64,000 nt of DNA from Xylanibacter brevis ATCC 19188 (lineage in GTDB: Bacteria; Bacteroidota; Bacteroidia; Bacteroidales; Bacteroidaceae). Location: assembly GCF_000621725.1 (NCBI RefSeq), contig NZ_JHXM01000009.1, positions 62,001 to 126,000 of the forward strand, in the 5' to 3' direction. Positions 1 through 64,000 of the stretch are shown one piece after another (within the stretch, counting starts at the first letter, position 1; each line of letters begins with the position of its first letter). The position numbers and the translations under genes were made by a program. Under the pieces are notes generated by a model. It worked only from the letters and a program-made list of their open reading frames with translations. It was not told the origin of the DNA and made no database searches.

Positions 1-1029
1 CGGCTGACAGCCAGCCTCGAGCTCTATACCAAGCGCACCGACGACATGCTGCTCAATGTTCCCGTCACCAATGCCGCAGGCCTGGTGACAGCACCAATGG
101 TCAATGCCGGTTCGGTAGATAACAAGGGACTCGAGATTCAGATGGCCTGGAAAGACCAGGTGGGCAAGGACTTCCGTTACGATGTGGGCTTTAACATTTC
201 GTTCAATAAGAACAAAGTGGTGTCCCTGGGCACAGGCAACGAGCCCGTCTATGGTGCCTACATCAGTGAGAACAGCATTCTGAACTATGTCACCAAGACC
301 GAGGTGGGCCGACCCATCGCCTGTTTCTTTGGCTATGTCACCGACGGCATCTTCCAGAATATGGACGAGATTGAGCACTCTGCCCAGAACGACGGTGTCA
401 CCAAGCCTGGCGACTTCCGTTTCAAGGACCTGAACAACGACGGAAAGATTGACTCCGAAGACCGCACCTATCTGGGTTCGCCCCATCCCGACTTCACCTT
501 CGGCGTGCCCATGACCTTCGGCTACAAGGACTTGGAACTCACCGTGTTCCTACAGGGACAGGTAGGCAACGACATCTTCAATGTCATGGAGTACTACCTC
601 AACTCCAATCACGGCACAGGCAACGTCTATGCCGAGTTGCGACAGAACCACTGGGCTGGCGACTACGTGGCCAACCGCTTCTTCTGGCCCGCCAACCCCA
701 CGGCCTCCGTGCCCGACCTGCGCCAGGCCGACAACTCCAAGAACTACCGTGCCAGCGACTTCTATGTCAAGAACGGCTCCTACATACGTCTGAAGGATGT
801 GCGACTCAGCTACAACGTACCACAGCATCTGGTCAGCAAACTCCATCTGCAGGGGCTGCAGGCCTACATCTCGGCCTACAACCTGCTGACCTTCACCAAG
901 TACAACGGACTGGATCCCGAGGTAGGCCGCAACAGCGGTTCGGAGTCCAACAACCTCTACATGGGAGTCGATCACGGTAACTATCCTCAGGCACGCAACT
1001 TCACCTTCGGTCTGAACCTGACGTTCTGA
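1..1029 (+). CDS. SusC/RagA-type TonB-dependent outer membrane transporter, C-terminal part
   Basis: The reading frame is open from the first base of the window, so the gene starts outside it; about 342 codons are visible. The residues fit the C-terminal beta-barrel half of a SusC-family glycan importer: an N-K-G-L-E-I strand near residue 42, a G-D-F-R-F-K-D-L-N-N-D-G-K-I-D segment typical of SusC proteins, and a final strand ending F-G-L-N-L-T-F, the usual aromatic last residue of outer membrane barrels. SusC proteins pair with a SusD lipoprotein and pull oligosaccharides into the periplasm with TonB energy. The susD partner follows after 47 bp. Substrate is inferred from the downstream arabinose-active enzymes. 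Plug domain and TonB box are outside the window. Confidence 0.95.
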   Translation, partial: RLTASLELYTKRTDDMLLNVPVTNAAGLVTAPMVNAGSVDNKGLEIQMAWKDQVGKDFRYDVGFNISFNKNKVVSLGTGNEPVYGAYISENSILNYVTKTEVGRPIACFFGYVTDGIFQNMDEIEHSAQNDGVTKPGDFRFKDLNNDGKIDSEDRTYLGSPHPDFTFGVPMTFGYKDLELTVFLQGQVGNDIFNVMEYYLNSNHGTGNVYAELRQNHWAGDYVANRFFWPANPTASVPDLRQADNSKNYRASDFYVKNGSYIRLKDVRLSYNVPQHLVSKLHLQGLQAYISAYNLLTFTKYNGLDPEVGRNSGSESNNLYMGVDHGNYPQARNFTFGLNLTF

Positions 1030-1076
1030 GAAATGTAAAAATTTTAAATACCAATAATGTAAATGACTCGACGATT

Positions 1077-2762
1077 ATGAAAAGAATAAAACCATTTATA
1101 TTTTGTAATTTTTACATTGTAGTGGCAGCACTGTTGTTCACCTCCTGTAGCGACTTCCTCGAGAAGGAGGTGCAGGGAGCCTCTACCCCCGACAGCTTCT
1201 ATAAGACGAAATACGAGCTGCAGGAAGGGCTCAATGCCGTCTATGACATATTGCAGAGCAACCAGTTCACCAACTGCGCATGGATTTTCGGCGAGGCCTG
1301 CGGCGATGATGTCGTAGGAACCGACGAGAACGGCACGTCGCAGATAGCCGAACTGGTGAACTTCCGCTTCGATACCTCCAACGATTGGCTGTTGCGTCGC
1401 TATCAGATCATGTATCGTGGCATCAACCGTGCCAACCAGCTCATCTCACATATCAACAGTGTGAAGTTCTCCAGCGACGATGCCAGCAACTACACCACGG
1501 TGCAGGCCATCCTCGGTCAGGCCAAGTTCCTGCGTGCCTACTTCTACTTCGAGCTCGTCCGCACCTTCGGCGGTGTGCCCATCCGTCCTGAGACCGAGGA
1601 CATCAACCACCTCACCATTCCCCGCTCCAGCAAGGAGGAAGTCTATGCCTATATAGAAAAGGATTTGCGCGAGGCTGCCTGTATGCTCGATGCCAAATAT
1701 ACCGATGCCTCCAGTGGCAAGGTGGGCTGCGGAGCCTGTGTGGCCCTGCTGATGAAGGTGCTGATGTACGAGGCTACGCCTGGCGAGCATTCCAACAAAT
1801 GGGAGGAGATGGCCCTGCTCGGCGACTATTTCATCACCGGACGTACGCTCACCTACCGTGACATCCTGCACCTCGACCAGTACGACGAGACCTGGGACCA
1901 GCTGATGCGCCGCTTGTGGTTCAAGCCACGCGAGAAACTGCTCTCAGGCGAGGTCTATACCACCGAGGACACCGCCCTGCCTGCCCTAGCCAACATCTAT
2001 TCGCTGGTGTCGAAGTCCAGCTACGACGGCTCCACGCTCCATTACCGTGACCTGTATTATCAGGCTGGCGAGTTCTGCTCGCGCTCGGTCTTTGAGATCG
2101 TCTTCAAGGAGAGTGCCACAGGCAAGAGCGACGATGACAACGAGGGTATGGGCATCATGAACGACCTGTTCTGGAACCGCCTCTGGGCCTCCACCTCGTT
2201 CCGCAATGCCGTGGCCAACGACCCGCGCCGCGATGTTATCATCCTGCTCCATGCCAGTGCCACCTTCGACAACGAGCGTCTGGAGGTGCCCGCCACACGC
2301 TATGGGTGCATGAAATGGTACACGCCCAAGAACGAGCGTCCGCTGGACGAGAACGACAATGCCAAGAACCGCCGTGTCATCATCTACTCTGATGTGGTGC
2401 TGATGTATGCCGAGGCCCTCAACGAGGTTGGTCGCCGCGAGGAGGCCCTCACCCAGCTGAACAGAGTGAAGGCAGTAGCCAACGAGATCACCAATGTCTC
2501 CACGCTCTACACTGCCGGCACCTATCTCGAGATGCGTTCACAGATATGGACCGAGCGTCGCATAGAGCTCTGCCATCTGTGGGACCGCTATTTTGACATC
2601 GTGCGTCAGGGACGTGCTGCCACCATCCTCCACAACCTGGCTTCCGAGCAGGTGTGGGGACGTGGAAAGAACTACATCGAGGGCATACACGAGCTGTTCC
2701 CTATCCCTCAGACCGAGGTCGATGTCACCAATGGTGTCGTTGAACAAAATCCAGGTTACTAA
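1077..2762 (+). CDS. SusD/RagB-family nutrient-binding outer membrane lipoprotein
   Basis: A 561-residue protein with an N-terminal signal ending in a lipobox (L-L-F-T-S-C, Cys about residue 24), followed by the S-D-F-L-E-K sequence common just after the lipid anchor in SusD proteins. The TPR-like helices of the family are recognisable (G-Q-A-K-F-L-R-A-Y-F-Y-F-E-L about residue 145), as is the C-terminal signature near R-R-I-E-L-C-H-L-W-D-R-Y-F-D and the end F-P-I-P-Q-T-E. SusD proteins sit as a lid on the SusC barrel and bind glycan at the cell surface. It follows the susC-like gene by 47 bp and very probably shares its transcript. Ligand specificity cannot be read from sequence. Confidence 0.95.
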   Translation: MKRIKPFIFCNFYIVVAALLFTSCSDFLEKEVQGASTPDSFYKTKYELQEGLNAVYDILQSNQFTNCAWIFGEACGDDVVGTDENGTSQIAELVNFRFDTSNDWLLRRYQIMYRGINRANQLISHINSVKFSSDDASNYTTVQAILGQAKFLRAYFYFELVRTFGGVPIRPETEDINHLTIPRSSKEEVYAYIEKDLREAACMLDAKYTDASSGKVGCGACVALLMKVLMYEATPGEHSNKWEEMALLGDYFITGRTLTYRDILHLDQYDETWDQLMRRLWFKPREKLLSGEVYTTEDTALPALANIYSLVSKSSYDGSTLHYRDLYYQAGEFCSRSVFEIVFKESATGKSDDDNEGMGIMNDLFWNRLWASTSFRNAVANDPRRDVIILLHASATFDNERLEVPATRYGCMKWYTPKNERPLDENDNAKNRRVIIYSDVVLMYAEALNEVGRREEALTQLNRVKAVANEITNVSTLYTAGTYLEMRSQIWTERRIELCHLWDRYFDIVRQGRAATILHNLASEQVWGRGKNYIEGIHELFPIPQTEVDVTNGVVEQNPGY

Positions 2763-2775
2763 CATTTACACATCT

Positions 2776-3756
2776 ATGAAGAAATATCTAAATATCGTCT
2801 GTTTGACACTTGTCGCTGCCCTGTTTGCTGCCTGCAGCGACGAGGAGGTGCTGATGCCCACAGCCGACTTCACTGTTTCGGCCACCGACGTAAGCATTAA
2901 CCAGACCGTCACTTTCGCCTTTACAGGCAGCAATGCCGTTCAGGCAGTGGTGTTCCCGGGTGATGCAGGCCACGACTGGGACCTGGTCAACCAGGGCAGC
3001 ACTGGTCTTGTCATGAGCAAGGGCGTAGCCACTTATGCCTATCCCACTGCAGGTGTCTATACCGCCACTATCGTAGCCACCAACTACGACAAGGAAGGGC
3101 GCGAGAGCAAGATGGCTGTTGCCAAGGTCACCATCACCGTGACCGATGATAACAACCAGCTCAGGTCGGTCATCCTGCAGAAGGATCTTTACAACAAGGA
3201 AATGGCAGCCGAGATAGGCGACGACTACGTGCTGGTGACCATGCCCTACAAGGTGAGGGTCAACAACCGCGATGTTGCCGTCAAGGCCAATGCACAGCGT
3301 CTGGGCATTACGGCCATGTCGCCCAATGCCACTATCGACATCAGTGGTGAGCCCTATTCCGACAAGACGAAGTACGACCTCACCGCCTCACCGACCATTG
3401 GCGTCACAGCAGCCTCCGGTCTGGTAAAGACCTATCAGGTCTATACACTCAGCTATCCTGTGTTCGAGACGTTCTCCATTGACGGTGTCGCAGGTACGAC
3501 GACCTATTCAGCCTATAGCTACGACAAGACCTTTGTCAGCGTGACACTGCCCTCAGGCACCGACCTGACCCGCCTGAAGCCAGTCTTCAGTTCGGCTGAT
3601 GCCCTAAGTGTGAGCATCGATGGCCAACCGCAGACTTCGGGCATGTCTGAGGTGGATTTCTCCCAGACCGTCACCTACACACTGACCAACCAACTGGCAG
3701 ACCATCCCGAATGCAGATGCGAGAGCCAGGTAGTGGTGGAAGTGACTGTTAAATAA
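2776..3756 (+). CDS. PKD-domain surface lipoprotein, probable glycan-binding protein
   Basis: The open frame extends further upstream, but the ATG at 2776 gives a good lipoprotein signal (hydrophobic stretch ending A-A-L-F-A-A-C, Cys about residue 19) and sits 13 bp after the susD stop, so this start is chosen; the protein is then 326 residues. Residues about 28-130 look like a PKD immunoglobulin-like fold (F-A-F-T-G...Y-A-Y-P-T-A-G-V-Y-T-A-T). The rest resembles repeated beta-sandwich modules found in Bacteroidetes PUL lipoproteins, with V-S-V-T-L-P-S-G-T-D-L and D-F-S-Q-T-V-T-Y-T-L segments. By position after susC/susD it is the likely surface glycan-binding protein of the locus. Binding is inferred from context only. 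Confidence 0.8.
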   Translation: MKKYLNIVCLTLVAALFAACSDEEVLMPTADFTVSATDVSINQTVTFAFTGSNAVQAVVFPGDAGHDWDLVNQGSTGLVMSKGVATYAYPTAGVYTATIVATNYDKEGRESKMAVAKVTITVTDDNNQLRSVILQKDLYNKEMAAEIGDDYVLVTMPYKVRVNNRDVAVKANAQRLGITAMSPNATIDISGEPYSDKTKYDLTASPTIGVTAASGLVKTYQVYTLSYPVFETFSIDGVAGTTTYSAYSYDKTFVSVTLPSGTDLTRLKPVFSSADALSVSIDGQPQTSGMSEVDFSQTVTYTLTNQLADHPECRCESQVVVEVTVK

Positions 3757-3768
3757 ACACAAATCTTT

Positions 3769-3801
3769 GTCATGCCGTGGCCTTTAGTGCCATGGCATGA
3801 C
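3769..3801 (+). terminator. Intrinsic terminator after the susCD-lipoprotein unit
   Basis: Two 13-nt arms (3769-3781 and 3789-3801) pair with one G-U wobble and a 7-nt loop, and are followed directly by TATTTTTG. It lies 12 bp after the lipoprotein stop. The T-rich tail is also the -7 box of the next promoter. Confidence 0.75.
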
Positions 3802-3809
3802 TATTTTTG
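3802..3809 (+). promoter_or_regulatory. -7 box of the HTCS promoter
   Basis: TATTTTTG fits the Bacteroidetes TAnnTTTG -7 consensus and lies 28 bp before the ATG at 3837. Transcription would begin near 3814, which rules out the further upstream in-frame ATG at 3807 as start. The box overlaps the T-tract of the preceding terminator. Confidence 0.6.
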
Positions 3810-3836
3810 CATTCAAAACTAAACAACTATTGCTCT

Positions 3837-6800
3837 ATGCGACGACTGATCCTTCTGCTTACCATAGCCTCAGTGGCTGTATGTGCCCAACCCTTAGTTC
3901 CGCGTGCAGCCTACAATCAGCCCATTCTGTTTTCGCATCTCACCACGGGCAACGGACTGCTGCAAAGCCATATCACCTGCATCCTGCAAGACAGCCGCGG
4001 ACTCATCTGGTTTGGCACCCGCAACGGACTCTACCGTTACAACGGCTACGACTTCCAGCCATTCCTGCGCAGCATCAACGACAGCACGTCGCTGCCCGAC
4101 AACTTCATCCGCTCACTCTGTCAGGACCGTCAGGGCCGCATCTGGATAGGCACCGACAAGGGCGTGTGCCGCTACCGTACCGAAAGCAACGATTTCCTGC
4201 GCTATGGCGGCATGACAGGACAGGTACAATCCATCGTTCAGCATGCCGACGGCAATATCTACTGTTCGTCGGGAATTCTCTACGTCATCGACACCAGCCG
4301 ACAGCAGCTCGTAGCAGTCACCATGCCCGACGGGCAGACAGTCATCAAAGGAGCTAATGTGCTGGCTGCCGACCGCAACGCACTGCTATGGGTAGGGGGG
4401 CGCCAGGGACTGCATGCCTACAGGCCGCAAGGCAAGAGCCGGCTGACCGAGGTGTCGCTCAGGAATGCCGAGGAAAGACTCGACACCGACTTCATCACCG
4501 CACTCTACTGCGATGACCACGATCATATATGGGCAGGAAAGAACGGACGCGACCTGATAAGCTACGACCAGACCACTGGAGCCGTCAGCCACTACGAGAC
4601 AGGTACGCCCATGACCAACAATGTAGTGCGTGCCATAGATGCCGACCGTCAGGGACGCATCTGGGTGGGCACCGAGCGCGGCCTTGTCATCATCAGTCCC
4701 GACGGACATACCGAGGCCCTCAGACAAGACTATGCCAACCCCTTCTCGCTGAGCGACAACGCCGTCTACTCCATTCTGTGCGACAACGATGACAACGTGT
4801 GGATAGGCACCTACTTCGGAGGCGTAAACCTTTATAGCAGTGCATCGACACGCATCAAGTACTATGCTCCGGGTAACCAACCTGGACAGCTGGGAGGAAA
4901 AGCCGTCAGACAAATGGCCGAAGAACCACCCCAACGGCTGTGGATAGCCACCGAGGACGGCGGACTCAACCTGCTGGACCGCACCAGCGACAATATCAGC
5001 CGCGTCAACATCAGTGGCATGTCGTCGGACAACATCCACTCGCTGATTATCGACAACCACCGCAACCTATGGATAGGAACGTTCATGGGCGGACTGACAC
5101 GCTACAATCTTGACACCCATGATGCTTATACCTACGACAGGCACAACTCACCACTGGCAGAGAACAACATCTTTGCCCTCTGCACCGATCGCGACAGCGA
5201 CCTGTGGATAGGAACCACCAACGGACTCTATCATTACGACAACGCATCGCAGCAGATAGAACCCATACACCAGCAGCCCCTCGACCATGCCTTCGTCTTC
5301 CACCTGGACAGCGACAAGGACGGCATCGTATGGGTTGGCACGCGATACAACGGACTCATCAGCTACGACAAGACGACGGGAACAACCCACCACTACAAGG
5401 CAGGATCTGCCCCGGGACAGATCACCGACGGCTACATCACCACACTTCTCGTCACACGTAGCGGACAGCTCTGGGTAGGTACCAACAACGGCGGACTCTT
5501 TCTCAAAAAGGAGAACGCCTCCTTCGAGTCCATGATACGCAGCGGCGTGCTGGCCGAACTGTGCATCTACGGCCTCACCGAATCGGCTGACGGGAGCCTG
5601 TGGATAACGGCTGGTAAGAGCATCTATCGGCTCGATCCCGAAAGTCGGACGGCAACCATGCTCAGCGAAGGCGACGACCTGCCCACAGGCCATTTCAACT
5701 ACATCTCCGCGCTCTGTGACTCACAGGGCACGCTCTGGTTTGGAGCGGTTGACGGACTCGTGTCCTTCCGGCCAGAGCAAGTGATGTCCGAGCCTACCTT
5801 TCCACCAGTACAGTTCCTGCCACTGACACTCGACGCCGACAAGGAGTGCGACATAGATGCGCTCGATTGCATCACGCTCAGTTACGACGAGGCCGCCACC
5901 ATCGGCATAGCTTTCGCGGCCATACAGCCTGCCCATACGCAGGGAATTGTCTATGAAGTGAAGATGGAAGGCCTGGGCAGCGAATGGCAGTATGTAGGCA
6001 CCCAACGTAAGCTATACTATTCGCACCTCCCCTCGGGGCGTTATGTCTTTTCTGTTCGCGCCTCTTCTACACGCGGCGTCTTCTCTGATAGTAACATACG
6101 CTCTATTACCATCATCATCCGTCCGCCGTTCTATGCAACATGGTGGGCTTACACGGCCTACGCCCTCCTCCTCGGTGTCTTCCTCTGGTGGCTCTTCCGA
6201 CACTATCGCCGCCGACAGCATGAAAAACGCATGGCCTATGAGATGCGTATCGAAAAAGAAAAACTGGAAAAGCTGGATCAGATGAAGCAGGCTTTCTTCA
6301 CCGATATCTCGCACGAGTTCAAGACACCTCTCTCGCTCATTATTGCCCCTGCCCGCAAGCTGCTCCATGAAGTGAAAAGCGGAAAGTCAAAAGAGAACAT
6401 TGAAACCATTCTGAAAGGCGCCGGCACCATGCAGTCGCTGCTCGACGAGCTGGTCGAGGCAGGAGGGCTGCGCGACATCCACCAACAGCTGAAGATGGTG
6501 TATGGCAATCCCCTTGCCCTTGTCAACGATGTGTCGGGCCGTTTCCAACCCCTGGCCGACGAAAAAGATATGGTTTACAACATTGAGATAGAGGATTGGG
6601 AGGCAGAAGGTTCCTATTCGCCCGAGGCAGTAGAGAAAATCGTAGCCAACCTGCTGTCCAATGCCTTCAAGTTCACACCACAGGGCGGTACTGTAGAGCT
6701 GTCTGCCACACTGAGTCCTCATGGCGAACTATGTATCACTGTCAGCGATACAGGCATAGGAATGGACGAGGAAACCGTGACACATATTTTCGAGAAATTC

Positions 6801-7829
6801 TACCAGGCCAATGCCGACGGCAACAAGTCACAGGGATGGGGCGTCGGCCTGGCCGTAACCAAAGGTCTGGTTGAAGCCCATGGAGGTATGATAACCGTGG
6901 AATCGGAACCTGGACGCGGGTCCGTATTCACCGCTACGTTGCAGATGCAACCTGCAGCCTCAGCCCTAAAGAATGCTGATGACGAGAAAACTGTGGTAGC
7001 GACAACTGGTGACGAGGTAGAGCCTCAGCACACTGATGAGGGACTCAGCACCGTGCTCTTGGTCGAGGACAACCCTGACATGCTGCGGTTCCTGACCAGC
7101 ATCTTTGAAGAGGAATTTCAGTTATTCACAGCCAACGACGGGCAGCAGGCTCTCGACCAGATCAGGGCCGCTCATCTGCCGGATATCATCGTCAGTGATG
7201 TGATGATGCCTCGTCTCAGCGGTACAGAGTTGTGCCGTGCCGTAAAAAGCGATATACTGACGGCCCACATTCCCGTCATACTGCTGACGGCCAAGGGCGG
7301 CACCCTGGCCACACGCGAAGGCTATGAGCTGGGGGCCGATGCCTACATAGAGAAGCCCTTCGACCCCGCCGTCCTACTGCTGCAGGTGAAGAACACCCTG
7401 AAGACGCGCGACAACAACCGCCGACTGTTCAACGAGTCGTCGACACTCGACATCAGCGTGATGGCCAACAACCGCTATGACGAGAAGCTGCTGCGCGATA
7501 TCCGCAGTATCGTTGAGGAGAATATCGGTAACAGCGACTTCTGTGTGAACGATGTGTGCATGGGGGTGGGTGTGAGCCGTACGAAGCTGCATGTGAAACT
7601 GAAGAGTCTGATCAATATGTCTATTGGCGAATATATCCGTGAGACGCGTGTCAGGAAGGCGAAGGAGCTGCTACTTGCAGGACATACGCCCACCGACACT
7701 GCCTATGCCACGGGATTCTCAGACCCCAACTACTTTGCCAAGTGTTTCAAGAAGTCGACGGGACAGCTTCCACGTGAGTTCGTGGCCCAGCAACAGGCGA
7801 AAAAAAATGAAGATACAGACGAAAAGTAG
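3837..7829 (+). CDS. Hybrid two-component system sensor kinase/response regulator (HTCS)
   Basis: A 1330-residue one-protein signalling system that controls PUL genes. A short signal peptide (M-R-R-L-I-L-L-L-T-I-A) is followed by two periplasmic propellers made of Reg_prop repeats (many I-W-I-G-T and L-W-I-G-T motifs, about residues 30-660), a Y_Y_Y domain (about 690-765), a membrane segment (about 772-792), a HisKA dimerisation domain with phosphoacceptor His about 825 in I-S-H-E-F-K-T-P, a HATPase domain (N-box N-L-L-S-N-A-F-K-F, G-box S-D-T-G-I-G-M), a receiver domain with phospho-Asp about 1121 (I-V-S-D-V-M-M-P) and a C-terminal AraC-type helix-turn-helix (about 1225-1325). The start at 3837 is preferred over 3807 because the latter lies inside the promoter. 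HTCS proteins sense oligosaccharide in the periplasm; the likely target is the enzyme operon starting 115 bp downstream. Confidence 0.97.
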   Translation: MRRLILLLTIASVAVCAQPLVPRAAYNQPILFSHLTTGNGLLQSHITCILQDSRGLIWFGTRNGLYRYNGYDFQPFLRSINDSTSLPDNFIRSLCQDRQGRIWIGTDKGVCRYRTESNDFLRYGGMTGQVQSIVQHADGNIYCSSGILYVIDTSRQQLVAVTMPDGQTVIKGANVLAADRNALLWVGGRQGLHAYRPQGKSRLTEVSLRNAEERLDTDFITALYCDDHDHIWAGKNGRDLISYDQTTGAVSHYETGTPMTNNVVRAIDADRQGRIWVGTERGLVIISPDGHTEALRQDYANPFSLSDNAVYSILCDNDDNVWIGTYFGGVNLYSSASTRIKYYAPGNQPGQLGGKAVRQMAEEPPQRLWIATEDGGLNLLDRTSDNISRVNISGMSSDNIHSLIIDNHRNLWIGTFMGGLTRYNLDTHDAYTYDRHNSPLAENNIFALCTDRDSDLWIGTTNGLYHYDNASQQIEPIHQQPLDHAFVFHLDSDKDGIVWVGTRYNGLISYDKTTGTTHHYKAGSAPGQITDGYITTLLVTRSGQLWVGTNNGGLFLKKENASFESMIRSGVLAELCIYGLTESADGSLWITAGKSIYRLDPESRTATMLSEGDDLPTGHFNYISALCDSQGTLWFGAVDGLVSFRPEQVMSEPTFPPVQFLPLTLDADKECDIDALDCITLSYDEAATIGIAFAAIQPAHTQGIVYEVKMEGLGSEWQYVGTQRKLYYSHLPSGRYVFSVRASSTRGVFSDSNIRSITIIIRPPFYATWWAYTAYALLLGVFLWWLFRHYRRRQHEKRMAYEMRIEKEKLEKLDQMKQAFFTDISHEFKTPLSLIIAPARKLLHEVKSGKSKENIETILKGAGTMQSLLDELVEAGGLRDIHQQLKMVYGNPLALVNDVSGRFQPLADEKDMVYNIEIEDWEAEGSYSPEAVEKIVANLLSNAFKFTPQGGTVELSATLSPHGELCITVSDTGIGMDEETVTHIFEKFYQANADGNKSQGWGVGLAVTKGLVEAHGGMITVESEPGRGSVFTATLQMQPAASALKNADDEKTVVATTGDEVEPQHTDEGLSTVLLVEDNPDMLRFLTSIFEEEFQLFTANDGQQALDQIRAAHLPDIIVSDVMMPRLSGTELCRAVKSDILTAHIPVILLTAKGGTLATREGYELGADAYIEKPFDPAVLLLQVKNTLKTRDNNRRLFNESSTLDISVMANNRYDEKLLRDIRSIVEENIGNSDFCVNDVCMGVGVSRTKLHVKLKSLINMSIGEYIRETRVRKAKELLLAGHTPTDTAYATGFSDPNYFAKCFKKSTGQLPREFVAQQQAKKNEDTDEK

Positions 7830-7854
7830 CGTTTCTGTCCACTCCCTAACATTA

Positions 7855-7886
7855 TTCCCTGTATTAAGAACATTTTTCCCTGTGTA
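7855..7886 (+). promoter_or_regulatory. Direct repeat TTCCCTGTRTA, candidate HTCS operator
   Basis: TTCCCTGTA at 7855 is repeated as TTCCCTGTGTA at 7876, a spacing of 21 bp (two helical turns). The pair lies just upstream of the -7 box at 7903 of the enzyme operon. Paired direct repeats on one face of the helix are what AraC-type DNA-binding domains commonly use. Binding is inferred. Confidence 0.5.
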
Positions 7887-7902
7887 TAGGGTATCATTAT
7901 CC

Positions 7903-7910
7903 TAACTTTG
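7903..7910 (+). promoter_or_regulatory. -7 box of the GH43/GH51/sulfatase operon promoter
   Basis: TAACTTTG matches TAnnTTTG and lies 34 bp before the ATG at 7944. An upstream in-frame TTG at 7908 falls inside this box and is therefore not the start. Confidence 0.65.
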
Positions 7911-7943
7911 CAAGCGAAAAGTATTTTAAAAAGGATCAGCACC

Positions 7944-10900
7944 ATGAACTTGCGAACAATTATCCGGCCAGTGGTCGCGGCTGGCATGACAATACTGACC
8001 GCGACTGCCCAGCAGGGCTTTGTCAATCCCGTGCATAACATGCGTGACGGCTGCGTAGAACGTCATCGTGGCTATTTCTATATCATGGGTGAAGAGACGA
8101 AGGGCACCATCTCCAGATCAAAGGACATGGTGTCGTGGTCCAATCCTGTGAAAGCGGTAACCACCGACGGTGCCACATGGCTGAACGACCCGCAGTGGAC
8201 GCAGGCATATACTTATAAACAGGTGCAGGCGGGCGACCTGATCTACCGTAATGGTGTATGGCACAGCTACTTCAACGGCATTGGCCATTGCTACTGCGAC
8301 GAACCGCAGGGCAACTATAAAGAGCAAACGCTGACGGAGCCCTTCGACGACTACGGCATTGATGTGCAGGTATTCCAGGACGAAGACGGTGAGATATACT
8401 GGGTGAAGAAGCGCAACCCTACCGACCCGCATCCCATGACACGTGCTGCCAGCAATATTGACGGGCCTGAGGTGTGGGCTTTCCGCATGAACTCGCCTTT
8501 CTCGCGCTGGGACATCACCGAGGGCAGAGTGCAGATGACTCACCAGCGCGGACACCCCACCAGCCTGAATCATATCAACTTCGAGGGTCCGGAGTTAGCG
8601 CGCTACCATGACAAATACTATATATTCTATGCTGTGAACCGCATGGGACCACGCTCGGGCATGTACCAGGTGGGGTGCGCCATCAGCGACCAGCCCATGA
8701 ACTTCAACAACTCGAAGAAGCTGCCACATCCGGTGATCACCCGCAACACCGAACAGCAGCTCATTGACTATAAGCCCATCGCCCCTACGGCCGAGCATGG
8801 CGGTTGGGATGCACGGTACACCATGAGCCAGCCTTCGGGCAGCTGGACATCCGCCGACTATGACGACTCGTCATGGAAGCAAGGTCAGGGCGGTTTCGGT
8901 TATCAGGAGTTTGATTTGTTTTCCGGAACGACGATGACCAATGCCAGGGTGCGTGCCCGCAAGACTTTCTGGAAGACCACCAATATCTACATACGGCGCA
9001 CGTTCACACTCGATGAGGTGCCCTCGCACATGGGCATGAAACTGTGGGTGAACGGTACGGCGACCTTCTATATCAACGGTCACGACTTCAAGGTGACATC
9101 ATCCAACAATACCTATTCCGTACGTATGATAGACCCGTCGTGGCTGAAGCCAGGAGAGAATATCGTGGCAGTGGCAGGTGTGAGTTCCAACACATCAAAT
9201 ACCAGCCAACAGCTCATCGACTTCGGCTTCTACGACACGGGCGACGAGGATATGTATCCCGTGATGATCGGTCCGGCACAGCCCAACTTCACTGCCGGTC
9301 CCAACGGCTTTGAGCGGTGGATGGTTTACAAGTCTTATATCGAAGGGCAGCAGAAACAGAGTATCGATCGCATACACTTCTACGGCCAGGAACCCGTGGT
9401 GGAGTCTACAGTGAAAGGGTCGGCAGGCTACCATCCTGCACCGGCACAGCCCACCATGATCAACTATCTCGACTATGCGCTGTACTATCCGTTCCGTTTC
9501 CTGGGCGGATCGGAATGGAAGGTGGTCGATAAGGTGATGGCACCAACGGCTGCCACGGGCGGCGAGCTGCTGCTGCGAAAACCCGCCGAGGCCAACTACC
9601 GCTTCGAAGTGCCTCTGCGACTGCAGGGCAGCAACGACTGGGGCGGTGCCTATGCCTACTATAAGGATGAACAGAACTGGGTGCGCGTGGAGATAGGACG
9701 TGAAGGCAAGTGGCGACTGACCAACAGCATAGATGGAACAGTCACCACGACTGAGAAGCCCCTGCCCGCCAAGTTCCGCTTCCTGGAAGACCACCCGTTG
9801 GTGGCCGACTATGCTGAGCCATGGCACACACTGACCATATATAAGAACGTGGACCGGCTTCACGTGATGCTCGACGAATTCAACCTGACCATTGACGGTG
9901 ATGCCGTGATAGGACACAGCGGCGCTGGAACAGTAGGACTGGTGGCCTCGTCGCCGACGGTGAGTTTTGATGCCATACAATATACCGCGGGCTGGGACGA
10001 ATGGAACAGTCATGTGCTGGGCTGGACGCCCCAGGGTGGCACGTGGACAGTGGATGACGGCGGACTGTCGCAGCAGTCGACGGAAGCTGTCGAGGCCCTC
10101 GCACTGAAGGGCGACCCAGCATGGAACTATGAGTTCTCTGCCTATATGACTACCGACGGTCTGGCTACGGCTGGCGAGGCAGGCTTCTATCCTGTCTATG
10201 TCGATGGACAGAACTATGTGCGTGCTACCATCAATTACGGCAAGAAGGCACTGGACATCACATCGTGCGAACAGGGCATCGTGACCAGCCAGCAGACGGT
10301 TCCATTGAACCATAAGACCATGCGGCAGTATTCGTTCTCGACATCATCGGCCTATCCCACCAACTCGTACATCTACGAACTGCGTAATGAGACGGAGGTG
10401 TCGGGTATCGACGTGCTGTGGCTGGAAGGACCCTATCCCTACCTGAACCAGACATTCGACCTGCCCACAAAAGTGATTGTGATGGCAAGGGAAGGCAGTT
10501 CGTGGAAGCAAGTGGAGGCAACGCTGCAGGGCGAGCCGAAGCTGGGTGTGATGAACACCTACACGTTTGCACCGGTGAAGACCTCGGCAGTAAGACTGTA
10601 CCTGACGCCCAAGTCGGGAACGCATGCACGTCCGTTCTGCATCTATGTACACGAAGACGTGGCGGCGGGCTATCACCTGAGGGCACGGCGTGAGCGCGAC
10701 GGCGTGAGGATCATGGTTGACGGCCAGCTCATGGCCACGGTACAGGGCAACTGGCAGCCGTCGGTGCCCGCACTGGCAACGAAGGGCCTGACCGCTCACT
10801 TCAACAACATGCTCTGCTACCAGACAGGGGGTGTCAGGGTGGAAAGCATCAGCATAGCCGAGACGGGGTGCACTGTAGGCAAAAGCCAGCAGCTGAAGGC

Positions 10901-11210
10901 CACCATCCTGCCTGCCGATGCCACTAACACGATGCTAAGCTGGGTGAGCAGCACCCCCGACGTGCTGTCAGTCGATGACAACGGCATCATCACCCGCCAT
11001 GCCGAGGGGGCAGTTACCATCACTGCCTATGCTGCCGACGGTGGTTCGGCCAAGGGCAGCGTGGTCGTCGGCGATGCCACGAAGGTGGAGAGCGTGATGA
11101 CTGTCCCCACCTGGCACAAGAGGGCACTGATCTACAATCTGGCAGGGCAGCGTACGGCGAAAAGAAAAGGGTTATTCATCGTTGACGGGAAAAAAAACAT
11201 TATAAAATGA
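7944..11210 (+). CDS. Large secreted GH43-type glycoside hydrolase with inserted jelly-roll and Ig-like domains
   Basis: A 1088-residue protein with a signal peptide ending A-T-A-Q-Q. The first part looks like a GH43/GH-F five-bladed propeller: an early Asp in N-M-R-D-G-C-V-E-R and an acid Glu in F-E-G-P-E-L-A-R-Y-H-D-K-Y-Y (about residue 214). After T-R-N-T-E-Q-Q-L-I-D the propeller is interrupted by a sugar-binding jelly roll (about 285-425, with D-D-S-S-W-K-Q-G-Q-G-G-F-G-Y), and propeller-like sequence resumes at P-V-M-I-G-P-A. Then come a concanavalin-like module (about 540-680), further beta domains, a bacterial Ig-like Big_2 domain (about 970-1045, S-W-V-S-S-T-P-D-V) and a short tail ending G-K-K-N-I-I-K. 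It is the first gene of the enzyme operon and overlaps the next by ATGA. Activity on arabinosides or xylosides is inferred. Confidence 0.8.
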   Translation: MNLRTIIRPVVAAGMTILTATAQQGFVNPVHNMRDGCVERHRGYFYIMGEETKGTISRSKDMVSWSNPVKAVTTDGATWLNDPQWTQAYTYKQVQAGDLIYRNGVWHSYFNGIGHCYCDEPQGNYKEQTLTEPFDDYGIDVQVFQDEDGEIYWVKKRNPTDPHPMTRAASNIDGPEVWAFRMNSPFSRWDITEGRVQMTHQRGHPTSLNHINFEGPELARYHDKYYIFYAVNRMGPRSGMYQVGCAISDQPMNFNNSKKLPHPVITRNTEQQLIDYKPIAPTAEHGGWDARYTMSQPSGSWTSADYDDSSWKQGQGGFGYQEFDLFSGTTMTNARVRARKTFWKTTNIYIRRTFTLDEVPSHMGMKLWVNGTATFYINGHDFKVTSSNNTYSVRMIDPSWLKPGENIVAVAGVSSNTSNTSQQLIDFGFYDTGDEDMYPVMIGPAQPNFTAGPNGFERWMVYKSYIEGQQKQSIDRIHFYGQEPVVESTVKGSAGYHPAPAQPTMINYLDYALYYPFRFLGGSEWKVVDKVMAPTAATGGELLLRKPAEANYRFEVPLRLQGSNDWGGAYAYYKDEQNWVRVEIGREGKWRLTNSIDGTVTTTEKPLPAKFRFLEDHPLVADYAEPWHTLTIYKNVDRLHVMLDEFNLTIDGDAVIGHSGAGTVGLVASSPTVSFDAIQYTAGWDEWNSHVLGWTPQGGTWTVDDGGLSQQSTEAVEALALKGDPAWNYEFSAYMTTDGLATAGEAGFYPVYVDGQNYVRATINYGKKALDITSCEQGIVTSQQTVPLNHKTMRQYSFSTSSAYPTNSYIYELRNETEVSGIDVLWLEGPYPYLNQTFDLPTKVIVMAREGSSWKQVEATLQGEPKLGVMNTYTFAPVKTSAVRLYLTPKSGTHARPFCIYVHEDVAAGYHLRARRERDGVRIMVDGQLMATVQGNWQPSVPALATKGLTAHFNNMLCYQTGGVRVESISIAETGCTVGKSQQLKATILPADATNTMLSWVSSTPDVLSVDDNGIITRHAEGAVTITAYAADGGSAKGSVVVGDATKVESVMTVPTWHKRALIYNLAGQRTAKRKGLFIVDGKKNIIK

Positions 11211-12373
11211 CAAGCAAAAAGACAACGCTATTCTTCAAGACTGGCATGCTGGCCGCCATGCTCATGGCATGGCCTGCGGCCTCGGCACCGACCATCGGCG
11301 ACGCCCCCTACGGACAGGCACGCACCGCCGACCGCCATACGCGCCTGCCACTGGCCACGGAGCCCGTGATGGACTACTGGATGCGCGACACATGGATGAC
11401 GCTGGGCCCCGACGGCTACTACTACATGACGGGCACGACGGCCGACCCCACAAGGGCATTTCCCGGTCAGACTCACTGCTGGGACTGGAACGACGGCATC
11501 TACGTGTTCCGCTCTAAGGACATGAAGGAGTGGACACCATTGGGCCGCGTGTGGTCGCTCGACGACGACGGCACCTGGCAGCGTGAAGCCAAGGTGTTTG
11601 GGGAGGACGAACACTACCCAAAACGCTCGCTCAACGGCGACGTGATGGACAACCGCTTCCGAGCTGTGTGGGCACCCGAGCTGCACTACCTGAAAAGTCA
11701 GAAGTGCTGGTTCATCGTGGCCTGCATGAACAACTCGAAGACGGGCGGCAAGGGCTCGTTTGTGCTCAGGAGCACGACGGGCGGCCCCGAGGGTCCCTAC
11801 GTGAACATCAAGGCCAACGAGGAGGAACCGCTGTTCGACAATATCGACGGCTCGCTGTTTGAAGATGAAGACGGAACGGTCTATTTCATAGGCCACAACC
11901 ACTATATAGCCAGGATGAAAGCCGACATGTCGGGGCTGGACGAACCGCTGCGCAGGATGCAGGAGATAGCCTATCATCCTGAACCCTACATCGAAGGGGC
12001 CTTCATCTGCAAGGAAGGGGGACGCTATCACCTGGTGCAGGCTATATGGTCGCACCGTCTCGACGACGGGACGGCCACCTACTGCCCCGCAGTAGATGAC
12101 AACCGCACCCGCTACAGCTACGACTGCATCATCGCATCGGCCGACAATATCTATGGTCCATACGGGCCCCGCTATAACGCCATCACCGGCGGCGGGCACA
12201 ACAACCTGTTCCGCGACAAGCAGGGGCAGTGGTGGGCCACCATCTTCTTCAATCCACGGGGCGCTCAGGCCAAGGAGTACAAACAGACATGCCGACCGGG
12301 CGTGGTGCCTATGAAGTTCAGGAAGGGACGCTTCGCCATCGACTATAAGAGAGTAACGAAAAAAACACAATGA
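11207..12373 (+). CDS. Secreted GH43-family glycoside hydrolase (arabinosidase/xylosidase type)
   Basis: A 388-residue single-domain enzyme. Its ATG overlaps the previous stop (ATGA), implying translational coupling. A signal peptide ends A-W-P-A-A-S-A. The five-bladed propeller signature of GH43 is visible: an early acidic segment W-M-R-D-T-W-M with G-Y-Y-Y-M-T-G-T-T after it, a D-N-I-D-G-S-L-F-E-D-E-D-G segment for the central Asp, and Y-I-E-G-A-F-I-C-K with the probable acid Glu at residue 263. Family members release arabinose or xylose side groups. It is close to full length for a bare catalytic domain and has no accessory module. Exact specificity cannot be decided from sequence; the GH51 neighbour favours arabinose-containing substrates. 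Confidence 0.88.
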   Translation: MTSKKTTLFFKTGMLAAMLMAWPAASAPTIGDAPYGQARTADRHTRLPLATEPVMDYWMRDTWMTLGPDGYYYMTGTTADPTRAFPGQTHCWDWNDGIYVFRSKDMKEWTPLGRVWSLDDDGTWQREAKVFGEDEHYPKRSLNGDVMDNRFRAVWAPELHYLKSQKCWFIVACMNNSKTGGKGSFVLRSTTGGPEGPYVNIKANEEEPLFDNIDGSLFEDEDGTVYFIGHNHYIARMKADMSGLDEPLRRMQEIAYHPEPYIEGAFICKEGGRYHLVQAIWSHRLDDGTATYCPAVDDNRTRYSYDCIIASADNIYGPYGPRYNAITGGGHNNLFRDKQGQWWATIFFNPRGAQAKEYKQTCRPGVVPMKFRKGRFAIDYKRVTKKTQ

Positions 12374-12374
12374 T

Positions 12375-14408
12375 ATGAAGACAAACAAATGTTTTACCGC
12401 CGTAGTGCTGACAGCACTAATGGCCACAGGCATCCAGGCCCAGAACCATAGTGTGACCATCACCACGGCAAAGGCAAAGAAGGTGTCGCGCATGATCTAT
12501 GGCTGGCACTATGAGGAGATAGGCAACATCGGCGATGGCGGACTCTATGCCGAGATGGTACGCAACCGTGGTTTCGAGGAAGCCAACCTCCCCGGAGGAC
12601 TTGTCATCGAGAACGGACAGTATAAGGACGTGCCCAATCCTGGGCACCCCAACAAGCGCGTCTATCAGATAGACCCGCTGGTGGGATGGGTTACCACACC
12701 GCTGTCCAACAGTCCCATACGCATCACCTGCACCGACCGACACCCGCTGAACGACCAGAACCCGCACTCGATGGCTGTCAACGTCATCAGCAACGACCTG
12801 GGGCGTGCCGCCATCCACAACCAGGGCTACAACGGCATGGCTTTCAAGCAGGGCGTGGCCTGCCGCCTGTCGTTCTATGCCCGTAGCGAGGGCTACGAGG
12901 GTACCGTCGCCTTCCGACTCTCCGACGAGGAGGGACGGGCCGTGTCGGAAGCTAAGTCGTTCACCATCGGGAAAGGCCAATGGACGAAATACGAGTGTGA
13001 ACTCGTGCCGACAAAGAACATTGCTGCCGGCATGCTCACCATCGTTCCCTCGCAGCGCGGACGCTTCCAGTTAGACATGGTGTCGATGTTCCCGTCGGAC
13101 ACCTACGACGGCGGACGCTCAGTGTTCCGTGCCGACGTGCTGCAGAACCTCATCGACTACCGTCCCCACTTCCTGCGCTTCCCTGGCGGCTGCATCGTCC
13201 ATGGCGTTAACGAGGAGACGATGTACCACTGGAAGAAGACCATCGGCGACATAGCCCAGAGGCCTGGACAGTGGTGCAAGTGGGAGCCCCACTACCGTAC
13301 CGACGGACTGGGCTACCATGAGTTCTACGAGCTGTGCGAATACATGGGCTGCGATGCCATGTATGTCACCCCGACGGGCATGGCCTGCACGGAATGGGTG
13401 CACCGCGACGACCAGGGTCATTTCTTCCACAAGGAGACCGACGTGAACTATTATATCAACGACCTGCTCGACGCCATCGAATATGCCATAGGGCCTGTCG
13501 ACAGCCGATGGGGAGCCGAGCGCGCCAAGAACGGACATCCCGAACCCTTCCCGCTGAAGTATGTCGAGATAGGCAACGAGGACTTCGGTCCTGTCTATTA
13601 CGAGAAGTACCACCAGATCTACTCGGCAGTGAAGCAGCGCTATCCCCAGCTGCGCTTCATCGCCAACAGCCCGCTGGGCACCGAGGGCGAGAAAGAGCGT
13701 TTCATGGATGAGTTCATAGACAAGAGCGAGGTGGAAATCTATGACGAGCACTACTACAAGGACATTCCCTGGGCTGTGAAAAATTTCCATAAGTACGATG
13801 TATACAAGCGGCGCGGCATTGACATCTTCATCGGTGAGCTGGGCATACAGAGCAACGGCGTGGGCGGACCGTCGGGCCGCTACCCGGGCAGCATCCTGGC
13901 CGAGGGCATCTTCAAGATGGGACTGGAGCGCAACGGTGACATGAACCCCATCATGGCCGACCGCCCACTGATGCGCAACTGGGAATCCATAGACCGCAAC
14001 GACATGCAGCCGCTGATACTCAACAGCAGCACGGTGAGCGCCCGCACGTTCAATTACTATCTGTGCAAGATGCTGCGTGACAACCCCGTGGACCAGGTAT
14101 TCGACGTGGCCAACAGTGAGGGCGAACAGACGCTCTTCGTCACCGCAGGTCGCGACCTGCAGCGCAAGCAGATGGTGGTGAAGATCATCAATCTGAGCGA
14201 ACAGCCTCAGGCGTTTGAACTGAAAACCGACAAGAACTTCAAGAATCGCCAGACGGAAGTTCTGACCCTCACTGCCACACCCGACCAGCGGGTGACACCG
14301 CTGACGCCCGATGCTGTCAGCACAGTCACTACAACAACTACTGTCAGCAAGGGTGATAAGATTACCCTGCCCGGCAACGCATTCGTCATCTACAGAATAA
14401 GCCTATGA
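12375..14408 (+). CDS. Alpha-L-arabinofuranosidase, GH51 family
   Basis: A 677-residue secreted enzyme starting one base after the previous stop. A signal peptide ends G-I-Q-A-Q. The N-terminal H-Y-E-E-I-G-N-I-G-D-G-G-L-Y-A-E stretch is characteristic of this family, followed by a carbohydrate-binding insert (about 150-235) and a TIM barrel. The acid/base Glu is residue 402 in V-E-I-G-N-E-D-F-G-P and the nucleophile is probably Glu488 in F-I-G-E-L-G-I-Q. The C-terminal beta domain closes the protein. Such enzymes cleave terminal alpha-L-arabinofuranose from arabinan, arabinoxylan or arabinogalactan. Together with the GH43 genes it points to an arabinose-rich plant glycan as the target of this PUL. 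It overlaps the sulfatase gene by four bases. Confidence 0.93.
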   Translation: MKTNKCFTAVVLTALMATGIQAQNHSVTITTAKAKKVSRMIYGWHYEEIGNIGDGGLYAEMVRNRGFEEANLPGGLVIENGQYKDVPNPGHPNKRVYQIDPLVGWVTTPLSNSPIRITCTDRHPLNDQNPHSMAVNVISNDLGRAAIHNQGYNGMAFKQGVACRLSFYARSEGYEGTVAFRLSDEEGRAVSEAKSFTIGKGQWTKYECELVPTKNIAAGMLTIVPSQRGRFQLDMVSMFPSDTYDGGRSVFRADVLQNLIDYRPHFLRFPGGCIVHGVNEETMYHWKKTIGDIAQRPGQWCKWEPHYRTDGLGYHEFYELCEYMGCDAMYVTPTGMACTEWVHRDDQGHFFHKETDVNYYINDLLDAIEYAIGPVDSRWGAERAKNGHPEPFPLKYVEIGNEDFGPVYYEKYHQIYSAVKQRYPQLRFIANSPLGTEGEKERFMDEFIDKSEVEIYDEHYYKDIPWAVKNFHKYDVYKRRGIDIFIGELGIQSNGVGGPSGRYPGSILAEGIFKMGLERNGDMNPIMADRPLMRNWESIDRNDMQPLILNSSTVSARTFNYYLCKMLRDNPVDQVFDVANSEGEQTLFVTAGRDLQRKQMVVKIINLSEQPQAFELKTDKNFKNRQTEVLTLTATPDQRVTPLTPDAVSTVTTTTTVSKGDKITLPGNAFVIYRISL

Positions 14409-15937
14409 GAAAGAACACCACAACGGTGCTGGCGGCACTCGCGGCAGCAGTGCCCGCACTGGCACAGCAGGAGAAGCCTAACGTCATCGTCATCATGGCC
14501 GACGACCTGGGATGGGGCGACGTGAGTGCCTATGGCAACACTACCATCCACACACCCAACATCGACCGCCTGGCCACTGAGGGTGTCTGTCTGAGTGACG
14601 GCCATGCCTCCTCGGCCACCTCTACACCATCGCGCTACGGTCTGTTTACGGGCATGTATCCGTGGAAGAACGAACAGGCGAAGATTCTGCCTGGCGATGC
14701 GCCGCTGCTCATCTCACCCCAGCAGTTCACCATGCCCCGCATGTTCCAGCAGGCAGGCTATGCCACGGCTGCCGTGGGCAAATGGCACCTCGGCATGGGC
14801 ACCGGCAAGATTGACTGGAACAGCCACATAGCCCCGGGGGCACGCGAGATAGGTTTTGACTACTCGTGCATCATCGCTGCTACTGTCGATCGTGTGCCGA
14901 CGGTCTATGTGGAGAACGGCGACGTGGTGGGACGCGATGCCAACGATCCTATCTACGTGGACTACGACACGCCCTTCCCTGGCGAACCCACAGCGCTGAC
15001 CAACCCCGAGCTGGTGAAGATGCAGTGGAGCCACGGTCACCAGAATACCGTCGTCAACGGCATTCCCCGCATCGGCTATATGAAAGGGGGCGAGCGGGCA
15101 CGGTGGAAGGACGACGAGATGGCCCAGTATTTCCTTGACCGTTCCTGCTGGTTCATCGACTCGGTAAGCAGGCTGAACGAGCCCTTCTTCCTCTACTACG
15201 GCCTGCACCAGCCTCATGTGCCCCGCACGGCTGATCCACGCTTTGTAGGCTCCACGCAACTCGGTCCCCGAGGCGATGTGGTGGTCGAGGCCGACTGGTG
15301 CGTGGGACAGATTATCAAGAAGCTGGAAGAGAGCCATTTGCTGGATAACACGCTCATCGTCTTCACCTCCGACAACGGACCAGTGCTCGACGACGGCTAT
15401 GAGGACGGCTCGCGCGATACCCGTTTCATGCACGACCCCAACGGCTCGCTGCGAGGGGGCAAGTACAGCCTCTTCGATGCCGGCACACGCGTTCCTTTCT
15501 TCGTCTATTGGAAAGGGCACACACGTCATGTCAACAGTCCGGTGCTCGTGTCACAGCAGGACCTGCTGGCATCGTTCGGACGACTGATCAACCAGCCCGT
15601 CCCCGACTCGCTCGACTCGAAGGACATGCTCGACACCTTCCTCGGACAGCGCATGAAGCACCGCGACGACCTCGTGGTGGAAGCCAGCGGACGACTGGCC
15701 TACCGCTGGCGTCAGTATGCACTGGTGCCGCCCTATCGTGGCCCTGAGACCAACGAGACGGGCAACGAGCTGGGTGTGGTCAGCGACTGGGCCCTCTACG
15801 ACCTGCAGGCCGACCCTACGCAGCACACCGATCTCGCCCGCCAGAAGCCTGCCCTGCTCAGGCGGCTGAAGAAGAAATTCCTCCGGCAGGTCAGCGGCTA
15901 CTATAATCCCGACCGCGAACAAGAAACGCTAAAGTAA
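14405..15937 (+). CDS. Sulfatase of the S1 family, serine-type
   Basis: A 510-residue protein, ATGA-coupled to the GH51 gene, with a signal peptide ending P-A-L-A-Q-Q. The N-terminus shows the metal-binding sequence N-V-I-V-I-M-A-D-D-L-G-W-G-D and the modification motif S-T-P-S-R with Ser73 as the residue that would become formylglycine. The serine form needs an anaerobic sulfatase-maturating enzyme (anSME), which is not in this window. The V-G-K-W-H-L-G segment and F-T-S-D-N-G-P near residue 322 complete the alkaline-phosphatase-superfamily active site. The enzyme would remove sulfate esters, or act as a related hydrolase, from the glycan handled by the preceding enzymes. A sulfatase in an arabinose PUL is somewhat unexpected and may indicate a sulfated substrate. 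Confidence 0.9.
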   Translation: MRKNTTTVLAALAAAVPALAQQEKPNVIVIMADDLGWGDVSAYGNTTIHTPNIDRLATEGVCLSDGHASSATSTPSRYGLFTGMYPWKNEQAKILPGDAPLLISPQQFTMPRMFQQAGYATAAVGKWHLGMGTGKIDWNSHIAPGAREIGFDYSCIIAATVDRVPTVYVENGDVVGRDANDPIYVDYDTPFPGEPTALTNPELVKMQWSHGHQNTVVNGIPRIGYMKGGERARWKDDEMAQYFLDRSCWFIDSVSRLNEPFFLYYGLHQPHVPRTADPRFVGSTQLGPRGDVVVEADWCVGQIIKKLEESHLLDNTLIVFTSDNGPVLDDGYEDGSRDTRFMHDPNGSLRGGKYSLFDAGTRVPFFVYWKGHTRHVNSPVLVSQQDLLASFGRLINQPVPDSLDSKDMLDTFLGQRMKHRDDLVVEASGRLAYRWRQYALVPPYRGPETNETGNELGVVSDWALYDLQADPTQHTDLARQKPALLRRLKKKFLRQVSGYYNPDREQETLK

Positions 15938-16199
15938 TGACAAACAGAACTCTCTTCTCACTCTTGGGGGGCGTCACTCTCATGCCTATGATGGGAGCAA
16001 AGGGGTGCTGATGGATACCCAGAACCCTGAGCAAACCATCCAAAACATCCGACAGCCCGTCAGCCATTACGGCAGGGGAGCAGGAGGCATGCATGACCAG
16101 TGCGGTAGCGGTCTCTACGATATGCAGGGGCGTCTACTGAGCACTGCCCCACTGTCGGGCCTGTACATCACAGGAGGGAAAAAAGTGGGCATAAAATGA
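15937..16199 (+). pseudogene. Collapsed remnant of a secreted protein gene
   Basis: An ATG at 15937 overlaps the sulfatase stop, in the same coupled manner as the genes before it, and encodes a signal-peptide-like start (M-T-N-R-T-L-F-S-L-L-G-G) that stops after 24 codons at 16011. In another frame (16005-16199) the sequence ends with G-L-Y-D-M-Q-G-R-L and G-L-Y-I-T-G-G-K-K-V-G-I-K, the same short C-terminal tail carried by other secreted proteins in this window. The two ends of one gene therefore seem to survive while the middle is lost and the frame is broken. It could alternatively be a genuine tiny tail-bearing protein starting at GTG 16005, but that frame lacks a signal peptide. Confidence 0.65.
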
Positions 16200-16281
16200 C
16201 TTTTGCCCATACGGTCTGAAGAATGAAACAATTTTCTTGAAAATAAAAACAAATTTACCATGACAGCCCTGTGAAATCACC

Positions 16282-16289
16282 TAAATTTG
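16282..16289 (+). promoter_or_regulatory. -7 box upstream of the secreted protein at 16330
   Basis: TAAATTTG fits TAnnTTTG and lies 41 bp before the ATG at 16330, in a 130-bp AT-rich gap. This separates the following gene pair from the enzyme operon. Confidence 0.55.
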
Positions 16290-16329
16290 GAGCAGGAATT
16301 ATTACTATACTAACAAACAAAAAAAGCCT

Positions 16330-18177
16330 ATGAAGAAAATGATTTTATTAGCGGGAGTGATGATGGTCTCCCTGGATATGACGGCTCAGACATCGCCATA
16401 CACCGGTACGACACCACAGAAAGGTGTCTTCTATCTCTACAATGTGCAGAGCGGACTATGGCTGCAGAACAACGACAGCAAGTGCAACTTCTTCCAGCCC
16501 TTAGGCAACCTGGGCACACGTGGCCTTGATATTAATATGGTGGCCAGCGGCGAAGGGTACTTCTTGGGCGGCGGCTTCGGCAAGAACTCCCTGAACTCCG
16601 CCCCCCAAACCTATTTCGACAGTGAAAAGGCAGCTAACAGGGTATGGATATTCGAAGCTGGCGATGCCTCCGTATCCAATGGCTACACCATCCACTGTGG
16701 CAGCACTTATCTGAGGGCCGTGAAATATGCGCATAGCTTTTCAGCCAACAATCTTTTTACACAACCTTTAGACAACGGGCAGCGCTTCTATCTGGAGCTT
16801 CCCGATAACTCAAACATCAGCACACCGACGCTGCTGAACACATGGCAGATAGTCAGCAAGGAGGAACGACTGGCAAAGATGGTGGCCGATGCCTCGAGAA
16901 CTACACCACAGGATGCCTCCTGGCTGGTGCCTAATGCCGATTTTGCCAATAAAAACGAGCGCGCTACTCTGTGGACCAATGACGGATTCACGCTCAAAGG
17001 TGAAGGTGAGAATGGTCAATCCTGGCGTATGGGCAACAGCATCATGCAGAACTTAAACCCAGGTACAGGTATTCCCGATAAGAAAGAACTCTCCATCCAA
17101 CTCACCGGTCTGCCCAACGGCATCTACCACTTCAACCTCCAGGGCTTCTACCTCGGTGGATTCTACGATGCTGTGGCTGATTTAATAAACAATGGTTCCA
17201 ATGAGCAGCGGGTGTTCTATTTTGCCAACAACGAGAAGAAAGCCCTCATGTCGCCCTTCGACGAGCCCATGTGCAAGGGACATACCTCTGGTGACGGCAC
17301 CTACCCCCTGACCGTCCAGAAGACCTACGATATAGGAAAATACACCTTCCCCCCTCATAACGATGCTGTGCTGGCATCGGTGGTGGTCAACCGCTACTGT
17401 GGCTATGTGAACGAGGAAATCGAGGTCGTGGTGACCGACGGCACTCTGAAGCTCGGCATCATCAAGGAAGGCGATGCCGTGGCCAACGAATGGACAGTGG
17501 TCGACAACTTCCACCTCACCTATCTGGGCACCGACCAGACCATCGACGAGAACACAACCTGCAGCGTGGCACCTGCCAGCGATATCACCGTGAAACTGAA
17601 CCGCACACTGTCGGCCGACTACTGGAACACGTTCTGCGTGCCCTTCTCGATGACGGCCACACAGGTGACTAAAGCCTTCGGCAGCGATACCAAGATCACA
17701 AAGATGAAGAGTGTTGAGGGCGACGTGATGTATTTCGAGGAGGCAACCACCATCGAGGCTGGCATGCCCTGTCTCATCAAGCCTGCCACGACCACCGGTC
17801 CTTACATCACCCTCAGCGGCATCACCATGACCGACACCGAGGCGCAGAGCATGGGCAACGGCGACTACAAGTTCACGGGTACCTACAGCCCCGTTGAGCT
17901 GAAGACCAACGGCACCAACCTCTTCCTGCAGACCAATGGCAACCTGGCCGCTCCTGCCGATGCCACCAAGACCATGAAGGGCATGCGCGCCTACTTCAAG
18001 GTGCCTGCCAGTGCTACTGCTGCCCGCATCGTCTTCGACGACGGTACGACAACGGGCATCGACCTCACTGCTCCCGCTCATCGGTCTGCGGAAAGCATCT
18101 ACACCCTCGACGGACGGAAAGTCGGCGACAGCAAGGGCATCGTCGTCAGCAAGGGCAAAAAGTATATCAGAAAGTAA
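16330..18177 (+). CDS. Secreted multidomain protein of unknown function
   Basis: A 615-residue protein with a signal peptide ending M-T-A-Q-T. The function is not recognised. Residues about 25-160 (G-V-F-Y-L-Y-N-V-Q-S-G-L-W-L-Q) look like a beta-trefoil-like or surface-binding module seen in Prevotella secreted proteins. The middle (about 200-400) is a beta-sandwich rich region containing L-P-N-G-I-Y-H-F-N-L-Q-G-F-Y, similar in style to carbohydrate-binding jelly rolls. The part after about 420 contains Y-W-N-T-F-C-V-P-F, a recurrent Prevotella motif, and the protein ends in the short tail I-Y-T-L-D-G-R-K and G-K-K-Y-I-R-K. It has its own promoter and is followed after 18 bp by the small acidic peptide gene. 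A cell-surface or extracellular binding role is a guess from the architecture. Confidence 0.75.
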   Translation: MKKMILLAGVMMVSLDMTAQTSPYTGTTPQKGVFYLYNVQSGLWLQNNDSKCNFFQPLGNLGTRGLDINMVASGEGYFLGGGFGKNSLNSAPQTYFDSEKAANRVWIFEAGDASVSNGYTIHCGSTYLRAVKYAHSFSANNLFTQPLDNGQRFYLELPDNSNISTPTLLNTWQIVSKEERLAKMVADASRTTPQDASWLVPNADFANKNERATLWTNDGFTLKGEGENGQSWRMGNSIMQNLNPGTGIPDKKELSIQLTGLPNGIYHFNLQGFYLGGFYDAVADLINNGSNEQRVFYFANNEKKALMSPFDEPMCKGHTSGDGTYPLTVQKTYDIGKYTFPPHNDAVLASVVVNRYCGYVNEEIEVVVTDGTLKLGIIKEGDAVANEWTVVDNFHLTYLGTDQTIDENTTCSVAPASDITVKLNRTLSADYWNTFCVPFSMTATQVTKAFGSDTKITKMKSVEGDVMYFEEATTIEAGMPCLIKPATTTGPYITLSGITMTDTEAQSMGNGDYKFTGTYSPVELKTNGTNLFLQTNGNLAAPADATKTMKGMRAYFKVPASATAARIVFDDGTTTGIDLTAPAHRSAESIYTLDGRKVGDSKGIVVSKGKKYIRK

Positions 18178-18183
18178 TCATGG

Positions 18184-18191
18184 AAGGAGGT
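18184..18191 (+). promoter_or_regulatory. Unusually strong Shine-Dalgarno site
   Basis: AAGGAGGT lies 4 bp before the ATG at 18196. A full anti-Shine-Dalgarno match is rare in Bacteroidetes, whose genes mostly lack it. No other gene in this window shows one as good. Confidence 0.6.
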
Positions 18192-18195
18192 TATT

Positions 18196-18393
18196 ATGAA
18201 AAAACAATATCAGAAACCGCAGACAGAGATGGTTCTGCTACAGTCAGAACCCTTTATGAACCTCTCGGCAAGTGGACGTACCGTCACCTTCGACACGCCC
18301 GAAACCGATGGCGATGCCAGCAATGCCGCCTCGCGCACCTACAACGTCTGGGACGATGACGAGGACAGCGAGCGGGACGAGAACGAAGTATGA
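18196..18393 (+). CDS. Small acidic peptide gene, family of unknown function
   Basis: A 65-residue product with no signal peptide. The N-terminus (M-K-K-Q-Y-Q-K-P, then L-L-Q-S-E-P-F-M-N-L-S-A-S-G) has the pattern of short Bacteroidales peptides that begin M-K-K-x-Y-x-x-P and lack assigned function. The C-terminal half is strongly acidic (W-D-D-D-E-D-S-E-R-D-E-N-E-V). It starts 18 bp after the secreted protein gene and is preceded by an excellent ribosome binding site, so it is probably translated at a high rate. It is followed by a 12-bp-stem hairpin. Whether it acts as a peptide signal, a chaperone-like partner of the upstream protein or something else cannot be told. Confidence 0.7.
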   Translation: MKKQYQKPQTEMVLLQSEPFMNLSASGRTVTFDTPETDGDASNAASRTYNVWDDDEDSERDENEV

Positions 18394-18427
18394 TGAATAA
18401 GTATAGTTTAAAAGTTATTTAGTTTAG

Positions 18428-18580
18428 GTAGTAATTGATTTAATTTCAAATGCTGCGGTAAGTCTTGCCTATGTACTTACCGCAGCTCTGTTTGATAGCA
18501 CCAACCAGAAGCTCACCGACTTTATCTTTGCCAGCGACCTGCTGAAAGATATGCGTGCAGCCATTCTTAAGAACGAATAA
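18428..18580 (+). pseudogene. Fossil reading frame without a start codon
   Basis: An open stretch of about 50 codons ends in TAA at 18580 and reads as protein-like sequence (A-A-V-S-L-A-Y-V-L-T-A-A-L-F, then L-T-D-F-I-F-A-S-D-L-L-K-D-M-R-A-A). It has no ATG, GTG or TTG before its helical core, and an in-frame stop lies just upstream. It looks like the surviving 3' end of a lost gene. The family is not recognised. A hairpin (18452-18486) lies inside it. Confidence 0.4.
18452..18486 (+). terminator. Hairpin after the small peptide gene
   Basis: Twelve-nt arms GCTGCGGTAAGT (18452-18463) and ACTTACCGCAGC (18475-18486) pair perfectly with an 11-nt loop, followed by TCTGTTTG. It is a probable terminator for the 16330-18393 unit, although the T-tract is weak. 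Confidence 0.5.
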
Positions 18581-18639
18581 AGGGTATCTGCCCCACCCGT
18601 TCAGCAGCTATTAGCACGCAAAAGTTACGCTTTTAAACG

Positions 18640-18700
18640 CTTATACCGTAACTATTGCAAGCCAAGAGTGCCCCTTTTAGCTTGCAATAGTTATACTTTT
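18640..18700. repeat. Inverted repeat around TAACTATTGCAAGC
   Basis: TAACTATTGCAAGC and its reverse complement GCTTGCAATAGTTA flank a 17-18 nt spacer, giving a 14-bp stem. A related word (CTATTGCAA) occurs in the second repeat-rich gap near 51990. Confidence 0.5.
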
Positions 18701-18708
18701 GGTGTTCA

Positions 18709-18819
18709 TCTAAAGTCTAGAAAGGTCATTTCTAGAGTCTAGAAACGGTCATTCTAAAGTCTAGAAGTTACTATTCTAAAGTCTAGAAATGACATTTTCA
18801 GACTCTAGAACAAAAGCAA
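18709..18819. repeat. 22-bp-period degenerate tandem repeat with TCTAGA cores
   Basis: Five units of 22-23 bp follow each other; most carry CTAAAGTCTAGAA or a close variant and end in a CATT-like word. The first junction forms CTAGAAAGGTCATTTCTAG (18717-18735), itself a hairpin with a 5-nt loop. The same 19-mer is present at 51880-51898. There are no unique spacers of constant length, so this is not a CRISPR array. Confidence 0.75.
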
Positions 18820-18850
18820 TAGCAAAAGAATCATATCGCAATAGCAAAAG

Positions 18851-18884
18851 AATAGCGGCACTATTCGGTGTGAATAGCGCCGCC
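18851..18884 (-). terminator. Nested palindromic terminator of the gene at 18968
   Basis: GCGGC-A-CTATTC (18855-18866) pairs with GAATAG-C-GCCGC (18872-18883) around a 5-nt loop, with one mismatch. Read on the minus strand the hairpin is followed by ATTCTTTTGC, so it fits an intrinsic terminator for the minus-strand gene. An almost identical hairpin lies at 52040-52068. Confidence 0.6.
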
Positions 18885-18902
18885 AAATGATATGAATTCA
18901 GG

Positions 18903-18917
18903 CCCCAAACTTTGGGG
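18903..18917. repeat. Short palindrome CCCCAAACTTTGGGG
   Basis: Seven-base arms flank a single central base, within the tail of the 574-bp gap between the small peptide gene and the minus-strand gene ending at 18968. It shares the CCAAA/TTTGG vocabulary of the hairpins at 48721-48803. Confidence 0.4.
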
Positions 18918-18967
18918 TTCACTTCAGACCTGTCCCGATAATCTATTGTTTTAGGACCAAAACCCTA

Positions 18968-19822
18968 TTATTTCGAAACAAACTTCTTCCCGTTCTTAAT
19001 GTACAGGCCTTTAGCTGGAACAGCATTCAGACGACGGCCTTGGAGGTCGAAGACAGCTCCTTCTCCTTTGGAGAGGGCTGGGGAGAGGTCCTCAATCCGG
19101 TCAACACCAGGCTCAGAACGGAAGTCCTTTTGGGTGAAGATGCACTTACCATCCTCATAGCAAGAAAGGAGTTCATAAGATCTGCCATCATTTAGCACAG
19201 ACATAGTTGACACAAAGGGACCTCCAATGTGCCCAACGCCTTCTACCCAGATAGGCTCATAGCCACCAAAAGGTTCAAGCTCAAATCGACGAAACTGCTG
19301 ACCGTTTGCCGTAACGGTATCAATACTATGGACAAAAGTATTCTCAATGGGGAAGTCTTTCGACAATTTCTCACCTGCATTCACAGAAAAATCATAGAGC
19401 ACATATTCCTTTTCGCAATCTTCTCTGAGTGCATAAACCTTTCTATCAGATTCTCTGAGGAATTGTGGATATAAAGCAGATTCAAATACATCTATATGTA
19501 TCTGCTTTTCCATGTTCTCTGAGGCTTCTGATGGATATGTTAGTATAAGTTCTTTATCAATTGAAAGTGTTTCTTTCAATATCTTTTTGTAAACTTGCTC
19601 TGATATAATGGTATCACCTGTTATACACAGATTAAATGTTGTTGTCTGATCATAGAAAGCGTCTATCTCGCCAACCTGTTCAAATATCCGTTCTGCCATT
19701 TGACATTTCCAATACTTGCCATCCTTCAAAAATGGCCTATACAAAATATCTGATTGTGCCACAGCCAATGTCGTACAACACAAGAGACACATAAGTGTAA
19801 ATAATGATTTTATTTTCACCAT
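18968..19822 (-). CDS. Secreted protein of unknown function with short C-terminal tail
   Basis: The open frame reaches 19879, but a -7 box at 19851-19858 places transcription start near 19846, so the ATG at 19822 is chosen. That start gives a signal peptide (L-F-T-L-M-C-L-L-C-C-T-T-L-A-V-A-Q) and a 284-residue product. No domain is recognised; the sequence is mixed beta and charged residues with F-E-P-F-G-G-Y-E-P style turns. It ends with V-F-D-L-Q-G-R-R-L and G-L-Y-I-K-N-G-K-K-F, the short tail shared with other secreted proteins here. Base composition is lower in GC than the flanking PULs. Related proteins occur as lone secreted proteins in Prevotella; nothing in the neighbourhood assigns a task. 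Confidence 0.75.
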   Translation of the reverse strand: MVKIKSLFTLMCLLCCTTLAVAQSDILYRPFLKDGKYWKCQMAERIFEQVGEIDAFYDQTTTFNLCITGDTIISEQVYKKILKETLSIDKELILTYPSEASENMEKQIHIDVFESALYPQFLRESDRKVYALREDCEKEYVLYDFSVNAGEKLSKDFPIENTFVHSIDTVTANGQQFRRFELEPFGGYEPIWVEGVGHIGGPFVSTMSVLNDGRSYELLSCYEDGKCIFTQKDFRSEPGVDRIEDLSPALSKGEGAVFDLQGRRLNAVPAKGLYIKNGKKFVSK

Positions 19823-19850
19823 TGTTTGTTCGATTTGGTTTTTATAAAAA

Positions 19851-19858
19851 CAAAAATA
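19851..19858 (-). promoter_or_regulatory. -7 box for the gene at 19822
   Basis: The plus strand reads CAAAAATA, which is TATTTTTG on the minus strand. It lies about 29 bp before the ATG at 19822 and decides that start. Confidence 0.55.
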
Positions 19859-19882
19859 ATATATTGACTCATAATGCATGAC

Positions 19883-20131
19883 TTATTTAATTTCAAATTC
19901 AGCACCCAACTTACAATCAAAACCATTTTTAATCACAACACCATTATTGCTGAATATTGTCACTTTCGCATCTGGCTCGATGACAACATTTCCATATGGT
20001 ATAGTATCCGTAACGTCATAGCCGATTCGCAATGAATCCCCTATATAATTCGCATCTTGGGTTATCAATTCATTTTGAATGACATTTACTCCACAATGAA
20101 GCACTAAAGGTATGTAATCATGCTTGTTCAA
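19883..20131 (-). pseudogene. C-terminal domain fragment in shifted frame behind the S74 gene
   Basis: This frame has only a TTG start with no leader, no ribosome binding site and no signal peptide, yet its 82 residues end in a well-formed beta domain (I-G-Y-D-V-T-D-T-I-P-Y-G-N-V-V-I, then N-G-V-V-I-K-N-G-F-D-C-K-L-G-A-E-F-E-I). That pattern is common as the last domain of secreted Bacteroidetes proteins. The frame remains open upstream through I-P-L-P-P-S-K-C-D-I-A-L into the end of the S74 gene, up to a stop near 20215. It is best read as the lost end of that gene, separated by a frameshift, though a separate decayed gene is possible. Confidence 0.5.
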
Positions 20132-20138
20132 AGCAATG

Positions 20139-20870
20139 TCACATTTTGATGGTGGAAGTGGAATTGTAATAATTGATGCCGAGATAGCCGCCTTGGTCCT
20201 TGACTACCAGATTGGGATAGATCTCCTGCAGTTCCTGGGCTATAAGGCCGAAATGTAGATTCTTCTCTGCCTCTATCTTGTCGGTATAGTTATATCTTAC
20301 GACATTCATCGCCATGACATTGTCAAGGGCGCTCATACCTCTCTTTGTACTCTCCAGTGGAGCGATGTTTTCTTTAAGGGCAATGTCTGAGGAGGATACA
20401 ACAGAGGTTGCAGACAAAGTTCCGTATATAGATACTGGCCCAGAGAAAAGACCTGCGTAAGAGCCATAAACTGGAGGAGCATATGAGTTAGCACATATTC
20501 CATAAATAGCAGCACCTTTACTGTTATCTATTTGTCCCCAAACGCCAAAGTTGTCATTAGTTCCAGGACAACCGCCTACACGACCAAGCACGCCAATGTT
20601 TGATGTGCTGGAAGAAACGGATTCCGTAGCATCGCCATAGATGGCAATACGACTGCCGTAAACCGAGGTGTTACCCCTTAACGTTGATACAAAGTTGCAA
20701 TGCCTATAAAAGCTATTGTTATTGGGTGTACCTATCGCTACCCTGTTCTTAAGAGAAGACACACCACCTGGCATATACACACCACCAAGGCTGTCAACAG
20801 ATAGCTGAGCATTTACAACAGAAACAATTCCAAATAGGCAGGTCATGATTAACAGAACTCTTGTTTTCAT
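20139..20870 (-). CDS. Secreted protein with S74 (endosialidase chaperone-like) C-terminal domain, probably truncated
   Basis: A 243-residue product with signal peptide (M-K-T-R-V-L-L-I-M-T-C-L-F-G). Residues about 30-155 are glycine/serine-rich repeats of the kind found in fibre-like beta proteins. From about residue 160 an S74 intramolecular chaperone domain is recognisable: S-S-D-I-A-L-K-E-N-I-A-P-L, N-Y-T-D-K, H-F-G-L-I-A-Q-E-L-Q-E-I-Y-P, Y-L-G-I-N-Y. In the family, G-I-N-Y is followed by a long helix; here the frame instead ends after 9 more codons. S74 domains trimerise fibre proteins and often cleave themselves off. Bacteroidetes use them in surface proteins as well as phages, and no phage genes lie nearby. 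Confidence 0.75.
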   Translation of the reverse strand: MKTRVLLIMTCLFGIVSVVNAQLSVDSLGGVYMPGGVSSLKNRVAIGTPNNNSFYRHCNFVSTLRGNTSVYGSRIAIYGDATESVSSSTSNIGVLGRVGGCPGTNDNFGVWGQIDNSKGAAIYGICANSYAPPVYGSYAGLFSGPVSIYGTLSATSVVSSSDIALKENIAPLESTKRGMSALDNVMAMNVVRYNYTDKIEAEKNLHFGLIAQELQEIYPNLVVKDQGGYLGINYYNSTSTIKM

Positions 20871-20918
20871 TATTACTTATTTTTAGGTTTATGTTATTTA
20901 ATTATTGTATTGATGCTG

Positions 20919-20926
20919 CAAATATA
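20919..20926 (-). promoter_or_regulatory. -7 box of the S74 gene promoter
   Basis: CAAATATA on the plus strand gives TATATTTG on the minus strand, 49 bp before the ATG at 20870. Confidence 0.55.
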
Positions 20927-21006
20927 TAAAACAATGTGATTGGTTATAAAAGAAATGCAAGAAATTGTAAAAATATTACAATTAATTAACAAAAATAGCA
21001 GATAAG

Positions 21007-21067
21007 ATTTCCGTTAATCAAAGCGCCGCTTTTCGATGGGAAAAGCGGCGCTTTGATTAACGGAAAT
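21007..21067 (-). terminator. Perfect 28-bp inverted repeat ending the malQ-susA operon
   Basis: Arms 21007-21034 and 21040-21067 are exact reverse complements around the 5-nt loop GATGG. The repeat begins 4 bp after the susA stop codon. Its length is about twice that of the other terminators in this window. On the minus strand it is followed by an A/T-rich segment without a clean T-run. Confidence 0.7.
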
Positions 21068-21071
21068 GGAA

Positions 21072-22967
21072 CTAATCTCCTAAGAATTCCAGAACCAACG
21101 TTTGGCGAGGCTTCAGCTTCAAGTCCTTCGACAAATCGTAGATGCGTCCTGTGAGTACATCTTGCACTTTGGTGGCCGAACCGATGACCTCGGCATAACG
21201 CTTCACTGGCATCACTGCAGGACGAGACGTGCCGTTCATGATGGTCATCACCGTGTTGCGGTGCCAACTGCGACTGATGACATAGATACCATTATATGGT
21301 ATGAACTGCTTCTGCATGCCACGGATAATCGTCTCGTTGCCATTGCGCCAATGCAACAGGTTGCTCAACCATGAGAACATCTGATTCTCTTTGGCCGTGC
21401 GCCCCTCCTTGGTGAATGCGCTGTGCTGGTCGCCAGGGAAACCTCCGGGGAAGTCCTTGCGCACATACCCATCGCTGCGGTCCATGGTGCCCGTCATCAT
21501 GATCTCGGTGCCATAGTACAACTGCGGAATGCGTCGCACGGTGAGCAACAGCGCCAGGGCTTGCTTCAAGGCCAACGAGTCTTCGCCATTAGCCAAGAAA
21601 CGATGGGTGTCGTGGTTGTCAAGGAAGGCCATCACCGACGAAGGGTTGGGATACAGATAGTCGTAGGCAAACGAGTTGTAAAGGCGGTTCATGCCTCTCC
21701 ACCAGCCATCGGTCTCCTCGCGCTTGGCAGAGTCCATAGCCTCCTGGAACGAGAAATCCATCACGGTTTTCAGATAGCTATTGGTATCGGACAATTTTGA
21801 GTCTTTTTGCCATGAGGCGGTATAGGCTGGCTTAGTGACCCACGTCTCGCCGACGGTATTGAAGTTAGGATACTCGTCGTCCAGTTCTTTCATCCACTGC
21901 GCCATGGGCTCGCGGAAGGCATAGGGATAGGTATCCATGCGGATGCCGTCGATGTCGGCTGTCTCTATCCACCAGATGGAGTTCTGGATGAGATAGCGCA
22001 TCAGGTGGGGGTTGTGCTGATTCAGGTCGGGCATCGTGGAGACGAACCATGCGTTCTGCGTCTCCTGCTTATCAACCTCGGCAGCATAAGGATCGACCAC
22101 GGGTGTCAGCTTATAACTGGTCTGCTGGAAACTGGTGCCACGGGAATCGCTGGTGCCTCCCGACTCCTTCAACCATTCTGACTGGTTGAACCAATCTTTC
22201 GAAGGCATGTCGCTGACCCACGGATGTTCGAAACCGCAGTGATTGAAAATCATGTCCATCACGACCTTCAAGCCGCGCTGATGGCAATCGGCAATCAGAC
22301 GACAATAGTCATCGTTGGTGCCAAAGCGAGGATCCACACGGTAGTAGTTGGTACAGGCATAACCATGATAGGTGGACCATGTTTCCATCATGTCGGGTGA
22401 GTCATTCTCCAAAATGGGCGTAAACCAAAGGGCTGTGACACCCAGTTCGTTGAAATAGTCCAGATGTTCACGCAAGCCTTCCAAGTCGCCACCATGACGC
22501 AGTGATGGTGCCTGGCGGTCTTCACGATACTGACGCAGGCCTTTCACCTGCGATTGATGGTGAGTGCCCTGAGCAAAGCGGTCGGGCATCAACAGATAGA
22601 GCACATCGCTGATATCGAAACCACGATGGTCTTCACCTTTCATCTTGCGGGCTTTCAACTGGTACTGCACTTTCTTCTTGTCGAAGTTCAGCGTCAGCAT
22701 GCCAGGCTTGGCATCACCCACGTTCATATAGACTAACAGGTAGTTGGGCGAGTCGAGGCGCACCAAGCTATCGATACGCACACCAGGATAGTCGGTGGTG
22801 ACAGAGGCAACATCGCGTATGCCCTTGCCATAGACCATCAGCTGAACCTGTGGATTCTTTAATCCCACGTACCAATCGGTAGGTTCGATACGGTCAACAG
22901 AAACCTTTGCCGCATGAGAGGCGGTGAACTGTGCCACAAGGGCCAGCATCAATATGATTCGTTTCAT
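21072..22967 (-). CDS. susA: Periplasmic neopullulanase/cyclomaltodextrinase-like GH13 enzyme (SusA type)
   Basis: A 631-residue protein with a signal peptide (L-M-L-A-L-V-A-Q-F-T-A-S-H-A-A). An N-terminal starch-related beta domain (about 20-125) precedes a GH13 barrel. Catalytic residues are visible: nucleophile Asp in D-G-I-R-M-D-T-Y-P-Y, acid Glu in T-V-G-E-T-W-V, and the transition-state Asp in F-L-D-N-H-D-T-H-R. The D-R-F-A-Q-G and W-F-T-P-I-L-E-N-D segments match SusA-type neopullulanases. The enzyme would degrade imported maltodextrins in the periplasm. It is the last gene of the malQ-susB-pullulanase-susA operon, 4 bp after the pullulanase stop, and ends at a 28-bp hairpin. Confidence 0.93.
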   Translation of the reverse strand: MKRIILMLALVAQFTASHAAKVSVDRIEPTDWYVGLKNPQVQLMVYGKGIRDVASVTTDYPGVRIDSLVRLDSPNYLLVYMNVGDAKPGMLTLNFDKKKVQYQLKARKMKGEDHRGFDISDVLYLLMPDRFAQGTHHQSQVKGLRQYREDRQAPSLRHGGDLEGLREHLDYFNELGVTALWFTPILENDSPDMMETWSTYHGYACTNYYRVDPRFGTNDDYCRLIADCHQRGLKVVMDMIFNHCGFEHPWVSDMPSKDWFNQSEWLKESGGTSDSRGTSFQQTSYKLTPVVDPYAAEVDKQETQNAWFVSTMPDLNQHNPHLMRYLIQNSIWWIETADIDGIRMDTYPYAFREPMAQWMKELDDEYPNFNTVGETWVTKPAYTASWQKDSKLSDTNSYLKTVMDFSFQEAMDSAKREETDGWWRGMNRLYNSFAYDYLYPNPSSVMAFLDNHDTHRFLANGEDSLALKQALALLLTVRRIPQLYYGTEIMMTGTMDRSDGYVRKDFPGGFPGDQHSAFTKEGRTAKENQMFSWLSNLLHWRNGNETIIRGMQKQFIPYNGIYVISRSWHRNTVMTIMNGTSRPAVMPVKRYAEVIGSATKVQDVLTGRIYDLSKDLKLKPRQTLVLEFLGD

Positions 22968-22971
22968 TTGC

Positions 22972-24855
22972 TTAGTTATGAATGATTAATGCAGATTGAG
23001 GATCTACCAACACGCGGTTGCTGTGCACCTCGCCCAGTCCTTTCTCGCAGATCTGGCCATCGCAGCACACCACCTGATAACGGCCTTTGGGGATATCCAC
23101 CATTTTTGCCTCGCGGTTGGCATTGAGGACGACGATGATGTCGTTCCACTCGTCGCCACCGGCATGGCCTTTCAGTGCATAAGCCACCACGCAGTCGTCG
23201 TTGGTATCGAGGAACGTGAGATGCTTGTTGACCAGCGCTGCATCGCCCAGACGGAAAGCCGGATGATTCTTTCTGAGTGCGATGAGGTTCTTATAGTAGT
23301 TGAACACCTGCGGGTATTGCTGCTTACGGTGCCAGTCTATCTGGTTGACACTGTCGGGCGACTCAAAAGAGTTGTGCACGCCCTTTTTGTCGCGCAACAG
23401 TTCTTCGCCGCTCAACATAAAGGGGATGCCCTGAGAGGTAAACACGGCAGTCTGTGCCAGCAGGTCGAGACGCACCAGTTCGTCGTCCTTGATGCCTGGT
23501 ATGCTGGAACGCAAGCGGTCGGTGAGACACATGTCGTCATGACAGCTCACATACGCCATCATCTGTGTAGGCTCAAGAGCATAAGGAGCGTCAGAGTAGT
23601 TCACCTTGGTATAGTCCACCTGTGGATGAACGATCATGCCAGCAATGCCGGCCTTTAAGCTTTCCTCCATGCCAGGGATGCCGGCAAGGAAAGCACCCTT
23701 ACTATCATCGGAGAAGGGGCCGCGCAATGCATCGCGCATGTCATCGGAGAAAGCAGCAATGCCAGGCAGCTGACGGATGTTGGCCTTCATGCCCAACTGC
23801 TCGTTGGGGATGGCACATGCACCGGCACTCCATCCTTCGCCATACATGAAGATGGCAGGGTCTATCTTGTCGAGGGCAGCACGTATCTGCTTCATGGTCT
23901 CAATATCGTGAACACCCATCAGGTCGAAACGGAAACCATCGATGTGGTACTCGTTGACCCAGTATTTCACACTCTCGATCATGAACCGGCGCATCATGGG
24001 GCGCTCGCTGGCCGTCTCGTTGCCACAACCAGAGCCATTGGAATACTGGCCGTCGGTGGTCTTACGATAGAAATAGTCGGGATAGGTCTTCTGGAAATTG
24101 CTGTTGTCGATGTTGTACGTATGGTTATACACCACATCCAGAATCACGGCGATGCCGGCCTGATGGAGCGCCTGCACCATCTGCTTAAACTCGGTGATGC
24201 GTGTGGTGGGGGTGTAGGGGTCGGTGGAATAGCCGCCCTCGGGCACGTTGTAGTTCACCGGGTCGTAGCCCCAGTTGTACTGAGGCTCGTCGAGACGGGT
24301 CTCGTCCACCGAACCATAGTCGTAGGAAGGCAGGATGTGCACCGCATTGATGCCCAACTCCTTGAGATAATCGATGGCCCACAGCTCTGTTAGTGCCAGA
24401 TATTTGCCGGGATATTTAGCCGACTCGTTGGCCACCGAGAAGTCGCGGTGGTGCATCTCATAGACGATGATATCCTTGAAAGGACGACGCACGGGGATAT
24501 CCGCATCCCAGTCTTTGGGATTGGTTTCGGCCATATCCACGACAACGCCCTTCTGGCCGTTGACAGTGACGGCCTTGGCAAAGACACCTGGCGAGGCCTG
24601 GCCGTTGACCAGGAACTCGTAGGTCTTGCCTTTCTGGTCGCCCACAGCAGTAGCAGTCCAAATGGTGTCGGCCAATTGCTCCATCTGAAGGGTATCCTCC
24701 CCTATCACCACCTGACAGGTGGCGTTAGAAGGTGCAAAAAGTTTGAATACCGTCTGACGGGGGGTATAGGTCACCTCATCGAACGTGAAACACTCTTTCA
24801 CTGGTTCACACGCAACAATCAACGCTGCCATTCCTGCTAATACTGCTTTTTTCAT
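22972..24855 (-). CDS. pulA: Type I pullulanase-like GH13 lipoprotein
   Basis: A 627-residue protein whose signal ends in a lipobox (A-A-L-I-V-A-C, Cys about residue 16). A CBM48-like N-terminal domain (about 25-115) leads to the type I pullulanase signature Y-N-W-G-Y-D-P and a GH13 barrel with nucleophile Asp in G-F-R-F-D-L-M-G, acid Glu in M-Y-G-E-G-W-S-A-G and the third Asp in V-S-C-H-D-D-M. It cleaves alpha-1,6 branches of pullulan and starch dextrins. It lies 4 bp downstream of susB in the operon. The gene symbol is given by family; membrane side (periplasmic or surface) cannot be decided from the lipobox alone. Confidence 0.92.
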   Translation of the reverse strand: MKKAVLAGMAALIVACEPVKECFTFDEVTYTPRQTVFKLFAPSNATCQVVIGEDTLQMEQLADTIWTATAVGDQKGKTYEFLVNGQASPGVFAKAVTVNGQKGVVVDMAETNPKDWDADIPVRRPFKDIIVYEMHHRDFSVANESAKYPGKYLALTELWAIDYLKELGINAVHILPSYDYGSVDETRLDEPQYNWGYDPVNYNVPEGGYSTDPYTPTTRITEFKQMVQALHQAGIAVILDVVYNHTYNIDNSNFQKTYPDYFYRKTTDGQYSNGSGCGNETASERPMMRRFMIESVKYWVNEYHIDGFRFDLMGVHDIETMKQIRAALDKIDPAIFMYGEGWSAGACAIPNEQLGMKANIRQLPGIAAFSDDMRDALRGPFSDDSKGAFLAGIPGMEESLKAGIAGMIVHPQVDYTKVNYSDAPYALEPTQMMAYVSCHDDMCLTDRLRSSIPGIKDDELVRLDLLAQTAVFTSQGIPFMLSGEELLRDKKGVHNSFESPDSVNQIDWHRKQQYPQVFNYYKNLIALRKNHPAFRLGDAALVNKHLTFLDTNDDCVVAYALKGHAGGDEWNDIIVVLNANREAKMVDIPKGRYQVVCCDGQICEKGLGEVHSNRVLVDPQSALIIHN

Positions 24856-24859
24856 AGGC

Positions 24860-27085
<2,226 letters not shown>

Positions 27086-27119
27086 CTAGCTTTTTGATAT
27101 ATTATTAAAAAGAGTTATT

Positions 27120-29732
27120 TCATCTTCCTCCACGGCGTATCAACATGGCCACCTCGCGGTTGAAGGCGTCGGCCTGCATCAACTGTTCGATGGTGAGATG
27201 CATGCGATAGCGCCAGTAGTGACGTGGATTAGCGGGGATGTTGATACGCTCGGCATCGGCATCGGGCAGGCGCAACTGCTCGTTGATGCTCAGCCAGTCT
27301 TGAAGTGACAACAGGCAAAGCATGGATGGCGACATGAGGTGCATGGACACAATCTCCTCGGCGAGATAGCCTGTCAGGGGATGTGGTGCCGGACCATCAT
27401 GGTGCAGCATCTGGTTGTAATAGGCCTGCGTCTGCTCGTAGTCTTCATCCCACCACTGGCGCAGTGTGGCCATGTCGTGTGTGGAAATGGTGGCCACCGA
27501 GCGATAGGGATTATGCTGCAGATGACCGAAACGCACGGTGGGGTTCTTTGGCATGGACTGTATCTCGAGCGAGAGTATGCGCAACTCGTCCATCACCCAG
27601 GGTACGCAGTCGGGCACCATGCCCAGGTCTTCTGCACAAACCAGCATGCGAGTGGCTTGGGTCAGCAGGGGCAACTTCTTCATGGCCTCGGTATACCAGA
27701 ACTGGTTGTTGCGACGATAGAAGTAATCGTTGTAAAGACGATTGAAAGCATCCTTGTCGTTGTCCCACAGGGCCTCGTAGATAAAATCGTTTTGAACGCC
27801 AATGCGGGGATGGAACTTATGCGCATCCTTGCGGTCGCGCACAAAGAGTACGTCGCTAATGAGGGCATACAGTCCGTCGCGCAGGGCATCCTCGTTCTTA
27901 TCCTTTGCCCATGCTTCCACCTTGCGCTGGGTGTCAAATTCGGGTTTCATCTCCCAGATGTCATCGTGCAGGTGGTTCAGGAAGTGTTCCTTCACGTAGG
28001 AAGCTCGTTCGCCAAAGGTGCGCTGCAGTGTCCAGTCGGCAATGAAGGGGCGTGTGAAGAACTCTTCCTGGAAGTGTAGGCCGTAGGCTTCTATCTCTTC
28101 TTTAGTCATGCCCAGCGCTGGCGAGAACTGACCCAACAAGCCATGAACGGCATCGATGGGTATCTCCCAGATACGGAAGAAGCCCAGCACGTGGTCAATG
28201 CGATAAGCATCGAAATACTCCTGCATCTTGCGGAAGCGGCGCACCCACCACTGACAACCATCACTGAGCATCTCGTCCCAGTTGTAGGTGGGGAAGCCCC
28301 AGTTCTGTCCGTTGACAGAGAAGGCATCGGGCGGAGCACCTGCCTGTCCGTTCAGATTGAAATAGCGTGGCTCTACCCAAGCCTCAACGCCATAGCGCGA
28401 GATGCCGATGGGGATGTCACCCTTCAGGATAACGCCCTGTTGGCGGGCATGATCGTGAGCGGCACGCATCTGTTGGTCGAGATTATACTGAACGAAATAC
28501 CAGAACTCTACGGTTTTCTGGTCGGCCTTAGGCAACTTAGCTGGCCACTCTGAGAACTGGGCCGTGGCGTATTTATCACGATAATAGCAGAACCGGGCAT
28601 AGGGTTCCAGCCAGTCTTTATTGTTTTCAAAGAAGGTCTTATAGGTGGCACGGCGCTTGATGCCGGTCCACTCTTGTGCAAAAACAGCCTGCAGATAGTC
28701 CATCTTCGCCTTGTTCACACGCTCATAGTCTATCTGTGGCAGTGCGTTCAACTCCTGACGAAGTTGTTCGAACGAAGCACGCTGGGCCTCGTCTTTCAGC
28801 GCTGGCAACTGTCGCAGATCGGTGTATTGCGGATGAAGCGCATAGATGCTGATGGAGTTATAGGGATAGGAGTCCTGCCAAGTGTGCGTAATCGTGGTAT
28901 CGTTGATGGGCAGCACCTGCAGGATGCGCTGCTGCGTTTTGGCACACCAGTCAACCATCAGCTTCAGATCGCCGAAGTCGCCCACGCCAAAACTGCCTTC
29001 TGAGCGCAAAGAGAAGACGGGCACAACCGTACCGGCACCCTTCCACGAAGGAATAGAGAACCAGGCTTGGTTCAACTCATAGACCACCACTTCGCCATGT
29101 GACATTTCTGAATTCAACAACACACGATTGCTACCATTCTCCCAAACCACGGGCTCGCCCATGATGATAAACTTGAACTCGAACATCTCGGGCAGCCTGT
29201 CGGCATCCAGACTGATGACCCACTCGTGGTATGCATGCTCTGTCATCGGACGTGCCTTGGCACAATCCCAATAACCCAGATAGGATGCATTGCCCACAAT
29301 GGCCAGTTGAGAACCGGTTTGCAACTGGGGTGCACGCACCTTTAAGCGTATCGTATGCGCATACTCGGTGTTGGTGCTCGGTTTGCACTCACGAGCCATC
29401 ACACAGTCTGTAAAGGCTGATGAATAGAGGAAGCTATCCTCTGGGATATCAATCCAGTGGTCAAAGACTCTGTAGCAAGCGCCTTTCACGGACGTCAACT
29501 CCAGTCTATGAGGCTCAACAAGCCACTCATGGCGCATCACCTTGTTTCCGCGACATACACTATAGTAGTAGTCAAAACAACCTTTCTCTGAGCAAGAGAT
29601 CTCAGCCGTCCAGTGCAATCCGTCGCTCGTTGACATGGTATGAACTTCCGTCTGGTTGTCATCTACTATGATATTCATCACCAATTGTTCGCCAAATGAT
29701 GTCTGATAATCAAGGTTGAATAGTAATTTCAT
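27120..29732 (-). CDS. malQ: 4-alpha-glucanotransferase GH77 with two N-terminal CBM20 domains
   Basis: An 870-residue cytoplasm-style protein without a signal peptide. Two starch-binding CBM20 modules (about 1-115 and 125-230) precede the GH77 barrel. Catalytic residues are recognisable: nucleophile Asp in Y-R-I-D-H-V-L-G-F, acid Glu in V-C-A-E-D-L-G, and the third Asp in S-T-H-D-M-A-T. Amylomaltases disproportionate maltodextrins and release glucose, feeding the MFS-imported sugar into metabolism. It is the first gene of the minus-strand starch operon and has its own promoter (29757-29764) with an upstream LacI-type operator (29821-29832). Confidence 0.95.
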   Translation of the reverse strand: MKLLFNLDYQTSFGEQLVMNIIVDDNQTEVHTMSTSDGLHWTAEISCSEKGCFDYYYSVCRGNKVMRHEWLVEPHRLELTSVKGACYRVFDHWIDIPEDSFLYSSAFTDCVMARECKPSTNTEYAHTIRLKVRAPQLQTGSQLAIVGNASYLGYWDCAKARPMTEHAYHEWVISLDADRLPEMFEFKFIIMGEPVVWENGSNRVLLNSEMSHGEVVVYELNQAWFSIPSWKGAGTVVPVFSLRSEGSFGVGDFGDLKLMVDWCAKTQQRILQVLPINDTTITHTWQDSYPYNSISIYALHPQYTDLRQLPALKDEAQRASFEQLRQELNALPQIDYERVNKAKMDYLQAVFAQEWTGIKRRATYKTFFENNKDWLEPYARFCYYRDKYATAQFSEWPAKLPKADQKTVEFWYFVQYNLDQQMRAAHDHARQQGVILKGDIPIGISRYGVEAWVEPRYFNLNGQAGAPPDAFSVNGQNWGFPTYNWDEMLSDGCQWWVRRFRKMQEYFDAYRIDHVLGFFRIWEIPIDAVHGLLGQFSPALGMTKEEIEAYGLHFQEEFFTRPFIADWTLQRTFGERASYVKEHFLNHLHDDIWEMKPEFDTQRKVEAWAKDKNEDALRDGLYALISDVLFVRDRKDAHKFHPRIGVQNDFIYEALWDNDKDAFNRLYNDYFYRRNNQFWYTEAMKKLPLLTQATRMLVCAEDLGMVPDCVPWVMDELRILSLEIQSMPKNPTVRFGHLQHNPYRSVATISTHDMATLRQWWDEDYEQTQAYYNQMLHHDGPAPHPLTGYLAEEIVSMHLMSPSMLCLLSLQDWLSINEQLRLPDADAERINIPANPRHYWRYRMHLTIEQLMQADAFNREVAMLIRRGGR

Positions 29733-29756
29733 ACGCTTATTTAGTTATAATTGCTA

Positions 29757-29764
29757 CAAAAATA
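29757..29764 (-). promoter_or_regulatory. -7 box of the malQ-susB-pullulanase-susA operon
   Basis: CAAAAATA on the plus strand gives TATTTTTG on the minus strand, 25 bp before the malQ ATG. The operator centre lies 62.5 bp upstream. Confidence 0.7.
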
Positions 29765-29820
29765 GCAATTTTATGGATTACTATTTTGCTTCTATGGATA
29801 TATTTCGAATTTTGTTGCAC

Positions 29821-29832
29821 GTAAACGTTTGC
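29821..29832 (-). promoter_or_regulatory. LacI-type operator upstream of malQ
   Basis: GTAAACGTTTGC, 11 of 12 bases of GCAAACGTTTGC, lies between the MFS gene and malQ. It sits at the same distance from the malQ -7 box as the other copies do from theirs. Confidence 0.75.
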
Positions 29833-29845
29833 ACAATGCCAAATA

Positions 29846-31174
29846 TTAGTCGGAAGATTTACCCCTAATAATAGTTACACAGAGTGCACCCACTGCCAGC
29901 ATAGCGCCTGCAATGAACATCATGTTGTACTGATGACTGCCCACCAGCGAGAGGATGACACCACCCAACAGGGCTGCCGCAATCTGAGGCAAACAGATGG
30001 TGCAGTTGAACAAGCCAAGATAGGCGCCCATGTGTCCGTAGCCCTGAAGGGCATTGGTGACCAGTGCAAACGGCATGGCCAACATGGCTGCCCATGCGCA
30101 ACCGATTAGCAAGAAGGGGACAAAGAGCACATACTGATCGTGTACAAAGGGGACTAGCGCGAAGCCCAGGCCACCCAGCAGCAGACTGAAGGCATAGGCA
30201 AATTTCACATTTTTGAACTGAGGCAGTACCATGGCCCACAATACTGCGCCTAACGTTTGCACACCAAAGACAATACCTGTCCAGTTGCCTGCCTCCTGAT
30301 AGCCTGCCGAAGCGACATCCGTTGTGCCCCATACGGTATCAGAGATAGTGCCCGTGGTATAGTTCCACATATACAGGAAGGCGGCCCATGAGAAGAACTG
30401 CACCAGTCCTACCTGCCAGAATGCAGCTGGCGCCTTGCGCAACAGCGCAATCCAGTTGGCACTTTCTTCCTTCTGTTCAGAAGGTGCGTTATACTCTACA
30501 TATTCCTGTGGCGTCCACTCCTTCACCTTGAGGGTCGTATAGATCACACAGAGGATCAGGATAAGTGCACCTATATAAAAGGAATAGATAACCGAATCGG
30601 GCACCACACCCGTAGGAGCGGTGTTGGCGATACCTACAGCCGTGAAGATGAAAGGAAAAGCAAAGCCGATGAGTCCGCCGGCATTACACAAGAACGACTG
30701 GATGGAATAAGCCTTCGTCTTCTGTTTCTCATTGACCATATCGCCCACCAACATCTTGAAAGGCTGCATAGCCATATTAATAGAGGTGTCGAGAAACATC
30801 AGGGCACAGGCGCCAAACCACAAGGCGGCACCCACCGAAAGACCGAAAGAACCCGCATTGGGCAGTAGCAACATGACGAGAACAGCCATTGCTGCACCGA
30901 CGAACAGATAAGGAATACGACGACCGAAACGCGTCCAGGTATTGTCGCTAAGCGTGCCGACAATGGGTTGCACAAGCATGCCCATCAATGGAGGCAGCAC
31001 CCAGAAGAAACTGAGTGAATGAGGATCAGCACCTAGCGTGGCAAAGATGCGAGAGATGTTTGCACTCTGCAGCGAATAAGCTATTTGTACGCCAAAGAAA
31101 CCAAAGCTCAGGTTCCAGAGCTTCCAAAAGTTTAAATTAGGTTTTTGTTTCATATTGTTTTGTTTCTTAGTCAT
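29846..31174 (-). CDS. MFS sugar transporter, SLC45/GPH-like, probable maltose/maltodextrin importer
   Basis: A 442-residue membrane protein with about twelve hydrophobic segments. The early sequence F-W-K-L-W-N-L-S-F-G-F-F-G-V-Q and the loop L-S-D-N-T-W-T-R-F-G-R-R (about residue 78) match sugar permeases of the SLC45/GPH type found beside maltose genes in Bacteroidetes. It lies between the LacI regulator and malQ, on the same strand, so inner-membrane uptake of maltose or short dextrins is the likely role. An internal ATG at 31153 is an alternative start; neither has a clear ribosome binding site. It probably is transcribed with the LacI gene, 55 bp upstream. Confidence 0.88.
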   Translation of the reverse strand: MTKKQNNMKQKPNLNFWKLWNLSFGFFGVQIAYSLQSANISRIFATLGADPHSLSFFWVLPPLMGMLVQPIVGTLSDNTWTRFGRRIPYLFVGAAMAVLVMLLLPNAGSFGLSVGAALWFGACALMFLDTSINMAMQPFKMLVGDMVNEKQKTKAYSIQSFLCNAGGLIGFAFPFIFTAVGIANTAPTGVVPDSVIYSFYIGALILILCVIYTTLKVKEWTPQEYVEYNAPSEQKEESANWIALLRKAPAAFWQVGLVQFFSWAAFLYMWNYTTGTISDTVWGTTDVASAGYQEAGNWTGIVFGVQTLGAVLWAMVLPQFKNVKFAYAFSLLLGGLGFALVPFVHDQYVLFVPFLLIGCAWAAMLAMPFALVTNALQGYGHMGAYLGLFNCTICLPQIAAALLGGVILSLVGSHQYNMMFIAGAMLAVGALCVTIIRGKSSD

Positions 31175-31229
31175 CAGTACTTCGTTTGGTTCCCTCAGGA
31201 ACGCTCGTTGGCCAACATCCCGTCAGTGT

Positions 31230-32273
31230 TCACCTCGTGGTGCCCCTGACAATCAGGCGTGTTCTGACCAGTCGCCTCTCTACATGATCTCTTGGGATAG
31301 TGCCTTCTACATAACCAATGAGGATATTGGCAGCCTCCTCGCCCACCATCTCGCCGCGCTGCTCTACCGTGGTAAGCATCGGGTCGCAAGACGTGGCCCT
31401 GATGCCATTGGTAAAGCCACAGATAGACACATCTTCGGGCACACGCATACCCATATGTTTCACCGTGTAGAGTATGCCTAAAGCTGTATCATCGTTGATG
31501 GCAAAGAAGGCATCGGGATAGACGTCACCATCGAAAAGCGTCGGTGTCATCAACTCGGCATCGTGACGTGTGTCACAGATGCGTGTCATCGATTCGTCAA
31601 ACGGGATCTTATTCTTCAACAGCGCATCCTTATAGCCATTGAAACGGTTCTTGGACGTTTCCAGGTTCAGCGGTGAACCGAAATAGGCAATGCGACGACA
31701 ACCTGTGCGGATGAGATAGCTCACGGCATTGAAGGCACCCATATAGTCATCTACCACTACCCGACTGGCGTTGATGCCCGTACATATTCTATCATAGAAA
31801 ACCAGGGGCACACCAGCTTCTATCAACCTGTTGAAGTGATCGTAATTATGAGTATCCTTCGATTGAGACACAATGACACCACAAACTTTCATCTCAATGA
31901 ACGACTGACACAGCTTGGTCTCCGTCTCGTAGTGCTCGTTGCTCACTGCCACCACGATATGGTAGCCATGGGCTGCCGCCTCCTCCTCGATACCTTTCAG
32001 GACAGAAGAGAAATAATAGTGTACCAGTTCTGGCAGAATCACACCGATCAGTTTCTGAGGTTTAACCTTTGACAAACGCAACATCTCTGCCAAATGGTTG
32101 GGAACGAAATTATGCTCGCGTGCAAACTGTTGTATGCGCAAGCGCTGCTCCTTTGATATGCGGGGAGAATCTTTCAAGGCTCGCGACACCGTAGCAACGG
32201 AGATGCCCAGTTCCCTTGCTATGTCTTTCATTGTCAACGAAGTATTCTCTTTCATGTCGTTTTGGATATTCAT
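31230..32273 (-). CDS. LacI-family transcriptional regulator of the starch locus
   Basis: A 347-residue protein. The N-terminal helix-turn-helix reads M-K-D-I-A-R-E-L-G-I-S-V-A-T-V-S-R-A-L, followed by a hinge and a periplasmic-binding-protein-like sugar-sensing core (I-G-V-I-L-P-E-L about residue 75, F-A-I-N-D-D-T-A-L-G about 265). The open frame begins with a TTG at 32291, but the -7 box at 32289-32296 shows transcription starts later, so ATG 32273 is chosen; ATG 32255 is also possible. It stands where other species carry susR. The palindromes near GCAAACGTTTGC in front of the starch promoters are its probable binding sites. The fixed position well upstream of each promoter suggests it may activate rather than block transcription. 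Confidence 0.92.
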   Translation of the reverse strand: MNIQNDMKENTSLTMKDIARELGISVATVSRALKDSPRISKEQRLRIQQFAREHNFVPNHLAEMLRLSKVKPQKLIGVILPELVHYYFSSVLKGIEEEAAAHGYHIVVAVSNEHYETETKLCQSFIEMKVCGVIVSQSKDTHNYDHFNRLIEAGVPLVFYDRICTGINASRVVVDDYMGAFNAVSYLIRTGCRRIAYFGSPLNLETSKNRFNGYKDALLKNKIPFDESMTRICDTRHDAELMTPTLFDGDVYPDAFFAINDDTALGILYTVKHMGMRVPEDVSICGFTNGIRATSCDPMLTTVEQRGEMVGEEAANILIGYVEGTIPRDHVERRLVRTRLIVRGTTR

Positions 32274-32288
32274 AGTTTTATGATGTTG

Positions 32289-32296
32289 CAAAATTA
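32289..32296 (-). promoter_or_regulatory. -7 box of the LacI regulator promoter
   Basis: CAAAATTA on the plus strand gives TAATTTTG on the minus strand. Its first base is 62.5 bp from the centre of the operator at 32353-32364. Confidence 0.6.
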
Positions 32297-32352
32297 TTAA
32301 ATAATTAAATCGGGTGTTCTCCTATGAACTTATTTCGTTAGCAAATAAAATT

Positions 32353-32364
32353 GCAAACGTTTGC
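32353..32364. promoter_or_regulatory. Perfect LacI-type operator between divergent lacI and susC
   Basis: GCAAACGTTTGC is a perfect 12-bp palindrome. It lies exactly midway between the -7 boxes of the two divergent promoters (62.5 bp from each), so one site can serve both. Confidence 0.8.
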
Positions 32365-32420
32365 ACCACTTACTATAACGATTTTAATCATTAAAAAGTA
32401 TCAACGGATTGAAAAAAATC

Positions 32421-32428
32421 TATCTTTG
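32421..32428 (+). promoter_or_regulatory. -7 box of the starch susC operon
   Basis: TATCTTTG matches TAnnTTTG and gives a leader of roughly 110 nt before the susC ATG at 32547. Confidence 0.7.
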
Positions 32429-32546
32429 CAACGGATTTCTAACTATAACAGCTAAAACGATAAAGACAAACAAAGGCCCATTTGAACAACAATAAACAAT
32501 AACATATTATACTAATAACTAACTTTTAATTAATTAAACTATTGTA

Positions 32547-35500
32547 ATGATGAAGCAGGTAAACATTAAATTACCATTCAGGATGTTAGCCCTTGTTGTG
32601 GGCCTTTTCCTGGCTATGGGAGCCTTTGCACAGAACATTACGGTGAAAGGTCATGTGAAAGATGCTACAGGTGAAGCTATCATCGGCGCAACTGTACGCG
32701 TGGCTGGCACACAAAATGCCACCATTACCGACTTCGACGGTAACTTCACGCTGCAAGCCAAGCAGGGAGCCGACATCCAGATTTCCTATGTAGGTTATCA
32801 GATGGCCACCGTGAAAGCTGCTGCAAACTTAGAGGTAGTCCTTAAGGACGACACCGCAGTTCTTGAAAACGTCGTAGTTATTGGTTACGGACGCGCAAAG
32901 AAAAGCGACCTGACCGGCTCTGTTACAGCCATCAAACCTGATGAAAAGAACCACGGCCTGAACGTCAATGCACAAGACATGATCAGTGGTAAGATTGCCG
33001 GTGTGAGTGTCATCTCTGGTGACGGTCGTCCCGGCGGTGGCGCCCAGATTCGTATTCGTGGCGGTTCTTCTCTGAACGCCTCTAACGACCCTTTGATAGT
33101 TATCGATGGTTTGGCCATGGACAACTATGGTGTACAGGGTTTGTCCAACCCCCTCTCTATGGTAAACCCGAACGATATCGAGTCGTTCACCGTGCTGAAG
33201 GACGCTTCAGCTACCGCAATTTATGGTAGCCGTGCATCAAATGGTGTCATCATTATTACTACCAAGAAAGGACGCTCTGGACAGAAGCCCACGTTCAATT
33301 ATAACAGCAACGTATCTATCGCTAGCGTGAAGAAGACTACTGATGTCCTTGATGGTCCTGGTTTGATGAGCTATATCAAAAAACTCTATGGAGAGGACAG
33401 CGATGCATATGCCGAGCTTGGCTATTATGATGCAAACGGAAACAAGCAGTATGCCAACACTGATTGGCAAGATGAGATTTTCCGGACAGCTCTCTCTACA
33501 GACCACAACTTAACGATGTCTGGTGGCATGAAGAACATGCCCTATCGTGTCTCTATAGGTTATACCAATCAATCAGGTGTAGTCAAGACCGACAAATTTG
33601 AGCGCTTTACAGGTAGTTTCAACCTCTCTCCCAGTCTACTGAAATTGAACATCAACGGTAAGGGTATGATAGCAAAAAATCATTATGCGCCTGGTGTAGT
33701 AGGAGCAGCTATAGCTATGGATCCTACGAAGGCCGTTAAGAGCGATTATCCTGTTTATCGTGACTATTTTGGTGGCTATGTTCAGAACTTTACTGGTGCA
33801 AGCTATGATGGCGCAGCAAACTGGAAATACACCAACAAGGGAACAGGAAACCCTGTTGCTGCATTAAATCAGACTAACGACCGTGCTACCTCAAAGTCTT
33901 TGATTGGTAATATTGAAGCCGACTATTCTATTCATGGCTTCGAAGACCTGCATTTGCACATGAATGCCGCCATGGATCTTTCAACTGGTAAGCAGGATAC
34001 AGACAGGCAGCCAAACTCTGCCGTTGCCAACTACTATGGTTGGACAAACTGGAGCACGATGGACACGTATAACCTGCAGCTATCATTATACGCACAATAC
34101 ATGAAGGATTTTGCTGATGTACATCACTTTGACGCAATGGCCGGTTATGAGTGGCAGCATTTCCACAAGCAGACAGACTGGTTCGGCCATGGAACCTACC
34201 CTGCTGGCAACACAAAATATGCAGAGGGTACTTATTACGATGCTCCTAAGGCAGACCAGATTACAATGTATAAGACAGAGAACTTCCTTGTATCTTTCTT
34301 CGGCCGTTTGAATTACTCATTGATGGACCGCTACATGCTGACCTTCACACTTCGTGCTGACGGTTCTTCACGTTTCAATTGGATGAAGGGAAATCCAAAC
34401 CAGCAATGGGGTTACTTCCCTGCCATGGCCTTGGCATGGAAGATGAAGGAAGAGTCTTTCCTCAAGAACATTGACGTGCTCACCGATGCCAAGCTCCGCT
34501 TAGGTTGGGGTATCACCGGTCAGCAGGAAGGTATTGGAGATTACACCTACATTCCTGTATTCAAGCCAAACACAAACTCACATGCCTTATATCCTGTACT
34601 GGATAATGGTACGACTTACCGTCCTGAGGCCTTCAACGCCCATCTGACATGGGAGAAAACAACAACATGGAATGCCGGTATTGACTTATCATTCTTGAAC
34701 AACCGACTTGAATTTAATTTAGACTGGTACTACCGTAAGACTACCGATCTGATTAACACCGTATTTGTAGCAGCCGGTTCTAACTTCCGCAACAAGGTGA
34801 CTAGCAATATCGGTTCACTACACAACACCGGTTTCGAGTTCATGACAACCGTACGCCCTATTCAGACCAAGGACTGGCAGTGGGAAGTTAGTTACAACTT
34901 CACCTATAACCACAACGAGATTGACGAGTTGATAGATGGTGTCGGCGCGGATTACTTCGTTGAGACTGGTGGTGGACTGACTGGTACGGGTGGTAACATC
35001 CAGGCCCATACCGTAGGTAAGCCAGTCAGTGCCTTCCACGTTTACCAGCAGGTTTACGACCAAAATGGCAAGCCAATCCCCAACGCATTTGTTGACCGCA
35101 ATGGTAATGGCTATCTGGATAGTGGCGACCGCTACTATTACTACAAGCCTGCAGCTGATGTGCTGATGGGTCTGTCTTCAAAAGTACAATACAAGAATTG
35201 GGACCTTGGTTTCTCTATGCGTGCAAGCTTGGGCAACTACGTGTTTAACAGCACAGCTTCAGGTTCCAGCAATGTCGGCGCTGGTTCAGTTTACACCAAT
35301 GGTAACCTGAACAACCTGCGCACTGTAGCGGTAGAACGAGGCTTTACTAATGTTTCGCAGCAGCAGTATGCTTCAGACTACTTTGTAGAGAATGCTTCGT
35401 TCTTGAAGCTGGATAACATAACTTTAGGTTATAGCTTTAACAAGCTGTTTGGTACTTCGATAAACGGACGTGCATATGCAACTGTGCAAAATGTTATGAC

Positions 35501-35606
35501 GATTACCAACTATACAGGAATTGATCCTGAGGTAGCCAGTGGCGTTGATGGCGACATTTACCCACGTCCTATCACGACGATTCTTGGTGTCAGCTTGAAC
35601 TTCTAA
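32547..35606 (+). CDS. susC: SusC, TonB-dependent starch oligosaccharide transporter
   Basis: A 1019-residue protein: signal peptide (ending G-A-F-A-Q), carboxypeptidase-like domain (about 30-110, G-H-V-K-D-A-T-G-E-A-I-I-G-A), TonB box (V-V-V-I-G-Y-G), plug domain containing I-R-I-R-G-G-S-S-L-N and the barrel, ending L-G-V-S-L-N-F. It imports maltooligosaccharides together with SusD. It is the first of four plus-strand genes and is divergent from lacI, sharing the perfect operator at 32353-32364. The substrate assignment rests on the amylase, pullulanase, GH97 and GH77 genes around it. Confidence 0.96.
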   Translation: MMKQVNIKLPFRMLALVVGLFLAMGAFAQNITVKGHVKDATGEAIIGATVRVAGTQNATITDFDGNFTLQAKQGADIQISYVGYQMATVKAAANLEVVLKDDTAVLENVVVIGYGRAKKSDLTGSVTAIKPDEKNHGLNVNAQDMISGKIAGVSVISGDGRPGGGAQIRIRGGSSLNASNDPLIVIDGLAMDNYGVQGLSNPLSMVNPNDIESFTVLKDASATAIYGSRASNGVIIITTKKGRSGQKPTFNYNSNVSIASVKKTTDVLDGPGLMSYIKKLYGEDSDAYAELGYYDANGNKQYANTDWQDEIFRTALSTDHNLTMSGGMKNMPYRVSIGYTNQSGVVKTDKFERFTGSFNLSPSLLKLNINGKGMIAKNHYAPGVVGAAIAMDPTKAVKSDYPVYRDYFGGYVQNFTGASYDGAANWKYTNKGTGNPVAALNQTNDRATSKSLIGNIEADYSIHGFEDLHLHMNAAMDLSTGKQDTDRQPNSAVANYYGWTNWSTMDTYNLQLSLYAQYMKDFADVHHFDAMAGYEWQHFHKQTDWFGHGTYPAGNTKYAEGTYYDAPKADQITMYKTENFLVSFFGRLNYSLMDRYMLTFTLRADGSSRFNWMKGNPNQQWGYFPAMALAWKMKEESFLKNIDVLTDAKLRLGWGITGQQEGIGDYTYIPVFKPNTNSHALYPVLDNGTTYRPEAFNAHLTWEKTTTWNAGIDLSFLNNRLEFNLDWYYRKTTDLINTVFVAAGSNFRNKVTSNIGSLHNTGFEFMTTVRPIQTKDWQWEVSYNFTYNHNEIDELIDGVGADYFVETGGGLTGTGGNIQAHTVGKPVSAFHVYQQVYDQNGKPIPNAFVDRNGNGYLDSGDRYYYYKPAADVLMGLSSKVQYKNWDLGFSMRASLGNYVFNSTASGSSNVGAGSVYTNGNLNNLRTVAVERGFTNVSQQQYASDYFVENASFLKLDNITLGYSFNKLFGTSINGRAYATVQNVMTITNYTGIDPEVASGVDGDIYPRPITTILGVSLNF

Positions 35607-35644
35607 CACAGTATTAAGGTAAAACAGTAAAAAGAATAAAAGTT

Positions 35645-37330
35645 ATGAAACTGAAATATATAACAACTGTGGTCGCTATTGCCTGCGGAATGTTTTTCAC
35701 GTCATGCGTGAAAGACTTGGAGGTTGAAAATATTAATCCCCAAGATCTGTCAGACTTCAACCAAGACTATATCTTCAACAAAATCTATAGTAATCTTGTT
35801 CTCACTGGACAGACAGGTCCTAATGGTAGTTCCGACTTGGACGACATCGATGAAGGTACTTCAAATATGACACGTCTTATTTGGTATCTTAATGTGCTCA
35901 CTACAGACGAAGGACACTGCTGGTGGAACGACCCTGGTATTCCTGAGTTGAATCATAACTCATGGACAAACTCGAATGTGCTGACTAAGGCACTATATTA
36001 CCGACTCATGTTTGGTGTGACACTATGTAATTTCTATCTGGACAGTGCCACGGGATCTGACGCAGCGACTCTTCAGAAGCGTGCCGAAGCTCGTTTCATG
36101 CGCGCATTCCATTATTTCTATCTGATGGACCTCTATGCCAATCCACCGTTCCTGACTAAATTGTCGAGCGAAAAAGCGCCTCAGATTCAGCGCGCAGACC
36201 TCTTCAAATATTTGGAAGGCGAACTGTTAGACATTATTGGAGAAGGCTCTGGCAATGAGGTATTAGCAGACGCGAAGGCTACCGACTATGGCCGTGCCGA
36301 CAAGGCTGCAGGCTATCTGCTGCTGGCTCGCATGTATCTAAACGCAGAAGTATATACAGGTACTGCTCGTTGGAACGATGCGAAGACCTATGCAGACAAA
36401 GCGATAAACACCAGCTATAAGCTTTGTACGACTCCGAAGAATGGTTTCAGCGCTTACCAATTACTCTTCATGGGCGATAACGACACCAACGGTGCTCAAG
36501 ACGAAATCATTCTCCCTGCCCTTCATGATGGTGACAAAACCCAGACATGGGGTGGTTCACTCTACATGATAGCAAGCAACATGTCAGACAAGATGCGTGA
36601 AATGGATCTTTATGGTGCTACTGATGAAAATGGTGATGCCATCAAGGGTTACGGCACCAATCAGGCATGGGACCGTGGCGTACGCGCACGCAAACAGTTC
36701 TCTCAGGTATTCTTTGGCAGCAAATCATCCTCTGCCCCCAGTGGTCTTCCCAAGGACATCGTAACGAGTGCTGGAGACGACCGTGCTATTTTCTACACCA
36801 CTGGTCAGACCATGAGTATCGAGACTGAATCATCTACAAGCAATGGTCTCGTCTATATGAAATACAACAACCTCCATGCTGATGGCACATCGGGACACGA
36901 CCCCAGCGGTCGTTTTGTCGACACCGACTATCCCATGTTGCGTCTTGCTGAGGCATACCTCATTTCTGCTGAAGCCGATGCTCGTCTGAATGATGGAACA
37001 TGTACATCGGCAGGCATAGAGCGTATCAAGGATTTGCGTAAGCGTGCCAATGTTAAGAGTTCCAACAAGTACGATGGAACAAGCCCGGAGGCTTTAACCA
37101 GTGTTACACTGGAGAACATCTTCCAGGAATGGTCACGCGAGTTTGGCTTTGAAGGAATGCGCCGTATGGTACTTGTTCGCTGGAACCGCTTTGCAGGTCA
37201 GAGCGACTATACTTGGGAATGGATGGGCGGAACAAAGGCCGGAACACAGTTCGACAAGCGCTTCAATATCTTCCCCATTCCTGACAGCGAATTGAATGCG
37301 AACCCCAACATTAAGCCTAATTACAATTAA
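35645..37330 (+). CDS. susD: SusD, starch-binding outer membrane lipoprotein
   Basis: A 561-residue SusD-family lipoprotein with lipobox F-F-T-S-C (Cys about residue 21). Recognisable features are N-I-N-P-Q-D-L near the N-terminus, the TPR helix sequence R-F-M-R-A-F-H-Y-F-Y-L-M-D-L and the end F-P-I-P-D-S-E-L. W-W-N-D-P-G-I-P-E-L near residue 97 resembles the segment of the Bacteroides SusD used for starch binding. It follows susC after 38 bp and would cap the SusC barrel. Confidence 0.95.
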   Translation: MKLKYITTVVAIACGMFFTSCVKDLEVENINPQDLSDFNQDYIFNKIYSNLVLTGQTGPNGSSDLDDIDEGTSNMTRLIWYLNVLTTDEGHCWWNDPGIPELNHNSWTNSNVLTKALYYRLMFGVTLCNFYLDSATGSDAATLQKRAEARFMRAFHYFYLMDLYANPPFLTKLSSEKAPQIQRADLFKYLEGELLDIIGEGSGNEVLADAKATDYGRADKAAGYLLLARMYLNAEVYTGTARWNDAKTYADKAINTSYKLCTTPKNGFSAYQLLFMGDNDTNGAQDEIILPALHDGDKTQTWGGSLYMIASNMSDKMREMDLYGATDENGDAIKGYGTNQAWDRGVRARKQFSQVFFGSKSSSAPSGLPKDIVTSAGDDRAIFYTTGQTMSIETESSTSNGLVYMKYNNLHADGTSGHDPSGRFVDTDYPMLRLAEAYLISAEADARLNDGTCTSAGIERIKDLRKRANVKSSNKYDGTSPEALTSVTLENIFQEWSREFGFEGMRRMVLVRWNRFAGQSDYTWEWMGGTKAGTQFDKRFNIFPIPDSELNANPNIKPNYN

Positions 37331-37355
37331 GCAAACCTAATAATACTATACAGAT

Positions 37356-38573
37356 ATGAAAAAGTTAAGCATTATATTTTCATTGATGGTAAGTGTTTTC
37401 TTTATGGTAGCTTGTGATGCTGATCGCGATGACAATCCCGTCATAGACCTGTCAAAGACACAAGAGCCCATTACATTAAACACGCCGACGTTTGCCAATA
37501 GTACATACGACTTGGCAAACACAGACTCAGTGACGTTGACCTGTACGGCACCCAGCTACGGATTTCCAGCAACGGTGACATATGTTATACAGATATCAAT
37601 AGATAGCGACATGTCTGATCCCAGTGAGCTGACAACAACCTATTATCAGAATAAGATGATTGTTCCTGGCAAAGAGATTGCCATGGCAACCACCAAGCAG
37701 ATGATTAAAAAGAAAGGACTGAAACAGGAAGACTTCCCTGTTGAGACACCAGCTTACATACGTATCCGTGCTTACATTGCCGGAACTCCTGAAACAGAGA
37801 CTACGTCAAACATCGTTAAACTGAACAAGGTCAAACTTAATTTCGCTCTGCCTGATGTTGTGATGCCTGACTCATTATTCGTCATTGGTACATTTAACGA
37901 TAACGATTGGGAGAAAGCAGTCAAGACCATACAGGTCAACAACTCTACCCAGAACCATTGGCGTATGGTTTGGCTTGACAAGAGGGGTGTTCGCCTCAGT
38001 CCAATTAAGGGAGAGCCAAACTTTGACGACAATATGATCACTCCAGTCTACAAATGTAATACACTTGGCTTCTATGTATCTAACGACGGACTTGTAACGA
38101 CAGATACTCCAGGTTGGTACATTATGCTGGTTGAAGGCGTCGGCAATAATGAGAAACGTCAGTTAACCCTGACCTACAGATTCTACGAAGCTAATGTATG
38201 GCTCATCGGTCCTGCATTAGAAGATGTTCTTGGTGATGACATTAAGGACTTCTGGGTGGAAAAGACATTGAGAACCAACTATACAGACTATGTTAAGTTT
38301 ACGGTTCCTACAACAATGAATGGCCAGTTCGTATCTCCCCCACTGCCAGGAGACACCGAGGCTGACGATGGCGGTGTACGTGCATATGTAAGCATCAAGT
38401 GGGATTGGTGGCAAACAGAGTTCATGGCATATCCCAAAGACCGCACCAGCAGTTCATGTGTTATTAAGTACCGTGGTAATGGTGATGAGGTGAAACCGTT
38501 TGTCAGCGCAAGCAAAGGACAGCGTATCTATCTGAATTTCTGCGACGATACGGGTGAGATAAAAAATGAGTAG
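37356..38573 (+). CDS. SusE-like surface starch-binding lipoprotein
   Basis: A 405-residue lipoprotein (lipobox F-M-V-A-C) following susD by 25 bp. The N-terminal part (about 35-150) is an immunoglobulin-like SusE domain (S-V-T-L-T-C-T-A-P-S-Y-G-F-P), followed by beta modules beginning at L-F-V-I-G-T-F-N-D-N-D-W and V-W-L-I-G-P-A, which are the starch-binding repeats of the SusE/SusF group. It holds starch at the cell surface for the SusCD importer. It is called SusE-like because SusE and SusF are hard to separate by sequence alone. Confidence 0.85.
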   Translation: MKKLSIIFSLMVSVFFMVACDADRDDNPVIDLSKTQEPITLNTPTFANSTYDLANTDSVTLTCTAPSYGFPATVTYVIQISIDSDMSDPSELTTTYYQNKMIVPGKEIAMATTKQMIKKKGLKQEDFPVETPAYIRIRAYIAGTPETETTSNIVKLNKVKLNFALPDVVMPDSLFVIGTFNDNDWEKAVKTIQVNNSTQNHWRMVWLDKRGVRLSPIKGEPNFDDNMITPVYKCNTLGFYVSNDGLVTTDTPGWYIMLVEGVGNNEKRQLTLTYRFYEANVWLIGPALEDVLGDDIKDFWVEKTLRTNYTDYVKFTVPTTMNGQFVSPPLPGDTEADDGGVRAYVSIKWDWWQTEFMAYPKDRTSSSCVIKYRGNGDEVKPFVSASKGQRIYLNFCDDTGEIKNE

Positions 38574-38591
38574 TAATATAATAACATAGAA

Positions 38592-39767
38592 ATGATTATG
38601 AAAAAGATATTATCATTATTGATGCTCGTCATCGCAGGCTGGTCACTGACCGCCTGTGATGAAAGCCACAATGACTATCCGATGCCACCTGTTTACCCGC
38701 AGGAGCCCGTAATAACAGTTGACGGTTTCCAGGCCGCAGTTTCTGCCGCAGCCACAACCCCTATTGACTTAGGTGTCATGACGGAAGATGCTGTCAAGAT
38801 GTTTACCCTTACCACAGGAACTCTACCCAGTGGAATAACTTTTGAGAATTTACGCATCGAAGCAAGACCTGTGGACAAACCTAAGTCACAGCCTCATGAT
38901 GTTATGGCAACAGAAGACGGAAATGTCACTAAGGAGGAGCTTACTAATCTGGTGTATGCTTTCTATGGCAAAAAAGCTACAGAACGTACATTCACAGCTC
39001 AGGTACTGGCAAATGCAGTTCATGACAAAGAAGCGCAATTAATCTACCTGTCCGACCCCTTCACAATCAGGATTACACCTGAGAAGCTTGAAGATCCGTA
39101 CTACTATCTGTTTGGTAAGGCAACAGGAAATGTGACGGCCGACAATGCTTACAAGTACGTCATGACTCCTATTGAAGGTAACGACATGGCATTCTCGTAC
39201 ACCACAAAGTATACCGCACGTACGGCTGGTGACATATTGGTATGGAATATCAGCTACTGGAAGAACGACTATCCTAAGAAGGACTTCTCTAAAGTCTATG
39301 CAACTGAAACCAAAAACGACAAGTCTATAAACGGAAATGTTGTTCAGGGCAACAAGGACAACTTCTTCATTGCTCCAACAGCTGAGTACTACACATTCAC
39401 CATTGATCTGGAGGCACTTACCTTTAAGTGGGAAAAACTTGAGAACCAGAATCCTACCACTTATACCAGTATTGCCATGTTACTTGCCAGCGACAACAGC
39501 GAGATTGAACTCACTGCTGTTGATCCTACCAAGCATAATTGGTACTATCGTCATACATTCGCCAGCGACACTGACCTGAAGTTCCGTGCTAATCATAGCG
39601 ATGACATGGTTTGGGGCTATGGCGAAAACGACAAGGAATGGAATGCCGGTATTGATTGGGCAAAGATTTGCACAAAGGACAAGAAGAACATTACTGTACC
39701 AGCAGGTACCTATGATGTTTACTTCTGTGACATCACTGGTGCAGCCCACTTTGTCCCCGTAGAATAG
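38592..39767 (+). CDS. SusF/SusE-like surface starch-binding lipoprotein
   Basis: A 391-residue lipoprotein (W-S-L-T-A-C, Cys about residue 19) 18 bp after the SusE-like gene. A second ATG at 38598 gives a cleaner signal peptide and is a possible start. Starch-binding-like modules follow the N-terminal Ig domain, with Y-Y-L-F-G-K-A-T-G-N-V and the aromatic pattern typical of this group (W-Y-Y-R-H-T-F, W-G-Y-G-E-N-D-K-E-W-N-A-G). It is the last gene of the susC operon; a hairpin follows at 39792. Confidence 0.83.
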   Translation: MIMKKILSLLMLVIAGWSLTACDESHNDYPMPPVYPQEPVITVDGFQAAVSAAATTPIDLGVMTEDAVKMFTLTTGTLPSGITFENLRIEARPVDKPKSQPHDVMATEDGNVTKEELTNLVYAFYGKKATERTFTAQVLANAVHDKEAQLIYLSDPFTIRITPEKLEDPYYYLFGKATGNVTADNAYKYVMTPIEGNDMAFSYTTKYTARTAGDILVWNISYWKNDYPKKDFSKVYATETKNDKSINGNVVQGNKDNFFIAPTAEYYTFTIDLEALTFKWEKLENQNPTTYTSIAMLLASDNSEIELTAVDPTKHNWYYRHTFASDTDLKFRANHSDDMVWGYGENDKEWNAGIDWAKICTKDKKNITVPAGTYDVYFCDITGAAHFVPVE

Positions 39768-39791
39768 CAATCATCTGATTATCAATTAAAA

Positions 39792-39826
39792 GAAGTGAGG
39801 TGTGGTTAATGCAACCCACCCACTTC
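39792..39826 (+). terminator. Imperfect hairpin after the susCDEF-like operon
   Basis: GAAGTGAGGTGTGGTT (39792-39807) pairs with AACCCACCCACTTC (39813-39826) with two single-base bulges, followed by CTTACAACCTTAG. It is a weak terminator candidate. Confidence 0.45.
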
Positions 39827-39845
39827 CTTACAACCTTAGAAACGC

Positions 39846-39857
39846 GAAAACGTTTGC
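39846..39857 (+). promoter_or_regulatory. LacI-type operator upstream of the three-repeat starch-binding gene
   Basis: GAAAACGTTTGC matches 11 of 12 bases of the susC operator. Its centre is 61.5 bp upstream of the -7 box at 39913. Confidence 0.75.
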
Positions 39858-39912
39858 ATCTCGCTAATTACATTTTTTTTCAAGAACGTGAACACACATT
39901 CCAAAAAATATT

Positions 39913-39920
39913 TAATTTTG
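39913..39920 (+). promoter_or_regulatory. -7 box of the three-repeat starch-binding gene
   Basis: TAATTTTG fits TAnnTTTG; the ATG is at 39999. Confidence 0.65.
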
Positions 39921-39998
39921 CCACAGAAAGGACATGACGCGTTAAAACAACAGAACATTAATTCTTACTATAATTATTAACTTTAAAACGAAACAATT

Positions 39999-41180
39999 AT
40001 GAAGAAAATTTTTACGCTATTAGTAATGCTGGCAGCAGCCCTTGGCATGCAGGCACAAGACACATGGACCATTGCTGGTGATGCAGCTTTGATGGGTGAT
40101 GGTTGGAATCCTGCTTCAGAGACTAACGTCATGACCACGACTGACAACATCCACTATACTTTGGTCAAGGAGAACGTGATGTTGAAGAAAAACACCTATT
40201 ACTTCAAAGCTTGTGTCAATGGAGGTTGGCCTAATGCTATCGGTAAAGATGGAGTGAGCGGTGATGACGCTCAGAACGTACCCATTGAAATTGCAGAAAA
40301 TGGTGCATACAGAATCACATTCTCACTTGATCTTACTGAGGGGAAAGTTGCGTTAAATGCAGCAGCCGAAAAAACCGGTGAATACGATGGGCCAACGGAA
40401 AGCACCGTAGTCCTCGCTGGTGCTACCGCAATTTTTGGTGAAAGCTGGAAAGCAGATGCTGAAGCTAATACAATGATTACAAAGGATGGTATTCACTATA
40501 CTTTGCAAAAAACTGATGTCATTCTGGAAGCATATGTTAATTATGAATTCAAAATTGTAGTTGACGGACAATGGAATGGTAATGCTGGCGAAGGCAAATT
40601 TGCTTCAAAAGACGAAGAGGGAAAAGATTATCCCAACATTACGATTGCAGTTGTAGAGAATGGTAAATACACCATTAGCTTTAGCGTAGACCTTGAGAAC
40701 AGAGAATTTACCGTGGAAACCACAAAGACAGGTGATGTTATCATTGCTGAAAAGACTTGGACAATTGCAGGTAGCAGCGAACCTATCTTCGGTACAACTT
40801 GGGATCCTACAAATACAAAAAACGACATGGTTAAGTTGGAAGACGGCTCATTCGAACTGATTAAGCCTAACATCGAACTTGATGCAACAGAATTCCAATT
40901 CAAAGTATGTGCAAACCATAGTTGGGACGAGTCATATGGTGATGGTGGTGAAAACATGAATTTCACAGTTGAGCTTGCTGGCACCTATGACGTCATCTTC
41001 ACATTCATTCCTGACTCTAAGTTCCTCTCAGTTGAATTGACGGAACCAGATCCAGCAGGAATTAGCACTGTAAAGACCATCAAAGCCAACAATGCTATCT
41101 ACAACATGCAAGGTCAGCGCATCAATAAAGCATTCCGCGGTATCGCTATCCAGAATGGTCGTAAGATGCTGATGAAGTAA
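39999..41180 (+). CDS. Free-standing secreted starch-binding protein with three tandem SusE/F-type repeats
   Basis: A 393-residue protein with an ordinary signal peptide (ending L-G-M-Q-A-Q) and no lipobox Cys. Three repeats of about 110 residues begin at W-T-I-A-G-D-A-A-L-M-G, V-V-L-A-G-A-T-A-I-F-G and W-T-I-A-G-S-S-E-P-I-F-G; each has a Y-T-L-x-K or F-E-L-x-K strand and a Y-x-F-K-V/A/I strand, the layout of SusE/SusF starch-binding modules. It ends with A-I-Y-N-M-Q-G-Q-R-I and I-A-I-Q-N-G-R-K-M. It has its own operator and promoter. It has no catalytic domain, so it likely serves to hold starch extracellularly, possibly as a partner of the two alpha-amylases downstream. Confidence 0.8.
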   Translation: MKKIFTLLVMLAAALGMQAQDTWTIAGDAALMGDGWNPASETNVMTTTDNIHYTLVKENVMLKKNTYYFKACVNGGWPNAIGKDGVSGDDAQNVPIEIAENGAYRITFSLDLTEGKVALNAAAEKTGEYDGPTESTVVLAGATAIFGESWKADAEANTMITKDGIHYTLQKTDVILEAYVNYEFKIVVDGQWNGNAGEGKFASKDEEGKDYPNITIAVVENGKYTISFSVDLENREFTVETTKTGDVIIAEKTWTIAGSSEPIFGTTWDPTNTKNDMVKLEDGSFELIKPNIELDATEFQFKVCANHSWDESYGDGGENMNFTVELAGTYDVIFTFIPDSKFLSVELTEPDPAGISTVKTIKANNAIYNMQGQRINKAFRGIAIQNGRKMLMK

Positions 41181-41227
41181 TATACTAATAATCGTAAATC
41201 GATACAACTCGATTTACAACAATACAT

Positions 41228-41265
41228 GAAGAGGCGGACATCCATGATGAGATGTCCGCCTCTTC
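41228..41265 (+). terminator. Terminator after the starch-binding protein gene
   Basis: A perfect 15-bp stem (41228-41242 with 41251-41265) around an 8-nt loop is followed by TATATTAC. Confidence 0.75.
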
Positions 41266-41276
41266 TATATTACAGG

Positions 41277-41288
41277 ACAACCGATTGC
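41277..41288 (+). promoter_or_regulatory. Degenerate LacI-type operator upstream of the first alpha-amylase
   Basis: ACAACCGATTGC matches 9 of 12 bases of GCAAACGTTTGC, including the central CG. Its centre lies 61.5 bp upstream of the -7 box at 41344, the same distance seen at the strong sites, which is the reason for calling it. Confidence 0.5.
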
Positions 41289-41343
41289 ATATACACAATT
41301 AAGTTTTTACACTAAAAGAGATATAACCAATCATTAATATTCG

Positions 41344-41351
41344 TATATTTG
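41344..41351 (+). promoter_or_regulatory. -7 box of the first alpha-amylase
   Basis: TATATTTG fits TAnnTTTG; the ATG is at 41381. Confidence 0.65.
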
Positions 41352-41380
41352 CAAGACAATAACTATAAAGCGCGAAAACG

Positions 41381-43399
41381 ATGAAAAAGCTACTACTTTC
41401 ACTGCTAACGCTTCTTGTATCTTCACCAATGATGGCACAGGGTTGGCCATCAGAATACAAGGGAGTCATGTTGCAAGCCTTTTATTGGGACTCCTATAAC
41501 AAGGCTTCAAAATGGACAAATCTACAAGCACAGGTTGACGAGTTATCACAGTATTTCCAACTGGTATGGATACCACAGAGCGGTAACTGCAATGGAAAAT
41601 CCATGGGTTACGACCCATACTATTTGTTTCCAGGTACTGACCACTATACCAGTTCTTTTGGAAGCGAAAAGCAATTACGCTCAATGATTAGCACCTTTAA
41701 AGAAAAAAAAATAGAAACAATTGCTGATGTAGTCATCAACCACCGAAAAAGCGGAAGCGGATGGTTTGGGTTTCCCACAGAAACATATAACAACATCACC
41801 TACACGATGACCTCGACAGATGTCTGCAGCGACGATGACAACGGCAAGGCACAAACAGAAGCCACACGTCTGAAAGTGGCCCTCGGCGCTGCAGACACAG
41901 GCGAAGGTTGGGATGGCATGCGCGACCTTGATCACAAGAGCGAGAATGTTCAAAATATAGTCAAAGCCTATCTCCATGCGTTACTGGAGGATTTAGGCTA
42001 TGCAGGCTTCCGCTATGACATGGTAAAGGGTTATAGTGGCACATTCACAGGCCTCTATAATAAAGACTCTAGCCCCAAATACTCGGTGGGAGAATACTGG
42101 GATGGAAATGCGTCAAATGTAAAATCATGGATTAACAGCACTAAGGTTGATAATGTCATTCAAAGTGCAGCTTTCGATTTTCCATTCAGATATACTGTCC
42201 GTGATGCATGCAATAATGGAAACTGGGCAAAACTAGCCAATAGTAGTCTTGCATCAGATGGCAACTACAGACGATATGGTGTCACCTTCATTGAGAACCA
42301 CGACACGGAATTCCGTTCTGCAAATGCGCCACAAGATCCCATCAAAAAAGACACATTGGCAGGTAACGCACACATGCTGGCAATGCCAGGAACACCTTGT
42401 GTATTCTTAAAGCACTGGATTGACTGCAAGGAATTCATCAAGCCAATGATTGAGGCCAGAAGACTAGCAGGCATTAGCAACACCAGTAGTATCACACGAC
42501 TAAAGAACAGCACCGCTTGTTATGCGTTCTCTACAGACGACCGTCTGATAGCCGTGCTTGGAAACGTATCAAACTATGCACCAACCGACAATGGATGGGT
42601 AAAGATTTTGGATGGCTACCATTACGCTTATTACATCCGCAATACAGTTGGAAATACAGCATGGATCAGTCATGCATCAGGCAAGTATCAAGGAGAGCAG
42701 AAGGTAATACTTGCTGCAATAACTACTCAGAATGCCCGCATAGTTTATACTACAGACGGTTCAACTCCTACGGCTTCGAGTCCTAGTGTAGCTAGCGGTG
42801 AGAAGATTACCATTCCTATTGGCACAACAACCTTGAAGGCTGCCATGCTTGTCAATGGAAACATCACAGGCGACATCATCACACGTGAGTATGAAGTGGA
42901 ATATGTAGAGCCTTTCTCTATTCCGAGTTTCTGTACCGTAGCTGATGGTGAGGTGTGCGCCTTCTTCGAAGCTCCTATAACATGGACGAATACCATCAAG
43001 TGCTGGGCGTGGAACGCCAACAATAGCAACGCCAACTATACGGGGGGCACATGGCCAGGCGTTGAATGCACCAAGTTAGGAACGAACAACGGGAAGGATG
43101 TATGGAAGTGGACATTCAAAGCTACCGATTACAAGGGTAGCGGTAATGCCACCCAACCTACTCTTATCATTTTTAGTAGCAATGGTGACCCACAGACAGA
43201 CAACCTGACATTCAAGAACGGAGGATACTACAATCAAGATGGCTTACGCGACATTGTCACAGGTATCGGTAACGTCGTTAATAAGCAACAAAACAGATTG
43301 CAACGATATTATACCATAGACGGTCGCTATGCGGGAAACGACAAATCCACACTGCCGCACGGTATCTTTATCACCAACGGGAAAAAGTTCGTACGATAA
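41381..43399 (+). CDS. Secreted alpha-amylase, GH13, with C-terminal starch-binding module
   Basis: A 672-residue enzyme with signal peptide ending M-M-A-Q-G and no lipobox. The GH13 barrel (about 22-420) shows D-V-V-I-N-H, nucleophile Asp in G-F-R-Y-D-M-V-K-G-Y, acid Glu in V-G-E-Y-W-D-G and the third Asp in I-E-N-H-D-T-E. It is followed by a chitobiase-C-terminal-like Ig module (V-Y-T-T-D-G-S-T-P, about 450-510), a CBM26-type starch-binding module (about 520-630, W-A-W-N-A-N-N) and a short tail ending I-F-I-T-N-G-K-K-F-V-R. It would cut starch outside the cell. It is the paralogue of the next gene and stands in the role of SusG, but lacks a lipid anchor. Confidence 0.92.
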   Translation: MKKLLLSLLTLLVSSPMMAQGWPSEYKGVMLQAFYWDSYNKASKWTNLQAQVDELSQYFQLVWIPQSGNCNGKSMGYDPYYLFPGTDHYTSSFGSEKQLRSMISTFKEKKIETIADVVINHRKSGSGWFGFPTETYNNITYTMTSTDVCSDDDNGKAQTEATRLKVALGAADTGEGWDGMRDLDHKSENVQNIVKAYLHALLEDLGYAGFRYDMVKGYSGTFTGLYNKDSSPKYSVGEYWDGNASNVKSWINSTKVDNVIQSAAFDFPFRYTVRDACNNGNWAKLANSSLASDGNYRRYGVTFIENHDTEFRSANAPQDPIKKDTLAGNAHMLAMPGTPCVFLKHWIDCKEFIKPMIEARRLAGISNTSSITRLKNSTACYAFSTDDRLIAVLGNVSNYAPTDNGWVKILDGYHYAYYIRNTVGNTAWISHASGKYQGEQKVILAAITTQNARIVYTTDGSTPTASSPSVASGEKITIPIGTTTLKAAMLVNGNITGDIITREYEVEYVEPFSIPSFCTVADGEVCAFFEAPITWTNTIKCWAWNANNSNANYTGGTWPGVECTKLGTNNGKDVWKWTFKATDYKGSGNATQPTLIIFSSNGDPQTDNLTFKNGGYYNQDGLRDIVTGIGNVVNKQQNRLQRYYTIDGRYAGNDKSTLPHGIFITNGKKFVR

Positions 43400-43405
43400 A
43401 AAACT

Positions 43406-43443
43406 GCAACCAGCCTGAATGATTTTGCATTCAGGCTGGTTGC
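43406..43443 (+). terminator. Terminator after the first alpha-amylase
   Basis: A perfect 16-bp stem (43406-43421 with 43428-43443) and 6-nt loop is followed by TTTCATATTCC. Confidence 0.8.
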
Positions 43444-43462
43444 TTTCATATTCCTCACTCGC

Positions 43463-43474
43463 GCAAACGTTTTC
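43463..43474 (+). promoter_or_regulatory. LacI-type operator upstream of the second alpha-amylase
   Basis: GCAAACGTTTTC matches 11 of 12 bases of the susC operator. Its centre is 61.5 bp upstream of the -7 box at 43530. Confidence 0.75.
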
Positions 43475-43529
43475 ATTTTATCCTAGTCTCTTTTTGCACA
43501 CACGACACATGTACTATCACAAAAAAAAC

Positions 43530-43537
43530 TATTTTTG
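43530..43537 (+). promoter_or_regulatory. -7 box of the second alpha-amylase
   Basis: TATTTTTG fits TAnnTTTG; the ATG is at 43579. Confidence 0.65.
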
Positions 43538-43578
43538 CTAAATAAAACTATAAGTACAACTAACGATTAAATTTTATC

Positions 43579-45648
43579 ATGAAGAAATTCTACGCATTTA
43601 TCGTTGCTTTACTATTTGCACAGTTTTCTTTCGCCCAATGGCCCGATAACTATGGTGGTGTGATGCTACAAGGTTTCTATTGGGACTCGTACGAAGATAC
43701 AAAATGGACTAACTTGACAGCCCAGGCAGACCAAATAGCTCCTTACATAGACTTGATTTGGATTCCAAATTCCGGCAACTGCGGTTCCGGCAACAAGATG
43801 GGATACATGCCTATCTATTGGCTCAACCACATCAGCTCCTTTGGTGCAAAAGAGTCATACCTCACCACTATGATTAACACCTATAAGGAAAAAGGTGTAG
43901 GTTTCATCAGTGATGTAGTCATTAACCATAAGTCACCCCGAGGAGAAAATGGTTCATGGATTGACTTTGTTAATGAGGAAAGAGCGGGAATAGTGAATTC
44001 TGACGTAACCTACAAATTAACATGGAGCGGTGCTGACATTTGTAATAATGATGACGGAGGGTATGTCAAAGAGAGGGGATGGCCAGTGACTGGTGCTGAT
44101 GATACGGGTACAGATTTCAGTGGCGGTCGAGACTTGGACCACACGTCTGCCAACGTACAAAAGAACTGTAAAACCTATCTGGACTTCCTCCTCAAGGAGT
44201 TAGGCTATGTTGGTTTCCGCCTTGACATGGTGAAGGGCTACGCCCCCCAATATACCAAGATGTACAACGAACATGCCAAGCCTCAGTTCTGCGTAGGTGA
44301 ATATTGGGACGGCATTGACGCCATTAAGTGGTGGATATCAGAAACAGGATGGACCTCGGCAGCATTCGATTTCCCATTAAAATACCAAATCAAAGAAGCC
44401 TTTGGCGACGGCAATTGGAATAAGTTGCAAGAAGCAGCCCTATCTAAAGATGATAGTTATAAACGCTATAGCGTATCCTTCATCGACAACCATGACACAT
44501 TCCGCGATGAGGATGGTAACCGTTTACGTAAAAACGTGATTGCCGCCAATGCATATATTCTGGCATTACCTGGAACGCCATGTATTTTTCTTAAGCACTG
44601 GAAGCGCTATCCCATTGCTATTGGCAACATGATTCTTGCTCGTAAAGCTGCCGGTGTAACAAACCAAAGTGGCATAAAACAGCTAGAAGTTGTTGATGGT
44701 GGTGTTATTCTGAAAACACAAGGTTCCGTAGGAACAGTTGCAGCCTATTGTGGTTCAGCTGCCAGTTATGGTACTCCCGACGGTTATCAACTGATTAGTA
44801 AAGGCGAAAACTATGCTTTCTATGTCAGCAATAATGTTACCGTCAACGGACTTCGTTCTGGAGTGGACTCCAATGGTGAGGATGTCTCAGGTCCTGCCAC
44901 AGCCTATGTTGCCTGCGACGAGGCTCCCTACCTCTATGCATGGGACAACAACAACCAGCCTATCAACGCCAGTTGGCCCGGCACTCTGATGAGCGAGACA
45001 ACAACTGTCAAAGGTCGAACTTTCTGGAAGCACACCTTTACAGAAAGTCCTGTTAATATTATCTTTAACAATGGAGCCGCTGTTCAGACGAACGACCTGG
45101 TGCTACAGCACGACAAATATTTCACTTTCGACCTCGACAACGATGACAAGAACACAAACTATACAGATATTACTAGCGAATACTACACGCCAGAGCCTGT
45201 TGTTCTGCCAAGTTGTGCAAAGGTAATCAACAATAAAACGTACGTTTACTTCCGCGGTAATATGGACTATGACGAGCCATACGTTTGGGCTTGGTCGGAA
45301 GACAAGAATTTCTGCACGAATACTGATTGGCCTGGAGACCGTATGACCAGAGTAGGACGAGACGACCAGAAACGTGACGTATGGTGCTGGGAAGTGAAGT
45401 TAGGAGAAAAGATGCCGACTAAGATTCTATTTAGCAATCACGGCTACCCACAAACTTCAGACTTTGCATTTGAGAATGGTGGTTACTACACCGTCTTTGG
45501 CATTCAAGGTGTATTAAATGATATTCAACAAGTCAAAGCCACAAATGTTTCAAAGCATGGAGCGATCTACAACCTCGCAGGTCAGCGCATCAATGCTAAC
45601 TTCCGCGGCATAGCTATTCAGAATGGCAAGAAGGTTATCTTGAAATAA
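43579..45648 (+). CDS. Secreted alpha-amylase, GH13, with two starch-binding modules
   Basis: A 689-residue paralogue of the preceding amylase. Signal peptide ends F-S-F-A-Q. The GH13 barrel shows D-V-V-I-N-H-K, nucleophile Asp in G-F-R-L-D-M-V-K-G-Y, acid Glu in V-G-E-Y-W-D-G-I and the third Asp in F-I-D-N-H-D-T-F-R. Two CBM26-type modules follow: about 445-530 (Y-L-Y-A-W-D-N-N-N-Q-P) and about 545-640 (Y-V-W-A-W-S-E-D-K-N). In place of the Ig module of its neighbour there is a second starch-binding module. It ends A-I-Y-N-L-A-G-Q-R-I and I-Q-N-G-K-K-V-I-L-K. It carries its own operator and promoter, so the two amylases are separately initiated but jointly controlled. Confidence 0.93.
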   Translation: MKKFYAFIVALLFAQFSFAQWPDNYGGVMLQGFYWDSYEDTKWTNLTAQADQIAPYIDLIWIPNSGNCGSGNKMGYMPIYWLNHISSFGAKESYLTTMINTYKEKGVGFISDVVINHKSPRGENGSWIDFVNEERAGIVNSDVTYKLTWSGADICNNDDGGYVKERGWPVTGADDTGTDFSGGRDLDHTSANVQKNCKTYLDFLLKELGYVGFRLDMVKGYAPQYTKMYNEHAKPQFCVGEYWDGIDAIKWWISETGWTSAAFDFPLKYQIKEAFGDGNWNKLQEAALSKDDSYKRYSVSFIDNHDTFRDEDGNRLRKNVIAANAYILALPGTPCIFLKHWKRYPIAIGNMILARKAAGVTNQSGIKQLEVVDGGVILKTQGSVGTVAAYCGSAASYGTPDGYQLISKGENYAFYVSNNVTVNGLRSGVDSNGEDVSGPATAYVACDEAPYLYAWDNNNQPINASWPGTLMSETTTVKGRTFWKHTFTESPVNIIFNNGAAVQTNDLVLQHDKYFTFDLDNDDKNTNYTDITSEYYTPEPVVLPSCAKVINNKTYVYFRGNMDYDEPYVWAWSEDKNFCTNTDWPGDRMTRVGRDDQKRDVWCWEVKLGEKMPTKILFSNHGYPQTSDFAFENGGYYTVFGIQGVLNDIQQVKATNVSKHGAIYNLAGQRINANFRGIAIQNGKKVILK

Positions 45649-45675
45649 AGTAGTATAGAACAATTGTAAAACAAG

Positions 45676-45710
45676 AAAAAGTAGTGATTCCTATCGAATC
45701 ACTACTTTTT
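45676..45710. terminator. Bidirectional terminator shared by the amylase and glycosyltransferase genes
   Basis: A perfect 15-bp stem (45676-45690 with 45696-45710) has A-runs and T-runs on its outer sides, so it can end transcription from both sides. The last three codons and stop of the minus-strand glycosyltransferase lie inside the right arm. Confidence 0.8.
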
Positions 45711-46490
45711 TATGATGGCCCTCACAACAAACCAGCAATGCATCAGGAATGTGCTGACGTGTCCGTAATGTTGCGCCATGACGCGATATCGTTCCTTCAA
45801 TGATTCACGATGATGCTGTGTTGTGGCTCCTTCCTCTGTATAATTAGCTACTACCATATTTATATTATATAGAGGAAGTCCCATTCGGTCTGCCTCGCGC
45901 ATCACGCGGATGCACCAGTCCACGTCGGCCGAGAAGCGATAGTGCGTATCATACTGCATGTTCTTGGCAATGTCCGTGCGCACATAAAAAGCCTGATGAC
46001 ACACCAGCATGCCCTTTCTGAACGAGCGCCATGTGAGGTGGGCAGGTGGTTGCAGACGTCGCGGATACAGATAGTGGCCCTCGCCATCCACGATGTCCGT
46101 GTTGCCATAGAGCACAGCGGGCAGTTCGGCCGTGGCACACTCGCTCAGTCGGCAGCGACGCACAATCTGCTCGATGGTGTCGGCCTGCGGGAAGAAGTCG
46201 CCCGCATTCATAAACACGATATAGTCGCCCGAGGCTTGCGTCAGTCCCTTGTTCATGGCATCGTAGATGCCGTGGTCGGGCTCCGACTGGATGATCACCT
46301 TATGGTGATTGCCCGAGGCATCGCTCACTTCCTTGTAGCGCTGCGCCATGCCGACGGTGCCATCCTTGGATTTGCCATCTACAATAAGATGCTCCACTCC
46401 CTCGTAGGTCTGGTGCAGCACACTTTGCAGCGTTCGCTCCAGCACCTGCTCGGCATTATAGGTGATGGTGACAACTGTGAAACGTATCAT
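45702..46490 (-). CDS. Glycosyltransferase family 2 protein
   Basis: A 262-residue GT-A fold enzyme. The N-terminus (F-T-V-V-T-I-T-Y-N-A-E) and the nucleotide-binding D-G-K-S-K-D-G-T region are typical of GT2, with the acidic motif in D-Y-I-V-F-M-N-A-G-D (about residue 98) and a catalytic-base region near S-A-D-V-D-W. No membrane segments are seen, apart from a weakly hydrophobic C-terminal end. It would add a sugar to a lipid-linked or surface glycan. Its ATG overlaps the stop of the GT4 gene (ATGA), so the two are translated together; a capsular, O-antigen-like or exopolysaccharide pathway is plausible but not shown here. Confidence 0.9.
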   Translation of the reverse strand: MIRFTVVTITYNAEQVLERTLQSVLHQTYEGVEHLIVDGKSKDGTVGMAQRYKEVSDASGNHHKVIIQSEPDHGIYDAMNKGLTQASGDYIVFMNAGDFFPQADTIEQIVRRCRLSECATAELPAVLYGNTDIVDGEGHYLYPRRLQPPAHLTWRSFRKGMLVCHQAFYVRTDIAKNMQYDTHYRFSADVDWCIRVMREADRMGLPLYNINMVVANYTEEGATTQHHRESLKERYRVMAQHYGHVSTFLMHCWFVVRAIIKK

Positions 46491-47761
46491 ATCATTAAGT
46501 GTTTCTGAGCCAGCACTTGCTGATAAACCTCAATATAGCGCACCATCACCTGCTGCGTGGCATAGTGATGACGCACCTTCTTCACAGCCTCAGCACTCAG
46601 CGCTGCACGATCGGCTTTGTTCAGTATCCAGTCTATGCCCTTGGCCAGGTCTTCCACCGACCGATAGTCGGCCACGTAGCCATTCTTCAGGTGGTCTATC
46701 TCCTCGGGGATACCGCCTACGCGGAAGCCCAGACAGGGCACGCCGCAGGCCATGGCCTCCATGATGGTGTTGGGCAGGTTCTCGCTGAGCGATGGCAGCA
46801 CAAACATGCTGGCTGCCCTGTAAAGGCGCACTATGCGCTGGCGATCGCTGACATAGCCCATGGGATAGGCAGCGAAAGGCAACTGCTGCGCCACCTCGTC
46901 GGCATGGCCGCCCAGGATGACAACGCCCGTATTCTCTTTCATCTCGGGATGCTCGTCGGCCAGTTTCCGGCAGGCGTCTATCAAGTACTGCATGCCCTTG
47001 TTGGGGTTGGTGGCACGCTGACAGACAAACAAGATGAGGCGCTGGTCGGTGGGCAAACCCTCAGCCTGGCAAGCCTCCTCGCGCGAACCTGGACAAAACA
47101 GGTTTACATCGATGGGGTTCGGGATGCTGGTGATGCTTTGTCCCTGCAGCAGGTCACTGCTCTTAGCCTCCTGCTCCAGCCACTTGCTGCAGGCCACAAA
47201 CGTGATGCTGCCCTGTTCCAGCATGGCTTCCTTGCGTTTCCACACCCGTGCCGAAAGGTCATGTTCGCCTCCGCCGCCAGGCAGATACTTGCAGTTCTTA
47301 CAGCCCGTGCGGAAGTTGTTGCATCCCAGCGTCAGGTGGCAGATGGCCGTTGCGGGCCACATGTCGTGCATGGTCCACACCACTGGTTTACCGCTGCGCA
47401 GGATCTTGCCGATGGTCTTCAGCGACAGGAAACCCTGATTAATCCAGTGCAGGTGAATGATGTCGGCCTCGGCAAACTCAGGCAGTCGAGTGATATCGGT
47501 GCCGGCATTGGCCAAGTCTATCTCGAAAAGATGGTCGCGCTGGAAGTGCAACTTACAGAACACCACAAAGCGTTCCCAAAGGAAATACCATCGTTTCTGC
47601 AGTTTTCCTTCCAGTCCCACCACGCTGATGTCCTGCGTCTGTTTGTCGCGCACCAGCATCTTGGCTTTTACACCATAATTATTTAGAGAAGCCATCAAAC
47701 GGTTGGCTGCAACGGCTGCCCCACCCGTCTGTTCGCTCGTGTTCACAATCAATACTTTCAT
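46487..47761 (-). CDS. Glycosyltransferase family 4 protein
   Basis: A 424-residue GT-B fold enzyme. The start at ATG 47761 (M-K-V-L-I-V-N-T-S-E-Q-T-G-G-A) is chosen since the -7 box at 47771-47778 lies just upstream of it, which excludes the TTG further out. Features include the N-terminal glycine-rich loop, W-T-M-H-D-M-W-P (about 135), C-terminal domain start at L-I-L-F-V-C-Q-R-A, and the GT4 donor site P-S-L-S-E-N-L-P-N-T-I-M-E-A-M-A. It forms a two-gene unit with the GT2 gene. Confidence 0.9.
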   Translation of the reverse strand: MKVLIVNTSEQTGGAAVAANRLMASLNNYGVKAKMLVRDKQTQDISVVGLEGKLQKRWYFLWERFVVFCKLHFQRDHLFEIDLANAGTDITRLPEFAEADIIHLHWINQGFLSLKTIGKILRSGKPVVWTMHDMWPATAICHLTLGCNNFRTGCKNCKYLPGGGGEHDLSARVWKRKEAMLEQGSITFVACSKWLEQEAKSSDLLQGQSITSIPNPIDVNLFCPGSREEACQAEGLPTDQRLILFVCQRATNPNKGMQYLIDACRKLADEHPEMKENTGVVILGGHADEVAQQLPFAAYPMGYVSDRQRIVRLYRAASMFVLPSLSENLPNTIMEAMACGVPCLGFRVGGIPEEIDHLKNGYVADYRSVEDLAKGIDWILNKADRAALSAEAVKKVRHHYATQQVMVRYIEVYQQVLAQKHLMI

Positions 47762-47770
47762 AAGCAAAGA

Positions 47771-47778
47771 CAAAGGTA
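47771..47778 (-). promoter_or_regulatory. -7 box of the glycosyltransferase pair
   Basis: CAAAGGTA on the plus strand is TACCTTTG on the minus strand. It implies a very short leader of only a few bases. Confidence 0.6.
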
Positions 47779-47916
47779 ATTACTTTTTTGCAACATCCAT
47801 TCAAAAACAGTGTATTTTTCGCTGTTATCGCACACAATTGGTTGATTTACGTCAAGAACACTGCATTTTTTTCGAAAAATGATGCAATACTTGCTTGATG
47901 ATTCCCAAAAAGTGCG

Positions 47917-47924
47917 TACCTTTG
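47917..47924 (+). promoter_or_regulatory. -7 box of a rightward promoter before the leader RNA
   Basis: TACCTTTG is a perfect TAnnTTTG box, with TTG words 20-26 bp upstream (47891 and 47895). The next possible coding start is over 300 bp away. Confidence 0.65.
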
Positions 47925-47935
47925 CATCATCAAAA

Positions 47936-48170
47936 GGTTAATAGATTGTTTTAGGTTAGTAGTAATATTTATAGTTTTAGGTTTTTAGTTATTGGTAAAA
48001 AAGAAAGTTTTCAACTGTAGGATAACAGGAGGTCGCTGTGAAGCTCCCTTTTAAACTTTCAAATTTTTAGTCCTTTGTGGATTGAAAATTTCTTTTAGAG
48101 AAAAAGGATTTTTAGTTAAACATAGGCTTGTTCCGCTGTTGCTCGAGAGAGTTGCAGCGGACTTTTTTTA
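47936..48170 (+). ncRNA. Candidate structured noncoding RNA or long leader
   Basis: The stretch runs from a strong promoter to an intrinsic terminator and has no open frame of note in its first 200 nt. It shows an 8-bp stem (48003-48010 with 48053-48060) closing a loop with two smaller hairpins (CTGT/ACAG and GGAG/CTCC), then a 13-bp hairpin with two G-U pairs (48061-48073 with 48079-48091), and finally the terminator hairpin. No known RNA family was recognised. It could also be the leader of the broken gene that follows. Confidence 0.5.
48131..48169 (+). terminator. Intrinsic terminator of the candidate RNA
   Basis: CCGCTG (48133-48138) and CTC pair with GAG and CAGCGG (48155-48160), with a small internal TTG/TTG loop, and are followed by ACTTTTTTT. 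Confidence 0.7.
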
Positions 48171-48242
48171 TATATATTCCAAGAACTTTTGGCTATATCG
48201 CAGAAAAGCAATAACTTTTGCAGTGCAAACTAATCGACTAAT

Positions 48243-48716
48243 ATTAAATCTAAAACCATTCTAACAATTACATTCCTTCTTTGCGCCACCATGACTATGG
48301 CCCAACAGTTGGCTTTTCCTGGTGCCGAAGGTTTTGCTGCCTTCCTCACCGACATGCCCCTTTCCGTGCGTCCCTACTATGCCAAGACGGACAACGACAA
48401 GCTGGCCTTCTTCATCGATGTCAGCAGCACTTCCAACAAGTGTCTGAACGTGGGAACAGCCGATGCCAATGGCACAGGTGGTCCGCTGGAATTCTTTAAT
48501 GGTCATGCCGACCGCACCCGTCTGCGCTGGGTAATAGAGCCCACTGCTTTCGACCCCACGGCAGGCATTCTCCCTATGCAACATCCCGTAGTCAAGTCAC
48601 GGTTCTACAACCTGCAAGGCACAGTCCTACAGAGCCGTCCATCTCACGGCATCTACATAGAAAGCTGCACAGGAAGCGATGGCACCCCCATCTTCCGCAA
48701 GTGTTTTCGCAAGTAA
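48243..48716 (+). pseudogene. Broken pectate-lyase-like secreted protein with ATT in place of ATG
   Basis: The frame, read from ATT at 48243, gives a classic signal peptide (K-S-K-T-I-L-T-I-T-F-L-L-C-A-T-M-T-M-A) followed by Q-Q-L-A-F-P-G-A-E-G-F, the mature N-terminus typical of Prevotella pectate lyases. The following glycine-rich G-G-R-G-G repeat of that family is missing; the protein instead runs into unrelated-looking residues and ends after only about 157 codons with R-F-Y-N-L-Q-G-T-V and a tail resembling the shared secretion tail. The first ATG (48291) falls inside the signal peptide. Loss of the start codon and most of the middle suggests a deletion pseudogene. Initiation at ATT is possible but rare. 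Confidence 0.6.
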
Positions 48717-48720
48717 AAAA

Positions 48721-48803
48721 GAATAGCGCCCCCAAACGACCCGTTTGGAGGCGCTATTCAAGTCGTTTGGCGGCCCCAAACCATCCGTTTGGAGCCGCCA
48801 AAC
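48721..48803 (-). terminator. Two adjacent nested-palindrome hairpins after the M16 gene
   Basis: Hairpin 1 (48721-48738 with 48742-48759) and hairpin 2 (48765-48781 with 48787-48803) each consist of a 10-bp outer stem, a single C-A mismatch, and an inner CCAAAC/GTTTGG stem. Hairpin 2 abuts the M16 stop codon. On the minus strand hairpin 1 is followed by TTCTTTTTT, a good T-run. Confidence 0.7.
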
Positions 48804-51653
48804 TTATTCCGTTGTAATGTACCCTATATGACAACTGCCTTTCTTGAGCATTTTTCTCAGATATGCTTTAAGTGAAGCTGGTGTAACCTGCCTTACACAA
48901 GTCAAATCAAAAGGATCGTCAAGCTCATCGCCAAACTCACGATTCAGATAAGTATTACATGGATCCTGCTTATTTGCTTTTAAGAATTCCATCACCTGCT
49001 TATTAGAAGTTTCTATCTCCTTCACCGAGCTGTCTATGAGTTCTTGCGTTATCAAACCGCCTTCTACCATATCATTGACCATATCTCTCACGTCTTGAGC
49101 AATGCGCTCACGCTGACTGGGGTCACATGTATAAATAATAGGACAGTACAGACGAGGAATGGGTTGTACTATGGTATTCACACTACAAAAAGGTGAATAC
49201 ACATCACTATGCTGCTTACGTAGCACATTGAAAAGAAGTTTTCCAAGAACTCTCTGCAGCACATTATTATGAGCATTTGTCTGTGGCGTATATTTGTATC
49301 CTTTCTCCCAAACATACATTATATAGGTCTCGCAATAAGGCTTATCCATTTCCACTTTTTCTACCAGCGTAGAATTACTAGTTTTATAGTGGTCTGAAGG
49401 CCATACCATTCGCTTCACGGGCTTTTTCTCCGATGGAAGAGTTGCAATATATTTCATAATAGATGGCATGATGCTGTCTATTTCGTAGTTTCCATGAACC
49501 AACAGCACAGAGCCATTATAATTAGATTTATACTTTTTCACTATCTGGCAGAAATGGTCTAAAGAGAATGCAGAGAGTTGATCAGCTGTCAGTGCATTGA
49601 TTCTGTCAAGCGATGCACTTGGCAGATTTTTAATTTTATTTCTTGCCGTTATTAATGGGTTGTCACTTGTTGCGGTTTTTTCCTGAAGTTGTTTCAGGCT
49701 TTTGTAAAACTTAACAGAGTCCACATCAGTACAGGTCAGGTTTAAGTAAAATCCCTTTAGACTATTCTCTACAGCACTTTGCTCGAAAATCTCCACCTCG
49801 ATCTTATCTGAATAATCATCGAAAGAAAGAATCGGGCCGTTTTTATATTTTACGACACATTTGTCCAGCAAACTGCGATAGCCATACTCCTCGTTATTTA
49901 ACACAGAGAGACCTGACGGACGATAAAAGACGAACTTCGTTAAGACACTGCCCTTATCCTTCCATAGCACAACCTTGACACCATTCGGCAAAAAAGCTTC
50001 GCTGATACTATCATTCAGCACTTTAAACTTTTTCAACGATGGAGGAACGAGGACTACATCCGTGCTATCAATATCTCTATCATCTTGTTCACTCTCCATT
50101 AGCTTTTCAACGCTCAAAAGTTCGTCGTCGCACATTTGCTTTACGCGCTTGACCACCGCCAAAGCCTCTTCCTCCGTAGGCACATTCGCCTTTTCGGGAA
50201 ACATCATCGTGATGAGCAGGTTTCGGTCGTCGGTCAGCTTGAGGAATTCTTGGTGCATCTGCTCTTGTGTCATCGTGGATACAATGTAACTATGCGCCAC
50301 TTCACTTGCCATTGGCTGCTTAATCGTCTTTCCTTTTAGGAAGTCGTTTGTACAAGCTTTCATCAAATCTACGCTTGTGCGTTGTTTCGGTGTGCGTTCC
50401 ACAAAGGTTGTGTCAACCAGTATGAGGGCTGTCGTGTCAGCATTGAATTCAGGCATACTGACAGTATAAGTCTCCTTCCATTCTTGATGAGTGAATCCCT
50501 TGCGGCGAATCAATTCCACTTGCTTCATGAGTGTTTCCAACGTTGACTGCCACTGGTCAGGAGCACTCGAGAGTTTGAAAGAGAGAAACTCCTCTCCCCC
50601 GCCAACCAGTTCGAACTTAAGAGAGTTGTCAAAAGCAAGACCTGGCGAACCGGTAAGTTCTTGTTGCAAGTCCATCATTTTGGATCGCATTATTTTCGTA
50701 ATCTTATCACGCATGAAGTCTGTGCGCAGACCGCCTATTGAATGACGTGATTCGGCTTTCTGATCAGGAACCTTCATCAGAAACGTCACATCAAAAGCGT
50801 TTTGCACTTTACTCTGATAGCAACGTAAGCGCAAGCCATCAGCATCGGGAATCTTGGGAGCTGGTGCAACGACGTGCTTGCCACGCACCCTGTCACCAAA
50901 GCGCGCCTTCAGTTTCTCCACCATCACGTCTGGGTTGACATCGCCCACAATGATGACGGTTTGGTTCTGTGGTTCGTACCAACGGTGATAGAAGTCACGC
51001 AGCAGTTGTGGCGAACAGTTCTTGATAATGTCCATATCGCCAATGGGACTACGTTTCGTATAGGCAGAGTGGTTCAGCATTTCATTTAAAGCCTGCTCTT
51101 CAGAAGGCGCTTCTTTGCGCATTCTCCACTCCTCGACAATGACGTTACGCTCGCTCTCAGCATCTTCATCTGCCATCACGATATCACTAGACCAATCGCG
51201 CAACAACAGCAGACATGAATCCACCAACAGAGCGTTGTCCGAAGGAATATAGTGAAGCAAATAGCGCACCGTGTTGTATTCCGTAAAGGCATTACTGTGA
51301 TGTCCGAACACAATGCCATTGTGTCGCATAAAATCAATAACACGATTGTTGGGGAAATGTTTCGTTCCCTTAAATGCCATGTGCTCTACGAAGTGCGCAA
51401 TACCAAGCTCGTTGTCCTGCTCCACCATCGAACCGCCCCTGACAAGCAATTCGAAATAGACACGTTTTTCAGGATTATCACACCGACACACATAATAGGT
51501 CATACCATTTGCCAACACGCCCTTGCGCACAGTGGAGTCTGCTGGTATCATCTGCTGGTCAATCTTGTCCTGATGTGCAAACAACGTACACTCTTCTTGG
51601 GAAAATGCAACAATACTTACTAAAGTGAAAACAATACTTAAAAAAGATTTCAT
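48804..51653 (-). CDS. M16-family zinc metalloprotease (pitrilysin/insulinase type)
   Basis: The open frame reaches 51776, but a -7 box at 51707-51714 and a good signal peptide at ATG 51653 (S-F-L-S-I-V-F-T-L-V-S-I-V-A-F-S) fix the start, giving 949 residues. The inverted zinc motif H-F-V-E-H lies about residue 90, with the third ligand Glu in N-V-I-V-E-E-W about 80 residues later, as in M16 peptidases. Two further M16 domains (from about 200 and about 520) and a C-terminal half complete the clam-shell. The protein is exported to the periplasm or beyond. Its substrate, presumably peptides, is unknown. It stands alone, transcribed from its own promoter, and ends in an elaborate double hairpin. 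Confidence 0.93.
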   Translation of the reverse strand: MKSFLSIVFTLVSIVAFSQEECTLFAHQDKIDQQMIPADSTVRKGVLANGMTYYVCRCDNPEKRVYFELLVRGGSMVEQDNELGIAHFVEHMAFKGTKHFPNNRVIDFMRHNGIVFGHHSNAFTEYNTVRYLLHYIPSDNALLVDSCLLLLRDWSSDIVMADEDAESERNVIVEEWRMRKEAPSEEQALNEMLNHSAYTKRSPIGDMDIIKNCSPQLLRDFYHRWYEPQNQTVIIVGDVNPDVMVEKLKARFGDRVRGKHVVAPAPKIPDADGLRLRCYQSKVQNAFDVTFLMKVPDQKAESRHSIGGLRTDFMRDKITKIMRSKMMDLQQELTGSPGLAFDNSLKFELVGGGEEFLSFKLSSAPDQWQSTLETLMKQVELIRRKGFTHQEWKETYTVSMPEFNADTTALILVDTTFVERTPKQRTSVDLMKACTNDFLKGKTIKQPMASEVAHSYIVSTMTQEQMHQEFLKLTDDRNLLITMMFPEKANVPTEEEALAVVKRVKQMCDDELLSVEKLMESEQDDRDIDSTDVVLVPPSLKKFKVLNDSISEAFLPNGVKVVLWKDKGSVLTKFVFYRPSGLSVLNNEEYGYRSLLDKCVVKYKNGPILSFDDYSDKIEVEIFEQSAVENSLKGFYLNLTCTDVDSVKFYKSLKQLQEKTATSDNPLITARNKIKNLPSASLDRINALTADQLSAFSLDHFCQIVKKYKSNYNGSVLLVHGNYEIDSIMPSIMKYIATLPSEKKPVKRMVWPSDHYKTSNSTLVEKVEMDKPYCETYIMYVWEKGYKYTPQTNAHNNVLQRVLGKLLFNVLRKQHSDVYSPFCSVNTIVQPIPRLYCPIIYTCDPSQRERIAQDVRDMVNDMVEGGLITQELIDSSVKEIETSNKQVMEFLKANKQDPCNTYLNREFGDELDDPFDLTCVRQVTPASLKAYLRKMLKKGSCHIGYITTE

Positions 51654-51706
51654 GATAGTTATTGGGTTTATATAAGATGATTTTAGTTTTTCTGTCTTTT
51701 GGGACG

Positions 51707-51714
51707 CAAAGGTA
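51707..51714 (-). promoter_or_regulatory. -7 box of the M16 protease promoter
   Basis: CAAAGGTA on the plus strand is TACCTTTG on the minus strand, about 54 bp before the ATG at 51653. Confidence 0.6.
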
Positions 51715-51771
51715 ACATTATTCCCTAAACAGACAAACGATTTAATACAATTTAATATATAAAGGCATCTC

Positions 51772-51980
51772 GTCATTTGACTTAAAGCAGCAGTTTTATA
51801 GTTTAAAAGCAGCAGTTCTACAATCTAGAAATGGCTGTTTTAAAGTCTAAAACCAAAACAACTGTTTTACGTTTAGCCCCTAGAAAGGTCATTTCTAGCC
51901 CCTGGAAGCATCATTTCTAGGGGCTAGAATGACCTCGTCCAGGGGCTAGAATCGACTCGTCTAGGGGCTAGATGGGAACC
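51772..51980. repeat. 22-bp-period degenerate tandem array
   Basis: About nine units follow a 22-bp register (51772, 51794, 51816, 51838, then a 12-nt half unit, 51872, 51894, 51916, 51938, 51960). Units share a TYTA-n4-YTARAA frame. Two carry AGCCCCT and three carry AGGGGCT, the reverse complement. The first right-hand unit contains CTAGAAAGGTCATTTCTAG (51880-51898), identical to 18717-18735. It lies in the 439-bp gap between the M16 promoter and the CotH gene end. Confidence 0.75.
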
Positions 51981-52035
51981 AAAACCTAAACTATTGCAAT
52001 GCGAAAGTGCCACAATAGCGGTGCCAAAGCAAAAG

Positions 52036-52068
52036 AATAGCGGCACCATTCCGTGCGAATAGTGCCGC
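52036..52068 (-). terminator. Terminator of the CotH/lamin-tail gene
   Basis: GCGGCACCATTC (52040-52051) pairs with GAATAGTGCCGC (52057-52068) with one mismatch. On the minus strand it is followed by TATTCTTTTGC. It begins 25 bp after the stop codon and closely resembles the hairpin at 18855-18883. Confidence 0.65.
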
Positions 52069-52092
52069 CATATCTTATCAATGAGATTACTC

Positions 52093-55000
52093 TTACTTCA
52101 TGAACTTACAGCTGACGCGTGCGTTCTGACTGTTGGTAGCACGTGCCACATAGAAGCCGGAAGGCAGATGAGAGACATTGATGCGAGCGGTACCACCAAC
52201 GACGTTGACGGCTGTGCGCTCTATCAGTCGGCCATCGGTGGTGAAGATATCCACAACGGCGTTGTCAGCCTCATCGCTCTTCACAAACAAGGTCTGTGCT
52301 CCATAGCGGATGCGGAAGCCATTGGCCGAAGCAACCAAAGCTGGCTGAACGCCCGAGATGATGTCGTGCTGCGGCTCTTTTACCAGATAACTGGTGAGCA
52401 TATTGGCCTTCTCGATGGTGGGCACATTCATCTGGTAGATAGCCGAAGTTCCATCGGGATAGCGACCCACCGTGGTGTTGCCGTCGTGAGCACTATAGAC
52501 GAACTTGTCGGTCCAGGTGCGGCCACGGTCTGAGAGTATCAGATAACCACCCTCGCCACTGATCTTGAACGAAGCATGAAGGGCCTGGTCGGTGGTGGCG
52601 AGCTTGTCGCACCAGATGAGCAGATGACCGTGGGCAGGAATGATGGTGTTGACCTTGGTACCGCTCTTCGAAATCTGATACTTCATGGGCTGGTCGATAT
52701 CGTCGGTGAGGAACATTCCCTCCACATCGATGTCGGCATCGGTGGTGTTGTAGAGTTCCACCCAGTCGTTCTTCTTGGCATATTCGTTGATATAGATGCT
52801 GTTGGAACCACTCACCTCGTTGATGCAAACAGGATTAACGCGATAGCCCATTCGTTCGATGGTGTTCATCGGACGGAAACTTGCCACCAGTTCTACCTCG
52901 CCCTCGGGCAGGGTGATCTCCTCCTTCGTAGAATAGTAAACAGGGGAGCTGTTGTTTTCGCTCAGCATACCGAGCGAGGCATCCCAAAGGATATCTGACG
53001 AGTTGGCCTGATTGTTGTGCAGTTCCACGGCAATGACGTTGGAGCCACGCTGGAACAGAGAGGCGTCGAGCGTGAAGAACACACGGTCGGGATTGTCGTT
53101 AGCATAGGTTGTGGCAAACGTGTTGTAGTTCACATTGCCAGAAGGCATGTTATAACGACCAGCCTCATGACCGTTGACATAGACCACTGCGCCATCATCG
53201 ATGGTACAGTAGAGACGGAACTCGGCATCGGCAGCAGGTGCTGCGGTCAGCATCACATTCTTGCGGAAGTAGTATGTGGGGCGCTTATCGTTTGTATTGT
53301 CGCCGTAGTCCAGACGGGTAGATGTAGAGACATTGGGATTGTCGTAGCCCAGAGGTGCACGGCCCGTATTCCATCCTGTGGTCTGATAGGTGGGCGAGGT
53401 CCAGTCGGCATTGTCTAACGAGCCTTGGTCATAGTAAGACCAGGTGGTGCCGTTGTCAAAGAGCATCGTCTCGCTCTTCTGCGACGGCTGTTTCCAGCCT
53501 TGGAATATATAGCCGGCTGGAGCCACGGCACGAAGTGTGGCTGGTGCAAAGAGGTAACCCGAGAAGCGGTTGGTGGGTACCTGTAGGCCATCTATCAGCA
53601 ACTGGGCATTGGCAATATCGGTACTGAGCGTTACATACTGACGATTGTCATAGTCTAACTGCATGGGCTGATAATTGCACAAGTCGCGGATAGACGTCAG
53701 CAGACGATTGCTGAGATTGTTCTTCAGCTGATTGGCGGTATTGTTGGCGGAACGTCCCTCCAGTGCCAATGCCGGGTTGGTGATATCGATGATGCTATTG
53801 ATGATGGCTTTAGAGCGCTGAGCCTCGAACACGCTGCCGCCCATCATGCAATAGACATCGGTGAAACGGCGGCGGAAGTCGCTGTTGGCAAGCATATTTC
53901 GGAAAAGCGTGACAAAGCGTATCTGATCAGAGATACGTCCCAACTCAACAGGATAGAGCTGGTCGAAGGTGTAGTACTCCTTACCCATGAAGCCATTGAA
54001 GGGATCGTTAGAGCTGAACACGCCATCGAGGTCGAAGGCTACGAAGCGGAACTTTCCATTGTCCTGATGGCGGAAACCCTTGACATTGTTCTGAGGCCAG
54101 TCCCAGTTGGCCAGATAGAGCTGCAGCGCCATATAGTTGGCATAGGCATCGATGTCGAGCTGGTTGCAAATCTCAGCATAGGTCTCGGGATTGGCTGCCG
54201 ACTCAGAGAGGCTGACCAAATCGAGGAAGGCGTCTTTCGTACCACACTTCTGAACATAGCCTGAGTCGGGCGACATTTCAAACTGGTCAATCTCGTCGTC
54301 GTCCCATCCATAGTTAGCATACACAAAATGCTTATTGTTGGGCTCACGCACATTCAGCATGCCCATATACTGACCGTTCACGAACTCGTGCACGGGCTGA
54401 TACTCCTGATAATCTAGGTTTAGATGGGCTGAGCTGGCTATCATCTGAAGTGCCGGGTCGCGCAGTCGGCAGACGTTATCGTTACCGCCATTACGGATTT
54501 GCAGGGTGCGGTTGCGGTTGTAGGGCTTTGCCGAGAAGAAGGGATAGAGCAGGTTCTTATTGCCTCCCATCTCCTTATTACCTTTCAGTTTGAAAGCCTT
54601 AGGATCCCAGGCACGGCTCCATCCGCCACACATCTCAAGATCGACATCCTGGTTGAATACCATGTCGCCCTGTGCCGAGAGATACGAGAAGTTGACAGGT
54701 CGCTCCCAGTCCATGTTCCAGTTGCACTTTTCAGACTGGCCGTTGCCGGGACGTCCGTTGGGACCCTTGGCAAAGACGCCCATCTCGTTGCTGTAGATAA
54801 AGCGGTCGTCGGCAACAACAGAGACTACGGGCAACATGAAGTCGCGGATGCGATAGATATAAGAACGTGTGGTCACGGGCGAAGCAAGCTTGTCGTTGGC
54901 AAACAGGCGCAGACGCAGGTTGGTGGTCTCTGAGATGCGGAAGGTGCCATTGGTAGAAGTGCTGCCATTGTCTAACGTGGGCAGCGAACCATCGGTGGTA

Positions 55001-57291
55001 TAGCGCAAGGTGGTGCCAGCAGGGATGGTGACCGTGGCGGTGAAAGGACCATCGAAGAGGCGTGAGTCCTGATCAACGGCAGGCGCAGCCAACTGTTCGG
55101 TGGCAAAGCGGCTCGTGGTATTAGAGGCTTCAAGCGTAGGCATGGAGGTCTGTCCCCAGGTGCTGCCGCCATCGGTGGTGCGGGCATAGCTGACACGCTC
55201 CAGGGCTTGTGGGTAGGTCTGACTGGCAATCAGTTTGCCAGTGGCATCGCTGAGGTAGATGGTGCCACCATCCACATCGAGTTTGAATGGAGCGTTCTGC
55301 GGTGCAATGTTATTGCTATCGAACCAGACTACCTTATAGCCGCGAGCGGGGATGGTGCCCACGGTGGCAGGCATGCGCCACTTCTTGAGATTGTTGGCAT
55401 CATCACTGAAGTAGAGGCCGGTCAGGTCGAGTGTCTTGCCAGAGGTGTTATAGAGCTCTACCCATCCGTCGAAGTTGAAGGCGGGGCTCACGAACTGATC
55501 GACATTGGCTGCCATCACCTCGTTGATGACCACCGAGCCTGTCACGTCGCCGCTGTTTTTCACCGTGATGGTCACACTGCGAGAGACGCCTGAGCCATCG
55601 GTGGCCTGAGCCGTGATGACAGCTGTGCCGGGGGCAACAGCCCTGACAACACCTTGCTGACTGACCACAGCCACTTGCTCGTTGTTGGACGACCATTTGA
55701 GTTGTCTGATCATGGCATTGGCAGGCAGCACGGTGGCCGAAATCTGGGCGGTCTCGTTGACCACCAGTTCTGTATTAGGTGTAGAAAGTTGGATATTGTT
55801 CACCTTCACCATGTCGCCACAGAACTCCAAGCGGAAATGGCTGAAGATACACCAGTTGCCTGAGCGATAGACCTGGTCGTCGAGTGTCACACCGATGTTT
55901 ACGTCGTTAGAAGCATCGTTCAAGGTAAATTCAAGCGATGTCTTATAGTTGTCTTCGTCATAAACCACCGAGGTGGTCTCCATGGTGTTAGGGAAGGCAT
56001 AGTTCTGATACGCCATGTCGTCTGTCCATATATAATAATGTTGCCAGCCATTGTTATCATTAGTCTGATAGCGCAGGTCGTAATAAGAAGGCATCAGCAC
56101 ACGTTCGTTGCCCGCAAAAAGACAGGCGAAGCGGTCCTGCTGACTGTTGGTATAGGCCGTATAGGTGGGATTGAGGTCGTAGCCACGATGGAAGCCCAGC
56201 ACACTGAGGCGATAAGTACCCTTGGGCAGACCAGATATCTGTTGCTGAGCAGTGAACATATAGGCATTCCAGAACTCCATCGACCCAGCACGCACGGTGT
56301 TCGTACCGTTGTTGCGCGACACGTCCCAGCCTTCGAACGGTTCGCTGGAGGTGAAATCGGGGTTGGTGAGATAGGAAGAGGTGATGTCCACCCACTGACG
56401 ACCGTCGGGTGTTACCGTTGCTTTGTTCACCTTGAAGGTCAGCGTGCGAGCCAGGTCGGAACCGTCGATGGTCCTGACCGTGACATGGGCAGTACCTTCG
56501 CCACGGGCAATCAAATGGCCACCGGGGCCTACAGTGACGATGAAAGGATTGTCAACGCCCCATGTCAGTTCGGGATTGGTGGCGTTGGTAGGCAGCGCAC
56601 GGGCGGAAATGTCGATGGTCTCGCCTACCTGAAGTGTGGTCTTCGGTACACTCACCTCAATCTGGCTGACCATCACCTGATTGAACTCGCCCTGGTACTC
56701 AAGTTTGAAATTGTCAAACATGCACCAGTTGTCACTATAGTCGCGGATAAAATTGCGCAGTCCTAGCTGCGTCTGGCCGTTGGCATCGAACTCCAACTGA
56801 TTGACATAGCCTCCATTGTTGAAAGCCTCATTGGCAGACTCCATGCCGTTTGGAAAGTAGGTAAAACCATCATCGGGCGACCAACAGTTGTTTCTGTAAG
56901 AATCAAAGGAATAGTCGAAAACGCTTTTCAGGGTCGTGGCATTATTACCGGCATACAACTCGGCCGTAATAGCTTCATTGCTATTCTGGCGCGCGTCCCA
57001 CGTCGTCTGATTAGACGACATACGGAAATAAGCCTGCACTGACAGGCGATAATGACCTTGGGGGAGGGTTGGGGTCTGGTTGAGATCGAAGGTGCCATTG
57101 AAGAACTCGGCACTCTCCAGTCTGACGTTGAAGGACTGAGCGTTGTGACTGACGACCCATCCCTCACTAGAATTGTTATCGAACGACGGACTCTTCAAGA
57201 AAATGCTAGTTACATCAGTCCACTTTTGAGCCTGTATGGTAACAGCAAGGCATAAGAAAAGACCCAATATCGAAATACTTTTCCTTTTCAT
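52093..57291 (-). CDS. Giant secreted CotH-kinase/lamin-tail protein, type IX secretion cargo
   Basis: A 1732-residue protein with a signal peptide (L-G-L-F-L-C-L-A-V-T-I-Q-A-Q). Domains in order: jelly roll (about 25-210), Big_2 Ig domain (215-295), second jelly roll (300-500), Big_2 (505-585), lamin-tail domain (590-690, I-N-E-V-M-A-A-N-V), chitobiase-C-terminal-like module (740-800, Y-T-T-D-G-S-L-P-T), CotH kinase-like domain (815-1190, with V-A-F-D-L-D-G-V-F), another binding domain, a second lamin-tail domain (about 1510-1615, D-W-V-E-L-Y-N-T-T) and a C-terminal sorting domain (1660-1732, I-F-T-T-D-G-R-L-I, H-L-P-S-G-F-Y-V-A-R) typical of type IX substrates. CotH domains phosphorylate secreted proteins in spores; the role in Bacteroidetes is unknown. 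It lies beside porU/porV. Confidence 0.85.
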   Translation of the reverse strand: MKRKSISILGLFLCLAVTIQAQKWTDVTSIFLKSPSFDNNSSEGWVVSHNAQSFNVRLESAEFFNGTFDLNQTPTLPQGHYRLSVQAYFRMSSNQTTWDARQNSNEAITAELYAGNNATTLKSVFDYSFDSYRNNCWSPDDGFTYFPNGMESANEAFNNGGYVNQLEFDANGQTQLGLRNFIRDYSDNWCMFDNFKLEYQGEFNQVMVSQIEVSVPKTTLQVGETIDISARALPTNATNPELTWGVDNPFIVTVGPGGHLIARGEGTAHVTVRTIDGSDLARTLTFKVNKATVTPDGRQWVDITSSYLTNPDFTSSEPFEGWDVSRNNGTNTVRAGSMEFWNAYMFTAQQQISGLPKGTYRLSVLGFHRGYDLNPTYTAYTNSQQDRFACLFAGNERVLMPSYYDLRYQTNDNNGWQHYYIWTDDMAYQNYAFPNTMETTSVVYDEDNYKTSLEFTLNDASNDVNIGVTLDDQVYRSGNWCIFSHFRLEFCGDMVKVNNIQLSTPNTELVVNETAQISATVLPANAMIRQLKWSSNNEQVAVVSQQGVVRAVAPGTAVITAQATDGSGVSRSVTITVKNSGDVTGSVVINEVMAANVDQFVSPAFNFDGWVELYNTSGKTLDLTGLYFSDDANNLKKWRMPATVGTIPARGYKVVWFDSNNIAPQNAPFKLDVDGGTIYLSDATGKLIASQTYPQALERVSYARTTDGGSTWGQTSMPTLEASNTTSRFATEQLAAPAVDQDSRLFDGPFTATVTIPAGTTLRYTTDGSLPTLDNGSTSTNGTFRISETTNLRLRLFANDKLASPVTTRSYIYRIRDFMLPVVSVVADDRFIYSNEMGVFAKGPNGRPGNGQSEKCNWNMDWERPVNFSYLSAQGDMVFNQDVDLEMCGGWSRAWDPKAFKLKGNKEMGGNKNLLYPFFSAKPYNRNRTLQIRNGGNDNVCRLRDPALQMIASSAHLNLDYQEYQPVHEFVNGQYMGMLNVREPNNKHFVYANYGWDDDEIDQFEMSPDSGYVQKCGTKDAFLDLVSLSESAANPETYAEICNQLDIDAYANYMALQLYLANWDWPQNNVKGFRHQDNGKFRFVAFDLDGVFSSNDPFNGFMGKEYYTFDQLYPVELGRISDQIRFVTLFRNMLANSDFRRRFTDVYCMMGGSVFEAQRSKAIINSIIDITNPALALEGRSANNTANQLKNNLSNRLLTSIRDLCNYQPMQLDYDNRQYVTLSTDIANAQLLIDGLQVPTNRFSGYLFAPATLRAVAPAGYIFQGWKQPSQKSETMLFDNGTTWSYYDQGSLDNADWTSPTYQTTGWNTGRAPLGYDNPNVSTSTRLDYGDNTNDKRPTYYFRKNVMLTAAPAADAEFRLYCTIDDGAVVYVNGHEAGRYNMPSGNVNYNTFATTYANDNPDRVFFTLDASLFQRGSNVIAVELHNNQANSSDILWDASLGMLSENNSSPVYYSTKEEITLPEGEVELVASFRPMNTIERMGYRVNPVCINEVSGSNSIYINEYAKKNDWVELYNTTDADIDVEGMFLTDDIDQPMKYQISKSGTKVNTIIPAHGHLLIWCDKLATTDQALHASFKISGEGGYLILSDRGRTWTDKFVYSAHDGNTTVGRYPDGTSAIYQMNVPTIEKANMLTSYLVKEPQHDIISGVQPALVASANGFRIRYGAQTLFVKSDEADNAVVDIFTTDGRLIERTAVNVVGGTARINVSHLPSGFYVARATNSQNARVSCKFMK

Positions 57292-57331
57292 GATTTTTTG
57301 ATTGCAGTAATAAGTTAGTTTATTTACTGCG

Positions 57332-57339
57332 CAAAGTTA
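57332..57339 (-). promoter_or_regulatory. -7 box of the CotH gene promoter
   Basis: CAAAGTTA on the plus strand is TAACTTTG on the minus strand, about 41 bp before the ATG at 57291. Confidence 0.6.
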
Positions 57340-57384
57340 GGAAAAATAATTCGAAATTGGGTGTTATTCTACAACTTTTTTTAT

Positions 57385-57861
57385 TTACACACGTTCAATC
57401 AGGGCAACGGCATAAGCGGAGATGCCTTCCTGACGTCCCGTAAAACCAAGTTTCTCGGTGGTCGTGGCCTTAATGGAAATCATATCAGGATCGCAGCCAA
57501 TGACCTGGGCCATGCACTGCTGCATGGCAGGGATATGTGGATTCATCTTGGGTTTCTCGGCACAGATGGTGGCATCGATATTGCCCAGGCGGTAGCCTTT
57601 GGAAGCAATCAGTTCGATGGTCTTCTTCAGGATGATCTTACTGTCCATACCTTCGGTCTCGGCCGATGTGTCGGGGAAGTGATAGCCAATGTCGCGCATA
57701 TTGGCGGCACCAAGGATGGCATCGCAAATGGCATGAATGAGGACATCGGCATCACTGTGGCCCAACAAGCCCATCTCATAATCCAACTTGATGCCTCCCA
57801 TCCACAGGTCGCGACCGGCAACCAGTCGGTGGACATCATATCCCATTCCAACTCTTATCAT
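57385..57861 (-). CDS. ispF: 2-C-methyl-D-erythritol 2,4-cyclodiphosphate synthase
   Basis: A 158-residue cytoplasmic enzyme of normal length. It makes the cyclic diphosphate of the methylerythritol phosphate isoprenoid pathway. The N-terminal G-M-G-Y-D-V-H-R-L supplies the zinc ligands Asp and His, the segment L-L-G-H-S-D-A-D-V-L-I-H-A supplies the third and the phosphate-binding residues, and the C-terminal I-K-A-T-T-T-E-K-L-G-F-T-G-R is the substrate-closing region. It follows porV after 20 bp and probably shares its transcript; the porU-porV-ispF order is also known from Porphyromonas. Confidence 0.97.
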   Translation of the reverse strand: MIRVGMGYDVHRLVAGRDLWMGGIKLDYEMGLLGHSDADVLIHAICDAILGAANMRDIGYHFPDTSAETEGMDSKIILKKTIELIASKGYRLGNIDATICAEKPKMNPHIPAMQQCMAQVIGCDPDMISIKATTTEKLGFTGRQEGISAYAVALIERV

Positions 57862-57881
57862 AGCAATCGTGATTTTCTTTT

Positions 57882-59057
57882 TTACTTAAACAAATCCTTG
57901 AGGCCATCCATGTCGAAGGCCAGGGTGAAACGAAGGGTCTGGTCGAGGGGGTTCGACTGGGCGGTAGAGATGACGTAGCCCACATCGAGCGAGAAGACGT
58001 TCATGCGGAAACCGCCACCCACGGTAAAGTATTTGCGGTTGCCCTTCGACTCTGACTCATGGTGATAACCGGCACGCAGCGCAAACTGGTCGTGATAGAC
58101 ATACTCGGCACCGACACTCCACTGCACCTCCTCCAGCTCTTCCTTGAATCCACCGGGGGCGTCGCTGAAGCTCTGGAACATGCCCTTAATGGCACCTACA
58201 TCAGAATACTCCTTGCGCACGCGGTCCTGATAGGTGGAGTTGTCTTCTCCAACCATCTGGCGGGGCACCGTGGGAACCATCAGCTTGTTGGCATCAGCAG
58301 CAATAGAGAAGCGATTATACTCGTCGAAAGGTATCATCAAAGAGGCACCCAGACGGAGATTGGCGGGGATGAACTGACTCTCATCATCACCATAATAGGA
58401 AATCTTGGAACCGATGTTGCTGGCCACGAGACCTAAGCCCAACTGACACTCACGGTTGCCCAGCATCAAGTAGTTGTTGTAGTACATGGCAATGTCGGCA
58501 GCAAAGGCTGACGCGGGCTTGGAGTCGTCGCTATAGTCATAGCGCAGGTCGCTGTAGATCCAACGCAGGCCAACACCCAGTGAGAACGTCTCGCTCAGCA
58601 TCTGTGAGTAGGCGACATCGAGCGACATCTCGTAGGGCTTCACAGTCATGGCATTCTCAATGTCGTAGTCGGTATAGACCTCACCCAAAGAGAAGTAGCG
58701 CAGCGAACCTGACAGCGCACCATATTCGCCCACACGGTAGTAACCAGCCACGTAGGCCAGGTCGATATCGTTGACCAACTGGCGCAACCAAGGGGTGTAG
58801 TTCAAGGCGATGCCTGAACGACTGATACAGAATGGATACTTAGCCAGGTTCCAATACTGGGAGTTGACGTCAGGGTCGGTAGCGGCACCAACGTCACCCA
58901 TACCTGCAGCACGAGCATCGGGCGCGATGGTCTGCGAGATGACGGCATGTTCAACGGGGTTGAACGTCGTGGTCTTATAGTCTTCTGCCTGCATAGCAGC
59001 AGCAGACATCAGTGCGCAGAAGACTGTCAATAGGGTTTTCTTCATATTCTTGTTCAT
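57882..59057 (-). CDS. porV: Type IX secretion system outer membrane protein PorV
   Basis: About 391 residues from ATG 59057, or 387 from ATG 59045; the latter is the tighter signal peptide (K-K-T-L-L-T-V-F-C-A-L-M-S-A-A-A-M-Q-A). The first 30 codons of the open frame are excluded as no signal. The mature part begins with the P-D-A-R-A-A-G-M-G-D-V-G-A-A-T motif characteristic of the PorV/PorQ FadL-like barrel family, and continues as an outer membrane barrel with many aromatic strand ends. PorV shuttles cargo from the translocon to the PorU sortase. It is directly downstream of porU. Confusion with PorQ is possible, but the porU neighbourhood argues for PorV. Confidence 0.9.
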   Translation of the reverse strand: MNKNMKKTLLTVFCALMSAAAMQAEDYKTTTFNPVEHAVISQTIAPDARAAGMGDVGAATDPDVNSQYWNLAKYPFCISRSGIALNYTPWLRQLVNDIDLAYVAGYYRVGEYGALSGSLRYFSLGEVYTDYDIENAMTVKPYEMSLDVAYSQMLSETFSLGVGLRWIYSDLRYDYSDDSKPASAFAADIAMYYNNYLMLGNRECQLGLGLVASNIGSKISYYGDDESQFIPANLRLGASLMIPFDEYNRFSIAADANKLMVPTVPRQMVGEDNSTYQDRVRKEYSDVGAIKGMFQSFSDAPGGFKEELEEVQWSVGAEYVYHDQFALRAGYHHESESKGNRKYFTVGGGFRMNVFSLDVGYVISTAQSNPLDQTLRFTLAFDMDGLKDLFK

Positions 59058-59087
59058 TGCATAAATAATAACGCAGGCCATGGCGTA

Positions 59088-62000
59088 TTATTGCCTAAGG
59101 ATAATCAATTTCTTTGCCTGAGAGGCCTTACGGCTGCCATCGGTGGCAATAAGCACACGATAGAGATAGACGCCAGTCTGCAACTTGCTGCCACCTTCCA
59201 CCGTCAGGTTCCAGTTGACGGTATAGGTATTGTCGGTAGAAACGCCGCTCTCGCTGTGTGACCACAGCTGACGGCCAGACATATCGAATACCTCGACGAC
59301 CACATCCATATTGCTGCCGGTGCGGTCGTGATTGATAATAAACGAGGTAGAGGTGGTGGCAGGGTTCTTCGTACACATGACACTGAAGCAGTGAGGCGTG
59401 AGGCCCTTGACCACATTGAACTTCAACTCGGCCGTAGAGGCATTATTGAGCACGTCCCATGCACGGAACAACAGTGTGTGAGGACCCTCGCTGAGCGTGG
59501 GTATGCTGTAACCTACTGTGCCGCTGGTGTACTGACCAAAGGCATACTGGAAATAGTCGTTCAGGCGATAGGTCATCATGGGGTCGTTGTCGATAATCAG
59601 TTCCAAGTCATGACCCAGGCCACTGCCCGACGCATTGATACCATCTTTATCAGTCAACTCGGCAAAGAAATAGGGCGTGGTGTTGACGGCATCGCCATTG
59701 GTAAACGAACTGCTGTTCAGGTAGCAATAAATAGAGGGGCCGATACCGTCGTTGGCCAGTTGGGCATTGCCCGCCATCACAAACGACTCATTGCGGCCTT
59801 GCGCCTCCTGACCATTGTCGCTAACGGCATAGAGGTGGATCAAGCCACTGCTTGCACCATAGCTGATATCGCTGGGCATCGCAAAGGTGACGGTGAAACG
59901 GCCATTGCTAACACTGTCGGAACCTACATACAACACATTTGGACGATCTTTATAGACAAAAGCTGAGTAGGTCTCGACATCGTCGTTCTGGCGACAAACA
60001 ATGGTTTCCTCGACGTCCTTGACCGTCATGCTGACAATGCCATTGAACTGATCATCGACGCCTTGGCTTGATGCGGCATTCACCACATGACCTTTGACAA
60101 CCACGCGTTCGCCGGCTTTCAGCGTGACCACGCCATCGGCAACGGCCTTACCATTGATGCTATCCACAACCATCTCGCCGGTGGGCGCTGCCAGACTCAA
60201 TGCGGGGTCGCCCAGCAGGACGTAGTGCAACTTGTTATAGGGATAGGCTGTGTTCCACACTTGATTCTTGGTCAGACGCACGGCGTCGCCAAGGGTATTC
60301 TTTCTTCCATCGGTCGATGAAAGGACATGATTCAGGAAGGTTCTGTTCACTTCGCGGTTGGCATAAGACCACACCGTGCGGGTGGTGCCGAAAAAGGCGA
60401 TGGCTCCACCTTTCGGATTGAGCATAGCCGTTTCGCCTATATTCTCTTCTTGAGAATCGAAAGGCATGATATCACACGAGGCGGTGATCCAAAGTGGCAA
60501 GCGCAGGGAGGTCTGCTCACTGAAATCGGCACGTTGCAGCACCATCTCGTGAGACAGACAATAGGCGGCACCATGGCCACAGTAGTCCATGATCAAGGCA
60601 CCATCCTTCATCTGCTGCTTCACCACGTTTTCCACCTCCGGATAACTATAGCCCGTAGAGGACACTACACGTGGATAGGCATCCCAATAGATGCGCCTAA
60701 GCTGGTAGTTGGGGAAGGCTTTCTCGATGGCGGAAGCAGCCGACTCGGCAGCTCTCATATGGTCATTATCGTTGCCATCGTCGCCCAGAAAGCAAAGCGT
60801 GTTCTGCCAGGAACCAGCCTGCTCGTTGTTGCGATAGCTCACAATCTTATCCACCATCACGCGGGCCTCTTCCTCGGTGCGGGCCGTCAGTCGGCCTACT
60901 CCCACATCCAGCTTATCACTGATGGTGAGCTTTGCGCCCTCACCGTCGTCGAGCAAACAGAAGTAGTCGTCTGCCACATAACTGTCTGTCTCGCTGAATG
61001 AATTCTCAGCTTCATGACACAACAGGAAATCATCGGGAGAATAGGTGCGCCAGCTCAAGGTACGCATACGGTTGTCCCAAGCGCCATCGCCGAAAAGCAA
61101 CAGATAGCGGGGAGCGTCTGCCTCGCTTTCGGCGCGGTCGTACAACATCTTCAGATAGCGACGATAGGCGTTGGCATCGGGGGTTCCGCTCGAGAACTCA
61201 TTATACAGTTCGTCGGCAGGTACAATCGTGACGCGCATGTCGTCCTTTGACTCATGCAACTCCTTCAAACGCAATGCCTGCGACAGTACTTGCTGACTGG
61301 TAGGTATGATGATAACCATATCGGCCGGCTGGTCGGCATGGTGGTCTTGATTCGTGATTCGATAAACAAAAGTAGGAGACTTAAAACTAGTCTGGCTGAG
61401 GCTGGGCATCGCCGCTGGCGTGGGATGCGTCAGACAGAGATAGTCCAGACGCACTGCCGAACCAGACTTCAGCCGCAGCGTGACGTTGTTGGTCTCCGTC
61501 AACAAGCCATCGATGGCAAACGTATTAGAGCGTTCGATGGCCTTACTATACGAGGGGAGACCAGAAGTGTTTGACATCGTACCGAGTGAGGTGCCGTTGA
61601 GCAACACCTCCACTTCAAAGTTGTTGTCGGAGGTCAACTTAACGGTCAGTTTCGCACTGGTGGTATGCGAGGGCAGTTGATAACTGATGCCTGAAGCCGT
61701 CAGGAGTGTGCTTTCTGACAGGTTGCGCCCACTATGATACCATGCGAAGTCATCCACCTCATGAAGGGTGTGATAGTCGTTGTTGGTGGGATAGAAGCTA
61801 TCGGCAAAGGTGAGACTATCCACGGTGAGCGGTTCGCCGTCACTCTCTGTCAGGAAATAGCAACCATAGTCAGCATAGAAATTGCGAGTGCGCTCAGTGG
61901 CAGTGGCACTTTCCCACCCCACAGGACCTACGGCATGAAACAGGTGCTTGCCACCGACCACACATTGTGGCACTTCCTTCAAGTCATCCGTAGAAGCAAG

Positions 62001-62615
62001 ATAACTGCCTGTCAACACGTCTGGCTGCAGCGCACCGCCATAGCCATAGACCTTGACCTTATTGATATTACTGAACCCTGCTTGACGTATCAGGGCCTCG
62101 GTGATTTGATAGATACCTGTCTCGGGAATACTGATCTTGGCCCACTGACCAGAGGCTAAGACAGAATGATCGACATAGCGCTTTTCACCAGCTCGGTGCA
62201 TCAGCGCCTGACGCTTACCCAGGGGAGTGGCCTGCACCTTCAGTTTGAAGCTGACCAGCTTTTGGTACTTTCCATCGCGATAGACCAAAGGCACAAAACC
62301 TACATGCAGCGAAGCCTGCTTGCGCGAGACACCAATATGCTGTTCTACAACAGGCAATGCTGGCAGAGGAGATGATGTAATCTGATGATAACGCTCGATA
62401 TCTGCCTCAGACATATCGATAAATTCAGGATAAGCGATCGTCACGCTATAGGCAGAATCGGCATAATGAGCATCTAAGTCATAGATGCGAGAAAAAAAAG
62501 GAAGAACCGAGTCTATCTTGACCTCAGATGCAGTCAGGTTAAAGAATTCCTGTGCAGAGATGTTGACCACACCTGCCAGCATTCCAAAAAGAATCAAGAC
62601 GAATCGTTTCTTCAT
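59088..62615 (-). CDS. porU: Type IX secretion system sortase PorU (gingipain-like C25)
   Basis: A 1175-residue protein with a signal peptide (L-I-L-F-G-M-L-A-G-V-V-N-I-S-A-Q). An N-terminal beta propeptide-like region precedes the C25 catalytic domain (about 425-800) with the catalytic His in D-Y-C-G-H-G-A-A and Cys in T-A-S-C-D-I-M-P. The C-terminal region carries Ig-like domains and ends in a sorting-domain-like segment (V-F-D-M-S-G-R-Q-L, T-G-V-Y-L-Y-R-V). PorU removes the C-terminal signal of type IX cargo and attaches lipopolysaccharide. It starts 6 bp after the preceding gene ends and is followed by porV. Confidence 0.95.
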   Translation of the reverse strand: MKKRFVLILFGMLAGVVNISAQEFFNLTASEVKIDSVLPFFSRIYDLDAHYADSAYSVTIAYPEFIDMSEADIERYHQITSSPLPALPVVEQHIGVSRKQASLHVGFVPLVYRDGKYQKLVSFKLKVQATPLGKRQALMHRAGEKRYVDHSVLASGQWAKISIPETGIYQITEALIRQAGFSNINKVKVYGYGGALQPDVLTGSYLASTDDLKEVPQCVVGGKHLFHAVGPVGWESATATERTRNFYADYGCYFLTESDGEPLTVDSLTFADSFYPTNNDYHTLHEVDDFAWYHSGRNLSESTLLTASGISYQLPSHTTSAKLTVKLTSDNNFEVEVLLNGTSLGTMSNTSGLPSYSKAIERSNTFAIDGLLTETNNVTLRLKSGSAVRLDYLCLTHPTPAAMPSLSQTSFKSPTFVYRITNQDHHADQPADMVIIIPTSQQVLSQALRLKELHESKDDMRVTIVPADELYNEFSSGTPDANAYRRYLKMLYDRAESEADAPRYLLLFGDGAWDNRMRTLSWRTYSPDDFLLCHEAENSFSETDSYVADDYFCLLDDGEGAKLTISDKLDVGVGRLTARTEEEARVMVDKIVSYRNNEQAGSWQNTLCFLGDDGNDNDHMRAAESAASAIEKAFPNYQLRRIYWDAYPRVVSSTGYSYPEVENVVKQQMKDGALIMDYCGHGAAYCLSHEMVLQRADFSEQTSLRLPLWITASCDIMPFDSQEENIGETAMLNPKGGAIAFFGTTRTVWSYANREVNRTFLNHVLSSTDGRKNTLGDAVRLTKNQVWNTAYPYNKLHYVLLGDPALSLAAPTGEMVVDSINGKAVADGVVTLKAGERVVVKGHVVNAASSQGVDDQFNGIVSMTVKDVEETIVCRQNDDVETYSAFVYKDRPNVLYVGSDSVSNGRFTVTFAMPSDISYGASSGLIHLYAVSDNGQEAQGRNESFVMAGNAQLANDGIGPSIYCYLNSSSFTNGDAVNTTPYFFAELTDKDGINASGSGLGHDLELIIDNDPMMTYRLNDYFQYAFGQYTSGTVGYSIPTLSEGPHTLLFRAWDVLNNASTAELKFNVVKGLTPHCFSVMCTKNPATTSTSFIINHDRTGSNMDVVVEVFDMSGRQLWSHSESGVSTDNTYTVNWNLTVEGGSKLQTGVYLYRVLIATDGSRKASQAKKLIILRQ

Positions 62616-62621
62616 TATGTC

Positions 62622-63239
62622 TTATTTACATGTAAAGTCTAACACTTTGCGATCTTCCAGAAAACCTTCCAGATGATCGTCGATCTTAACAGGTCCCACA
62701 CCTACAGGAGTTCCTGTATAGAGCAGGTCGCCCGTCTTCAGCGTAAAGAACTGCGAGATATAGGCAATCAACTCGTCAATCTTATAGAGCATCTCGCAGG
62801 TGTTTCCACTCTGCACGGTCTGTCCGTTGATGTCCAGATGAAAATCCAGAGCCTGCACATCGCGGAACTTCTCTTTCTCGATCCATTCGCCAATAGCTGC
62901 ACTGCCATCAAACCCCTTACAGATAGTCCACGGGTTACCTTTCTTGCGAGCCTCTTCCTGCATATCACGTGCCGTAAAGTCGATACCCACCGTAACGGCA
63001 TCATAATAGCGATGGGCAAAACGTGCGGGAATACCCTTTCCCAGCCTACAGATGCGCACCACCACCTCGGCCTCGTAATCCACCCGCTGACACCAGTCTG
63101 GAATAAAGAAGGGCTTTCTGTCCTTCAGTAAAGCAGAATCAGCCTTGGTGAAAATCACAGGACGCTCTGGTTTATATAACGTTCCATCCAGTTCTTTATT
63201 GTGCTGGATGTAGTTCATTCCTACTCCAAAAATCTTCAT
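62622..63239 (-). CDS. Fumarylacetoacetate hydrolase-family protein
   Basis: A 205-residue protein. The family signature is visible: an N-terminal G-V-G-M-N-Y, the metal-binding glutamates in V-D-Y-E-A-E-V-V-V-R-I, G-I-D-F-T-A-R-D-M-Q, and a closing T-G-D-L-L-Y-T-G-T-P-V-G-V-G-P. Such enzymes act on keto-acids by hydrolysis, decarboxylation or isomerisation; this short form resembles bacterial acylpyruvate hydrolases or related enzymes. No aromatic-degradation genes lie near it, so the specific substrate is open. It is the first gene of the run that leads into porU. Confidence 0.9.
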   Translation of the reverse strand: MKIFGVGMNYIQHNKELDGTLYKPERPVIFTKADSALLKDRKPFFIPDWCQRVDYEAEVVVRICRLGKGIPARFAHRYYDAVTVGIDFTARDMQEEARKKGNPWTICKGFDGSAAIGEWIEKEKFRDVQALDFHLDINGQTVQSGNTCEMLYKIDELIAYISQFFTLKTGDLLYTGTPVGVGPVKIDDHLEGFLEDRKVLDFTCK

Positions 63240-63270
63240 AATACCACAAACTACGTTTCAGGTAAAAAGA

Positions 63271-63297
63271 AAGGCGGATGCACGATACATCCGCCTT
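63271..63297 (-). terminator. Terminator of tsf
   Basis: AAGGCGGATG (63271-63280) pairs with CATCCGCCTT (63288-63297), and on the minus strand is followed by TCTTTTTACC. It lies just after the tsf stop codon. Confidence 0.8.
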
Positions 63298-63321
63298 ATC
63301 CATTATTTTATTTGTCGTTGA

Positions 63322-64000
63322 TTACTCAGCAACGAGTGTGAAGCGACGGAAAGCAACAATCTCGAGTTCCTTATCCTGAGCCTTCAGCCACTGTGCAACA
63401 GAAGCCTTGTCGCCGTCACCGAACTGGAACTCCTGGTCAACCAGGCAGTTCTCCTTCAGGAACTTCTGCACACGACCCTTGGCGATGTTCTCGATCATGT
63501 TAGGATTCAGCGAAGCAGCCTTCTCAGCAGCAGCCTTCTCCTTCAACTCGCGAGCTTCCTTAGCCTGCTCCTCAGTGAGCCAGCCCTTGTTGATATTGCT
63601 TGCGATGTGATCTTCGCTATCAACGAGGTTGGGGTTGATACCGGCCTTCTTCAGAACAACCTCTACGTACTTCTCAACCTGCTCCAGCTTGGTCTTCTCA
63701 ACGGCAGTGTTGTACTCCTCGTCGAGAACCTTCTGGTCAACCTGCTCTGCATTCAGAGCAACAGGCTTCATAGCTGCAACCTGCATAGCTACCTTGTGGC
63801 CAGCCTCTGCATTCTCCTTGTTGGTCTGAACCATGGTGCACAGAGTGTGCTTACCCATGTGGTCATAAACCTCGATGTTGTTACCCTCGAGAGTCAGGTA
63901 GCCATCGAGCTCCATCTTCTCACCAGTGATACCAGAACGCTGTGTTACAGCATCCTGAACCTTCTGACCGTCGGCCAGGGTCAGCTCCTTCACCTCGTCC
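63322..64000 (-). CDS. tsf: Translation elongation factor Ts, C-terminal part
   Basis: The frame is open to the window edge, so the N-terminus (UBA-like domain) lies outside; about 226 codons are visible. The protein exchanges GDP for GTP on EF-Tu. Recognisable segments are Y-D-H-M-G-K-H (conserved), G-H-K-V-A-M-Q-V-A-A-M-K-P (core dimer helix) and the later helical region ending before F-R-R-F-T-L-V-A-E. Bacteroidetes EF-Ts is longer than in E. coli, which fits the long coiled middle (E-E-Q-A-K-E-A-R-E-L-K-E-K). It ends in a clear terminator. Confidence 0.96.
   Translation of the reverse strand, partial: DEVKELTLADGQKVQDAVTQRSGITGEKMELDGYLTLEGNNIEVYDHMGKHTLCTMVQTNKENAEAGHKVAMQVAAMKPVALNAEQVDQKVLDEEYNTAVEKTKLEQVEKYVEVVLKKAGINPNLVDSEDHIASNINKGWLTEEQAKEARELKEKAAAEKAASLNPNMIENIAKGRVQKFLKENCLVDQEFQFGDGDKASVAQWLKAQDKELEIVAFRRFTLVAE

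Follow-up and report, generated by a model that had tools for sequence, protein, structure and literature searches.

Starch loci serve as the model of glycan use in Bacteroidota, with the membrane activator SusR as their textbook regulator. In class I activation, CRP binds upstream, on a single face of the helix, at the stepwise positions −61.5, −71.5, −82.5 or −92.5. GalR, a LacI-family protein, acts on polymerase from near −60 at the Escherichia coli gal promoters, repressing P1 and activating P2. CcpA of Bacillus subtilis, a dual regulator of the LacI/GalR family, is described as activating from operators upstream of −35 in a helix-face-dependent manner, and complexes of CcpA with RpoA are named in the title of a reference in the same paper (PMC3463425). 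Among LacI-family dual regulators of Proteobacteria, FruR/Cra is described as activating gluconeogenesis genes, and activation by PckR is predicted from the position of its binding site (PMC4052901). SusR of Bacteroides thetaiotaomicron, a starch-gene regulator encoded beside susC, is described as an activator (PMC3878776). The sus loci of B. fragilis and B. uniformis are reported to carry a LacI gene and an MFS transporter gene without SusR, and the passages on these loci leave operators, promoter distances and the way of acting unmentioned (PMC11633381). Among the matches listed in titles and abstract openings of open-licence papers, neither a fixed operator distance of the present kind nor a LacI activator of Bacteroidota starch genes is described.

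Here, we describe a starch locus of Xylanibacter brevis, a rumen-type Prevotella, that has a LacI-family protein instead of SusR and promoters laid out as for an activator (Table 1). “The window” is the whole stretch of 64,000 nt that was analysed. The regulator belongs to the LacI/GalR family, scoring 55.7 bits against PF00356 (cut-off 27) and 100.6 bits against PF13377 (cut-off 26.5). It is not CcpA, since it reaches 139.5 bits with the NCBIfam ccpA model (cut-off 442.35). The best of the closest solved structures by sequence is the LacI-family regulator 7ff4 (3.4e-40), with CcpA 1rzr also among them (5e-37). SusR is indeed absent at the locus: DUF6377, carried by the SusR homologue at L360, is not among the seven families matched by the window regulator, and a search of the genome recovered just two SusR-like proteins, both remote (34% and 30% identity) and encoded on other contigs. 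The view that LacI replaces SusR thus stands at the level of the locus but is not new, LacI in SusR-less sus loci having been described already (PMC11633381). Mutual exclusion of the two regulators is not supported: among 121 genomes of the family, LacI (≥52% identity) occurs in 22, SusR (≥47% over ≥500 residues) in 11 and both in none, a zero co-occurrence that is not significant, with ~2 expected by chance. One genome, G055, has LacI at 54% and SusR at 44%.

Table 1. Predicted parts of the starch locus (positions in the window)
Feature	Position	Strand	Basis
malQ: 4-alpha-glucanotransferase (GH77) with CBM20	27120..29732	-	ORF and domain matches
−7 box TATTTTTG, malQ promoter; predicted start about 29752	29757..29764	-	pattern match
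Operator of malQ operon, GCAAACGTTTAC on the - strand	29821..29832	-	motif scan; 62.5 bp to its −7 box
MFS sugar transporter, behind lacI	29846..31174	-	ORF and domain matches
LacI-family regulator, 347 aa from ATG 32273; proposed activator	31230..32273	-	LacI HTH 55.7 bits, Peripla_BP_3 100.6 bits
−7 box TAATTTTG, lacI promoter; 62.5 bp to operator centre	32289..32296	-	pattern match
Perfect operator GCAAACGTTTGC, common to divergent lacI and susC promoters	32353..32364	.	motif scan
−7 box TATCTTTG, susC promoter; 62.5 bp to operator centre	32421..32428	+	pattern match
susC-like TonB-dependent receptor	32547..35606	+	ORF and domain matches
susD, a susE-like gene and a third gene, without Pfam match, at the susF position	35645..39767	+	ORF and domain matches
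Operator GAAAACGTTTGC; 61.5 bp to box at 39913	39846..39857	+	motif scan
−7 box TAATTTTG, X25 gene	39913..39920	+	pattern match
Starch-binding-type protein with pullulanase X25 domains	39999..41180	+	ORF and domain matches
Weak operator ACAACCGATTGC, AAnCGnTT core kept; 61.5 bp to box at 41344	41277..41288	+	motif scan
−7 box TATATTTG, amylase 1	41344..41351	+	pattern match
Alpha-amylase 1 with CBM26	41381..43399	+	ORF and domain matches
Operator GCAAACGTTTTC; 61.5 bp to box at 43530	43463..43474	+	motif scan
−7 box TATTTTTG, amylase 2	43530..43537	+	pattern match
Alpha-amylase 2 with CBM26	43579..45648	+	ORF and domain matches

Five palindromes serve six starch promoters, malQ heading a run of genes that also includes GH97-like, pullulanase and GH13 members. 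A preliminary description had reported these palindromes at a nearly constant distance from the −7 box, and both sites and distances were recovered. The palindromes at 29821, 32353, 39846, 41277 and 43463 have 1, 0, 1, 3 and 1 mismatches to GCAAACGTTTGC, and the recomputed distance, from the palindrome centre to the first base of TAnnTTTG, is 62.5 bp for malQ, susC and lacI and 61.5 bp for X25, amylase 1 and amylase 2; the perfect operator is centred equidistantly from the lacI and susC boxes. The predicted operator is a 14-bp palindrome with consensus TGCAAACGTTTGCA and a central CG; AAnCGnTT with a central CG is a LacI-type operator motif. By mismatch count alone, the site at 41277 is at chance level (33 window sites with ≤3 mismatches; 29.2 expected), but its AAnCGnTT core and its distance are kept, and an identical site at an identical distance occurs at L005. 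When sites with ≤3 mismatches to GCAAWCGWTTGC that keep the central CG are considered, the window holds 38 site/box pairs within 400 bp, with three at 61.5, three at 62.5 and at most two at every other offset. The 3.49-Mb genome has eight sites with ≤1 mismatch: four are in the starch locus, and the other four (C1, C12, C14 and C16) lie inside long ORFs in three cases and at an ORF start in one, with no TAnnTTTG within 200 bp. A classical repressor has its operator over the core promoter or start; at all six predicted promoters here, the operator centre is instead 61.5–62.5 bp upstream of the −7 box, an element placed at −12 to −5 relative to the start (PMC9723704). The predicted transcription starts lie near 29752, 32284, 32433, 39925, 41356 and 43542. 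An Rfam scan of the window at gathering scores and a plasmid search with the intergenic region as query each gave no matches.

The same spacing was found in other starch loci. In stretches extending ≤10 kb from lacI in 80 relatives, 210 of the 280 operator/−7-box pairs counted between −200 and +400 are at 61.5–63.5. With the box reversed, none of 190 pairs is at 60.5–63.5, and 122 sit at offset 0.5, an overlap of the reversed box with the operator; for two other palindromes, the counts at 60.5–63.5 are 1/63 and 0/13. Together, the window offsets, the counts in relatives and these controls rule out chance as the cause of the fixed distance. A looser site rule yields 214 pairs at 60.5–63.5 (hereafter, “locked”), 210 of them upstream of a gene homologous to lacI or to a starch gene of the window (susC 77, lacI 76, malQ 34, amylase 1 12, X25 6, amylase 2 2, GH13 2 and GH97 1); three of the remaining four have no ORF in reach, and one precedes an ORF without a match. 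By locus, the lock is present at susC in 77 of 80, at lacI in 76 and at both in 74.

In relatives, the lock goes with the starch LacI, which supports this protein as the likely binder. In the 121-genome family sample, all 22 genomes with LacI of ≥52% identity have a pair at 60.5–63.5 on at least one side; none of seven paralogue loci (L223–L229; LacI 32–38% identity) does, L223 and L226 being at 25.5 and 51.5–52.5. On the divergent side, the best-site rule gives no pair near 62 in five of the 22 (L212, L213, L216, L218 and L222), the lock at L222 coming from the second-best site. Exact locked sites, read by hand, occur in 9 of the 22 genomes with LacI vs 1 of the 99 without (Fisher p=4e-7). 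This association makes it very improbable that a different activator binds the palindromes beside an incidental LacI gene, as does the presumed LacI-type AAnCGnTT core with its central CG. Apart from the starch LacI, a single full-length LacI gene was found in the genome; it adjoins a uronate-type (altronate/galactarate) dehydratase gene, which also counts against a different activator. In favour of a different activator, an 81% complete genome, G018, has exact locked sites and no LacI relatives at E ≤ 1e-50.

Starch LacI genes with activator-type promoter geometry are spread over more than 12 family codes within the order, and the pattern has limits. Sites with ≤2 mismatches are absent from 27 of 110 order loci, and no operator/box pair was found for several LacI proteins of 47–51% identity (L231, L232, L264–L268, L270 and L271). 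The 27 class-level loci have no lock, with seven pairs at seven distances. A general distance rule for LacI proteins of the phylum is not supported, as neither these loci nor 29 phylum loci drawn from a much longer list of matches have a common distance, and the paralogues at L223 and L226 sit at distances of their own. In a phylum pattern search for the exact lock, 27 matches fell outside the own genome; three of these were at the lock, without a peak and at about the chance level for its 31 gap lengths. In the outgroup family f98, the operator is 24.5–25.5 bp from the lacI −7 box in four of five loci, a position by lacI that would fit self-repression.

Could the distance have been inherited with a single promoter, copied to each gene and served by an ordinary repressor? 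The susC spacers of different relatives resemble one another (mean identity 0.52), as do the X25 and amylase 1 spacers of the window (0.49), consistent with copying. However, cross-gene identity across loci is 0.30–0.39 vs 0.31 for shuffled window spacers, and window spacer pairs range from 0.25 to 0.49 (shuffled mean 0.31, sd 0.06), i.e., most cross-gene spacers are at or near shuffled identity. Moreover, 20 of 216 spacers contain a terminator-like hairpin and T-run with the distance unchanged; 18 malQ spacers with this feature are still at 61.5 or 62.5. Spacer identity and the hairpin-bearing spacers led us to reject common descent of one copied promoter, and a repressor positioned by such descent is scarcely credible, given also that distances in order-level relatives move in ~11-bp steps with no free drift as spacers diverge in the sample.

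These steps occur at the divergent promoter of the order sample. With perfect operators (n=28), distances are 51.5 (once), 61.5–64.5 (12 times), 72.5–74.5 (10), 84.5–85.5 (four) and 96.5 (once), with a vector length of 0.90 at 11.3 bp that none of 20,000 random sets matched; none did so either with one mismatch allowed and 59–66 excluded (n=23). Across a tree of 65 LacI proteins, the distance switches class 13 times, as between the sisters L246 (63.5) and L380 (85.5). The lacI-side promoter in the order sample is not phased (n=8, p=0.46; n=14, p=0.30). Order-level operators often have half-site copies, at +12 in 28/63 and −12 in 12/63, with ≤3/63 at other shifts tested, and these 12-bp arrays account for part of the 11–12 bp stepping. 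That the phasing reflects only this repeat, rather than polymerase contact, is improbable, although the copies and a best period of 11.3 bp, longer than the 10.5-bp helical turn, are what such a repeat would favor. Array-free loci are phased too (n=18; 0/20000), with 60.5–62.5 eleven times, 72.5 and 74.5 once each and 93.5–96.5 five times; the array itself must be in register with the promoter; and the family sample has single operators only. As in class I activation, the distances keep the sites on one face of the helix, farther upstream than the −33 region, with a period of 11.3 bp to which the arrays contribute part. Also class I-like is a weak −33/−35 element: −33 TTG occurs in 20 of 216 locked promoters vs 19 of 59 ordinary ones, the latter chosen by a crude rule.

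We propose that the adjacent LacI protein is probably an activator that binds one face of the helix around −74 and acts through contact with RNA polymerase. The protein (31230–32273) would bind the 14-bp palindrome, centred about −73.5/−74.5, and touch RNA polymerase from upstream, turning the starch promoters on. The contact point would most likely be the alpha-subunit C-terminal domain, as for a class I activator, and a starch breakdown product, maltose or maltodextrin, would set the state of LacI. Positive feedback would follow in Prevotella and its near relatives, where susC and lacI would both be driven from the shared central operator.

The preliminary description took the locked position to imply activation. 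Comparison supports the upstream lock but only suggests activation, because a contact repressor acting from upstream would leave an equal footprint. Such a LacI, at −74, would hold RNA polymerase inactive or block a second, CRP-like activator until released by maltodextrin, and the distance would be fixed because contact is required. Most LacI-family members are repressors, GalR at −60.5 represses galP1 through alpha, and GalR-type contact repression would likewise be phased. At the lev cre, which lies upstream of the promoter, CcpA is described as repressing by blocking LevR (PMC3463425), and the CRP-like BT4338, first named MalR, as acting on maltose use in B. thetaiotaomicron (PMC5061871). 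We nonetheless consider contact repression unlikely. The rarity of −33 TTG in locked promoters fits activator dependence; SusR is described as promoting transcription of its locus (PMC3878776), and so is the arabinan regulator BT0366 (PMC5061871). A lacI transposon mutant in a Flavobacterium PUL that has enzymes of the starch type is reported to lose the fucoidan colour response, as in PUL loss; susC and transporter mutants lose it equally, and the authors note possible polar effects in the lacI mutant (PMC9131120).

An activating LacI might serve as a sugar-controlled switch in Bacteroidales, and it would offer a case for comparing how activation can arise in a family known mainly for its repressors. 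Tentatively, and with rather less confidence than for this locus, we suggest that sugar-specific LacI-family activators form a lineage-wide class at starch loci of many Bacteroidales families, acting from a single helix face near −74 or ~11-bp steps away; in outgroups with iterated half-sites exactly 12 bp apart, several dimers may align as one activating array.

Each known system shares part of this arrangement. CRP belongs to another protein family, and the steps here are nearer 11.3 bp, with a common position of −73.5/−74.5. GalR acts at a single locus and is not known for a regulon-wide fixed distance. SusR is a membrane protein of another family. The LacI regulators of B. fragilis and B. 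uniformis are, by their description, probably of the same kind as the present one. PckR and FruR/Cra serve central metabolism rather than a polysaccharide locus, and the account of them describes no regulon-wide fixed distance (PMC4052901). Calling activation unusual for a LacI-family protein, as was done initially, overstated the case, since CcpA is described as activating from upstream sites (PMC3463425). CcpA is global, partners with phospho-HPr and is more often a repressor; the present protein is a local starch regulator with one fixed target position. LacI-family activators thus have a precedent, of which the regulon-wide geometry here would be a variant.

The five predicted operators, LacI-type palindromes of the starch locus, were all found where the preliminary description had placed them (see table). 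Its six distances of 61.5 or 62.5 bp between operator centre and the first base of the −7 box (TAnnTTTG) were likewise reproduced for malQ, susC, lacI, the X25 starch-binding-type gene and the amylase genes amy1 and amy2. An excerpt of PMC9723704 gives a mapping in Flavobacterium by which this box spans −12 to −5; on that numbering the operators are centred at −73.5 or −74.5. One strand of the locus carries susC, susD, a susE-like gene, a fourth gene, X25 and the two amylase genes; the other carries lacI with an MFS transporter gene, and malQ with GH97-like, pullulanase and GH13 genes. The 3.49-Mb genome of this strain (G000) has four other near-perfect sites, three within long ORFs and one at an ORF start, none with a box within 200 bp. 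No Rfam match was found anywhere in the window.

Predicted features of the window and SusR-like proteins encoded on other contigs (C1, C3) of the same genome
Feature	Position	Strand	Remark
Operator	29821
Operator	32353
Operator	39846
Operator	41277		Weak, yet AAnCGnTT core kept
Operator	43463
lacI	31230-32273	−
TAnnTTTG box, then leader	47917-48290		Leader of ~370 bases ahead of ORF
ORF	48291 (start)		141 aa; no Pfam match
SusR-like protein	C3:147136-148752		34%
SusR-like protein	C1:211215-212804		30%

A comparative search for this spacing in relatives' starch loci, suggested in the preliminary description, bore it out. A single scan with the LacI protein found 142 loci, of which the best 80 were used; they come from records of Prevotella and Prevotellaceae, with many ruminant metagenome genomes among them. 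Of their 280 operator/box pairs, 210 are “locked” at 61.5–63.5 bp (61.5 in 58, 62.5 in 139 and 63.5 in 13), and any other offset holds at most four pairs. With the box reversed, none of 190 pairs fell at 60.5–63.5 bp; 122 of them had an offset of 0.5, at which box and operator overlap. Two other palindromes gave 1/63 and 0/13 pairs in that range; the first also had pairs at 67.5 (14) and 57.5 (10), probably the same operators picked up at a shifted position. Genes were named after the window gene that they match. Locks stand before susC in 77 loci, before lacI in 76 and before both in 74, and before malQ in 34, amy1 in 12 and X25 in 6; for distal genes, the counts are lowered by loci that end at contig ends or at the 10-kb flank. 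A looser site rule yielded 214 locks, four of them not assigned to a gene.

The distance is conserved; the spacer sequence is not. Spacers of different genes share 0.30–0.39 identity across loci, versus 0.31 (SD 0.06) for shuffled window spacers, while those within the susC class are more similar (0.52). The susC promoters have a second conserved block between operator and box, at ~+22 to +46 relative to the operator centre. It consists of a T-tract, then an A-tract and GTA.CAACG, and might be UP-like or serve a second regulator. Twenty of 216 spacers contain a hairpin of −9 kcal/mol or lower followed by a T-run. Eighteen of these precede malQ, still at 61.5 or 62.5 bp, and there the hairpin and T-run end just 5′ of the −7 box (L020, L022, L025, L027, L034, L040, L045, L048 and other loci). 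It seems that a terminator-like structure replaced the −33 region while the operator stayed in place. Locked promoters less often have TTG (20/216 vs 19/59, p=4e-5) or TTTG (4/216 vs 9/59, p=2e-4) in the −33 window than do ordinary promoters with a TAnnTTTG box, which were chosen from these loci by a crude rule.

In a 121-genome sample of the window's family, all 22 genomes with a LacI of at least 52% identity have a pair at 60.5–63.5 bp on at least one side; 20 meet the palindrome rule, and L219 and L220 only the two-mismatch rule. On the divergent side, facing away from lacI, the best site lies at 60.5–64.5 bp in 17 of the 22, the exceptions being L212, L213, L216, L218 and L222, the last locked via its second-best site only. 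Exact locked sites occur in 9/22 genomes with this LacI versus 1/99 without, a comparison that joins two samples which, judging by their handles, cover the same 121 genomes. Seven paralogue loci (L223–L229, 32–38% identity) have no pair at 60.5–63.5 bp. The paralogues of L223 and L226 (36–38%) have the operator CGTAAACGTTTGCG at 25.5 and 51.5–52.5 bp, unlike the starch LacI.

The order sample comprised 110 LacI loci (L230–L339): 50 listed loci plus 60 upstream stretches chosen nearly in rank order. A site with at most two mismatches is present in 83 and absent from 27. With one operator per locus, the best, measured to the divergent promoter, perfect operators (n=28) fall into steps: 51.5 (one), 61.5–64.5 (12), 72.5–74.5 (10), 84.5–85.5 (four) and 96.5 bp (one). 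Vector length is 0.90 at 11.3 bp, equalled by 0/20000 random sets, and 0.83 at 10.5 bp; allowing one mismatch (n=41), it is 0.85. Of 41 order-level loci whose divergent distance is phased, 34 have a susC-like gene in the stretch, counted regardless of orientation. The lacI-side promoter shows no phasing (n=8, p=0.46; n=14, p=0.30). Distance class switches 13 times on a quick tree, without bootstrap, of 65 LacI proteins including two paralogues, with two long-branch joins flagged.

In the order sample, 63 loci have a unique operator; 28 of them carry a half-site copy at exactly 12 bp downstream and 12 carry one 12 bp upstream (other shifts, three or fewer each), so the stepping partly reflects array periodicity. 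Short arrays of such copies are seen in, e.g., L234, L246, L257 and L324, and none in the family sample. Array-free loci are still phased (n=18, 0/20000 random sets), with eleven at 60.5–62.5 and five at 93.5–96.5 bp, in a small set with some related loci. In L230, L261, L262 and L263, the operator lies 61.5–62.5 bp from the divergent promoter and 24.5–25.5 bp from the lacI −7 box, which suggests a self-repression position.

Several LacI proteins of 47–51% identity lack an operator/box pair. At class level, 27 loci (one of which, L187, belongs to the order) have seven pairs with seven different distances, and a phylum pattern search gave no peak at the lock. Together with the 27 of 110 order loci without a site, these results argue that the predicted architecture is a feature of the Bacteroidales; it is clearest in the window's family and not general to LacI proteins.

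Searching G000 revealed two full LacI-type regulators, the second adjoining an altronate/galactarate dehydratase gene, and a third match in a frame of 97 residues close to the end of a contig. With a homologue from another genome, G002, as SusR reference (L360, next to GH13, GH97 and susC), two remote SusR-like proteins (34% and 30% identity) were found on other contigs of G000; they could act on starch genes. That sus loci lacking SusR can have LacI-type regulators has already been published (a passage of PMC11633381).

At its fixed upstream site, LacI would activate by touching polymerase. Judged from sequence, activation from the operator is probable, given the fixed upstream site, a core without a clear −33 element and mainly near-helical steps. 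Contact repression could use this geometry too, as could a LacI that blocks a CRP-like co-activator, e.g., BT4338, so described in part of PMC5061871. For activation by LacI, a parallel may be found in Flavobacterium: in a PUL that encodes starch-type enzymes, an insertion in lacI abolished the colour response to fucoidan, as did insertions in susC or a maltose transporter gene (excerpt of PMC9131120), and polar effects are possible. The geometry given in the preliminary description was confirmed; its view that activation would be unusual for the family was overstated, since CcpA, as part of PMC3463425 describes, is a LacI-family protein capable of activating in such a way.
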